A model generated the notes under the pieces. It saw nothing but the letters and a program-made list of their open reading frames with translations. It was not told where the DNA came from and searched no databases. Of a stretch of 64,000 bases of DNA, positions 1 through 64,000 are shown piece by piece (positions within the stretch are counted from its first letter, which is position 1; every line of letters begins with the position of its first letter). A program made the position numbers and the translations under genes. Source of the DNA: Lutraria lutraria (taxonomy: Eukaryota; Mollusca; Bivalvia; Venerida; Mactridae); the NCBI GenBank assembly GCA_964023205.1, contig OZ026846.1:32322194-32386193 (forward strand), in the 5' to 3' direction.

Positions 1-588
1 CTGACATTTATCCGGACTGTTCTCCACTGTTTATGATTATCAGTTTTCTGTCGTCTGTTTCAATTACATATTCAATTACTTAGCTGTCTTGAACTCCATT
101 CTTACCTGATACATTTATTGTGACAGCTTACATCTTTAAGGACGTTGTCACTGTCAACAATAAAGTTGACGAGTTGTAAGATATATAGTGTAATGTCATG
201 ATGGCATCCAATGCTCCAGAAACTACACATTAGGTTGTATATTTGGCTGCTTAAATTATCAATAAGGCGAAGTGTTTGTATTACTATTATATACATTTAC
301 TTTAAGTGCTTTTTAATTTGCCACTAGTGGTAGGACGAGTGACATCAAGGGCAGGACAAGTGGATTTTGTATGTGACCCTCAAAATATTTTTCGTGCCCT
401 GCTGCATATCATCGTCAAATACTTTCGACTATGTTCAATCTAGAGCGTGCCATAGTGCCATTGACCGCTAAAAATCCAAATGGTGCATTTTCAATAGTGA
501 GTCTGAGGGGCGCAACTGCCGATACCTAATACTTTTGCATGTAAAATTGTAATGACTCCAAAATGATAAGAATTTTATTTTATTTTAG
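1..588 (+). other. API5 intron 1 (3' part); no exon seen
   Basis: AT-rich sequence ending in a pyrimidine-rich tract and AG at 587-588, directly before API5 exon 2. No reading frame here resembles the conserved API5 N-terminus, and I see no repeat or RNA gene. Confidence 0.6.
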
Positions 589-3500
589 CATGAAGAAGAA
601 TTTTTATATATAATCAGTGCAGTGAAGGGTGGACCTGGAGAGAAGAGACTGGCCTCACAGTTTGTAACTAGATTTTTCAAGTATTTCCCAAAACTTGCCT
701 ATCAGGCAATCAATGCTCTGTTTGACTTGTGTGAGGATGATGACATTAATGTAAGTGTGATATATATATGTATATATTTCTGTCTCGTATGCCTGTTACT
801 GATTAAAGTATAATTCACTGTAAAATATTTGGTTATTTAACTGTATAAATCAGTTTTTTTTACTAAGAAAGTGATACTGATAATTGGAAAAAAAGCTATA
901 ATTCTTCCTAAACCAATAAATTTTCACTTTTTCCATTGTGAATATTCCCTAAATTTGTCTCTTTCATGTATTTTCTCCTCATTTAGAAATGCCCACGTCT
1001 TCCCCGGACCCCTTTCCTTAAAAAAAAACACTGTAAATAAAGGCTAGTTGTATAAATATTATTGTATTAATACTATTACTGATATTTTGATTTTTTTCTG
1101 TCATGTAGTGAAGATTTCATCTTACATTTCACTAATGATTTTGCCTAAATATTTTTAATTTTGTATACCCAACATTACAGAATTTCTGATTATTTGTTTA
1201 TTCTCAAGTTGTCTACCATAAACTTTATATGTTGATTGCTTATGTCTTGAAATTGTTTACTTATTGTCATATGTTTTACAGATTCGTAAACAAGCAATTA
1301 AGGATCTACCATCATTGTGTAAAGTAAATGCTGATCATGTACCAAAGATTGCTGAAGCTCTCACCCAGTTGTTACAGTGTGAAGATCCTGTAGAACTTAG
1401 TCTTATACATTCATCTTTGAACCAACTCTTCACAATCAATGCAAAAAGTTAGCCTTTTCGAATTAACAAATTGCTGCATATATACATAAACTACCTACTC
1501 AAAAGTTGACAAGGATCTCTTGCAATATATATTGTAAATGGTCACCAAAGGCAAAATATATTGCTGATTTGCCAATGATGTTGAAAAATAATGCTTGTAG
1601 TAATTGCTTCATAATTTTAATACTACAATTGATTTGATTTAGATTTGGTCATTCAAGCAAGCCAATATTATGTGGCGAGTGCAAAAAATCAAACAAAATG
1701 ATGTCCATTGAAGCGCTTATATTTGATAATTTTATATTTGTATGTTCAGACTATTAAAACATTGAGTTTGTTTTTGGGTTAAAGGACTAGTGAAATATCA
1801 CTTGGAAACTTGTATCAAACAAGTAAAAATAAACAATATGATGTCTGATTTGTCATCTTTTTCTTAAGCTTATAATTCAAATATGACAAAGAATTACATA
1901 TAAATAAGCAATTCAAGTGTGTATGATATTATTCATCACAAATGACACGACATTTAAAGTAACTTTTGGTTAAATTAGGATTTTCAAAGTAGAATTTAGT
2001 ACAATTTTTGTTACTTTGGCTTCTAGCAACTTGTATGTTTAGTCCTTTATGCTGGCTAAACATGTTTTTCATATTTACTTTATTTTTTATATTGTACAAT
2101 TTTAAAGAAAAAGTAATTCATACAGATTATCCAGTTTTAATATTTTATTAATAAAAATGTTTTATTCTGATTGTCAAATTATTTTATAGGTGTATTACAT
2201 GGTATCTTTACACAAGTACACGGAGAGGATGACAAAGTTCGAGACAATGCCATTAAGTTCTTGTTTGTAAACCTGAGAAAATTACCTGAAGATGCACTGA
2301 ACAAAGATGCTCAAGATTATATCGTAGAAGAGTGCAAAAAGGTGATTACACATTTGAATGAAAAAACAACAAGTACAGTCAAACCTGTGTTAGCGGCCAC
2401 GTCTGAATAAAGGCCATTCCTCTGATTATTTAGAACTAAATGACTTCAAAATAAATGTCACCTGTCAATAAGGACCACAATTTGTCTTTCCTAAGGGTGA
2501 CCTTTGTTTTCCAGGGTTGACTATTTTTGTTGACCCGGGACAACTTGGCTGAAAAAACTTGATTGAGTTTGTCTCAAGTATTAATAGTGAGTTGTAAAGT
2601 TCTATGTTTGATCCTCTTAAAACTAGTTTTGCTGTCAACAAGTTAATATAATTGACTACTGCCATCTTCAAGTTAATATATGCCTTGCTTAATTCAATAT
2701 AATTCTGGCTTCATACCTTCAGAACAGGGACGGTTAAATCCAATCTATTTAGTTTACATCTTGTCTGAACATTTTCTTTTCATTGGTTTTTATGTCACAT
2801 CAACAGGTAGTGTTATTTAGTGACTAGTCCAGCTTAAATCTGTGTAGAATCATTGCCTTTCTGTAAACTATCTGGAAAATTCCTCATATATAAAATTAGT
2901 TTGGTCTGGGTAGGATTCAAGCCCACGGTGTTGAGGGGCTAGTGATTACTACTCACAGACTTTATCCACTTGATGATGAAGACCCCTTGACATTCTGTTA
3001 AGGTTAAATGAAAGAGTTATTCCTCCTGTTTTTGCACCATTTTGTTCAATGCAAGCTGTTTAAATTCTTGAACTTTTGTAGGTTTTACAAGATGTTACAA
3101 AAGAAGAATTTATATTCATCATGGAGATTTTGAAAACATTAACCAGTATGAACACTGTGATTGGTAGACAGAATCTTTTGGAGATTGTTACTGAGCAAGC
3201 TGAATTGGACCAACCTTTTCAGGTAAATTCCCCTCTATCTCTGAGATTATTAATGACAAATAGTAAAGATACAAATCAAAGTATATAATGAAAGGTATTG
3301 AGTATTGGGAGTGATCTGCATACTTATATTGTATCCATAGATCCAACTAATAAAATGTTTTGCCAAGGCCATCCTTAAGACTGTTTTGTGAGGATGGCCT
3401 CTATGTCGAAGGGGTTGTGGTTGTTTATTATATCATGATAGTGGTTGGCTATAGCAGGGCCTTTTTTCCAAAAATTGGGAAGGGACCTTAGCCTTTCATT

Positions 3501-6500
3501 TTGGGAAATTCAAGCGCGATTTTTGGCCAAATTGAGGAAAGGTTAGACAACCGAGTTAGAATAGGTTCTACGGTGAGAAAAAGAACTCTTTTTGTCAATT
3601 GTAAGTTTTAAATTAGAATCAATAATGTAACATTTCTATAAATGATGCTAAATATAATATAAGTTTTATTTGCAGAAAATGAAAAATAGATTTAGGGGAA
3701 TCATATATTTTATCAAATTAGAATTTTCAACATCATGTTTTTGGGAATTTCTTTCCCAAAAATGGGAAAAAACAGCTTTCTGCAATCGGGAAGTCACCAA
3801 ATTTTGCCTCTGTTGTAGAAGGAAAAGAAGCCCTGTATAGGGTTTCTTTTAATGTAATACCCATTCGTGTATCTATTTCCAGTTTCTTATTATTGATATT
3901 TTGTGCCTTGGAAAATAATCTTGATTTAACTTAACAATATTTAAGAATAATTTAGTAAGAATGTACACACTAAATGTTGTAGGGGCCTCTAAAAAGGGAT
4001 GTTAAGGAGAAGGTTTTATTTATCTATCTTATCAATAGCTTATCATTGATGTCAGTAGAAGTGAGACAATTTGCTCTATAATACTCTTGTTTACATTTTC
4101 AGTCTTAAAATTTAATTACCTGTTATATTTGTGAGGTAAATTTTATAGAAGATTAGAGATGGTCGGGTATTTTCTTTTTAGGTACCGGTAGTTAAATTTC
4201 AGACTGATACGAAAATTATGTTAATTTTGTTTTCAGGCATCTGATTCTGATGTTGTTGATAGACTGATGTCATGTGTTAAGCAGGCAGCTCCTTTATTTT
4301 CTGTATGTATTTTTGTTAAATATTTCTTAAATTGATATAAATCATTATTTGTTATGTATTTTACATGTTTTTTAGAAGCTATATGTAGTATCTGGGTATA
4401 TTATACAATGAACAATAGTTCAGCTTTTCATAGCTGTTACTCCAAGTAAACATAAAACATAAAACTCTGAAAGTAAAAAAATAACTAGTGACTGTGCTTT
4501 CATAATTCATGTCACTAGCCTTTGTCTATTCTCTTTCAGAAAAATGTGCATTCAAAAGTGTTTGTGACTTACATATGTAACAATGTGTTACCAGGATTTA
4601 CAGAGCTAGCAGCCCCTGAAGAAGGGGTTGATATTAAATTGGACATGTTAAAATTGCTTGCTGAAATATCGGAGCATAATGGATTTAATCAAGAAGAGGT
4701 CCAGACCCCTTTAAAAAATGTGTATGAAAGATTAATAGTAAGTCAAATTAATTTCAGACTGGGAGAAATTTGTGTGATTGTAGTGTGCCAGTGTTATTTA
4801 ATTTCTAGGTTATGTTTATATGTTTTTCATGTATACATCATATTGCCATAAGATAAAATAGTGCTCTTAGCTTCACCTCCCTATTTGTTTGTTACATTAT
4901 TACACTGTGTTCATATCTTTCTTAATGTTACAACTTACAGATTTCACATCAAACTTTATCAGCCCTGAAATTTATTTCCTTTTCTTTTTGTATAAATTGT
5001 TTTTAATTGCAAGAATACTTTTTTTCTCTGGTTAATTTAAGCCTGTGTCAGTTGGATTGATTGGCATTTTAATACAACATTGAATTCTTTTGTTATGTGA
5101 CTATAGATGATGTCATGATGTGTAAATTTGCAGACAATGACTTTTACTGATCACTATTCATTTCTAATCTGTTACAGGACTTTATGCCTCTCCCACCACC
5201 TGATGTGGAAACTGAGGCTGACCTAGCAGAACCTAAACTACAGTTTTCTTATGTGGAATGTTTAATGTATATGTTTCACCAGCTTGGAAGAAAGTATCCA
5301 GACTACCTGTCATCAGATCAATCTACAGACAGATTAAAAGATTTCAGATTAAGGTTTGGCTCAGTTTAAAGTGAACTACAGTCAAGCCTGTGTTGGTGGC
5401 CGCCTCTGAATAAAGGCCATTCTTTTAAAAACTGTCATAGATTATTTAGAACAAAATGACATCCGAATGAATACCAAATGTCTGTAAAGGCTACATTTTG
5501 TCTTTCCTAAGGCAGGTTTGACTGTACAATAATTGATGAAATAGTTTTGTCTAGATTTACCAATTAACCATCAAACAATTGTATAAGGATTTAAATTGCG
5601 TGTTATTGGATTTTTTTCTTTACTATCTAGACAGTTTGTTGGTATCAAATGTGTTTCATTTCTTATACAGCAGTTTTCATTAAGCTTTTCTGTAAGAGGC
5701 CAAACCTTGATTGAAGGAGGCTTTCCATGCTCATTTACAATGTCATAAATGATATATTTGGGATTTTTGTTTCTAAGCAGTCCATTTGGCCTCTGACTGC
5801 CTCTTATTGAAAACACTGTTATATATTTTGTTAAACTTGGAACTGCAAAAAAATAATTCATGATTTTGTGTCTTTGATGAACAATTTGGACTGTACAAAC
5901 ATTTTTATGTAATTAATTACAGGTTGCAATATTTTGCTCGGGGTGTACAGATCTATATCAAACAGTTAAGGTTAGATCTTCAAGGAAGAACTGGTGATGC
6001 TCTTAAATCTGATGAGGTATATGATAAAAAATAATCAACTTTTGATGGATTTTTTTCTGGTTGAAATTGTCTTTTTTCTGATGTAAATGATAAAATGTAT
6101 GTTTTCCGACCGGTGTGATAGAATAAAAAAATGTATCTGCAAACATGAATGATAAATGTCGGATATAACTTAGCCTTTCTTAGTTTTATATGAAAATATT
6201 ACTGTAAAATATCCTACATAATTTTTTCTTTAGTACTGAATCGCTGTATTGGTAAAAATCAGCATTTTTGTGAAAATCTCTATTAAGAAATTTTGCGTTG
6301 TCAAAGAGCTATGATTGTACAGTATTATTTTATGAAATTATTTTATTTCCAGAGTAAGTTAAAAGTGTGTGCATTGAAAGTTACATCCAATATCAATAGT
6401 CTCATTAAAGATTTATTCCACAACCCACCAGCATACAAATGTATTGTGAATCTTTCCTGGAAACCAGCTGTAAGTATTCTTTCCTTTTAATTTAATGTGG

Positions 6501-7987
6501 GCTTGCTCATTCAAGTTATTTGCTAGACTGCTGTTTCCAATTAATGTTTGTCTACTAAACATTTGATTTTAACTTGTCTGATATCAGTGGCTGTTACTGT
6601 ACATCTGTCTTTAAGCTTTGCTTAATTTTGTTGACCAGTCTTCAAAATCCGTCCTAAGGAAATTCGCTTGTTTTGGATTTTCCTCTTTTTTGTCATTCCA
6701 CTAATCACACCCCGGACATGGGATATGTGAATAATTGCATGAATTGATTAACAGTGATTATCACAAAATAGTGAAAACAGTATAAACTGACTAGTTTACA
6801 TGACAAAAATTTCTTTCACTTTGTACACTTCCGATTTTCTCCCATTGGTAAGTGATGTCATGCCACTGATCAATTTGATAATACAGAAGTAGTGGTTAAG
6901 CAAGAATTAAGTTCTCCAATAAAGTTTTATTTCATATATATATAATCATTCTAATAAATTGTATTGATTGTTACTTACTCAATGATTTACAAAAATGGGA
7001 CAGATCTGTGCCTGAACTTAGATTCCATGACAATATTTTGACAGTACAGTGTACTGAACTTCTGACTGGTCTTAGCTTATATACAGCTTATATTTGGTGT
7101 ATTTGACTTTTTTATGTAGAGAATGATTTTATTACAGGTAAAATCTTCTGTACCATCGAGTGGAGGTGCAGCTTCTCAAACAGCGTATGTAAAGTTGATC
7201 TTTCTATCTACACATATTCTTCTATAATTAATACCATCGTCTTCTGATCTGACGCATAGAAATAATAGTTTGTTTCTGGTTACCTGGCCTACCCCATTTT
7301 TTCACTGCAACCCTTGACTTTTAATAAGGTCTGAGGACTGGTACATCTACTTTCTCACATTATTACCTTTCTGGATGCTTTCAAGAGCCAAAAAAGTTCC
7401 CTACCGACCTACCCTACCAACCTACCCTATTTTAAATGGGCATGTAACCAGAAACCAATATTTTTATAAACTGTTATGGAGATGAAGGGTTCAGAGTGTA
7501 ATGAGAAAAAATTACCTTTTTAGCTCAGCTGTTTTTTGAAGAAAAAGTCGCGAAATTGTGATCACTGCTTCTTTGCAAAAACTTTAGTATAGCTCATAAC
7601 TCAGAAATCATGAGGTAACAACATGAAACTTCATAGGTGGATATATCTCACAGGAGGCAGTGGAACAGACAAGTGTTGGCACTGCTTGCGGCGCTCTTGT
7701 TGTTTATTCTTTGGTAAACTGCTATCCATGTGAGTCATTAGCATCTAAAAATATCTTTCTTGATTTATCATTTCAGACAGAAAAGGTTCAACCCTATTAC
7801 ATATGATACAAATGGTGCGTCAAATCCTAAGAAATCAAACAGAGAGGCTCGTCAGCTATATGCTCCTCCCAGTGGCAAGTTTAGTGAGAAGGCTGGAGCT
7901 TTCCGTAATCCACAACAGGGAAATTTCAGTGGTCGTGGAAACAGGGGTCGAGGTCAGGGCTTCAGGGGTCGGGGAAGGCGATTTTAG
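589..7987 (+). CDS. API5: Apoptosis inhibitor 5 (API5/AAC-11), exons 2-12, 5' partial
   Basis: Eleven coding exons join in one frame: 589-750, 1282-1447, 2190-2341, 3082-3222, 4237-4302, 4540-4737, 5178-5353, 5923-6016, 6353-6469, 7138-7184, 7777-7987 (TAG stop). All have AG/GT borders and phases fit, giving 509 residues. The product follows vertebrate API5 along its length: an all-helical HEAT/ARM-like repeat region (for example KGGPGEKRLASQF, GEDDKVRDNAIKFL, EPKLQFSYVECLMY), then LFHNPPAYKCIVNLSWKP. The basic tail holds KKSNREARQLYAPPSGKF and ends in RGG-like repeats (GRGNRGRGQGFRGRGRRF). In other animals API5 is a nuclear protein that binds ACIN1 and FGF2 and suppresses E2F1-linked apoptosis. 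The N-terminal exon encoding about 25-30 residues is not found in 1-588 and must lie upstream. Introns carry SINE, hAT-like and inverted-repeat elements. Function is assigned from family knowledge; the gene structure is read directly. Confidence 0.95.
1531..1585 (+). repeat. Short fragment resembling the 3' tail of the window's LINE
   Basis: In API5 intron 3, a block reading TTGTAAATGG..CCAAAGGCAA, then TATTGCT and ATTTGCCAAT, has the same order of words as the retrotransposon 3' end at about 31258-31305. It is probably a relic of a 5'-truncated LINE of this or a related family, or of a SINE sharing that tail. It is too short to be sure. Confidence 0.4.
2374..2523 (-). mobile_element. MITE family A (TIR ACAGTCAAACCTGTG), API5 intron 4
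   Basis: Starts TACAGTCAAACCTGTG and ends GGGTTGACTA, an imperfect terminal inverted repeat. Inner words AATAAAGGCC and GTCTTTCCTAAGG recur in the copies at 5377, 11068, 34366 and 62736. This copy is inverted relative to 11068. No coding capacity; probably a non-autonomous DNA transposon. Confidence 0.7.
2903..2993 (-). mobile_element. Partial tRNA-derived SINE head
   Basis: Read on the minus strand this gives a tRNA-like head: GTGGATAAAGTCTGTGAG, then CCCCTCAACACCGTGGGCTTGAATCC, which matches the SINE at 14390 in layout (A-box-like stretch, CTAGCCCCTCA block, degenerate B box). Only the head is recognisable. Lies in API5 intron 4. Confidence 0.5.
3455..3835. mobile_element. hAT-like non-autonomous element in API5 intron 5
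   Basis: Begins CAGGGCCTTTTTTCC and ends GGAAAAGAAGCCCTG, a terminal inverted repeat. It is flanked by TATAG on both sides (3450-3454 and 3836-3840). CAGGG...CCCTG ends are typical of hAT elements, though hAT usually makes 8-bp duplications. No transposase ORF inside. Confidence 0.55.
5377..5526 (-). mobile_element. MITE family A, API5 intron 8
   Basis: TACAGTCAAGCCTGTG at the left and CAGGTTTGACTGTA at the right form a near-perfect terminal inverted repeat around a 150-bp body with AATAAAGGCCATTC and GTCTTTCCTAAGG. Same orientation as the copy at 2374. It begins about 20 bp after the exon 8 donor. Confidence 0.8.
7269..7458. mobile_element. MITE family D (TIR TTTGTTTCTGGTTAC), API5 intron 11
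   Basis: Begins TTTGTTTCTGGTTAC and ends GTAACCAGAAACCA, with CCTACCC motifs just inside both ends. A second full copy lies in each unit of the tandem array (33761-33939 in unit 1) and a half copy at 34541-34655. Confidence 0.75.
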
Positions 7988-9406
7988 CATTTGAATGGGT
8001 CCAAGAATGGCAGCGGGTTATATGACCTCTCTTTAAATAATACAATTTTTTGTATCAGTTCAAGATGACTTAACTGATCTCAGCTAGTGTACAGTTGCTT
8101 GGGTGTAAATAGTTTTGAAGTTAAAACTGTAAAAAAACATACTGCGCACTTAAAATAGGAAATACCAATCCTTGGATACTTATTTGACAACAGTTCATGA
8201 GTTGATCAGATGAGTATAACTCTAGGCTGTCAATCATTCCAAAGAGTACATTGAGTGTAGACTGAGATTGCTATCCTTTGGCTAAACATCAAGAAACTCA
8301 TGTACTGTGATAATGGTTCAATTACAGTCCAGTCTGCTATGTTAGTATCGTTCAGTCTTTTTTTCTAACATATATCGGATCTTTTATGACAGTAGAATAC
8401 CTAAAATGTTTGTACATGTCATAAATTTGATTTGTTTTTCAGAATAAATGGATATGAATGCTTTTTGATTGTCTAGTAAAACAAGTCTTTTTTTAGATTT
8501 TGGCAATTTTTAATGTATGTTTTTTTGGTACCATTACATTACATGTATTTAGTGAGATTCAAAGTTTTGACTGTAGAACTTAAAAATTCTGCTAATTTTC
8601 CGATTGAATTATGTTTGATAAATGTATGTGAATCTGTAGTTACACAGATTCAGTGTTCGATGTTGTTAATATCATGGTACGAAATATTGTGATTTCTTTT
8701 AGTGTTTTGTATGTATATAACTCATGTTAAGACTTAAGTTTATTTGCACTTTACTGACAAACTCAAAAAATGAAGATAACTCAAAAAAATTTGTCACAAA
8801 GTCTGGAAAAACCTTTTTTAACAGAAAATGGAAATAAAATGTTTCTTGATAGAAGTATAATTTCATGCTAGGTAAAGGTCAAATTCTGAAGAATAACTCG
8901 GGATCAAATGAACTTTTTTAAATATAGAACTAAGAAAAAATGTTATTGAAAATCTTGAGAAAATTGAACATAGCACACATTTTTAGAAATCTCTTAGCTG
9001 GTTTCCTGTGATGGTTTTTACATCACTTAAATGTGCGTTTGTATATCTAGTGCATTGTTCAGACTAACTCTATGAAGTCGAATCTATCGTCTGAGACTGC
9101 TTTTGGCTAAATATGAATGCTCTTTTATAAGAGGTAGCCTTTATTCAAAGGTGGAATTTTGAAGGCTTGTACTAGAAATACAACTCCTGGTTAATGCATT
9201 TGGTGTATAATTACCATAATAAATGGTCAGGTGTCATTTTTAGCCATAAATTTACTTGTTAAGTGTTTTTCATGTTCATTCACAACCACTTCATGTCTTG
9301 TCATTCAAAATGATATCATTTGGAATAAACATTTTACTTGAATGATTACCTTTGCTTTGTGTGTTCTTCTTCATTGAGACTGTGTGGCCATTTGTAAGTA
9401 TAACTA
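7988..9406 (+). other. API5 3' UTR and downstream intergenic DNA
   Basis: No further coding exon follows the API5 stop. AATAAA hexamers stand at 8443-8448, 8833-8838 and 9324-9329 and are candidate polyadenylation signals; which one is used cannot be read from the sequence. Otherwise AT-rich with nothing recognisable. Confidence 0.5.
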
Positions 9407-9832
9407 GAGCTTTGTCACAGAGGTGACTAATACCCCGCCACCGCTTTGACACTAAAAATGCGATTAGTACACTATATGGCTAACATAAAGGGCACATAAT
9501 TCTAGATCACTGGGCATGTAAATTGTATCTTGCACATCTACAAGTAGTTTGCTCCACAAACATTCATAAGCTGAGAATGCCATTGTACACTATATGGCTA
9601 TGTTCAAGGGCACATAACTCTGAAATGAGTAGATCACTGGGCATGAAAATCGTGTCTCGCACATCTACACTCCATGGTGATGACATATTTCAACTTACAT
9701 TGCAGTCGCTTACGGAATGTGGAAGTAGTTTGCCCCACAAACTTGTGATATAGTATGCGGACGGATGGACCGACCGACCAACCGACAGAGTGACTAATAT
9801 ACCCCCTCTCAAACTTCGCTTGCGGGGGTATT
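9407..9832 (+). mobile_element. MITE family E, long copy with internal duplication
   Basis: Starts GAGCTTTGTCACAGAGGTGACTAATACC and ends CAAACTTCGCTTGCGGGGGTAT; the ATACCCCCGC / GCGGGGGTAT ends are inverted. The middle block (TACACTATATGGCTA ... GGGCACATAA ... GATCACTGGGCATG ... CTCCACAAAC) occurs twice here and once in the copies at 16485, 21545 and 24134. Confidence 0.7.
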
Positions 9833-10565
9833 AAAATGACCGTGATATAATTCATGACTATTTCATTTTAATGTAATGTTTCTTTAAAAAAGGCTTTACA
9901 AGAATACATGTTTTGTGGAGTTTCATGCTAGGGCTATCATGTGCTATTCATTGTACAAGCATGTGTCACTGTTTAGTACAAAAAGGTTTCACAACAGAAG
10001 ACCTCCTTCAAACAATTAGTGCAGTTTGGAACATGAAAAACAAATTATTGGGCATTTCATCTATCTGAACATCACAACAATATATATTCTTTATGGTGGT
10101 CTTGGATGTAAACAATGGTGTTAATGATTACCTCCTACTTGGTAATGGAAATTAGTCTGAAATACTTATTATCATCACACATGTTTCAGTCTACATCAAT
10201 AACAACAACAACGTGAGGCCTTAATTTCTACATTTTATATATATACACACGTTTATTGAAGTCACGTTATTTTATTTACATACAAAACAAAGTTCAATAA
10301 ATAGATATGGACGGAATGTTGTTCAGTCGCACATAATGACACAACTAACAATAGTACACATGCTCTCAAAATATACAGTATTTACAGGAATATAAACAAC
10401 TCAAAAGGCTTGTATGCTGCAATATCACAATTAAACCTTGATAAAAAAGCAATCAATCATTGTAAGCAGTAATATGCAATCTGTTACAAATGCTATTATC
10501 AGCAGAAATTCTGGATTACAGAGACTGAACTTACATACACTTGCACTGCAACATGGAACAGGAAC
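9833..10565. other. Intergenic DNA between convergent API5 and tectonic genes
   Basis: AT-rich, no coding exon. Minus-strand AATAAA (TTTATT on plus) at 10252-10257 and 10271-10276 could end the tectonic transcript, which would give it a 3' UTR of over 2 kb. This is inference. Confidence 0.35.
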
Positions 10566-10744
10566 TACAGTATAACCTCTCCAGAGCGGCCCTCTGTAGA
10601 GCAACAAACTCTCCATAACAACACCTTCAAAATTTCCCTAAGCTGATGTTTACTATCAATTTAACCTCTGTAGAGCAACAACCTTTAAAAACAGTCAATA
10701 TGTGCAGCTCCCACAGGGTGTTGCTCTACAGAGGTTGTACTGTA
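10566..10744 (+). mobile_element. MITE family B (TIR TACAGTACAACCTCT)
   Basis: Left end TACAGTATAACCTCTCCAGA and right end TCTACAGAGGTTGTACTGTA are inverted repeats; internal AGAGCAACAACC motifs repeat. Related copies lie at 22083-22241 and in every array unit (34030-34209 in unit 1). Confidence 0.8.
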
Positions 10745-11067
10745 GTTAAAAAACTGCATGGCAGATGTAGGAAAAGGTATTACTTGGGTCTGTATCAAAA
10801 TTCATTAGCGCTGAACAAGTGTCAGCTAAGGATAGCTATATGACTGGTACTGAATACACCCTAGTAAAAACATCTCTACTAATTAACATACATTAGTTAA
10901 CGCTCTCTAACTTCTTAAAAAGAAAGAAAAACACCTGACACACCACAAAATCCAAAAGTCAAACATCAAAAAAAAAAAATATATAGTCAAATAGTAAACT
11001 TCTTCAAAATGTAGCATATGGACATTTATTTGGGATTACATGGTAAACACAACTGCCTATAAGTTTA

Positions 11068-11231
11068 TACAGTCAGACCTGTGAACAGAGGTCACCCTTG
11101 GGAAAGACAAAATGTGGCCTTTATTTGGAGGGCATTTTGTTCTATATAATCTTTGACATTTTTAAAAGAATAGCCTTTATTAAAAGAATGGCCTTTATTC
11201 GGAGGTGGCTTCTAACACTGGTCTGACTGTT
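11068..11231 (+). mobile_element. MITE family A
   Basis: TACAGTCAGACC at the left and GGTCTGACTGT at the right form an inverted repeat. Inside are GGCCTTTATTTGGAGG and GGCCTTTATTCGGAGGTGG, as in the array and 62736 copies. Lies in the probable tectonic 3' UTR or just beyond. Confidence 0.8.
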
Positions 11232-12172
11232 ATCTTGAAATTTTCAGTAAAAAACTTTGCAAATGAGCACTAAGAAGTCAAAACAGACCAATTATGCACA
11301 CATACACAAGTAACTCCTATACATGTATTTCAATTGTATAATTCTCTAACAAAACAGTCAATCTCACTTCAAGTTTTCTTCAGGCTAAAATCAGCTACCA
11401 TGCAGGTACTATCTAATTATATCAGTTTCAGAAGGCCTGTTAATTTAGAGAACTTAGAAAAACATGAATTCATCATAAATTAAATTAATTTAAGCTACAT
11501 GGAGATTCTTAACATGAAAAAGTCTGAAACAAGATTACGAGTTCATATGATCATATCACTGCTTCAAGATAACAAATTTATGGATTTTCTATAAACTTTC
11601 AAGCACTATTTTAATCCATGATAATGCATTACACAACAATCAAATAAAATCCAACAATGCATACATTAAACAACTTAACCCATATGCCACATTTCCTATA
11701 TCCTGATGGCACAAAATTGCTATTTTCACATTTCAGTAAAATATCAGAATATCAGTGTAGATAATAAAAATATTCATTCAAGACAATGAAGGTTCACTCT
11801 TTAGTTATGAAAATAAAACACAAACATGTAAAAATGTTCAGGAAAAAAATTATAACACCAATTATCACAGTTAGAAGCTCTACCGAGTAGCAATGAAAAA
11901 AGTGGGCAGTTAATCAAAGATAAAAACAAAACTTTAAATCTCAAAAACCAAAATTCTTAAATCAAAATTCTGATATTAATCATGTGAGTTGTACTTAATG
12001 CAGGAGGGTTTCTTTTTCATGATCTTAAAAATAAATAGTTCAAAATGGAAAAATTTTCACGGCGGATGTAGATAACAGAAGTAGTACACAGGTCCACATG
12101 AAAAATTCATGCGCCCAGCAAGTGATGGCCTAGTGGAGTTGAGCAAAGTTCAACTCACAAAAATCTCTACAA

Positions 12173-12412
12173 TATATACTCAGCGTCACTAGAAACTTAC
12201 CACCCTACACACCCCTATATATTTCAAATTTTAACATCCTGTGTAAACTGCTTTATACAATAGTTTATATGACTTGGGTACCAAACTATGCTTATCATTT
12301 TAACAACACTTCACCGAGTGCAATATAAAAAAAATCATATCGATATGTATTTTTGTTAAGGAAATATAGACAAATGTATGGGTGGTAAGTTTCTAGTGAC
12401 GCTGAGTATATA
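12173..12412. mobile_element. 240-bp MITE with perfect 33-bp terminal inverted repeats
   Basis: 12173-12205 and 12380-12412 are exact reverse complements over 33 bp; the core reads CAGCGTCACTAGAAACTTAC. The ends are TATATA, compatible with TA target duplication of a Tc1/mariner-type element. No ORF. The perfect arms suggest recent insertion, downstream of the tectonic stop codon. Confidence 0.85.
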
Positions 12413-12488
12413 AATGAAAATACAAAAGTTTTACATAGCCTATTCAGAACTAGTTATCAAAATAATACACTGAATTTCTAAAATACCT

Positions 12489-12645
12489 GCTGGTGGAATA
12501 GCATCAGGATACTAGATACTTCACATTTGTTAAGAATGTCATTACAAGAGTACATATGATTAGATACTAGCTGGTGGAATAGCATCAGGATACTAGATAC
12601 TTCACATTTGTTAAGAATGTCATTACAAGAGTACATATGATTAGA
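12489..12645. repeat. 81-bp-period tandem duplication over the end of the tectonic CDS
   Basis: The stretch starting GCTGGTGGAATAGCATCAGG at 12489 recurs at 12570 and is identical for about 76 bp. The inner copy carries the last coding codons and the stop (12585-12587); the outer copy is 3' UTR, so the protein is unchanged. Confidence 0.9.
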
Positions 12646-15600
12646 CCATGATGGCTTCCTGACAGAGATGTTGAGCCACCTGAGTAGTATAAGAATGGAT
12701 AGAAGAAATCGTTTGGTACACGTGCAATGAAGACTGGAGGCTCCCCGGCGAACTTGGTTGCAGGTTGAGATACATCCACAAATGATACTGTCTGACTAAC
12801 TTCAAATGCTTGCTCCCCATTGGCATTACTGTCTTGACAGAAAGCCCCATTACACTGTATTAAAAAATACAGATAACATGAAATATCAATGTTTTTTAAT
12901 GGATTTGCCATCACTTTGGTAAATCAATAAAATCACCAACAGTGAAATATTTACAACAGATTGTGGTAGTAGAAACCTTATAACTTAAAAAAATTTCAAC
13001 AATAATACTACTACTACTAGTACTGTGTTTAACTAAAATAATGATTAAATGGAAACATATTGAACATCCCTCTCACACAGGTTCAGCTACAAGATCTGTG
13101 AAATTACAATTTATGAGTTTGAACCAATATTTAGTGGAGCTTGTATCAATAAATAACTGACCAATCTTACCTGAAACTGTACCTCCTTCACACTATCATA
13201 CAGGTAAGCCACTCCGATTATCTTTGCTTGAGGAATAGCAAGAGCTCCCACATTGGCATATAATACTTGTATATGAACTCCCATACTTAACCGGCATGAT
13301 GTCAAGTCACTAACAGAATCCTAGAAATAATTAAATCAGATATTCTTAGATGGCCTATGTCACTTAGCAAGGGCTCTGACGACCTGAAATGTCCCTCATT
13401 TTTAATTATTTAATGAATTGACAATTTGGTAAACAAGTGACTTCTGAGGGCAGTACCAGATTCGACATAGGAACCTAATTTGATAAATCTTAGTAGAGAA
13501 CCACTTGACAATAATATGTACTAAATATCTTTATCTCTAGGCTCTAAGTTTTCAGACAAGAAGATTTTCAAAGGTTTTACCTAGATTATCTTTGTAACAC
13601 AAGTGAGCTGCTATTTGGGGCATAATCTGAAAATCTCTGTAGAAGGTCACATGAAAATGCAACATACCAAATATCCAAGCCATAGGCCTTATGATTTGGC
13701 AAAAAAGATTTTTAAAAGTTTTCCCGATAAAAGTCTATAGATGTAAAACATACAACTGACTTCCAGAGTGGTGTCAGTTGCCAATTTTGACCCGAGGGAC
13801 ATAATTTGAAAATATCAAGAAAGAAGAACTTAAATAAGGCAAGACATTAAGTACCTAAGCTCACAACGGTACATTAATAGTATCAAGAGCATATTTGTCC
13901 TACAATAGCTTAAAGGAAGGTATGTAATTATATAAACAAATAAAACACCACAACAGAAGACCATCACAAAAACATCATTGTTATGTTAGAACAAAGTATA
14001 GTAAAACTTCACCCATTGTAGACAATGACCCTTCTTTAACAAACATTTATTGATAAAAAAGAAAAAAATATTTCTAAATAAAGCTAACTGTACACAAAAA
14101 TATCACTACTTTAATGACCATATATAGTTCATAGTTGTGGCTATAGGATAAACTACCCTACCTTAGGTCTGTTATCAGCGATGATTCTAACCCAGTCACC
14201 TATCTTAGTTGTAGCAGTGTTACCAAATGTTGCCACATATCTGTTATCATTAGGTGGGGAATTAGGTCCTTCTAATGCTTGTAATATTTGTGTCTGGATA
14301 TTTTGACATATCTGACCACCAGTCAGTGTGGATACGTTTAATCTGAAAAATAAGGTAAATTCTGTCATTCACGTGAAGGGGTTTCCATGGTAACAAGGTT
14401 ATGGCCACTGACTAGTAACTGCTAGCCCCTCATCACAGTGAGTTTGAATCCCACTTTAGATCGGACAATTTTCGCATGTAAGGAAGCTGTCCAGACAGCT
14501 AATGGAAGGCTGGAGATTCTATCAAAGTGTAAGCCTTGGTATTCCTCCACTGTTAATGCTTGAAAAGTCGCTAAATTCCATTAGTTGTCAGTGCAACGTT
14601 AAACCCATTAATGACAAATATACTTAAATATGAGAATAACTAGCCTTTTTTATATATGACTAATCATTTACAACCACCACACAGTGTCTCTATTTACATC
14701 AGTAGTTGCCATGGTTATGAAGCAGTTACCGGTATTACAAGAAAATATCAACACCATTTTTCTACTTACTAGTATTCAATCATTTCAGAGTCGACCCAGA
14801 AAGAGGGGAGTGGAGATACAGGAAAACTGGACATTTATATCCCTACTCTTTTCCAATAGTCAACCATCAATTAAGTACAAGAAATATTTATCTAAAGGAA
14901 TCAGAGCATGTTATCTATAGAATACTTCTAAAAATGGTTGCTTCAAAAACTTCATATCCATTTCTTTAGATACATTTGTGAAACTATACTGTGTTAATAA
15001 ACTGTTATGTTTAATGTACACATTTTAACCACAGTACAAATTTTGACCAAATACAAAGTTTAACTAATTTTGTCTATGACAATGACAAAGAGTTGATTGA
15101 TATTGGCCACCTGTCCATTTCAACATATTGTACAGCATTTATAGTTACTTAACATGTATGACTGTACAACTTATTTATATAACTTGTATAAATATATACA
15201 TAAAATTATGCACTTATGTTACACAAAATATATAACACAATATAATTCTTAGTCTATTGACTAATACTTGTACTGATGTGACCACAATATTATTAGATAC
15301 ATAAATTATGTTGAATATACAATGTGCGGATATAAATGTAATTTTCTATAAATATTTTGAGTATTTTTAAACATATATTCTGACATTTTTTTATACATAT
15401 TATATGTTCATATAAGCGCATATAATTGTGTACACCTATTCATATATAAATAGTATCTATTAAATACATACATATATACAAACATTTAAATTGCTATAAT
15501 CATTTGTTTCCTTAATTCAAAAGCGTAATATACAAATTTTGACTAAATTTTGTCTTAAGTACACATTTCGACCAAAGAACTCAGATTTGTTTTAAGTTCA

Positions 15601-18600
15601 TATTTTGACCAAATTCATGAATGCATTACTCAGAATAAAATCTTTTAACTAAACACATCAGGTCAAACACATTCACACGTTAATATGATGGTATGTATGA
15701 AGTTGCATAAGAATCAATTGAAAACTCTGGAAGTAGAAACCAATATAAACATTCATATATAATACCGTAATCACTTGTATATAGGTCAGCGGTAATCCTG
15801 GGAAAATCTTTTTTGTCATGTATGAAAATTACATAAATGTTTTAGCAAAGAAATGTACAAAACAGATGAAAAAAAACAACAGCACCATTTCAGTTTATTT
15901 GTGTGCTTCGCAACTTTTACGGAAACATGATGATTACTTACGGTAAAAAGTGTGACTTATACATGAGTGATAACAGTAATGAAGCATACAATTTTGTTTT
16001 TAAGTTAAAAGTCACCTAATTCCAAAGTATGAATACTGGAAAAAAATATAGACCAAACATCCAACCATAAGATGACTCAAATAGACACCCCATTAACTGC
16101 ATTCACTAGAGTATTTATACACAAGTTCACAACTTAAAAGATAGATTATCAATTTTTTTAAAAACTTGACAGGTGTTTACCTGACAATGCATCCAGATCT
16201 CATATTTTCACCAAACATGATCGGAGTCCTAGATATGGTAGAGCAGTCTCCATTGGCTGATGCTCTTACGATGGTAAAACCCTGTGATGGGTTTGTAGGA
16301 AGCTCAATGACCTGGTGAAAACAACAACAACAACACTCTTAAACAATTTTTCAAGTTCCGTTATTTTTTGATTTGATCAAAAGTTCTCTGAAAACTGGAA
16401 TTCTCAGAAAACTGGACTTTTAGACCAGTCTGGAAGGGGTCCAGTATTCAGTATGAAATATAAAAATTATGTAAAAAAAAAATTGAGCTGTCACAGAGGT
16501 GACTAATACCCCCGCCACCGCTTTGACACTAATAAGTTGCAATAGTACACTATACGGCTATGCTCAAGGGGACATAACTCTGCAATGAGTGAATCACTGT
16601 GCATGAAAATTGTGTCTTGCGCATCTACACTTGACATATTTCAAGATTTCAAGTTTCATTGCAATAGCTTAAAATTGCTCCACAAACTTTATGCGGACGG
16701 ACGGACCAACCAACCGACCGACAGAGTGACTCCAATATACCCCCTCTCAAACTTCATTTGCGGGGGTATAAAAAATTGTAACATACATGGACATCTATTT
16801 AGCATTAAAGGTTAACAATGCAATCAGTACACTACCATTTTAAAGTAATCAAAAAGATCAAATTCAATGTACATTTTACAATCAATGCAAATCGAGAAAA
16901 CATTTTGCAAATCCAAATCAATTATATTGGTACTACTTATGCACCAAGTGTTATTCAAAGGTAGTATAGAATTGAAATGAAAAACATATAAAATATGAGT
17001 AACCAATGAAGACAATGAAGATAATTATTTACCGCTTGCGTTATGTTCAATCGACCATACAACACTGGCTTTCCTATAACATAACCAGGGTTACCACTTC
17101 TAGGGAATGTATTATTATTGTCAGTCACCTAAAATTCAAAGAAATTAAACTCAACAGTAATATAAGCTGATGCAGTATTAATTGATCAAGGTTACGCCAT
17201 TGTTCAACAACGTTTTGGTTATATACGGCAGCTGATTCACCGAACTAGTTTCCTGGACTGTATTCTAACCAGTACTAACTTACCCTTCCACAAGAAACCA
17301 GCAACTTCTCCATATGTGGAGGAAAATTAACATATTTATCAAATTTTCATAGAAGGCTATAACCAGCTGCGATCAGGTATCAAACCCGGATTGCCGGTTA
17401 TAAATCTGGCACACAAACCTCTTCCTACAGGCCAGAATAGTAAAAAAAAGATAACTTACTGAATTAAATGCAACACTATAACGCTGTGTAAACGGTATAT
17501 TCTGTGATGTCATATCTCTGAATATAAACTGGGTTTGAACTCTGGATATTCCTTCCTTACCATTTGTAGTGATGAAATATCTAACCTGAAATACATGACA
17601 ATATGAAAATATATCACAACAGAAAAATAGTAAACAACACAACAACACTGTAGTACAGTTAACTTCATTGAACACCTTTGGTGACCCAGTCTTCGAATTA
17701 AGCACAGGACCAAGGAACGAGTCCACCAAAATGGCTGTTGGGCCTATTGATTTGAGAATGTCAGTGGTCAGACGGTCCAGTAAACATTTCTGTGATAATT
17801 TTATCATATTTCAGAACCCAAAGGAAAGGAGAAATATTTTGATCACTCTCGAAAAATATGTTTTTTAGCCAATTTATATGAAAGTTTGTGAGTACATTTT
17901 GGTCCACTAAATGTTCATTTGGTCCAGTAGTTTGAATTTTCTTTGGACTGAATGTCCAGGGCTAAAAGAAGTTCATGGTAAAGACTGGTGACCTAAAATG
18001 GTCTTAATGGAGAAGTTAAAATACAGAAATAAACTTATAAATTAAATAAATACATGTGTACTATTTTGTACTTAAACCAGAGAAAGACTACATTCCAAGT
18101 CTATTCACACAGGTTATGTACAGCCCAGCTTTATTTGTGTTATGAAAGTAACAATTATTTATTATTTCATCTACTGATAGAGTTATTACAAATAAGATTG
18201 ATCAGAATAAAGTGTCTGAGTATATAGTGTCAGAGAGTATCAAGTAAATGTCACAGAGAATGATGAGCTAACCGATCAACTTACTTCCTGTACGACATTC
18301 TGGCAAGTACTGGAGGCAGCATCAAATGTTGGACTGGGTATGGTTCCCGATTGAAACGTACAGTCATTCAGTGATCCATCAGGCTGCATACATAGATGAG
18401 TTAAGGATGTGGCATCAATTTCAAGGACATATGGATTGTTGTACAAATCCTGCACCAAGCTAACATTTACGCTAGCTGAAAACAAAAATAGCAACAGCAT
18501 GCTTGCTTAAAATGATACAAAATACTCATGTTTTAATCATAGGCAACTGGTGTGTACCATAGACTCCCTCCCACAGACCCTCTACTACCCAGCAATTTCT

Positions 18601-21600
18601 TTTACACTCCGAAACACTGCTAAATATGTTGTTATAGAATGTTTCATAACAAAAAACAAAGGTTAAAAAAAATCACCATATTATTTTTCTTGGACAGTAC
18701 AGGGTCTTTGTCATATGCTGGTTCCCGGTGGTTTCAATAAATGGGAAAGTCGCTTTATCGTGTTTTTTAAGGATTAATAATGAAAGAAGACATTGAAAAA
18801 ATATTACTGAAGAATGTCTACAGAATGTAACGAGTTAAAGAATTTGTTTTACACTATCTCTGTTGGTAAATACAGACTTTGTGAAAGGCGCTGGACTGGT
18901 GGGCATGTCCGATAGATTGCGTGTTGGTCTGATAAAGAATCTTATCTCATCAGGCCAGATGCCGAGCGACTTATTTACCTGATGCATACACATCTTATAC
19001 TTTGGTACGATAGATTTCTTTTAGGTCCAACAGAATTTTCAAGCTTGTCTGACCGAATGTCCCGACAGATTTTTTGCCTTTCGCAATGTCTGTAATTTGT
19101 AAAGCACCGATACATGCCTCTTCTTGTTTCCTGTGATTTTCTAGACACAGTACTTGGCTTGGCAGTTGGAATGGGGGCACTGAAAAAGCGTCCCTGAGAA
19201 ACTTAGAAAGACAGAGCCGAGAATCGAACCCATGACATTTCGTTTAGTAGTCCAGTACCACTCAACCACCGATCACCCCCTGTGCCTTATTCAGTTCAAG
19301 TATTGGTAAAATTAACTTCTGATTAACTCCTTATTTTATGATTACTGCATATAACCTATCAGGACATGTATAAGTCCACATGTACATGTTATTTTACATA
19401 AAAAGATTTTTACTTCACCATTGAAGCACATTAACACATATGGTCCAGACATAACAGCGTTGTTAAAGTGTTAACAATGTTTATTGTTGTCACTAATGTT
19501 TAGTTCTTTTCTTGTCTCAAACGGGAGACAGACAAAACCCCCCCGAACAAAAACCCTCCCAATGTTTTTAACCTAGGTGGACGAAACCCACCTATGATTT
19601 TTTCAAAGCGGACGAAAAACCCCCAGTGTTTTTTCAAGGCAGACGACACCCCCCAGTGTTTTTTTTTAGATGGACAGGAAAATTACATGCAGTCTGGTGA
19701 ATCTGGTGAACTTGTGAAATTAAATAGTTTTGTATTGTATTTTCATTCTTTTTAAAATTCTCAATGGCACTTAATACTAAATGATTATATTGATAATGAC
19801 AAACTGTAAGATATTCACTCAATTTCTAACTAAAGAAGTCTTTAATTAAGCAATTAACTTGAGTGATTAAATAAGGTTTTAATGACGAACAAACACCAAT
19901 GAATGAAAGATGAAACAAATATACATTTTCAAATGATTTAAGATAGTATACTTACTCGAATATATATTTTTATAATGTATAATTTGTTATATCGCTTTGT
20001 TCGACTTAAAAGGGGGGGCTTTTGTCCGGGAGTTTTTGTCCTACCTTCGTCTCAAACAACATTCCATAAAAACATAAAAATTATGAGACAGAGCCTAGCA
20101 ACAAACAATTTTCCATTCACAACATTGAAATGAAAGCATGTAAGAAGAATGTCAACATATTTTAAGACTGATTTCTTTAAAAAACCTGAAGTCAATTAAT
20201 CTACTGGTAAATCTGCATGTACAATGAGTCTTACTGGGTGGTGTTGTTGTGGTCGGTGGGTTAGTGGGAGCCTGTGTTGTGACTGTACTATCTGTTCCAT
20301 TCACAGCAGTTGTTGCTTCAGTGGTAACTGTAGTAGGTGGTGCAGTGCTTGGTGTAGTAATGTCAACATATGTTCCATTGACAACAAATCCAAATAATCC
20401 TGTAGTCTGCAATAACAATTGTGTAAGAACTCCTAAATTATGTTGTACAGGGTAAATGGCCAGGTGCACTATAAATGTGCCAATACATTTACCATATCAG
20501 TTAAAATAAATCAATTTACTAGTACTTTTGTAAGTTATATGATAATTTTTGTTATATACTGATTGTCAAATGTACATGAATTTAACAATGCATTACATAG
20601 TCTTAAATAAACATGCGGAACAGAGCATTCCCTAACAGTAATATAATCAAAAACTATCGACTGAAGTTTGAAGCTAAAAATAAGCATGTTCAGCGACCTT
20701 GCAATTATTCAGCTTTGATAGTTTAATAAAATCGCACTATGGTGCAATGATTATATGGACTTTATTTATTTGACTGTTAAGTTGTCCAAATAAGTAAAAG
20801 GTATGCCTATATTCACCATGACAACTTTGAATCCACTATAGTAAGAGGCTGCATCAAGAGCTGCTGTTCCAAGACAAGAGGCCTGATTCAATGTAGGGAT
20901 AACTCTTGTACACTCGGTGTTTTCTTCCTGTAGATAGGCTAGAGGGACACAAATGCATATATATTATAAAAAATCTGTAGACAAGACACTAAAAATCTAA
21001 GACTGATAAACTGACTAACATTGAGGCAGGGTTAAAGAGCAGTGAATTTTAAAGATCAAAATCATTCCGTTGTCGCTGTCCCACTGATATTTGTGTGATG
21101 TTGGCTAGGCATTTAAAGATCACATGTGTTTATGACCTGTTTGACATTTTAGCTGTGATTCAGTGCTTTACATATCTAAAAACAAAAGATCAACAACAGT
21201 TTAGGATTGTTGTGGAATTTATGAACAGTAGGTAAGTGTGAAAAACTATTTGTGTTTGAGTCATAGAAAAAATGGGACTGAGTTCTACAGCCATGTATAG
21301 GACACGCCCAAATAATGGTCCTATGGGTGATTTCAAAGACTACTTTAACAAACCATTTAATTAACAGACTTTCTAACAGAAACATCCTGTAGTAGATTAT
21401 ACACACATTAATCAAGTCATGAGACCATAATCATGTCTGACTCAGAATGCATCCTTTACATTAGTCAATTACAATACTGAGTATGGAAACAACTAATGAC
21501 AGGCTTGTGTTTTGAGATCTGTCAACAAGATGATGTTTCAATTTAGAGCTTTGCCACAGAAGTGACTAAAATCCTCGCCGCCACTTTGACAATAGTGCAG

Positions 21601-24600
21601 GGTTCCCAATAACAGCAGGCTGCAGGCCAATTTAGCCGCTTAGAAATGTGTTTAGGCTGGTTAGGAATCAAAAGTTTATAAAATTTTGCTAGAAAATGCC
21701 CGGACCCGCCCCCCCCCCCAGCAGGCCTGTTAGTCTAGCTTTTGGGCCTGTTGGTCACAAACTTATTGAGAACCCTGATAGTGTACTATATGGCTAAAAT
21801 ATAAGTTCAAGGGCACATAACTCTGGAATTAGCAGATCACTGGGCATGAAAATTGTGTCTTGCCCATCTACATTTCATATTGATAATGCATTTCAAGTTT
21901 CAATTCAATCCCTTGAAAAATGAGGATTTGCTCCACAAACATTCATGAACGACACAGTAACTCCAATATATCCCCTTTCAAACTTCATTTGTCGGTGTAT
22001 AATTAACAACATTTCACAGATTTACTTATACAAGATCATGTGAAATATAAGTAGCTTACACATGCACAATGCATAATCAAAATACAGTGCAACTACTTCA
22101 TGGCAACATCCATTGGGATTTGTTGTTGAGAGGTTGATGCTCTAGAGAGCTTAAATTAGTAGTTAAAATGTACATGTACAGTGGGAAAAAATCATGTTGT
22201 TGTTGAAGGGGGGAGGTTGCTGCTCAAGAGGTTTTACTGTAAAACATTTATTATGAAAGCTCAGTGAACAAGTTTTTATACATACACAAAGTATTCTGAT
22301 CATTGCATTGATTAGAATTTGACTGCACAGGAAGAACAAACGTTCCAGTAGCTTCATTAGGATACACAATATAGACTTGTTCTCCGGACGTGTAGAAACT
22401 GTAAATATCATAGAATGGTTCGGGTGTACTGACAGGAAGTGGAAGTGATGCTCTGCCATACTGGTAGGAATATTGATTGAATGATGGGATATCCAGGATA
22501 AAATCTGGGTCTAAATAAAAATTTCTTTCCTTGTCTGAAATACAGAATGGACACATTGATGCATTAACAAAGCTTCATCATAGTTCTCACTTGGATTTCA
22601 AAGTTGCAGTCCCAGGACTCCAATGACTAATAAAGTTGCAGTCCTAATTTGAATCGCGATAAGCGCGAAAAAAACAACAAGTTCTCAGCATTATGCTGTA
22701 CAGTATACTTCAATGAATAAATACCTCTCTATTGGGTGAATGATCTTGAATTCTGACATGTTTTCAAGCCTAAGTAAATCATATAAGCTGGCTAAGTACA
22801 GTATTTGTTTATGAGCAAATGCACAGCAAGTTTTGAATCATATTAATATACAGAATTTTGAAATAAATTTCAATCTAAAAATGTAAAATGTAAGTTGGAA
22901 AAACAGATCAAATACATTATTTATATTCATTGGTTGAAACTGATTTTAGAAAATGTTGAATTCTGAAGACAAATGGATTCAAATCACTCCACAGGAAGCT
23001 AATAAAGATCTTTGTATAATGTGTAAAGGGCCTAACAAAAAAATCCCCTGAACATAAAACAAACTATTAGTTCAGTTTCACAAAACTTATACAATCAACA
23101 AATCAGTCACAATAAGAACGAACGAGTAATAAAATAATAATAAATGAAAAAAACAAACACTTGGCAACAATGGTTAACTAATGGAAGTAACAGTAACAGA
23201 TTGTGTATCAACTAAAACAGATAGGGGCCACAATTAAAGTTCATTTATCAATTGTCCCTCAACAGACCCATAAATGCTGTGACCTTTTTTGTTAGCCATA
23301 AATAGAGTGATTTTTTTTAATTGTGGCCTAAGCCTAACAATTAAACCAACAATACAAACATACATAAAGCTTTCTCATCTATGTAGGAATCAACAACTGT
23401 CAAAAGAAAATCAAAGAATATCCAATGCTATGAAGTCAACATGACATGATAAGCTGACTGCTTTCCTCAATTTTAGATAAAATATACATGAATACTGTAT
23501 CTAACACATACTGTGGAATCATTAATTTTCGTTGGCGATTTAATTTCATGGGTCGACTTATTCACAAAATCAAATCTCCACAAATTTAAATGCAGAGATA
23601 AGGCATTTCTTTTCAAAAATCAAAATCCTTGAATTTATGTCCACACAAAAAAGCCATCTTAGTAAAAACCATGAAAATTGAGCCCAACGAAAATAAACGA
23701 AAATACAGTAATCATTCCAATGCTTTTGGTAAAAAGAATATCTCTTTAATTCCTTTTTATTCATTTATTGATATACAAAATGAAGACTGTGATCAAGACG
23801 TAGAGGAATATTCAATAATGACAAAAACTTACAGTTATCAAAGTAAATACAGAACAATCCATTGTCCGTTGTTGTTTCAACTGGAGGGTTGGAAAACAAG
23901 AAAAAGTTTTCCTGGAAACACGACCCACCATCAAGACTAAAAGGAGAAATTTAAAGAAGTTAATAATGTATTACAAGATCTAGTTGAACAAATCCTTTAG
24001 ATGAACTGTTAGTTAGACTGTTACAGTACAGGATACACTGGTACAAATTATTTCTAAATTGTACCAATGGTTTAAAAGTTATTGATATATGTACCACATT
24101 AACATTCAATTTTTATGTATAATTTTAAAACTAGAGCTGTCACAGAGGTGACTAATACCCCCGTCGCTGCTTTGACACTAAGAAAGCAACAGTACACTAT
24201 ATGGCTAAGTACAAGGGGACATAACTCTGCAATGAGTGAATTGCTGGACATGAAAATTGTGTCTTGCACATCTACACTTGATGGTGATAACATATTTCAA
24301 GTTTCATTGCAATCGCTTAAAAATGTGGAAGTGGTTCGCTCCACAAACTTGCGGATGGATGGTTTGACAGACCGACAGAGTGACTCCAATATACCCCCTC
24401 TCAAACTTTGTTTGACTGGTTAACATTAAAAAAATAATACACAATGGTGAAAATAACTCCATATACTGTATTCTAGATTAGATACAGACATGTAAGTATT
24501 ATCTCAGAGTCATTTTAAGATATTTATGTAAAAGTTAATCTATTTTTGGCCAACTAATCCTAAGTATTGATGAAACATAACTTTTCTATTTTTAAAGGAT

Positions 24601-27140
24601 TACAATTGAGATAAGGGAAAACACACATGTTTTAATCAAGTCTAATTTTGTGCAATTCCTTCTAGATAACAAATTATATGGTACTATCATAAAACCATCA
24701 CAAGCTCTGGTTTGTATCTTATTCTAGAGAATATTCATAATTTATTATTATTGAATGAAAACTCATGCTTACACAACTGGTGTGGGATCACAAAAGAATG
24801 AAGAAATATCATCTGCAGTACAATCTTCATCACAGCAGCAATTTATGTCACATTTATTTCCTGTTAAGTCACACAAGCATTGTCCAACCACTAGAAAGCA
24901 GAAAAAAAATTAATTTAAACTGTGAAATAAGTATAATTACCTGGGATTTTTTACCTTATATAAAAAATTCTCATATTGAAAAAACCAAGTTTTCATTGAA
25001 ATGTTTGAATATTACACAAGCGATTTTACAAGATTAACAATGGTAACAAATCAAGGCAACTGCAACATCAGGGCTCTATAAATCCACATGTATGCTAGTA
25101 ATTAGGAGTAAGAATTGACTCAGGATGAGATGAAATTGCTATACAATTACATTTTATTTAAATTTCAAAGCTTATCATTCAGCAGGACATGAAGCATGAA
25201 AAAAAATGGTTGAGCAGGGCTCTCCTTTGACTCTTGAAATGGCATTTTGACTCTTGAAATTTGCAAAATAAGATTTTTGACTCTTGAGAATTGGAACCAA
25301 ATGTCATTTTAAGAGTCAAAGGAAAGCCCTGAAAATCATGCAATTTTACCAAAAATCAATGAGCTTTTTATGTCCCAAATCAGCAATTTTAGCAACAATT
25401 CTTCCCAAAATCAATAGGCTAAGGCCTCTTCCCAATGAAGAGAGAAAAACCCTAGTGCATGTGAACATGCAGTTCTTTGTAAGGTTAATAGGATGGCCCT
25501 TCCAAACTCGTTCATGAAATCAGCCAACCAGAAAGCTGAGTAAATAGGGCTACCCTAAGTTAAACACCAGTATTGGTTGATTCCTCCTTATATCCAGATT
25601 TGTAATTTTCTGAATTTAGTCAGTCCTAGTACCTTTTCACTACATTAGTTTGTAGCACTGTTGATTATTATTATTATATTAATATTAATGTGAAGAAACA
25701 TTTTGACATTAATGTGCTGGAATGACTGACAATGAAATAATTTAGTGGTAAGGTACCATGAGGGGATTGGCATTAATGATTAAAGGAAGGTAGATATATA
25801 ATTTATATGGTATAATACCAATTACATAAATGTACTCATCAGAGCAACAGATAAGGTTTTTGGTGTAATTGGGTAATATTCCTCATTTTCTGGAGGAATT
25901 GGGTACTGAGAAAAACAACTGGGTATCCAACATATAGTTACCCCACAGAAATGAAATTGATTGGGTATTCTCATTATATGCTTGAGCCATAATAAACCCA
26001 AACACTGCGCACTAAACTTCAGTGTTACTCTTATCTCACCACATGCACTGCATTTCAATATGAGTGTAATATCCACCTACTTCTTCAATTTTCAACCATT
26101 GATATTTGTCTGTCTAAATTCTGAATGTATTTTCACTTGTTTTATACCTAGTGAGTGATTGTCTTTTTTACCGTTGTTTTTTGTGCCAATCGAGTCAACA
26201 AATTTATGAAAGAATTTCATCAAGAATACCAGCACAAAATATTGTCGCTGGATGAAACAGTTTTTAAAATTAAATCATCCAGTATCTCTCTACCAATTAC
26301 TGCACCTTCAGATAATTGTTTCTATATGCCAAAATATTAATCAAGCTTGTTAACCTGAAGCGTGATTGATATTTTGGCGTAAAGAAACAATTATCCGAAG
26401 GTGCAGTAATTGGTAGAGAGATTCTCGATGATTTAATTCTAAAAATTGTTTTGATTGTGACAGTTATAGGTAAACGCCTTCAGTATGCTCATAATTCAAT
26501 TACTGGACGTTAGGCGAGCATCTACAAGACCGTACGACTAGCTAAAAACATGTACACGGTGAATTGTGTTTGGTTTGCGTTTTCGCATGAAATTTTGATT
26601 TTAATTGGATTTTTATCAATTTTATTTGCATATTTACGCAAATACCTTATCTGTTGCTCTGCTCATATTCCTCCACGTATCGGGTATCTAAATGCTTACA
26701 ACATCTCGAAGACTGGTCAATCAACATAACAAAATTACACAGTAGAAAATTATGTCAGACTCCAACAGACTCCGACTGATACTAATTAGACCAAATTAAT
26801 GAAAAATATATTAAGTATTTGCGACAGTGCGAAACTTCTCATCAAATTAAATTAACTAGATATTCAAAACAAACTCATTTAAATAAACAATTGTACCTGT
26901 TTCGCCAATAACAGTCTGTGGTCCACTTGGTATTGTAGTTGTCGTTGGTGGCAAAGTTGTTGTCGGTGTAGTTGGTGCCTCGGTCGTTGGGGCATCTGTT
27001 GTGTTACCTGGGGCACCTGTAGGTGCATTCGTTGCAGATTCAACTATTATATCAGAATAAAGTGACCCCAAAATTGCAAAAATCACAAAATTCCAAAATA
27101 ATTTGGACAAGCACCGACACAGTTTCATTTTCGCCGCCAT
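12585..27140 (-). CDS. TCTN1: Tectonic (tectonic-1-like), ciliary transition-zone protein, complete 13-exon model
   Basis: Exons in transcript order: 27140-26897, 24890-24773, 23936-23833, 22534-22286, 20938-20817, 20406-20235, 18475-18285, 17585-17460, 17128-17033, 16311-16181, 14342-14162, 13320-13171, 12854-12585. Every border has AG/GT and the sum (2,154 nt) is one open frame of 717 residues plus stop. Start ATG lies in AACATGGCG context; residues 1-35 look like a signal peptide (LFWNFVIFAILGSL). Residues about 36-80 are Thr/Pro-rich. The family hallmark CDINCCCDEDC is at 95-105. Exon 6 (280-336) adds a second Thr/Pro-rich stretch. Later blocks SGNPGYVIGKPVL and FVDVSQPA...ARVPNDFFYPF match tectonic-1. 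The tail GLIICTLVMTFLTNV is mildly hydrophobic and may be a membrane anchor. Tectonics act with MKS/B9 proteins at the base of cilia and modulate Hedgehog signalling. TCTN1 versus TCTN3 is judged from the C-terminal blocks. The introns hold most of the window's small transposons. Confidence 0.92.
14390..14613 (+). mobile_element. tRNA-derived SINE in tectonic intron 10
   Basis: A tRNA-like head (TAACAAGGTTATGGCCACTG ... GTGAGTTTGAATCCCAC, a degenerate B box) is followed by a body with GTAAGGAAGCTGTCCAGACA, TTCCTCCACTGTTAATGC and GAAAAGTCGCTAAATTCC. It ends GTGCAACGTTAAACCC. This order matches a SINE class widespread in molluscs, from family knowledge. Confidence 0.75.
16485..16770 (+). mobile_element. 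MITE family E, canonical copy
   Basis: 286 bp from GAGCTGTCACAGAGGTGACT to TTTGCGGGGGTATA; ends ATACCCCCGC and GCGGGGGTAT are inverted. Contains one middle block and a GGACGGACGGACCAACCAAC stretch. Lies in tectonic intron 9, just upstream of exon 10 in genome order. Confidence 0.75.
19205..19283 (-). mobile_element. tRNA-like SINE head in tectonic intron 6
   Basis: On the minus strand, GGTGGTTGAGTGGTA (A box) and GGGTTCGATTCTC (B box) are spaced as in a tRNA. The acceptor stem does not close well, so a tRNA-derived SINE is more likely than a working tRNA. The body may extend down to about 18890, where I recognise nothing. Confidence 0.5.
19531..20041. mobile_element. Inverted-repeat element with C-rich and G-rich ends
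   Basis: The left end GACAAAACCCCCCCGAACAA and the right end (about 20011-20041: AGGGGGGGCTTTTGTCC, GGGAGTTTTTGTCC) are built of the same words on opposite strands. The left side also carries a 31-bp tandem repeat. The 500-bp AT-rich middle has no coding frame. Probably a non-autonomous or foldback element. Confidence 0.5.
19580..19672. repeat. Three tandem units of exactly 31 bp
   Basis: Units begin at 19580, 19611 and 19642, each starting GACGA(A/C)A and containing a C run, then ATTTTTTCAAAGCG, GTTTTTTCAAGGCA or GTTTTTTTTTAGATG. A degenerate preceding unit starts at 19531. Lies in tectonic intron 6. Confidence 0.75.
21545..22001 (+). mobile_element. MITE family E copy interrupted by a hAT-like element
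   Basis: GAGCTTTGCCACAGAAGTGACT at the left and AACTTCATTTGTCGGTGTAT at the right match the family ends but are more diverged. The body is split at 21598 by a 180-bp insertion, after which the family sequence resumes with GTACTATATGGCTA. Confidence 0.7.
21598..21777. mobile_element. Nested 180-bp hAT-like element
   Basis: Ends CAGGGTTCCCAATAA and TTATTGAGAACCCTG are inverted repeats with one mismatch. ATAGTG flanks both sides (21592-21597 and 21778-21783) as a target duplication, inside a family E MITE. No ORF; contains an 11-12 nt C run. Confidence 0.75.
22083..22241 (-). mobile_element. MITE family B, inverted copy in tectonic intron 4
   Basis: Starts TACAGTGCAACTAC and ends GAGGTTTTACTGTA, with GTTGTTGAGAGGTTGATGCT and GAGGTTGCTGCTCAAGAGG inside, the reverse orientation of the 10566 copy. 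Confidence 0.7.
23509..23710 (+). mobile_element. MITE family C, older copy in tectonic intron 3
   Basis: Starts TACTGTGGAATCATTAATTT and ends GAAAATACAGTA, closely matching the copy at 63452 in order and length. Many CG sites of the other copy are TG or CA here (for example CACAAA for CACGAA), as expected from CpG decay. Confidence 0.75.
24134..24414 (+). mobile_element. MITE family E, copy lacking its 3' terminal repeat
   Basis: Starts GAGCTGTCACAGAGGTGACT and runs through the middle block to ACCCCCTCTCAAACTTTG. The expected GCGGGGGTAT end is missing. Lies in tectonic intron 2. Confidence 0.7.
25215..25331. mobile_element. 117-bp hAT-like mini-element
   Basis: 25215-25235 (CAGGGCTCTCCTTTGACTCT...) and 25311-25331 are inverted repeats, 20 of 21 bp. 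GACTCTTGA recurs three more times inside. CAGGG/CCCTG ends resemble those of 3455 and 21598. No target duplication seen. Confidence 0.65.
25840..26661. mobile_element. 822-bp foldback-like element in tectonic intron 1
   Basis: The 18-bp CAGAGCAACAGATAAGGT at 25840-25857 recurs as its exact reverse complement at 26644-26661. Between them lies a second, much longer inverted repeat (26254-26452). No transposase frame is visible; only short spurious ORFs. Confidence 0.65.
26254..26452. repeat. Long hairpin: about 91-bp arms, 17-bp loop
   Basis: 26254-26344 and 26362-26452 are reverse complements with few mismatches; the core CTCTACCAATTACTGCACC is exact. As RNA in the tectonic pre-mRNA it would fold into a long double-stranded stem. 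Confidence 0.85.
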
Positions 27141-27434
27141 GTTGTACACAAACACGGAATTGTGGGAGAAATCTACGAACGACTATAATTAAAAATTATA
27201 ACGGATATAGACGGACGAACTGGTCATTTGAATTTTGTCATAAACACAGGACTGGTTTTTTTCTGATCCGTAATAGATAATTATGAAATCAAAAATATTA
27301 AAGGATTGTATATAACGTAATCGTAATTATTCGTTTTTTATTCGTCTATCTGATCAGCGTCTGATCCAAATAAGAATCCCGTTATTTTTTAACTGTTGTT
27401 TTCATCTTTTTTAAATGTTAACGAATGGTTATAT

Positions 27435-27458
27435 CAAGGACTTATATATAAGTCCTTG
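27435..27458. repeat. Perfect 24-bp palindrome CAAGGACTTATA...
   Basis: The 24 bases are identical to their reverse complement, built from AAGGACTTATATA and its inverse. Confidence 0.9.
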
Positions 27459-28190
27459 GTTATATTTACACAATTATAAGAATGCTTAATTTTAATGTTA
27501 TATTCTAGGATATAGGTTCAACACATATATATCACTTACAACAGAGACTCTTATGCTATATCACATACAGTAGCCTATATAGGCTAGCATCCCTGGTCTT
27601 AAGAAGCTGTGTAAAGACTTATATTCAAGTCCTTGGTTAGAAGTTAAAGGTCCGAAGAAAAGAAACGGGTAGTTACGCTCGTGTTTGTTTGCCACAGGGA
27701 CTCTGCAGTACGACCTTCACAAAACGTACAATTAACAATACAGTTTATTTACAAAATCAGCAATTACAATTTACAATACACGGAACAATCTTGTAACGTT
27801 ATTTGTAGGCCTATTTATATGCTAAATTATGACATTTTGATGTGATCGTATTTTTGACTACAAAAAAGATTTCAGACCAACCTCGAGCGTTTCTTGGTCA
27901 GATTTGCTAGAAGCTTAGATTTGGTCTCATTTTATCACAAAATAATACACGAAACCACTGCAAACTTCTTTTAAAAACATTTATCCATATTGTATCATAA
28001 TTTTATGTTTTGTAAAGGCCACGCGCGTTATCCGGAATAAAGAGTTATATGCCTCATTATAGTTTATACATCATTTTTTATATATCAGCTGAATCAACAG
28101 GGTTGAATTCTGTGACATTTAGATAATTATTGGTTACATTATGGTGTTTTATATAGAATCAAGTTATTACAATTTTACCATCACCAATTT

Positions 28191-28224
28191 AAGGACTTAT
28201 ATACATGTATGTATATAAGTCCTT
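28191..28224. repeat. 34-bp palindrome, 16-bp perfect arms, GT centre
   Basis: Arms AAGGACTTATATACAT and ATGTATATAAGTCCTT are exact reverse complements. The same AAGGACTTATATA core as at 27435, 756 bp away, suggests the two could be ends of one inserted element. Confidence 0.9.
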
Positions 28225-28310
28225 GCCATCACGGGAACTTTACAACAGCCTATGTATTCGAATGAAGACTTTGCGAATAAAAGCGCGCAATATGAGACTT
28301 TTGATGTTAC

Positions 28311-29108
28311 ATGATCAGACAATTTGTCACACTCGAGTATCGAACCAGTGACATTTTTACTGTGCACCCAAGATTGTTGAGCTTGTGTAAGGAAAATGAT
28401 TTATGTATCCTTAATGGTAGATTAGAAGAGGGAAAATGTACTTACAATGGTTTGTATAGAAATACACCTGTAAATAGTTTAGTTGATTATGTAATTACGA
28501 ATCATGAATGTTTTTCTAGTGTATGTAATATGTTTGTATATGATATGACTGAATTCTCGGACCATTGTCCCCTTACTTTTTCTGTTAACTGTGATGATAT
28601 TGATAAAAATAATGTACGTATTTCCGAAACGGAAAAAATTGTTTGGGATAGTAATCGCTCGACCGAATTCTTAAAATCCGTTAAAGAAAATGAACGTTTA
28701 TTTAACGATATAAATGACAGACTAATTCGTGGAGATTACGATGTAAACCAATGTATAAATGAATTTTCGAATCTAGTACATGATATATCAAAAAAATGTT
28801 TCGGTAAAACTTATAAGCCACAATCAAATGGTAAAAAAAGAAAAAGCGCCTGGTTTAATGATAATTGTAGAAGAGCAAAATCTGAACTTTACAATGCTAA
28901 ACGTTGTTTCTTGAAAACAAAAACAAATGAAAATAAAATTCGTTTCTTAGAGTGCAAAAAGATTTATTCTAAAGAGAAACGCTTAGCTAAAAGTATTTAC
29001 TTTAATAAAGAAAAATATAATTTGAAAAAATTAAGTAAAAACTCACCGCGCCAATTTTGGAAGTACATAAACAAGTATCGGAAAACTCGACAAATGACAT
29101 CTCATTAA
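28311..29108 (+). pseudogene. LINE endonuclease C-terminal part, N-truncated and frameshifted
   Basis: The 265-codon frame contains ILNGR, then NSLVDYVITNH and the endonuclease SDH motif (FSDHCPLTF), followed by the basic linker between endonuclease and RT (ending SPRQFWKYINKYRK). The catalytic N-terminal half is absent, and an in-frame TGA sits at 28302-28304. Around 29085-29100 the sequence continues homologously in the -1 frame (NDISLNEFTQYF), so a one-base deletion, or equivalent, has split one ancestral ORF in two. The visible ATG at 28311 is probably fortuitous. Confidence 0.8.
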
Positions 29109-31153
29109 ATGAATTCACTCAATACTTCAAAAATATATCGAACATCGACAATGAACAATTAGCTGATAATAACGAGTTTGAGATCTTGTACGACCACTCG
29201 ATTACTATTGATCAGTTAGATAAACCGATTTCGATCGATGAAATTCAAAAAACAATTTCAACAATGAATCGTCATAAGAGTTGCGACTACGATAATAATG
29301 TAGCGGATTTCTTTATTGATGCAAAGGAATTTGTTTCTCCATTTTTATGCAATATATTTAATCATATTTTTGATAACTGTACTTATCCGGAAGCTTGGAC
29401 TGAAGGTGTTATTGTACCGATATTCAAAAAAGGTTCCAAATCAAATCCTGAAAACTATAGAGGTATCACACTGGTAAATGTATTAGGTAAACTATTTTCA
29501 CTTATTTTACGAAACCGTATCAATAATTGGTGTGAGTGCAACGGTATTTTTAATGAAACTCAATTTGGATTTCGTAATGAGCGTTCTACTGGTGATGCTA
29601 TTTTTATATTACATTCTATTATACAAAAAGTTTTATCGAATAATTCAAAACTATGGTGTGTCTTTATTGACTACAAACGAGCATTTGACTCTGTAAATAG
29701 AGATGCTTTATACTTAAAACTTGTCAATTCTGGCATAAGTTGTAAAATGTCTAATATGATTAAGTGTATTTATAATGTTGTTAAATCATGTGTAAAATTA
29801 CCAAGTACTGGTGAATTGTCAGATTTCTTTGATATTACACTTGGTTTAAAACAAGGAGAGCCATTATCACCTTTATTGTTTATTTTATTTATAAATGATA
29901 TTACTGAAAATGTAGATATTAACTTGTTAACTGCAAGGGATCTTGAGCTTTTATCTATATATTTGATTTTATTTGCTGACGATATTGTCATGTTTACAAC
30001 TGACCCAGGTAGTTTACAATCACAAATAGATAGCATTTCACAATATTCAGAAAAATGGGGTTTAGAAATTAATGTAAAAAAAACTAAAGTTTGTATTTTT
30101 GAAAAACGTAAACAGAATTTTTACCCTGATTTTTTTATAAATGGACAAAAGATCGAAATGGTAGATAATTTTACTTATTTAGGTGTCAATTTTACGAAAA
30201 ATGGAACATTCACCTCTGCTGTAAAAACTTTGCATGACCAAGCTCTGAAGGCGTATAATAACTTATTAACAATTTTTGATTCAGTTCATCTAGATATTAA
30301 ATCGAAATTGTCTCTTTTTGACTCAATGGTATTACCTATCCTTTTATACGGATCTGAAGTTTGGGGTGTGTATAACTTTAAAGATATTGACAATCTACAT
30401 ATCCGTTTTTGTAAATATGTTCTTGGTGTTAAAAAGCAGACCCCAAACAATATTGTCTTAGCTGAATTAGGTAGGCTACCAATATCTGTATTATGTAAAG
30501 AAAGAGCAATAAAATTCTGGCTGAAAATTATGAACAATGTTAACTCCACTATTAATAACGTATATCATGATCTTCAGGTTAATGTTCGTAACTCAAATTG
30601 GGTACGTAAGATTACTTCTATTGTTGATCATCTTGGTTTTGGATATCTACATACAGAATACTCTCAAAATTTTAATTATTTCCCACAAATTAAGCAAAGA
30701 TTACATGATCAGTATATTCAAAATTGGAACAATTCAATCAGTAACATGTCTAAACTCGATCTATACAGAAAATTTAAAAAAGATTATATTTTTGAAGAAT
30801 ATTTAGTTAATATTAGTAACGACGATTTAAGGAAACACTTGACACGTTTACGGCTAGGATCTCATAGACTTGAAATTGAATCGGGAAGATTTAGTAGAAT
30901 AGAAAGAAATAATAGATTCTGTAAAATATGTTATCAAAATGTAATCGAAAATGAATACCACTTTCTACTATGTTGTAGCAAATACAAGGATTTAAGACTT
31001 AAATTTTTGGGACAAATATCATGGCCAAATATTAACAAATTCATCTCTTTTATGTCTAGCAAAAATGTTCGGAAAACAGTAAATATTGCTAAATTCATTA
31101 AACATGCTATGTCCTGTCGCTCAAAATTACTTAACTCTGTACCTGTTTCTTGA
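29057..31153 (+). pseudogene. LINE reverse transcriptase
   Basis: An open frame of 698 codons that begins at TTG, so it is the continuation of the upstream frame, not an independent ORF. RT motifs occur in order: FKKGSKSNPENYRGITLVN, QFGFRNERSTGDA, VFIDYKRAFDSVN, LKQGEPLSPLLF, and the catalytic FADDIVMF near codon 310. Thumb sequence TYLGVNFTKNG and LYGSEVWG follow. The C-terminus carries CKICYQ...EYHFLLCC, a CxxC-H-C zinc-knuckle-like motif. The RT core itself is intact, but the element lacks a working endonuclease and cannot be autonomous. Confidence 0.9.
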
Positions 31154-31202
31154 TTTATCAGATTTATCTTAATAATCCATTTGTTCATATGCTCACTTGA
31201 TG

Positions 31203-31237
31203 GTTTATGTATATGTATATATATATATATATATATG
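31203..31237 (+). repeat. (TA)n microsatellite in the LINE 3' UTR
   Basis: A TATG/TATA run that recurs in units 2-4 near 36230, 41260 and 46285, with the same or almost the same length. Confidence 0.8.
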
Positions 31238-33760
31238 TTTGTCTTTGCCATATTATGTTGTAAATGGCCAAAGGCAATGTATTTTGCTATTTGCCAATAG
31301 ACTTTGAACTTGAACTTGTTGTATTATTGCTAGTCTGCACTGTGTCCAGTATAATAAGACAATCACTATGCTCAGCTTAATTAGTGCTTTTTTGGAAACT
31401 GAGCGATAGGTCAGCTTACCATAGCCTTCACTCGCTTGGCGAGCATGAATTTACTACATTTTTCTACATCCGCCATGCAATTCTTTTAAACCAGTTCCCG
31501 TTCAATCAAAGTTGCCGTGGGCTATGTAAGTTCAGTTTCCGTAAGTACTTTCAGGACTTTGATTACAATCAGCCGCATGATATAAACATCTCACATTAGT
31601 AAATATAAGAAGTTCGTATTAAATACAATGTAGTTATTATTTGTTATAAAACTATGTACATAACGAAACAGCTTCCATGATAAGACAAATTATCTGGAAT
31701 CCCTGTATAGCCTAGGCGTGAGTTCATTAACAAGCCACGCATTGACCATCAATCATATTGCATAATATACCACCACGTGGAAAATTTTATTTTCTTATAT
31801 AAAATTGCATAACCAAATGCTAGAACAAGGCAATTATCGAGGAGTTCTTTGCGAAGTCATACATGTGAGTAATATCGATTATTCTCCGTGACAAAACTTA
31901 GTGTGGAAAGTTCAAACCGACAGAAAAGACTAACAGCGTTAATAAATAGCTGCATAATTATATGTACGTGCTGTTTAGCATCGTTCATCATTTCCAGTGA
32001 ATGCTATCACCCGAGCGGCTTGTCACAACATTACAGGAAAAAGATAAAACAGTTTCGTATTTTTCAAATAATATAATAAAGTAACTGCACATTTGATATG
32101 CTGCGTCAGACATTGACATACCGGGTATTCGGATAATCGGCCGAATAATCAACGTTTTGCTGTAGGTGGAAACAAACTGTTCCGACTTCGGACAGTTCAA
32201 CCAGACTGACTCGACAGAGAAAATCGAAAGAACTAATTTAGAGAGAGAATGAAATTGTATATTGCTATATTGTATACATGCTTTGCATATTTCTCTTTTA
32301 ATCGTACATTTCAATACATATATATTTCTTTTTTAAATATACATATTAGATCATTTTTCAGATACAATGTAGCTATTTTGTGACTTTTTATGGTTATATT
32401 TAATTATGATATAAGCTTATAACAGATGTAAATCTTGTTAGTGATTCTCATGGTATGATATGTAAAAAATATAAGATTTTGTACTATAGATATATTAATT
32501 GTTGTATATTGATTATCTTCCAACCTGATATTCATTTAATCAGGATGACATATGTTTTATACTACAGAATCTGAGATATTTACCCACTTGGATACCTAAA
32601 TAGACGATTTTCACCAAGTCTGCTTTTATACTGGTACCCAAATATTCATAACCAGGATGCAAAGGCTCAAATACTTTGGAGCTAATTCATTAACACGTGC
32701 TCACACTCAGTTAATCTACGTCACCGGACCACCTCAAACTTCACAGTATCGATCCTCTTTGTGAAGATCTTACAATGTGTGCGGTAATCTAAAAGGTGGT
32801 CGAATCCTCAAAACGGCACTAAACACGTAAACTATGTTGTAAGCTTTTGTTTTGTTAAACATTTATTTGTTAAGAACAAATTAACGCATTTTAGTCGGTG
32901 AACGGAAATTTAGCGCTCTTTGTCCACTGTAAAAGTACATCCGAACTGTCATTATTGTATTCGTCCAAGTGTTTTTAAGTTTGCACAATTAATGCTATCA
33001 ATTAATAAAACTGAAGAAATCAACCTAGCTAAGTTTGCCCATCTTGTATTTTCCTCACGTCAGTCTTCCATTGCATGGAACAATTGGGTAACTGTCCGAT
33101 TTATCTTAAATTATACCGTTGGTAAATTTCCTTCCGTCTGCAAATCCAACAGCTAAGGTCTCATGATAATAAAAAATCTATGAAATATTTGATTATTCCC
33201 TTAAAGTGTTATGGAACTACATATTTTGATCCAATCAGGTTTTTTATACAATTTGTATCATGATACTCTCCAATGTAATATCTTTGTCTGATGTTTTGTA
33301 CCTCATTCCTACATTTGTTGTACATGTATATCCATTTTTTGTTCATCCTCAATGAATAATATTTTCTATTTACATATTTATTATCATGTATCTATCTTTC
33401 TTTCCTTTTCCGTTTTTCTTAATATTTTTTTCCCCAATTAAATATATTTTTCACGTGTATGTCATTGTAATTTGCATATGTTTGTAACAAGATACTTTGT
33501 CTATACCAGAACGTCACTTAATAAATTCTGTAATGTTCTTCTGTTATTTGTATTTCGCGGCGTATATAAACGTTTTAATTAACGAAATATTTTGCATTGC
33601 AACAATCTTTAACCGGAGCGCATTTTTACATCGGTCATAAAATCTGTATAATTCACTTTTGCTGAAAAGTACAATGTATGTTGAAAACTGAATCTTCTAT
33701 ATTGTGAATGCTCGGTACATGTCACTTTTCTAATGTTGTATTTGTTAGGGCCTAAGAATG

Positions 33761-33939
33761 TTTGTTTCTGGTTACATGCTCATTTATAAAAGGGGTAGGT
33801 AGGTCGGGGCGTTTTTGTTTGCTCTTGGAAGCATGTAGAAAGGTAAAATAGTGAGAAGATAAATTTTCCGTTCCTCGGGTTGATAACAATCTAGGGTCGC
33901 GGGGAATTATAATGGTAGCTCGGGTAACAATAAACAAAC
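33761..33939. mobile_element. MITE family D in array unit 1
   Basis: Starts TTTGTTTCTGGTTAC and ends GTAACAATAAACAAAC, with GGGGTAGGTAGGTCGGGG inside, the reverse of CCTACC motifs at 7269. Repeated at 38787, 43812 and 48838 by the array. Confidence 0.7.
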
Positions 33940-34029
33940 ACTTTTTTTACGCCCAGCTCTTCAAAACGATAGACAAACGTACACGTCTTCTAAGTGAATG
34001 TATTACAATTACATGTAGATATCTACACG

Positions 34030-34209
34030 TATAGTACAACTTCTCCAGAGCGGACCTCTCATGTGCAACAACCTCCATCCTTCAACAACATGATATTTTC
34101 CAACTGCACGATTTAACTTTTAATTTAACCTCACTAGAGCAACAATCTTTCGACAACAACATACTTTTGCTTCTCCCAAAAGGTGATGCTTTGGAGAGGT
34201 TGCACTGTA
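34030..34209 (+). mobile_element. MITE family B in array unit 1
   Basis: TATAGTACAACTTCTCCAGA at the left and GGAGAGGTTGCACTGTA at the right, same length (180 bp) and order as 10566. Repeated at 39056, 44081 and 49107. Confidence 0.75.
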
Positions 34210-34365
34210 CATAACATAATAATGCTGTGTGAAAGAACAGCTTATACATGTATTTATCGACTGACTTACTTAATTAAGATCAACCTTCATTTTGAAGGTA
34301 TATGCATTGTGAAGTTTGACAAAAATTTTTTCATTTCCATTAACATCCTCATTAAAAAAAATATA

Positions 34366-34543
34366 TAGTCAAACCTGTGAATAAAGGCCCACCCTTAAGG
34401 AAGGCAATGTGTGACCTGTATTGACAGGTGGGCTTTTCCATTCCATTTTGTTCAAATAATCAATCATGATTTTTTTAAATAATGGCCTTTATTCATAGGG
34501 TGGCCTTTATTTGGAGGTGGTCGCTAACACAGGGTTGACTGTA
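34366..34543 (+). mobile_element. MITE family A in array unit 1
   Basis: TATAGTCAAACCTGTG at the left, CACAGGGTTGACTGTA at the right. It abuts a half copy of MITE D (34541-34655), which it may have interrupted. Repeated at 39392, 44417 and 49443. Confidence 0.8.
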
Positions 34544-35327
34544 GTATGTCTTGAAAGTGTGTGGAAAGGTTAAAAGTTACCGTTCCTCGATCCTTAATTA
34601 AGGTCTAGGGGAAAAGTGGGGTAGGTCGGGTGACTAGAAACAAACTTTTTTTTACGCCTTAGCAAATTTTATTGCCACATACATGATACAACTAAATAAC
34701 GCAGTGCATGGTATTGGTTGATCAAAACACAAAGAAAAGCTTTTACAAATAATGACCGGGAACAAATGATTGGAACTTAGGTAAAAGTTAGTTGAAAATC
34801 GACATTGGTACACGAATCAAGTACATGTTAAGCTATTATGAGTAATATTTCGTACTTAAATCCATGTAGTATGTGACTACATTTATATAATTATTTGTAT
34901 GTACGAAGAATAAAACATTTTGTTTTAAATGAACTTAACAAAAAGCAAATCTGCTTGGCAAAAGCCATGACGACAAGTTAGAGATTAATCAGCAACATAA
35001 TGAAAACAACAACAACGTCCCATAATAACATTCAATGTTTCTGTTTCTTTCTTAAAAAAACACCCATTTTGTTGCGTACTTTGATAATTAATACATGTAA
35101 TTATTACATCCTTAATATTGTACTTTTCTGACACATCTACTCAATACTACACAAAAATGTTAATATTACAAAAATAATAGTATTGACCAATTATCATTAT
35201 TTCTTTGAGAGTTACCTCGGATACTTCTATTTATTTTACGACACATTTTTTTAACTTCTGCAAGAGTTGTTGCCCTTGTTGAAAAATATTAATTTCTGTT
35301 AGTGATTTTTTTCCAACATTTTCTCAC

Positions 35328-36179
35328 TCGAAATTGACTCTTTTTGACTCAATGGTATTACCTATCCTTTTATACGGATCTGAAGTTTGGGGTGTGTATA
35401 ACTTTAAAGATATTGACAATCTACATATCCGTTTTTGTAAATATGTTCTTGGTGTTAAAAAGCAGACCCCAAACAATATTGTCTTAGCTGAATTAGGTAG
35501 GCTACCAATATCTGTATTATGTAAAGAAAGAGCAATAAAATTCTGGCTGAAAATTATGAACAATGTTAACTCCACTATTAATAACGTATATCATGATCTT
35601 CAGGTTAATGTTCGTAACTCAAATTGGGTACGTAAGATTACTTCTATTGTTGATCATCTTGGTTTTGGATATCTACATACAGAATACTCTCAAAATTTTA
35701 ATTATTTCCCACAAATTAAGCAAAGATTACATGATCAGTATATTCAAAATTGGAACAATTCAATCAGTAACATGTCTAAACTCGATCTATACAGAAAATT
35801 TAAAAAAGATTATATTTTTGAAGAATATTTAGTTAATATTAGTAACGACGATTTAAGGAAACACTTGACACGTTTACGGCTAGGATCTCATAGACTTGAA
35901 ATTGAATCGGGAAGATTTAGTAGAATAGAAAGAAATAATAGATTCTGTAAAATATGTTATCAAAATGTAATCGAAAATGAATACCACTTTCTACTATGTT
36001 GTAGCAAATACAAGGATTTAAGACTTAAATTTTTGGGACAAATATCATGGCCAAATATTAACAAATTCATCTCTTTTATGTCTAGCAAAAATGTTCGGAA
36101 AACAGTAAATATTGCTAAATTCATTAAACATGCTATGTCCTGTCGCTCAAAATTACTTAACTCTGTACCTGTTTCTTGA
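35328..36179 (+). pseudogene. RT C-terminal fragment, array unit 2
   Basis: Same 281-codon open stretch as the end of the LINE frame (LFDSMVLPILLYG to the TGA after NSVPVS). No catalytic RT motif remains and no ATG stands at the junction (first in-frame ATG about 35352). It is an inert passenger of the array. Confidence 0.9.
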
Positions 36180-39100
36180 TTTATCAGATTTATCTTAATA
36201 ATCCATTTGTTCATATGCTCACTTGATGGTTTATGTATATGTATATATATATATATATATATGTTTGTCTTTGCCATATTATGTTGTAAATGGCCAAAGG
36301 CAATGTATTTTGCTATTTGCCAATAGACTTTGAACTTGAACTTGTTGTATTATTGCTAGTCTGCACTGTGTCCAGTATAATAAGACAATCACTATGCTCA
36401 GCTTAATTAGTGCTTTTTTGGAAACTGAGCGATAGGTCAGCTTACCATAGCCTTCACTCGCTTGGCGAGCATGAATTTACTACATTTTTCTACATCCGCC
36501 ATGCAATTCTTTTAAACCAGTTCCCGTTCAATCAAAGTTGCCGTGGGCTATGTAAGTTCAGTTTCCGTAAGTACTTTCAGGACTTTGATTACAATCAGCC
36601 GCATGATATAAACATCTCACATTAGTAAATATAAGAAGTTCGTATTAAATACAATGTAGTTATTATTTGTTATAAAACTATGTACATAACGAAACAGCTT
36701 CCATGATAAGACAAATTATCTGGAATCCCTGTATAGCCTAGGCGTGAGTTCATTAACAAGCCACGCATTGACCATCAATCATATTGCATAATATACCACC
36801 ACGTGGAAAATTTTATTTTCTTATATAAAATTGCATAACCAAATGCTAGAACAAGGCAATTATCGAGGAGTTCTTTGCGAAGTCATACATGTGAGTAATA
36901 TCGATTATTCTCCGTGACAAAACTTAGTGTGGAAAGTTCAAACCGACAGAAAAGACTAACAGCGTTAATAAATAGCTGCATAATTATATGTACGTGCTGT
37001 TTAGCATCGTTCATCATTTCCAGTGAATGCTATCACCCGAGCGGCTTGTCACAACATTACAGGAAAAAGATAAAACAGTTTCGTATTTTTCAAATAATAT
37101 AATAAAGTAACTGCACATTTGATATGCTGCGTCAGACATTGACATACCGGGTATTCGGATAATCGGCCGAATAATCAACGTTTTGCTGTAGGTGGAAACA
37201 AACTGTTCCGACTTCGGACAGTTCAACCAGACTGACTCGACAGAGAAAATCGAAAGAACTAATTTAGAGAGAGAATGAAATTGTATATTGCTATATTGTA
37301 TACATGCTTTGCATATTTCTCTTTTAATCGTACATTTCAATACATATATATTTCTTTTTTAAATATACATATTAGATCATTTTTCAGATACAATGTAGCT
37401 ATTTTGTGACTTTTTATGGTTATATTTAATTATGATATAAGCTTATAACAGATGTAAATCTTGTTAGTGATTCTCATGGTATGATATGTAAAAAATATAA
37501 GATTTTGTACTATAGATATATTAATTGTTGTATATTGATTATCTTCCAACCTGATATTCATTTAATCAGGATGACATATGTTTTATACTACAGAATCTGA
37601 GATATTTACCCACTTGGATACCTAAATAGACGATTTTCACCAAGTCTGCTTTTATACTGGTACCCAAATATTCATAACCAGGATGCAAAGGCTCAAATAC
37701 TTTGGAGCTAATTCATTAACACGTGCTCACACTCAGTTAATCTACGTCACCGGACCACCTCAAACTTCACAGTATCGATCCTCTTTGTGAAGATCTTACA
37801 ATGTGTGCGGTAATCTAAAAGGTGGTCGAATCCTCAAAACGGCACTAAACACGTAAACTATGTTGTAAGCTTTTGTTTTGTTAAACATTTATTTGTTAAG
37901 AACAAATTAACGCATTTTAGTCGGTGAACGGAAATTTAGCGCTCTTTGTCCACTGTAAAAGTACATCCGAACTGTCATTATTGTATTCGTCCAAGTGTTT
38001 TTAAGTTTGCACAATTAATGCTATCAATTAATAAAACTGAAGAAATCAACCTAGCTAAGTTTGCCCATCTTGTATTTTCCTCACGTCAGTCTTCCATTGC
38101 ATGGAACAATTGGGTAACTGTCCGATTTATCTTAAATTATACCGTTGGTAAATTTCCTTCCGTCTGCAAATCCAACAGCTAAGGTCTCATGATAATAAAA
38201 AATCTATGAAATATTTGATTATTCCCTTAAAGTGTTATGGAACTACATATTTTGATCCAATCAGGTTTTTTATACAATTTGTATCATGATACTCTCCAAT
38301 GTAATATCTTTGTCTGATGTTTTGTACCTCATTCCTACATTTGTTGTACATGTATATCCATTTTTTGTTCATCCTCAATGAATAATATTTTCTATTTACA
38401 TATTTATTATCATGTATCTATCTTTCTTTCCTTTTCCGTTTTTCTTAATATTTTTTTCCCCAATTAAATATATTTTTCACGTGTATGTCATTGTAATTTG
38501 CATATGTTTGTAACAAGATACTTTGTCTATACCAGAACGTCACTTAATAAATTCTGTAATGTTCTTCTGTTATTTGTATTTCGCGGCGTATATAAACGTT
38601 TTAATTAACGAAATATTTTGCATTGCAACAATCTTTAACCGGAGCGCATTTTTACATCGGTCATAAAATCTGTATAATTCACTTTTGCTGAAAAGTACAA
38701 TGTATGTTGAAAACTGAATCTTCTATATTGTGAATGCTCGGTACATGTCACTTTTCTAATGTTGTATTTGTTAGGGCCTAAGAATGTTTGTTTCTGGTTA
38801 CATGCTCATTTATAAAAGGGGTAGGTAGGTCGGGGCGTTTTTGTTTGCTCTTGGAAGCATGTAGAAAGGTAAAATAGTGAGAAGATAAATTTTCCGTTCC
38901 TCGGGTTGATAACAATCTAGGGTCGCGGGGAATTATAATGGTAGCTCGGGTAACAATAAACAAACACTTTTTTTACGCCCAGCTCTTCAAAACGATAGAC
39001 AAACGTACACGTCTTCTAAGTGAATGTATTACAATTACATGTAGATATCTACACGTATAGTACAACTTCTCCAGAGCGGACCTCTCATGTGCAACAACCT

Positions 39101-40353
39101 CCATCCTTCAACAACATGATATTTTCCAACTGCACGATTTAACTTTTAATTTAACCTCACTAGAGCAACAATCTTTCGACAACAACATACTTTTGCTTCT
39201 CCCAAAAGGTGATGCTTTGGAGAGGTTGCACTGTACATAACATAATAATGCTGTGTGAAAGAACAGCTTATACATGTATTTATCGACTGACTTACTTAAT
39301 TAAGATCAACCTTCATTTTGAAGGTATATGCATTGTGAAGTTTGACAAAAATTTTTTCATTTCCATTAACATCCTCATTAAAAAAAATATATAGTCAAAC
39401 CTGTGAATAAAGGCCCACCCTTAAGGAAGGCAATGTGTGACCTGTATTGACAGGTGGGCTTTTCCATTCCATTTTGTTCAAATAATCAATCATGATTTTT
39501 TTAAATAATGGCCTTTATTCATAGGGTGGCCTTTATTTGGAGGTGGTCGCTAACACAGGGTTGACTGTAGTATGTCTTGAAAGTGTGTGGAAAGGTTAAA
39601 AGTTACCGTTCCTCGATCCTTAATTAAGGTCTAGGGGAAAAGTGGGGTAGGTCGGGTGACTAGAAACAAACTTTTTTTTACGCCTTAGCAAATTTTATTG
39701 CCACATACATGATACAACTAAATAACGCAGTGCATGGTATTGGTTGATCAAAACACAAAGAAAAGCTTTTACAAATAATGACCGGGAACAAATGATTGGA
39801 ACTTAGGTAAAAGTTAGTTGAAAATCGACATTGGTACACGAATCAAGTACATGTTAAGCTATTATGAGTAATATTTCGTACTTAAATCCATGTAGTATGT
39901 GACTACATTTATATAATTATTTGTATGTACGAAGAATAAAAAATTTTGTTTTAAATGAACTTAACAAAAAGCAAATCTGCTTGGCAAAAGCCATGACGAC
40001 AAGTTAGAGATTAATCAGCAACATAATGAAAACAACAACAACGTCCCATAATAACATTCAATGTTTCTGTTTCTTTCTTAAAAAAACACCCATTTTGTTG
40101 CGTACTTTGATAATTAATACATGTAATTATTACATCCTTAATATTGTACTTTTCTGACACATCTACTCAATACTACACAAAAATGTTAATATTACAAAAA
40201 TAATAGTATTGACCAATTATCATTATTTCTTTGAGAGTTACCTCGGATACTTCTATTTATTTTACGACACATTTTTTTAACTTCTGCAAGAGTTGTTGCC
40301 CTTGTTGAAAAATATTAATTTCTGTTAGTGATTTTTTTCCAACATTTTCTCAC
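35328..40353 (+). repeat. Array unit 2
   Basis: Same content as unit 1 but joined directly to the end of unit 1 (TTTTCTCAC then TCGAAATTGA). Differs visibly by C to A at about 39940. Confidence 0.95.
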
Positions 40354-41205
40354 TCGAAATTGACTCTTTTTGACTCAATGGTATTACCTATCCTTTTATA
40401 CGGATCTGAAGTTTGGGGTGTGTATAACTTTAAAGATATTGACAATCTACATATCCGTTTTTGTAAATATGTTCTTGGTGTTAAAAAGCAGACCCCAAAC
40501 AATATTGTCTTAGCTGAATTAGGTAGGCTACCAATATCTGTATTATGTAAAGAAAGAGCAATAAAATTCTGGCTGAAAATTATGAACAATGTTAACTCCA
40601 CTATTAATAACGTATATCATGATCTTCAGGTTAATGTTCGTAACTCAAATTGGGTACGTAAGATTACTTCTATTGTTGATCATCTTGGTTTTGGATATCT
40701 ACATACAGAATACTCTCAAAATTTTAATTATTTCCCACAAATTAAGCAAAGATTACATGATCAGTATATTCAAAATTGGAACAATTCAATCAGTAACATG
40801 TCTAAACTCGATCTATACAGAAAATTTAAAAAAGATTATATTTTTGAAGAATATTTAGTTAATATTAGTAACGACGATTTAAGGAAACACTTGACACGTT
40901 TACGGCTAGGATCTCATAGACTTGAAATTGAATCGGGAAGATTTAGTAGAATAGAAAGAAATAATAGATTCTGTAAAATATGTTATCAAAATGTAATCGA
41001 AAATGAATACCACTTTCTACTATGTTGTAGCAAATACAAGGATTTAAGACTTAAATTTTTGGGACAAATATCATGGCCAAATATTAACAAATTCATCTCT
41101 TTTATGTCTAGCAAAAATGTTCGGAAAACAGTAAATATTGCTAAATTCATTAAACATGCTATGTCCTGTCGCTCAAAATTACTTAACTCTGTACCTGTTT
41201 CTTGA
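40354..41205 (+). pseudogene. RT C-terminal fragment, array unit 3
   Basis: Translation identical to the unit 2 fragment; no RT catalytic motif. Confidence 0.9.
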
Positions 41206-44200
41206 TTTATCAGATTTATCTTAATAATCCATTTGTTCATATGCTCACTTGATGGTTTATGTATATGTATATATATATATATATATATGTTTGTCTTTGC
41301 CATATTATGTTGTAAATGGCCAAAGGCAATGTATTTTGCTATTTGCCAATAGACTTTGAACTTGAACTTGTTGTATTATTGCTAGTCTGCACTGTGTCCA
41401 GTATAATAAGACAATCACTATGCTCAGCTTAATTAGTGCTTTTTTGGAAACTGAGCGATAGGTCAGCTTACCATAGCCTTCACTCGCTTGGCGAGCATGA
41501 ATTTACTACATTTTTCTACATCCGCCATGCAATTCTTTTAAACCAGTTCCCGTTCAATCAAAGTTGCCGTGGGCTATGTAAGTTCAGTTTCCGTAAGTAC
41601 TTTCAGGACTTTGATTACAATCAGCCGCATGATATAAACATCTCACATTAGTAAATATAAGAAGTTCGTATTAAATACAATGTAGTTATTATTTGTTATA
41701 AAACTATGTACATAACGAAACAGCTTCCATGATAAGACAAATTATCTGGAATCCCTGTATAGCCTAGGCGTGAGTTCATTAACAAGCCACGCATTGACCA
41801 TCAATCATATTGCATAATATACCACCACGTGGAAAATTTTATTTTCTTATATAAAATTGCATAACCAAATGCTAGAACAAGGCAATTATCGAGGAGTTCT
41901 TTGCGAAGTCATACATGTGAGTAATATCGATTATTCTCCGTGACAAAACTTAGTGTGGAAAGTTCAAACCGACAGAAAAGACTAACAGCGTTAATAAATA
42001 GCTGCATAATTATATGTACGTGCTGTTTAGCATCGTTCATCATTTCCAGTGAATGCTATCACCCGAGCGGCTTGTCACAACATTACAGGAAAAAGATAAA
42101 ACAGTTTCGTATTTTTCAAATAATATAATAAAGTAACTGCACATTTGATATGCTGCGTCAGACATTGACATACCGGGTATTCGGATAATCGGCCGAATAA
42201 TCAACGTTTTGCTGTAGGTGGAAACAAACTGTTCCGACTTCGGACAGTTCAACCAGACTGACTCGACAGAGAAAATCGAAAGAACTAATTTAGAGAGAGA
42301 ATGAAATTGTATATTGCTATATTGTATACATGCTTTGCATATTTCTCTTTTAATCGTACATTTCAATACATATATATTTCTTTTTTAAATATACATATTA
42401 GATCATTTTTCAGATACAATGTAGCTATTTTGTGACTTTTTATGGTTATATTTAATTATGATATAAGCTTATAACAGATGTAAATCTTGTTAGTGATTCT
42501 CATGGTATGATATGTAAAAAATATAAGATTTTGTACTATAGATATATTAATTGTTGTATATTGATTATCTTCCAACCTGATATTCATTTAATCAGGATGA
42601 CATATGTTTTATACTACAGAATCTGAGATATTTACCCACTTGGATACCTAAATAGACGATTTTCACCAAGTCTGCTTTTATACTGGTACCCAAATATTCA
42701 TAACCAGGATGCAAAGGCTCAAATACTTTGGAGCTAATTCATTAACACGTGCTCACACTCAGTTAATCTACGTCACCGGACCACCTCAAACTTCACAGTA
42801 TCGATCCTCTTTGTGAAGATCTTACAATGTGTGCGGTAATCTAAAAGGTGGTCGAATCCTCAAAACGGCACTAAACACGTAAACTATGTTGTAAGCTTTT
42901 GTTTTGTTAAACATTTATTTGTTAAGAACAAATTAACGCATTTTAGTCGGTGAACGGAAATTTAGCGCTCTTTGTCCACTGTAAAAGTACATCCGAACTG
43001 TCATTATTGTATTCGTCCAAGTGTTTTTAAGTTTGCACAATTAATGCTATCAATTAATAAAACTGAAGAAATCAACCTAGCTAAGTTTGCCCATCTTGTA
43101 TTTTCCTCACGTCAGTCTTCCATTGCATGGAACAATTGGGTAACTGTCCGATTTATCTTAAATTATACCGTTGGTAAATTTCCTTCCGTCTGCAAATCCA
43201 ACAGCTAAGGTCTCATGATAATAAAAAATCTATGAAATATTTGATTATTCCCTTAAAGTGTTATGGAACTACATATTTTGATCCAATCAGGTTTTTTATA
43301 CAATTTGTATCATGATACTCTCCAATGTAATATCTTTGTCTGATGTTTTGTACCTCATTCCTACATTTGTTGTACATGTATATCCATTTTTTGTTCATCC
43401 TCAATGAATAATATTTTCTATTTACATATTTATTATCATGTATCTATCTTTCTTTCCTTTTCCGTTTTTCTTAATATTTTTTTCCCAATTAAATATATTT
43501 TTCACGTGTATGTCATTGTAATTTGCATATGTTTGTAACAAGATACTTTGTCTATACCAGAACGTCACTTAATAAATTCTGTAATGTTCTTCTGTTATTT
43601 GTATTTCGCGGCGTATATAAACGTTTTAATTAACGAAATATTTTGCATTGCAACAATCTTTAACCGGAGCGCATTTTTACATCGGTCATAAAATCTGTAT
43701 AATTCACTTTTGCTGAAAAGTACAATGTATGTTGAAAACTGAATCTTCTATATTGTGAATGCTCGGTACATGTCACTTTTCTAATGTTGTATTTGTTAGG
43801 GCCTAAGAATGTTTGTTTCTGGTTACATGCTCATTTATAAAAGGGGTAGGTAGGTCGGGGCGTTTTTGTTTGCTCTTGGAAGCATGTAGAAAGGTAAAAT
43901 AGTGAGAAGATAAATTTTCCGTTCCTCGGGTTGATAACAATCTAGGGTCGCGGGGAATTATAATGGTAGCTCGGGTAACAATAAACAAACACTTTTTTTA
44001 CGCCCAGCTCTTCAAAACGATAGACAAACGTACACGTCTTCTAAGTGAATGTATTACAATTACATGTAGATATCTACACGTATAGTACAACTTCTCCAGA
44101 GCGGACCTCTCATGTGCAACAACCTCCATCCTTCAACAACATGATATTTTCCAACTGCACGATTTAACTTTTAATTTAACCTCACTAGAGCAACAATCTT

Positions 44201-45378
44201 TCGACAACAACATACTTTTGCTTCTCCCAAAAGGTGATGCTTTGGAGAGGTTGCACTGTACATAACATAATAATGCTGTGTGAAAGAACAGCTTATACAT
44301 GTATTTATCGACTGACTTACTTAATTAAGATCAACCTTCATTTTGAAGGTATATGCATTGTGAAGTTTGACAAAAAATTTTTCATTTCCATTAACATCCT
44401 CATTAAAAAAAATATATAGTCAAACCTGTGAATAAAGGCCCACCCTTAAGGAAGGCAATGTGTGACCTGTATTGACAGGTGGGCTTTTCCATTCCATTTT
44501 GTTCAAATAATCAATCATGATTTTTTTAAATAATGGCCTTTATTCATAGGGTGGCCTTTATTTGGAGGTGGTCGCTAACACAGGGTTGACTGTAGTATGT
44601 CTTGAAAGTGTGTGGAAAGGTTAAAAGTTACCGTTCCTCGATCCTTAATTAAGGTCTAGGGGAAAAGTGGGGTAGGTCGGGTGACTAGAAACAAACTTTT
44701 TTTTACGCCTTAGCAAATTTTATTGCCACATACATGATACAACTAAATAACGCAGTGCATGGTATTGGTTGATCAAAACACAAAGAAAAGCTTTTACAAA
44801 TAATGACCGGGAACAAATGATTGGAACTTAGGTAAAAGTTAGTTGAAAATCGACATTGGTACACGAATCAAGTACATGTTAAGCTATTATGAGTAATATT
44901 TCGTACTTAAATCCATGTAGTATGTGACTACATTTATATAATTATTTGTATGTACGAAGAATAAAACATTTTGTTTTAAATGAACTTAACAAAAAGCAAA
45001 TCTGCTTGGCAAAAGCCATGACGACAAGTTAGAGATTAATCAGCAACATAATGAAAACAACAACAACGTCCCATAATAACATTCAATGTTTCTGTTTCTT
45101 TCTTAAAAAAACACCCATTTTGTTGCGTACTTTGATAATTAATACATGTAATTATTACATCCTTAATATTGTACTTTTCTGACACATCTACTCAATACTA
45201 CACAAAAATGTTAATATTACAAAAATAATAGTATTGACCAATTATCATTATTTCTTTGAGAGTTACCTCGGATACTTCTATTTATTTTACGACACATTTT
45301 TTTAACTTCTGCAAGAGTTGTTGCCCTTGTTGAAAAATATTAATTTCTGTTAGTGATTTTTTTCCAACATTTTCTCAC
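40354..45378 (+). repeat. Array unit 3
   Basis: 5,025 bp; one C fewer in the T/C run near 43484 and an A/T difference near 44371 that changes a spurious short frame. Confidence 0.95.
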
Positions 45379-46230
45379 TCGAAATTGACTCTTTTTGACT
45401 CAATGGTATTACCTATCCTTTTATACGGATCTGAAGTTTGGGGTGTGTATAACTTTAAAGATATTGACAATCTACATATCCGTTTTTGTAAATATGTTCT
45501 TGGTGTTAAAAAGCAGACCCCAAACAATATTGTCTTAGCTGAATTAGGTAGGCTACCAATATCTGTATTATGTAAAGAAAGAGCAATAAAATTCTGGCTG
45601 AAAATTATGAACAATGTTAACTCCACTATTAATAACGTATATCATGATCTTCAGGTTAATGTTCGTAACTCAAATTGGGTACGTAAGATTACTTCTATTG
45701 TTGATCATCTTGGTTTTGGATATCTACATACAGAATACTCTCAAAATTTTAATTATTTCCCACAAATTAAGCAAAGATTACATGATCAGTATATTCAAAA
45801 TTGGAACAATTCAATCAGTAACATGTCTAAACTCGATCTATACAGAAAATTTAAAAAAGATTATATTTTTGAAGAATATTTAATTAATATTAGTAACGAC
45901 GATTTAAGGAAACACTTGACACGTTTACGGCTAGGATCTCATAGACTTGAAATTGAATCGGGAAGATTTAGTAGAATAGAAAGAAATAATAGATTCTGTA
46001 AAATATGTTATCAAAATGTAATCGAAAATGAATACCACTTTCTACTATGTTGTAGCAAATACAAGGATTTAAGACTTAAATTTTTGGGACAAATATCATG
46101 GCCAAATATTAACAAATTCATCTCTTTTATGTCTAGCAAAAATGTTCGGAAAACAGTAAATATTGCTAAATTCATTAAACATGCTATGTCCTGTCGCTCA
46201 AAATTACTTAACTCTGTACCTGTTTCTTGA
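45379..46230 (+). pseudogene. RT C-terminal fragment, array unit 4
   Basis: As in units 2 and 3 except one Val to Ile codon (EEYLINIS). No RT catalytic motif. Confidence 0.9.
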
Positions 46231-49200
46231 TTTATCAGATTTATCTTAATAATCCATTTGTTCATATGCTCACTTGATGGTTTATGTATATGTATATATA
46301 TATATATATATATGTTTGTCTTTGCCATATTATGTTGTAAATGGCCAAAGGCAATGTATTTTGCTATTTGCCAATAGACTTTGAACTTGAACTTGTTGTA
46401 TTATTGCTAGTCTGCACTGTGTCCAGTATAATAAGACAATCACTATGCTCAGCTTAATTAGTGCTTTTTTGGAAACTGAGCGATAGGTCAGCTTACCATA
46501 GCCTTCACTCGCTTGGCGAGCATGAATTTACTACATTTTTCTACATCCGCCATGCAATTCTTTTAAACCAGTTCCCGTTCAATCAAAGTTGCCGTGGGCT
46601 ATGTAAGTTCAGTTTCCGTAAGTACTTTCAGGACTTTGATTACAATCAGCCGCATGATATAAACATCTCACATTAGTAAATATAAGAAGTTCGTATTAAA
46701 TACAATGTAGTTATTATTTGTTATAAAACTATGTACATAACGAAACAGCTTCCATGATAAGACAAATTATCTGGAATCCCTGTATAGCCTAGGCGTGAGT
46801 TCATTAACAAGCCACGCATTGACCATCAATCATATTGCATAATATACCACCACGTGGAAAATTTTATTTTCTTATATAAAATTGCATAACCAAATGCTAG
46901 AACAAGGCAATTATCGAGGAGTTCTTTGCGAAGTCATACATGTGAGTAATATCGATTATTCTCCGTGACAAAACTTAGTGTGGAAAGTTCAAACCGACAG
47001 AAAAGACTAACAGCGTTAATAAATAGCTGCATAATTATATGTACGTGCTGTTTAGCATCGTTCATCATTTCCAGTGAATGCTATCACCCGAGCGGCTTGT
47101 CACAACATTACAGGAAAAAGATAAAACAGTTTCGTATTTTTCAAATAATATAATAAAGTAACTGCACATTTGATATGCTGCGTCAGACATTGACATACCG
47201 GGTATTCGGATAATCGGCCGAATAATCAACGTTTTGCTGTAGGTGGAAACAAACTGTTCCGACTTCGGACAGTTCAACCAGACTGACTCGACAGAGAAAA
47301 TCGAAAGAACTAATTTAGAGAGAGAATGAAATTGTATATTGCTATATTGTATACATGCTTTGCATATTTCTCTTTTAATCGTACATTTCAATACATATAT
47401 ATTTCTTTTTTAAATATACATATTAGATCATTTTTCAGATACAATGTAGCTATTTTGTGACTTTTTATGGTTATATTTAATTATGATATAAGCTTATAAC
47501 AGATGTAAATCTTGTTAGTGATTCTCATGGTATGATATGTAAAAAATATAAGATTTTGTACTATAGATATATTAATTGTTGTATATTGATTATCTTCCAA
47601 CCTGATATTCATTTAATCAGGATGACATATGTTTTATACTACAGAATCTGAGATATTTACCCACTTGGATACCTAAATAGACGATTTTCACCAAGTCTGC
47701 TTTTATACTGGTACCCAAATATTCATAACCAGGATGCAAAGGCTCAAATACTTTGGAGCTAATTCATTAACACGTGCTCACACTCAGTTAATCTACGTCA
47801 CCGGACCACCTCAAACTTCACAGTATCGATCCTCTTTGTGAAGATCTTACAATGTGTGCGGTAATCTAAAAGGTGGTCGAATCCTCAAAACGGCACTAAA
47901 CACGTAAACTATGTTGTAAGCTTTTGTTTTGTTAAACATTTATTTGTTAAGAACAAATTAACGCATTTTAGTCGGTGAACGGAAATTTAGCGCTCTTTGT
48001 CCACTGTAAAAGTACATCCGAACTGTCATTATTGTATTCGTCCAAGTGTTTTTAAGTTTGCACAATTAATGCTATCAATTAATAAAACTGAAGAAATCAA
48101 CCTAGCTAAGTTTGCCCATCTTGTATTTTCCTCACGTCAGTCTTCCATTGCATGGAACAATTGGGTAACTGTCCGATTTATCTTAAATTATACCGTTGGT
48201 AAATTTCCTTCCGTCTGCAAATCCAACAGCTAAGGTCTCATGATAATAAAAAATCTATGAAATATTTGATTATTCCCTTAAAGTGTTATGGAACTACATA
48301 TTTTGATCCAATCAGGTTTTTTATACAATTTGTATCATGATACTCTCCAATGTAATATCTTTGTCTGATGTTTTGTACCTCATTCCTACATTTGTTGTAC
48401 ATGTATATCCATTTTTTGTTCATCCTCAATGAATAATATTTTCTATTTACATATTTATTATCATGTATCTATCTTTCTTTCCTTTTCCGTTTTTCTTAAT
48501 ATTTTTTTTCCCAATTAAATATATTTTTCACGTGTATGTCATTGTAATTTGCATATGTTTGTAACAAGATACTTTGTCTATACCAGAACGTCACTTAATA
48601 AATTCTGTAATGTTCTTCTGTTATTTGTATTTCGCGGCGTATATAAACGTTTTAATTAACGAAATATTTTGCATTGCAACAATCTTTAACCGGAGCGCAT
48701 TTTTACATCGGTCATAAAATCTGTATAATTCACTTTTGCTGAAAAGTACAATGTATGTTGAAAACTGAATCTTCTATATTGTGAATGCTCGGTACATGTC
48801 ACTTTTCTAATGTTGTATTTGTTAGGGCCTAAGAATGTTTGTTTCTGGTTACATGCTCATTTATAAAAGGGGTAGGTAGGTCGGGGCGTTTTTGTTTGCT
48901 CTTGGAAGCATGTAGAAAGGTAAAATAGTGAGAAGATAAATTTTCCGTTCCTCGGGTTGATAACAATCTAGGGTCGCGGGGAATTATAATGGTAGCTCGG
49001 GTAACAATAAACAAACACTTTTTTTACGCCCAGCTCTTCAAAACGATAGACAAACGTACACGTCTTCTAAGTGAATGTATTACAATTACATGTAGATATC
49101 TACACGTATAGTACAACTTCTCCAGAGCGGACCTCTCATGTGCAACAACCTCCATCCTTCAACAACATGATATTTTCCAACTGCACGATTTAACTTTTAA

Positions 49201-50404
49201 TTTAACCTCACTAGAGCAACAATCTTTCGACAACAACATACTTTTGCTTTTCCCAAAAGGTGATGCTTTGGAGAGGTTGCACTGTACATAACATAATAAT
49301 GCTGTGTGAAAGAACAGCTTATACATGTATTTATCGACTGACTTACTTAATTAAGATCAACCTTCATTTTGAAGGTATATGCATTGTGAAGTTTGACAAA
49401 AATTTTTTCATTTCCATTAACATCCTCATTAAAAAAAATATATAGTCAAACCTGTGAATAAAGGCCCACCCTTAAGGAAGGCAATGTGTGACCTGTATTG
49501 ACAGGTGGGCTTTTCCATTCCATTTTGTTCAAATAATCAATCATGATTTTTTTAAATAATGGCCTTTATTCATAGGGTGGCCTTTATTTGGAGGTGGTCG
49601 CTAACACAGGGTTGACTGTAGTATGTCTTGAAAGTGTGTGGAAAGGTTAAAAGTTACCGTTCCTCGATCCTTAATTAAGGTCTAGGGGAAAAGTGGGGTA
49701 GGTCGGGTGACTAGAAACAAACTTTTTTTTACGCCTTAGCAAATTTTATTGCCACATACATGATACAACTAAATAACGCAGTGCATGGTATTGGTTGATC
49801 AAAACACAAAGAAAAGCTTTTACAAATAATGACCGGGAACAAATGATTGGAACTTAGGTAAAAGTTAGTTGAAAATCGACATTGGTACACGAATCAAGTA
49901 CATGTTAAGCTATTATGAGTAATATTTCGTACTTAAATCCATGTAGTATGTGACTACATTTATATAATTATTTGTATGTACGAAGAATAAAACATTTTGT
50001 TTTAAATGAACTTAACAAAAAGCAAATCTGCTTGGCAAAAGCCATGACGACAAGTTAGAGATTAATCAGCAACATAATGAAAACAACAACAACGTCCCAT
50101 AATAACATTCAATGTTTCTGTTTCTTTCTTAAAAAAACACCCATTTTGTTGCGTACTTTGATAATTAATACATGTAATTATTACATCCTTAATATTGTAC
50201 TTTTCTGACACATCTACTCAATACTACACAAAAATGTTAATATTACAAAAATAATAGTATTGACCAATTATCATTATTTCTTTGAGAGTTACCTCGGATA
50301 CTTCTATTTATTTTACGACACATTTTTTTAACTTCTGCAAGAGTTGTTGCCCTTGTTGAAAAATATTAATTTCTGTTAGTGATTTTTTTCCAACATTTTC
50401 TCAC
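45379..50404 (+). repeat. Array unit 4 (last)
   Basis: Ends at TTTTCTCAC before unique DNA (TATCCATGCCC). Distinguished by a G to A change near 45882, a T/C change in the run near 48503 and C to T near 49250. Confidence 0.95.
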
Positions 50405-51706
50405 TATCCATGCCCATTAAAATAGGAAATTTAGCGCACCAAATTTCAAATTGGGAATATATAATAACATTTATTTTTATGGAATATGTGATTATTTTAG
50501 TTGTAATAAATATAAATATTATTACACTGTAATTGGTGACAATAGTGTGAAAACTGTTGTATTTTTCTTCTTTTTACATGATCATGCGGAAAACACTTCT
50601 TTTTAGGGGAAAATTCTGACCATTTTAGGGGGAAAATGAAGGAAATTTTACTAGGGGAAACTGCCCATATTCGGCAGTAAATATAGCGAAAAAAATCACT
50701 AACTGTAGATATTACATGGTGACTAAGAAGTTTCTTGATACAGTGCTGGTCACACGAGTTTTCATTGAAAAAAGACGGGTTAACCTTTGAAAAATAGATT
50801 ACTTCGTTCCATAGACTTCAAAGCAATTTTTAAGGGAACATATTTTATAGGAATGTCAGTGTCTTTTAAAAATCTCCTTTTCAAACATCTCCTAATAGGG
50901 TTCTAATACCTTAATTCTCTTTGATAGAATACGTGTATATTAATAACAAAACAATGAATATTTATAGATTTACGTTCGTTTAAATATTTATTGCGAGACT
51001 ACCTTAACTATCAAAGGTCTACAGAATTACAAACAGAAAACTGATACATTTAAAATACATACCTAAGTAAAGTTATTTATATCCTGGTGTGTTGTATTCA
51101 AAATTAAATCAATACTTTTCTTATACATTTATCAGTAGTGCATGAAGTTAAAAAATGTATATACTATGGATATACAAATAAATATACAATGTATATACAT
51201 GTATGTACTTGTATACAACATCATTAAAAAAAAGCTTAAAACGATTTAATATCACTAGTTAACAATGTCATACACGTACAAGCTTGTATAGAGTCTAGTT
51301 ATCTAACTAAAAAATGCTGGCTTAATAGGCGATTACAACATTTTGTACACAAACAAATTTTAGGGTTTATTTAAATCGATCAATGCTATTGTTCTATGTA
51401 ACGCGTCGACCCGATCGATCTGATTACACTGTTTGTATTCTGTTCAATTGATCTTGAAAAAATCGTATGTTAAACTTCATGTCGAAACTCCCAACCCGGT
51501 TTGATAAGCATTAGACTTACTACTTCGTGTGAATTCTTTGATAAATTTTATGTTTAAATTGCTACTTTTGTTTGTACGCTCGTGATTGCAATTTACCGAA
51601 AATTCAACCGATATTGATTGAAATTTACGATTACGTCGAACATATGCTATACTTGCCATAACTGAAGGTAGTGATAAGAACTACATGTACATGTATATGC
51701 GGAATC
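50405..51706. other. Unique DNA between the array and the beta-propeller gene
   Basis: AT-rich; no coding exon recognised. A stretch at 50605-50680 is rich in AGGGGAAA words (AGGGGAAAATT, AGGGGGAAAATG, AGGGGAAACTG), a possible degenerate repeat. The promoter of the next gene should lie here but no element can be named. Confidence 0.4.
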
Positions 51707-52597
51707 ATGGGACATAACGTATCTTCAACTAAAAACTCGGTTCAAATAATACCCGAACGGAATGTGGATTCTAACATTAATAAAGCGAATAAAAACAAAT
51801 CGAAGGAAAATGAAAGTAGGAAGAATGTATTTAAAAGCTGTTTACAACGGAACGTCAAGAGCCCGGAAGACAGTAGAATATGTGATATCAGTGGCTGTTA
51901 TGTTTCAGAACAATCAGTGATTGTGGTAACGGATTTTACTAACAAAAAATTGAAGAAATGTAACAAGAAACATACTGTTATAACTCTAGATTTGCCGTGT
52001 TCTCCAATGGATGTATGTAACCTAGCAGGCAATACCAATGAAGTGGTTGTTTGTGGCGAGTGCATGCTTTGTTTTGTGAATATTTCGGGAAAGATGAAAA
52101 TTACCAGAACTGTTAACTTGAACCACAAGTGTCACGGGATCGCTTGCCACGATAACAAATTATACATTGTTGATGACGATACAGCATACGTGTACACATT
52201 AAATGATGACGTAGAACGCATCTTATTTAAACATGATTCAGCAGCAACGAGGTTTTGCCATGTCAAAGTTAACGACAAAGGTAGTCTTATTTATATTTCT
52301 GATGAAATGTCAGGCGTGTATACAGTGCATGCATCTGGTAACTTGGTGTCGGTTTATTACGATGACGAATTGAAAGAAGCCCAGGGTGTTTGTGTATTGG
52401 ATAATGGGCATGTGTTAGTCAGTGGATTTCAATCTGATAATGTCATTGAAGTGGACGAAAATGGAAGTAAGAAGATACAAACCATCATTCAAGATGACGG
52501 ACATATCACTGATCCGAAATGTTTGTATTTTAATAAACATACAAATGAATTGTATGTTGGACAATGGAATGATATGATTTTAATCTTCAAGTTATGA
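51707..52597 (+). CDS. Orphan NHL/TRIM-type beta-propeller protein, single exon
   Basis: 296 codons from ATG 51707 (AATCATGGGA, good context) to TGA; the open frame extends 12 codons upstream only through a GTG. Residues 1-55 are polar and Lys/Asn-rich (NKANKNKSKENESRKN), probably disordered. From about residue 60 there are six-bladed-propeller-like repeats with strand patterns such as SVIVVTDFTNKKLKKC, KLYIVDDDTAYVYTL, SLIYISDEMSGVYTV, HVLVSGFQSDNVIEV and ELYVGQWNDMILIF. This arrangement is that of the C-terminal propeller of the large TRIM2/3/56-like families of molluscs. No RING, B-box or coiled coil precedes it and no splice acceptor near the start was identified, so it may be a RBCC-less paralogue or a retrogene. 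The role, perhaps ligand or RNA binding, is unknown. Confidence 0.75.
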   Translation: MGHNVSSTKNSVQIIPERNVDSNINKANKNKSKENESRKNVFKSCLQRNVKSPEDSRICDISGCYVSEQSVIVVTDFTNKKLKKCNKKHTVITLDLPCSPMDVCNLAGNTNEVVVCGECMLCFVNISGKMKITRTVNLNHKCHGIACHDNKLYIVDDDTAYVYTLNDDVERILFKHDSAATRFCHVKVNDKGSLIYISDEMSGVYTVHASGNLVSVYYDDELKEAQGVCVLDNGHVLVSGFQSDNVIEVDENGSKKIQTIIQDDGHITDPKCLYFNKHTNELYVGQWNDMILIFKL

Positions 52598-52869
52598 TGG
52601 GGGAAATAATTGTTGGTGAATAGGGTGAAGTCTATATTTATCATTTTGTCGGGCGTAAATTATCATTGGCCTGTGTCTTTTTCAAAACGTCTTGCCATGT
52701 AATATTGGATTTCATATGTACAATGTATAATGATAAAGTCTTTGTCAGGTACAAAGTATAGATATAATTTTGAACTTTTGAAATACCTCGTTTTTATTTA
52801 TTTAATGTATTCATGTAGCTCATACCATGTGTCATCTCAGCCCGTTATGTATTATATCCCTTTATGAAG
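52598..52869 (+). other. 3' flank of the beta-propeller gene
   Basis: AT-rich, no coding capacity. No canonical AATAAA is evident close to the stop. Confidence 0.35.
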
Positions 52870-53114
52870 GGACACTTGTTTGTTTGTTTATATCGAGTTT
52901 TCAGCAGTCAGAGTCATATGAGGCAGACAGTTCATCTAAGCATCTTTCCTGGGAAGAACCAGTACTAGATTCTCATCATCCGTAAGCAACTGCTTACTTT
53001 ATCACATTAAGAGACATGGTCGACAGCGGGGCTATAACCCACAGCCCTCTATTAGTGAGAGGTTACAGTGATTTGAAGTCAGCGACCTTAACCACTCGAC
53101 CACGGAGTCGGGTC
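52870..53114 (-). mobile_element. tRNA-derived SINE with AAAC tail and target duplication
   Basis: On the minus strand the head reads GACTCCGTGGTCGAGTGG (A box), GGTCGCTGACTTCAAATCAC and GTGGGTTATAGCCCC (mutated B box), as in tRNA-Leu/Ser-type mollusc SINEs. The element ends in AAACAAACAAAC. TTATGAAG stands at both sides (52862-52869 and 53115-53122). Confidence 0.75.
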
Positions 53115-53431
53115 TTATGAAGAGATAAACATTTGATGTGACATTTAATGAACAAAAAGTCAACAAATACAAAGCTTTAAATTAAGTAGACATAAATAAT
53201 ATTTTAAGTTGTTATCTCACAGCAAACTTTCTTTGTTTAAAATTTTATCTGAGATCAATACATTGCATTTTATGTGTTTGTTTTTCGCGGTCGTCTAGTA
53301 TTAGATATTTTGTCACTTGAATTAAACAAATACATTGAACTGTTATCAATGTACATGCGGTATACACACAGTCTAGATTATTAGTATTAGTAAGAGACAG
53401 CCCCATTGAGTGTTTGTGTATAAATGTTGTT

Positions 53432-54132
53432 TTTTTACCCTGATTTTTATAAGTGGACAGACAATCGAAATACATTATGTAGTAGATAAACTTGAATTTT
53501 GAACATTCACGGCTGCTGAGACCAAACTCTTTAGGCGTATAGTAACTTATTAAATTGTCTCTTTTTGATTCAATGGTATTATCAGAACTTCAATTATTTT
53601 CCATTAATTAAATAAAGATTACATAATCAATGTATTCAAAATTCGAAAATCCAAACAGTTATATGTCTAAACTCGATCTTTATAGAAAAATTAAAAAGAT
53701 TATACTTTTGAAGAGCATTTAGTAAATGTTAGTAACGACGATTTAAGGAAACACTTAACACGTTTACGTCTAGGATCTCATAGACTTGAAATAGAATCGG
53801 GAAGATATTATAGAAACGAACGGAACAATAGACACTGTCACCACTTTGTTTTATGTTGTATCCAATAAAATGATACAAGACTTTAAGTTCAGGGTCAAAT
53901 ATCTTGACCAAGTATAAACAAATTTATCCATTTATGTTTAGCAAAATTTGTAGGAGAACAGTAAATATTCGTAATTTTATCAAACATGCTGTGTCTCGTC
54001 GCTCAAATCCACATAACACTGTAGCTGTTCCGGTTATGTAATTGATCTGTTTGTTTTTGCCATATTAAATATGTTATAAATGGCCAAAGGAAATGTACTT
54101 TGCTATTTGCCAATTGATATTTGAACTTGTTG
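53432..54132 (+). mobile_element. Decayed LINE copy of the same family with internal deletions
   Basis: Segments match the LINE in order: TTTTTACCCTGATTTTTAT (LINE 30118), CTCTTTTTGATTCAATGGTA (30312), then, after a deletion, AACTTCAATTATTTTCC (30670), ACGATTTAAGGAAACACTTA (30825), and the tail AAATGGCCAAAGG ... TGCTATTTGCCAATTG. Frames are broken. It is clearly older than the array copies. Confidence 0.85.
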
Positions 54133-55736
54133 ATTGCTGTTTTCTTTATGACTTAATTATGTTAATGTTCTAATTACAACATATTAAAAATGCAAGTGTT
54201 TTCGCAACATTGGCTACATGCACATTTGTAGTTGTTCATTCTTTTCGTTAATGTGTATTCAAAGTCTCAGCCAGATTTGGATTTACATGTACATTATTTC
54301 TATATGATAAATTTGTGATAAAAACGAATTAACTCAGTACGCTTAACACAGCACAAAAACTCAGCACTCAAATCTCAGTTATAAAGACATCATCGTTTTG
54401 TGCTTTGCCTGCAATACGATAAGCGATTTCTAGACTATTGTCGATTACTTAGAATAAGGCTCGAACTCAGTCACATGGCGTTAAAGTCTAACCGTTCTAT
54501 TGGACTGTATAGTGGAATATAGTTGAAAATATTCTTGAATATAGAAATCTTCCCCACAAAATCATCAACCCAAAACCAACGCAACACAATCGAGCATAAA
54601 AACCGAAGGATAGGACAGAGTCTCTTAGGGTACCTTAGCAAAACGACAGGGGATGTACACTAGTTTTAGGGTCCCAACCACATACTTTATCGGTCATTTT
54701 ATTACGTTCCTACATATTTTCAGCAAATCTTGTCACCGCTCTCTGTTAAAAAAACTGATATTTTTGCACGTTACTGTCATCATTTTGACATTATACAGCT
54801 ACAGTATAAATGTCCAGAAGTTTAACTTGGGCTGAAAAAATATTCTAGTTACACCATGGGCCTAGTTTCTTAATGTTTTATCTCTGCAAGGATGCCTTTC
54901 TTTAAATGCAGTGGGAGCCTTTCTTTAAATGCAGTCTATATACTTTTCATCTCTTCATATTTATCATATGTTATGTTATTTTACTCGTTGTTTACAAGTT
55001 TTAGTATGAAATGAACACACGAATGTGTGGTATTTACACTAATATAGGCCTTCTAATTGTTTAACTCGTATTCAGGATTTCCTGATTTTTTCCCAACGAA
55101 GTTTGTGCTTTATCTCAATACTTAAGCATAATATTTATTGTGTTTGTCCATTCTATTCGCCACTTTTCTGTATTTTTGGTCATCTTTACATTGTTTAATT
55201 CTGTTCTTAATTTTCTTGTATCCGTCACCATGTTTAATAACGAACGTGCTACTTCCCTGTGCCTGAGTCACCACTTCGTTCACCCAGGAATTTTTGTTGG
55301 AAGAATCCTTTCCAAATGTGGCACCGCGCTTTGTACGCGTTACCTCTTATTTAGTCTTCGGCAAATCGTCAGTTATTGCGTTACGTTATTTTAATTAATA
55401 TTTTCTTTCGTGAAAAATCATCAACTAAAATAACCAAATCCTGATTCATACTTACTTGTTGCGAAATAAATTGGCGTTGAATTGTTTGAGGCAGAATCGA
55501 CATTTATCTCCTTACTCTTTTAGACTACCGTTCTAAAATTAGCGATATAGGAACCATCTCCATTTATTTAGAATGACAATCCCGCATAAAAGCAAAAATG
55601 TCACCATAAAGAAAACTGTGAAAACAGTGAATAATAAAACGACCTCGCGGAGACGTTGCTTCTTAGTGTAGAGTCAAACTTTCCACAGACAGTAGCTTTT
55701 GATAACCAACCATCACTAAAGATCGAATCGGGAAAA
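54133..55736. other. Intergenic DNA upstream of the C2-domain gene
   Basis: AT-rich. A tRNA-like B box (GAGTTCGAGCC, minus strand) at 54469-54479 hints at a SINE relic. A direct repeat GGGAGCCTTTCTTTAAATGCAG follows TGCCTTTCTTTAAATGCAG at about 54890-54932. No gene is seen. Confidence 0.4.
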
Positions 55737-57632
55737 ATGGAACCTAGACGCAGTTTGGACTTAAATGCAATCATTGGTAACACAGTCAACAACGATTTTC
55801 ACGGTAAATGCTATAAACTACTTGATGACTGTTCTGAGGAATTAAGAAGAAGCACTGGACGCTTGAAAAGGACACTTTTGTTCGAGTTAAAGAAGTACAC
55901 AAAGCATAGAACATATAGTCACAGTGGAAAGAATGTCAATCAAGGTAATGATTGGAAGTATTTTTTCCGAAGTATGGACAACAATGACCTATACGCTACT
56001 GTAGGAACGAGCAGTAGAGAAAGTTTCCATCGCTTTAACTTTGCTAAACCTAAAGATAGCACAACGAGCAGCGACAGTAGATGTACAATTTCGTCCAATT
56101 CTAGGGAAGATGACGTGTTGGAAACGGTTATCGAAAATGAAGCAACATCCAAACCAATATTTGGAAACATGTCACCCTCTGGTGATAAAACAGAAAACGA
56201 GGGAAATATAACAAGACATCAATATTTGGAAATGGTGAAGACCAGCATGTCAAAAGTTGTGACACATGTCAACAGAGTACGTAAATACTCAGTGGACTTG
56301 CTAAACGAAACAATCAAGTCGTTATCTATGGACTCTGAGATATCAAACGACACTGGCAATAGTCAGAGACCATTATTTAGAGATCGAAAAGCTAAGTTTT
56401 TCCCGTTTTGCCAGGACTTCGATGGTTTTTCGAGCAGAAAAACTGACACGATTTCAGAATCAATACAAAACATACTAAATGAGAGAGAAATTGCTCACGA
56501 TGAACGGTTAAGAAAAATCGTTGAAGATATAGTTGCTGAAAAACTATCAGATTCAACACCAACGACACGTAAATGTTCTGTATGTCCCGCACAGCTAAGT
56601 CCTGACGTATTCCAAACAGCAAATGATAAAACTAATGAAGAACAATATTATGATAATGTATTTGAATACGACACGTCCGATATTGATGATGTCGCTCATG
56701 AACTTGACAACCATAACCATACATTATCGAGCGACAGTGATTGTCAGGATTGCCCACAATGTGCACAACTTCCTATACCCTCATGTGGTAATGCTATGAG
56801 AAACTGGAATATAAGCGATCAGTACTTGAAATACCTTGTAGAAGAACATGTAACTATGTTCTTTGAATTACACGGCAACACAACAGATGAAATTCTCAAC
56901 GCCTGCCAAAAAAGTGGTAACCATACATATAAAATCGCGGATGAACACTTTGACGCAGATTCTGTTAGCTCAGCTACTTCGTCCGATGTAGATTACGAAA
57001 TTAGTGACTCTGATGAAACTAGTGATGATCAAGAAGATGACCGAAAACAACTTATTTTGGAAAAACTTTTCAAGAGAATGCTAAAAGTCTCACCCACTAC
57101 ACAAAAAGCCAAAATGCCCGTGTCACCGCATATGAAACACAAGTTCTCCGTGAATTGTAAAATAAATGAACTTGAGAAGCATTATTTGTGGACAAAGTCG
57201 AAAAAAATATCCTGTAAAGAAGTTACCAACGATAGCTTCCTGTTTGTGTCTTTACAACAACTCATTGTCAGCAATAGATTGAAAGTAAGCATTGGAGAAA
57301 TTGAAAACCTATTACATTTGCCTAAAGCGATTAAAGGTATGTACACATTTGTCAAAGTGTGTGTAATGCCTCGTAATGGAGACAAGCAGAAAAGAACAAA
57401 CTTAAGAAAAGGGACACAAACGACACGATTTGACGATACTATATTCTTTAATGCAGTATCTCTTGACATTGTTCATCTTATATCATTGAGATTTCAACTG
57501 TATCAAAAGAAAAATAACTTTGGTTGGAAAAGATTTAGGTGTATCGGTGAATGTGTGATATGTCTAGACGAATATGATGTCATTGGCCAATCCGATGTAA
57601 AAGCTAGAATTCATCCAATTGAGCAAACATAA
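55737..57632 (+). CDS. Protein with C-terminal C2-like domain, single exon, otherwise uncharacterised
   Basis: 631 codons from ATG 55737 (AAAAATGGAA, good context) to TAA. The frame is open 27 codons further up, but only to a TTG. Residues about 1-60 are basic; 60-490 are Ser/Asp/Glu-rich and probably mostly disordered. Two Cys clusters stand at about 281-284 (CSVC) and 338-351 (CQDCPQC...C), and an acidic run (SDSDETSDDQEDD) near 425. Residues about 498-620 fit a type-I C2 fold: LFVSLQQLIVSNRLKVSIGE, LHLPKAIKGMYTFVKVCVMP, TTRFDDTIFFNAVS, FRCIGECVICLDEY. The acidic residues that hold calcium in synaptotagmin-type C2 loops are not evident, suggesting a calcium-independent or degenerate C2 domain. 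I do not recognise an orthologue; C2CD4-like or synaptotagmin-14/16-like proteins are possible relatives. An AATAAA follows at 57684. Confidence 0.7.
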   Translation: MEPRRSLDLNAIIGNTVNNDFHGKCYKLLDDCSEELRRSTGRLKRTLLFELKKYTKHRTYSHSGKNVNQGNDWKYFFRSMDNNDLYATVGTSSRESFHRFNFAKPKDSTTSSDSRCTISSNSREDDVLETVIENEATSKPIFGNMSPSGDKTENEGNITRHQYLEMVKTSMSKVVTHVNRVRKYSVDLLNETIKSLSMDSEISNDTGNSQRPLFRDRKAKFFPFCQDFDGFSSRKTDTISESIQNILNEREIAHDERLRKIVEDIVAEKLSDSTPTTRKCSVCPAQLSPDVFQTANDKTNEEQYYDNVFEYDTSDIDDVAHELDNHNHTLSSDSDCQDCPQCAQLPIPSCGNAMRNWNISDQYLKYLVEEHVTMFFELHGNTTDEILNACQKSGNHTYKIADEHFDADSVSSATSSDVDYEISDSDETSDDQEDDRKQLILEKLFKRMLKVSPTTQKAKMPVSPHMKHKFSVNCKINELEKHYLWTKSKKISCKEVTNDSFLFVSLQQLIVSNRLKVSIGEIENLLHLPKAIKGMYTFVKVCVMPRNGDKQKRTNLRKGTQTTRFDDTIFFNAVSLDIVHLISLRFQLYQKKNNFGWKRFRCIGECVICLDEYDVIGQSDVKARIHPIEQT

Positions 57633-57683
57633 ACTACATGAAAATGCATGTGTATCATATTCCGTTTATCATGATTCTGTATG

Positions 57684-57689
57684 AATAAA
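57684..57689 (+). promoter_or_regulatory. Polyadenylation signal of the C2-domain gene
   Basis: AATAAA 52 bp after the stop codon, in AT-rich sequence. Confidence 0.55.
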
Positions 57690-58225
57690 TTTCACTTGTT
57701 ATGTTTTCGTTGTTTTTTGTCTTTTTCCCCATAAACATATGCATAATGGTAATTATGTATGATTATTACGATGATCAAATTAAAAGCAACATACTCGTTG
57801 AATCGATGTGAAGAAATTATTTTACGAATTTTTCGATCATCCCTCGTATAGTATGTCCGTCGTTTTGTATATGTAGTACTCAAGATAAAAATCATGCAGG
57901 ATTCAAGACATTTAATATAGAAAAGGAAAAGAATCATAGAAAGAAAGCATACATAACACCAAACCTTTCCAAAAATATGTGGACAAATACAGTTTCTGGA
58001 TTATTTTTAACATAATGCGCACGTACCGTGAGATACAATTATTCCACATATACTCTATTACATTGTCTAGTTTAGGATAAACTGGTATTTACAGCTATGG
58101 TTTACATATAAGTCCATATAAACTTGATTACATACTGTTCAGTAATTGTTTCAAATAATTTGAGCTCGCTCATGCAAAGTTTGTGTCCAAATATTTCCTC
58201 ACTCTTGAATGTGTGGTAATAGATA
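57690..58225. other. Convergent intergenic region between the C2 and KY-like genes
   Basis: AT-rich, no coding exon and no recognised repeat. It should hold the 3' UTR of the minus-strand gene. Confidence 0.4.
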
Positions 58226-61200
58226 TTACGAAATTCTGTGACTCATGCACTCGCGTAATTTCTTTATTTCTTCAGTGAGCTCTTTGATTGTACGCATCTT
58301 CTCTTCCGTCTTACGTTGTTTAGCGAGTTCACGCTTTCTCTCTCTGGCAGCCTTGTCATGCTGGACTGAAATTTGACAACCAGAGATTTGAGAATTAAAG
58401 GTCTAACTTATTATTTCGTGTACAATAAAGACGCAAAACCTTTTCCCAACTTTTTCATGATAAATTTATAATTTTATATGTATCTATGCATGTAAATTCA
58501 GAGACGTCATCCGTATCTACGACACCATTTTGCATTTGTGAAATTCAATATATTTCAATAAAAAAATGCGAATTTTAAACATTGTAAATTTTAATAATAT
58601 TTAATCGGAAAGTTAATAGTAAATTTGCAGCTTTCCTCATCAATAGCTTTCCACGCAAGGCTTGAGAATTGATTTCTAAAACCAAGACCTAGGAATCGGA
58701 GCGGGGGGAGGGGGGGGGGCTAGTCCCCATTTTTTCGGTTGCAATGGTAATTAAAGGGGCTTTAGCTGATTCTTTCCCCGTTGTCAGAAAAAAATCTAGA
58801 ATTAGTCACCGAATCTCAAATTGTCTCCTACGGGCCTGAAAGCTTTTCAATTATCTGGCTTGAATTCAGCCAGTGACAATACGTTCTTAGGCTTTTAAAT
58901 TCGATCTGGTTATAATCCATACCTTATCATACTGACATTTTTCATTCACAAATATACTTACAGGCGTTAGCACACATTCTTGTTTTTTTAACCAACTAGA
59001 TTGAATTTGTGAAGCAAGCCAAAATGTTCAAAGACCCCACCATAACACAATTGAATTGAATCAACACCACTTATTATCAATGAAACAAATTTACAAGATC
59101 AGTTTAACAAAACCGAAACTACAATATGTATAGTACAAATTTACTTCAAAATGACTAAAATGATTAAAACTTACCATACATTTCGCTGTCCGTAGCATCA
59201 TTCGTCAGCATAAAGTTTAAAACTGTTTTGAAATTTTCTTCACCATTTCCTCGCGCCTTGACACTCAAACCATAGTCTCCAGTCTTGTTCACTTCTATGA
59301 GAACCGTCAGTTTTCCGATGTCTTTGTCCACATACGCTTCTGCAAGGATATTATAAATACAACAATTCGCATCTCATTGTTTCAGCATAAAAGATGTGCG
59401 TTGAAGGAAAATTGCTACACATGTCATTCAGATAAACTATAAGATATTAATTCCTACAGAAATTTCTCTTTCAATTACACCAAATAACTGTAAAACGGCA
59501 AAAGTGTGTTCCTTTCGTTATTTAACTTCGCTGCAAGCCATTTTGAGTAAAGTGCGAGTGACGTATCAAGCGATCTTATTGGTCGGACGTGTGTGTACAA
59601 TAGACTGTTCATTTCATGTCGAAATTCGGTAGAAATAAATATCTTATAGTTTAATAAATTGTTTATCTGAATGACATGTGTAGCAATGTTCCTTCAGCGC
59701 ATATCTTTTGTGCTGAAACAACGAGATGCGATGTTCCACATTGTTTGGTATATAGACATATAGTTGGCTTTTTACCTTGATAGTATATATAAGATCAGTG
59801 ACGGGAATTATTTTGTTGCATCGTTTGTGGACCAAACACTGATACTGCCACCTGTGACGGCAATGTTAATTCGAAAATGACACCTACTGTGTTTTAATGT
59901 ATCTTGGATGTCAGGCCAAATCAAGTTTCACCAATTTATAGATATAAAAACTACACCATAATTATATACTAAAATAAACCAACCCACTGTATAAAGTGCA
60001 TTGCAAGTAATTTCAGTTAAATATTACTTTTGGTTAGTCTTCTATAAACCAACATCGCACGTAATTTGCAAATTTTTGAACAACTATAACTACTCTGTAT
60101 ATAGGAATATATTACAACAAGCAGCCTTATAAATATATAATGTAGAGAGCTGTGTCTCAGATAACGTCCTCAGTTCGTTAGATACTTGACTTTAAAGAAA
60201 TTCCGTACCCCAAAACCCACTGTTTATTACGCAATACGCCATAGATAAAAAAATAAAAACAAGTATCAGAATTCTGAGGCACAGTTCCCTAGATTAACAT
60301 TTCCGCTTAAAAATACCGAAACCCGCTTTGAAATCCGTCATCAAATAATACGGCAATGTTAATTCGAAAACGACACCTACTGTGTTTTTTAAGCTGAACA
60401 ATTAACAATTAAAGTGTCGGATCATCATCGTCTCATGAAATCAACGAATTTGACGCACCCCATTCAATTTTGATAGCCAATCAAAATCGCTTATGTTTAC
60501 GGTTCAATAATTGAAACCATGCCCAGGTTTGATATCTAATAAGAGATTTTATAACAATTGTTGTCATTAATGAATTTATAGTATCATATCGTACCAATAC
60601 AACATTACGTTAGAGATGTTTAACGCTGATAAGGAAAAGTCGAAAAAAGGGGTGCAGTATTTATCGCAATATAACACCATTTTTGAGCGTTCGGCTAGAA
60701 TTTTTTCTTGCTTGGTATAAAAGTAAGATATTTAATCTTTGTAAATAACGTAAAATACAATTTTACGTTATTTCAGCGATTTTAACCAAGCCAGATACGT
60801 TTAGCTGAGCAATTAACAATTAAAGTGAAAGAGTATGACATCGGGCAAACATACGACTGACCTGGGTATTGGTAGATATAAATAAATACCTGTACGTGCT
60901 CCAGTTGTATCACCAACAATATTAGAAGTATATTCCATCTCATCAACCACATCACTGTCAATTTGGAAATCTAACATTCCTGTCTCTTCTATGGCATCAC
61001 TTGCTAGTGAAAACTCCTCTTCGTTTGGTTTTAATACAACTACTGGCGATTTCACTGATGGACTTTTTAGACCTGCTTTTCTTGCTTCGTTTCCGAAGCC
61101 ATATCCTTCTATACCTACATCAAGTGGCACTTTCTTGCAATGCTTGCACGCTTCTTCGCAGACTATTTGAAACTCTGCGCAACTCATGTTTGTAACTATA

Positions 61201-63193
61201 TCCTCTGCTATTACAAGGAGCTCGAGAGAATAAACACCTTCAACCGGAAGGCTTACTTTAACCGTGTACATCTCAATAGAAGCTACAACCATCACCAATT
61301 GACTCATTTCATTCCATTGTACCTTTGATTTGTCTCCTTCCAGAAGAGACAATGTGTATGAAATTTCCAAACATTTCATCATGGATTTGTCTGCTGTAAA
61401 TGTTATGATACATTGTCCTTTCTCGGACTTCAACACACTAGACTGATCTGTGAGAAGTTGTAAACCCGCTTGGAAGTATCCTTGCTGAAGGAAAGGCAAC
61501 ATTAAGAAATCGTGCACACAGTCAACTGGCTTATTGATTAACTGCCAGTCTGGGTCGTCAGGATAACAATGGTGAATGAAAATATCTGGGTTTGTACAAA
61601 ACCAGAAATCATTAAAGGCATTCAAGTGTATTCCTGTGCTTTGATTTGGAGAGATCATTTCCAATCTACCGTCTACCTCTATTATCTCGCCACTCTGTAC
61701 AAAGCCGTAAGTAGAGCTGATTGCCCATTGAGGATGAACCAGATGCCAGTTGCTGTCTGATTTGATCGCACACCAAGATCCTTTCACGAGGCAATCTTTA
61801 CTTAAATCACCGGGTTTATAGCTACCTGTTTTACCTAGTCCTTCAATTACTTTACATTCTATGTTCGCTTTTCTGAAAAAAAAATCATATGGCAACATTG
61901 TTTGTATTGAATATATATTAAGGTATTTCGAAGTTATGAAAGTTGTTGGAACTCAATAATAAGTAAATTTGACAGCGGAAACTACGCACGTTTGTAACTG
62001 GTAATATCAGGTTTCATGTTGTTTGTAGTGAAAGATCGAGATCATATAAAAATACACATAATTAAGGATAATTTGTGAAAAAAAACTCTAAGCTAATGTT
62101 AAGTGGCGTTAATCTTGGCATTTTGTGCTCATCATTATTGTTTATATTACTTACATTTAGTATTTCTAAAATAATATTAATAACTTGTTAAATATCATTG
62201 CAAACGCCTATTCATTCAATAAAGAATTAATTACAGTAAAGTTGCAACTGAATGTTTATTGTCAAGATTGCTCACGCGAGTATAATTTCTCCGCGCCTTG
62301 TCCATTCGGGTTGTCAAAGTTGAGGCAAATGAGGTCGGATAGTATATTTTTAGTTTTGACAATCATTGTTCTAAGTCCGTATTCTATAAATTTTGTGATT
62401 TTCTTCTCTTTTTTTTGATCGCGGACTGCATACTAAAATTACATTCTACTTTTTATGCAATCGTAATTTAGAGCGAATTTTAGCAGCCAGTTATTCTGAA
62501 ATGTAATGTTCATTATGTTTGACAAACGAACGAATAGCAAAGTGAAATTGAGCAGGAACCTGATTTCTTTAACATAAATATTCATTTTTTATTTATGTTT
62601 GGGTTGAATTAATGCCATGTGTTCACTGTTAAGTTTTAGCAGTACCTAGTTCTTCTATTCGAATAATCCCACTTCCCGTAAACAATACGGGGTCTATGTT
62701 GCCGATTTATCACCTTTCCCTACAGCGAGGGTGAGTACATTAAAACCTGTCAACAAAGGCCTTGGGAAAGACATTATGTGACCTTTATTAACAGGTGGCC
62801 CTTATTTAAAGGTATTCTGCTCTAAATAATCAATGAGTTTTTGAAAGAGTGGCCTTTATTCGCAGGCTTGCCTTTATTCGGAAGTGGTCGATAACACAGG
62901 TTTGATTGTTCATATTTACCCGACAAATATACCAGTAAGCTTACTTCATAGTTCATCTCAGTTATCTGATTTCTGACTTACTGACAAAGTAGACGAAATC
63001 CGTGAATAGGTTGTCCAGACATAACCATCCAGAGATCATTGGCCACTTTACTACAGCGATAGGTTCTTGCCTCACACTGGATGATAAGGAACGCTCGTGC
63101 TAGCAGTATGCTTCTGTGTGCTTGTTTGTGGTCTATCGTCGCCTCCAAAAGCTGAACTAAATCATCAGTTGACTTCATATTGAGTATATCCAC
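58226..63193 (-). CDS. Kyphoscoliosis-peptidase/hillarin-type transglutaminase-like protein, 3' part; probable pseudoenzyme
   Basis: Four exons join in frame: 63193-62982, 61872-60890, 59339-59175, 58365-58226 (TAA), giving 499 residues from the first visible codon. TATTATAG precedes 63193, so this is probably an internal exon with more exons upstream; if not, ATG 63178 (MKSTDDLVQ) is the start. The order is a helical RAFLIIQCEARTY segment, the transglutaminase-like core (IECKVIEGLGKTGSYKPGD, GSWCAIKSDSNWHLVHPQWA), the family-typical WFCTNPDIFIHH...DDPDWQLINKP, an Ig-like region, and a C-terminal Lys/Glu-rich coiled coil (about residues 455-490). In active family members a Cys, a His and an Asp lie at positions aligned here to Ser (SGQPIHGF), Gly (GSWCA) and His (LVHPQW). 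Catalysis is therefore unlikely and a cytoskeletal scaffold role is my inference, as in hillarin/KY proteins of muscle and septin networks. Confidence 0.8.
58702..58720 (+). repeat. G-run (possible G-quadruplex)
   Basis: CGGGGGGAGGGGGGGGGGC in an otherwise AT-rich intron of the KY-like gene. On the transcribed RNA (minus) it is a C run. Confidence 0.6.
59367..59731. repeat. Inverted repeat, about 82- and 93-bp arms
   Basis: 59367-59448 and 59639-59731 are reverse complements over most of their length (core CTACACATGTCATTCAGATA exact), with a short insertion in the second arm. The repeat starts about 27 bp from the exon acceptor at 59340. Probably a MITE. Confidence 0.75.
59858..60388. repeat. 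Pair of 38-39-bp direct repeats
   Basis: CGGCAATGTTAATTCGAAAA followed by (T/C)GACACCTACTGTGTTTT occurs at 59858-59895 and 60351-60388, one mismatch. A second pair, GCAATTAACAATTAAAGTG-like, lies at 60391-60416 and 60803-60827. Confidence 0.7.
62736..62910 (+). mobile_element. MITE family A in the KY-like gene intron
   Basis: Decayed left end TACATTAAAACCTGTC, right end CACAGGTTTGATTGT; inside are GGAAAGACATTATGTGACC, GGCCTTTATTCGCAGG and CCTTTATTCGGAAGTGG, as in the other copies. Confidence 0.7.
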
Positions 63194-63292
63194 CTATAAT
63201 ACATTAACGCTTCGTCTAGAAAGAATGCATGGACAGAAGTTTACGCGATCTTCGTTTACATTGGATTTAATCGCCTTTTATGAAGTATTTTT

Positions 63293-63356
63293 ACGTGGTT
63301 CAGTGGTCAGTAAGCTGGTGGGTGATCCGGGTTCGAATTCTGGTCTAGGCACGTCA
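63293..63356 (+). mobile_element. tRNA-like sequence, probably a SINE head
   Basis: TGGTTCAGTGG (A box) and GGGTTCGAATTC (B box) stand at tRNA spacing. The acceptor ends do not pair and the anticodon arm is unclear, so a tRNA-derived SINE or pseudo-tRNA is the better reading. Confidence 0.5.
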
Positions 63357-63451
63357 TACCCTCTTATAAGAATTTGACAAAAATGTCTAAGTTAAGTTAG
63401 TACTGTTAGAATACTGTCCAGGAATACTGGTTAGAAGAACCAGCTGCAGTA

Positions 63452-63662
63452 TACTGTGGAATCATTAATTTTCGTTGGGGATTTAATTTCGTGGATTTCG
63501 TGGGTCGGCTCATCCACGAAATTAAATCTCCACGAATGTAAATGCAGAGGACAGGCTTTTTTCTTTGAAAATCAAAATCCACGAATTTATGTCCCCACGA
63601 AATAGCCATTATAGTAAAAACCACGAAAATTGAGCCAAACGAAAATAAATGAAAATACAGTA
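63452..63662 (+). mobile_element. MITE family C, young copy
   Basis: Starts TACTGTGGAATCATTAATTT, ends AAATACAGTA; the CGTTGGGGATTTAATTTCGTGG and CCACGAA blocks are inverted inside. CG sites are preserved, unlike the copy at 23509. Confidence 0.75.
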
Positions 63663-64000
63663 TAACTAAAACACGAGTATCTTTGAAAAGAAAACGACGT
63701 TAATCCCACTGAAACAAAATGAATCAGTGTTGTACTAATAGTATACTTGTAATAAACGTGTAAACGAACTTAGTGCTCACGTTTGCTCATGTATTCTGTC
63801 TTGTTTGTTTTAATGGCCATGCATGTAATATCTATGATCCAAATGTGACGTACAAACATGTTCCCGGTCCCCGTTCAGAACCTGAGGCCATTCAATAAAC
63901 CTATTCTCTATCAGCGATGGCAACGTTATAACGATCGGTACCAATTCTATTAGAATCAAGGGAAGCAACAAAGATAGAAGAAACATGTATTGAAATAGTT
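63663..64000. other. Window end, no gene recognised
   Basis: AT-rich. Could be intron of the KY-like gene, whose 5' exons were not found, or upstream DNA. Confidence 0.35.

Follow-up and report, generated by a model that had tools for sequence, protein, structure and literature searches.

The tandem array described here is most plausibly a tandem segmental duplication at a single locus, which was founded by a nonhomologous joining and later expanded to four units, and we assign this reading a probability of roughly 85%. It is located in a stretch of 64,000 nucleotides (C15:32322194-32386193, hereafter the window, to which all positions refer unless a contig is named) of the Lutraria lutraria assembly; the genome searched was this assembly, whose 71 contigs total 728.5 Mb. 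Adjacent head-to-tail copies have a novel junction in common, and the left edge of the array proved to be native sequence in 11 of 11 LINE loci. The locus has the look of an ordinary tandem duplication of recent date and not of a novel type of element.

Structure of the array and variation among units

Self-comparison and alignment of the units revealed four head-to-tail units at 30302-50404 with 99.9% identity, and 30302-45379 set against 35328-50405 was 99.94% identical over 15,079 columns. Matching of the array region was highest at a lag of 5026 (76.5%), followed by 5025 (53.2%), and stayed at about 28-30% at every other lag in the range 5015-5039; the signal at 5025 arises because one unit is one base short. 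Number and orientation of the units accordingly agree with the earlier note, which had described four head-to-tail units of 5,026 bp, but one of them measures 5025 bp (Table 1). Its statement that only few differences separate them was borne out by six variable columns in the four-unit alignment (unit positions 10, 505, 3131, 3872, 4025 and 4615). At position 10 unit 1 has T where units 2-4 have A, and in the remaining columns every change is confined to a single unit, column 3131 being altered in two different ways; private changes amount to 6 per 20,103 bp. Three of the six columns lie in error-prone contexts, as 3131 and 4025 mark the edges of homopolymers and 4615 is next to an A-run.

Near-identical units of 5 kb are a known difficulty for assemblers, and it might be supposed that a single unit was repeated, or a shorter array mis-sized, during assembly. 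We consider such an artefact improbable. The near-identity itself and the contact of three variable columns with homopolymer runs would suit it, as would the restriction of all changes except that at position 10 to single units, but units 2, 3 and 4 each possess changes of their own, six in total. The longest exact repeat inside the array is 4604 bp and the longest stretch free of a unit-specific mark about 9.6 kb (30311 to 39942), so that reads of at least about 10 kb, a common length for long reads, could tile the array. In addition, the stretch tested in the right flank, a frame at 51671-52597, occurs once in the assembly, hence this flank is not duplicated and a second contig with the other haplotype is absent there; and the unit core (32000-33500) was found near-identical at the four places of the array only (40 scored of 283 candidates).

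Table 1. Features of the array and its surroundings (window positions).
Feature	Position	Strand	Remarks
5'-truncated LINE copy, native left anchor of the array	28374..31319	+	Limits are family match ends; RVT_1 E 3.8e-35
LINE reading frame, 698 aa	29057..31153	+	RVT_1 spans residues 126-379; codon 416 marks the array border
Unit 1	30302..35327	+	5026 bp; position 10 is T (ancestral); zero private changes
End of old dispersed repeat	35128..35300	+	Copies elsewhere 82-85%; stops 27-40 bp short of the right breakpoint
Junction of units 1 and 2 (35327|35328) and nearby derived A (35337)	35318..35337	+	Repeated at 40353|40354 and 45378|45379
Unit 2	35328..40353	+	5026 bp; 1 private change (39942)
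Unit 3	40354..45378	+	5025 bp; 2 private changes (1-base deletion at ~43483, and 44377)
Unit 4	45379..50404	+	5026 bp; 3 private changes (45883, 48509, 49250)
Old, decayed LINE copy, same type as the left anchor	53474..54138	+	3 kb right of the array, outside it

The LINE copy and the two borders

The 5' limit of the LINE copy holding the left border was set where the matches of four loci (L010, L011, L013, L019) all stop, at 28374, and family matches end on the 3' side at about 31312-31334, mostly at 31318-31320. Its alignment starts at about residue 200 of the relatives P0007 and P0009, both of which contain PF03372, a domain that Pfam did not report in the copy of the window, and a frame break is present near 29080. 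Among the best 120 of 1041 protein relatives, few of which are named, are two proteins of Mercenaria mercenaria as well as three named from bacterial MAGs of Candidatus Thiodiazotropha and Sedimenticola, the latter presumably representing host contamination.

The LINE family has at least 46 matches in the assembly (40 of 1365 candidates scored), and 12 loci were extracted: that of the window and 11 others (L010-L020). In all 11 the border is crossed without interruption and T is found at unit position 10; at the protein level the frame is likewise continuous across 30302 in four of four relatives tried (P0002, P0009, the clam protein P0060 and, to 30835, P0007). Unit 1 is therefore native LINE at its left edge, the copies resulting from the joining of 35327 back to 30302, and the A of units 2-4 is the derived state. 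Some LINE copies among the matches listed stop short of the border because they are truncated or, in the case of C10, because an insertion splits the copy 24 bp from it. A breakage hot spot near the border was considered but is not claimed, as the C10 copy broken 24 bp from the border position (L041, C10:37863800-37869500) holds an insertion of 3.3 kb. The two pieces of this same-family LINE overlap by 2 bp, the length that a transposon with a TA target would leave.

The border had previously been placed in the middle of a reverse-transcriptase frame; it does fall inside the LINE reading frame, but beyond RVT_1 (residue 416 versus 126-379). From there the unit reaches about 4.0 kb past the 3' end of the LINE, as had been claimed, and about 80% of it (everything except 30302-31319) is non-LINE. 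At its right end lies the old dispersed repeat, which stops before the breakpoint, and hence neither border is homologous to the other: what they have in common is 1 bp, the T at 35328/50405. A first duplication by homologous recombination between two LINE copies, to which the related fragment downstream in the same orientation (53474-54138) might point, is thus very hard to sustain, since 3 kb separate that fragment from the array, the right border is non-LINE, and with 1 bp of homology and LINE sequence at one border only the explanation fails for the first event. The description of the array as seeded inside a retrotransposon consequently holds for its location, but the LINE is not supported as its cause and is probably a bystander that happened to hold the left breakpoint.

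At the array ends the target duplication has a length of 0, and the best inverted repeat reached 47% over at least 15 bp, a value that 747 of 1000 random pairs attained or exceeded. Together with the left border being native in 11/11 loci, this agrees with the earlier view that the unit is not a transposon. A transposon would have two insertion edges and copies elsewhere, and membership in this class was rejected: the left edge is native and there were no near-identical copies elsewhere among the candidates scored. Helitrons, which are rolling-circle transposons, start with TC, end with CTRR and sit between A and T. The unit does begin with TC and the array is flanked by A and T, but the unit ends in CTCAC, the LINE is unbroken over the left border in 11/11 loci, so that this border is not an insertion edge, and the candidates scored included neither a near-identical core nor the junction at any other place; that a Helitron making tandem copies of itself produced the array can practically be dismissed. 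Folding of 100-bp stretches resembled that of shuffled sequences (z 0.14 at the left border, 0.17 at the right border and -0.42 at the junction), hence hairpins at the breakpoints are unsupported. The junction also opens a stop-to-stop frame of 298 aa (35283-36179), in which 15 other residues are fused to the C-terminal part of the LINE and which is most likely meaningless.

Origin, expansion and relative age

A 400-bp query across the junction gave three full matches in the 728-Mb assembly, all inside the array (40 scored of 2073 candidates), and this restriction, along with the 6 private changes per 20,103 bp, upheld the view of a young segmental amplification. The derived T>A change sits 10 bp from the new junction, is common to units 2-4 and is absent from unit 1 and the 11 LINE loci; therefore the junction arose once and was then multiplied.

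A young LINE copy was already present in the chromosome when the duplication occurred. Position 35327 would then have been joined to 30302 with 0-1 bp of homology, through a break or a switch of template, for which end joining or microhomology-mediated replication may have been the pathway to the junction observed. The T>A change that units 2-4 share probably arose at or soon after the joining. Finally, two units would have become four by exchange between the 5-kb repeats or by rolling-circle copying of an excised circle, every added unit carrying the identical junction and the identical A.

As a variant of this explanation, the 5-kb segment could have been excised as a circle, copied to a multimer and brought back by homologous recombination to the site it came from, instead of being multiplied by stepwise unequal exchange. 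We regard this as possible, with the odds rather against it: no change is common to just two of units 2-4, all private changes being singletons as simultaneous copying predicts, and the common A stands beside all three junctions, but with six private changes the star-like pattern is weak and stepwise exchange predicts nearly the same. Six changes are too few, and so unequal exchange and rolling-circle copying are indistinguishable. Under either course, the preferred reading of one nonhomologous joining with subsequent expansion is retained.

More speculatively, the joining may itself have been mutagenic, the T>A change stemming from error-prone repair or replication at the duplication, and the locus may stand at the onset of macrosatellite growth and be polymorphic in the population, which we hold to be somewhat doubtful. 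For any one site, the chance of lying no more than 10 bp from a unit edge is about 0.4% (20/5026), a value to be read with the fact that the position was noticed post hoc and with six variable columns to choose from. In yeast, mutation was reported to be raised in DNA flanking microhomology joins (PMC5413072), and the cases described there are only loosely comparable as they involve kilobase distances and 15-bp homology.

Concerning age, substitutions private to this LINE copy number 3 in the 2319 columns for which five or more other copies are present (at most 11 loci compared), against the 6 private changes in 20,103 bp between units. Two of them, 30917 and 30932, fall inside the unit and outside its variable columns; being invariant among the units, they are older than the amplification. 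The array thus postdates the LINE insertion, and by these small counts it is perhaps several-fold younger.

Gene content, other repeats and known systems

Of 25 stop-to-stop frames of at least 50 aa, 18 lie entirely or for the most part beyond the LINE portion of the unit; compared with Pfam, none of these matched at the cut-off (weak hits were Cin1_N 0.0092, DUF4306 0.028 and SPRING1 0.07). No gene was thus recognised as a target of the amplification, exons below 50 aa escaping such a scan. Since the non-LINE part shows no recognisable gene, we propose no function other than a change in copy number that has no known effect. The window yielded no Rfam match at gathering thresholds and no tRNA with ARAGORN. 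A KY-like protein at 60813-61898 is 55% identical to a protein of Mercenaria and 34% identical to one of Ruditapes, with no match among solved structures, and for the 658-aa frame at 55656-57632 no match turned up among proteins. On visual inspection, an exon on the minus strand begins near 27140 with what resembles a signal peptide, heading away from the array.

As a base rate, admittedly thin with one block of 200 kb, C1:10.0-10.2 Mb contained 31 direct-repeat pairs (at least 200 bp, at least 90%) and no array at 99% whose units measured at least 1 kb. The repeats consisted of short-period minisatellites and of a duplicated block of 90-97% at 22-25 kb spacing, direct in orientation and located at block positions 152270-162144 and 177557-184193 (L021-L040 joined). 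On C32, four equal-scoring matches of a repeat piece (positions 16617, 43363, 73502 and 100248) are spaced by 26746, 30139 and 26746, which suggests that this other contig bears a further tandem array of much greater length. Two LINE pieces of 83% on the same strand of C12 (6960047-6960253 and 6962795-6963001), 2.7 kb apart, are perhaps an older tandem duplication. Within the window, an 81-bp unit forms a tandem pair at 12489-12645 (1.9 copies, 100% matches).

Macrosatellites are long arrays of kilobase units, usually in tens of copies, and the term, which the earlier note had offered for the array, was overstated for four units at one locus, with the near-identical core at four places and the full junction at three, all inside the array among the candidates scored. 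The closest resemblance in structure is to nonrecurrent tandem duplications and multicopy tandem CNVs, such as a head-to-tail duplication and triplication with microhomology described in human stem cells (PMC8165465) and replication-based segmental duplications described in yeast (PMC2518615). These likewise display head-to-tail copies, a repeated junction and little or no junction homology, whereas the cases given there comprise two or three large copies and the clam array four units of 5 kb. In the transmissible cancer of the soft-shell clam, tandem duplications with a mode of about 11 kb were reported (PMC10663159); they, too, are tandem duplications in a bivalve and of a size of the same order, but those described are somatic variants of a cancer, and there is no indication of a tumour for the present array. 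Satellite DNAs with LINE parts have been reviewed in general (PMC12628747), and the chicken HinfI satellite is reported to contain part of CR1 ORF2 (PMC9659126), so that tandem units with a 3' part of LINE ORF2 occur there as well as here; in contrast to such satellites, the present array has four units at one place, largely of non-LINE sequence.

Views on genome evolution are left unchanged by this locus. It offers a clean example of the birth of an array, with one nonhomologous junction and a nearby mutation that were then multiplied, all after the LINE insertion, and it could be used to test how arrays grow in a bivalve.
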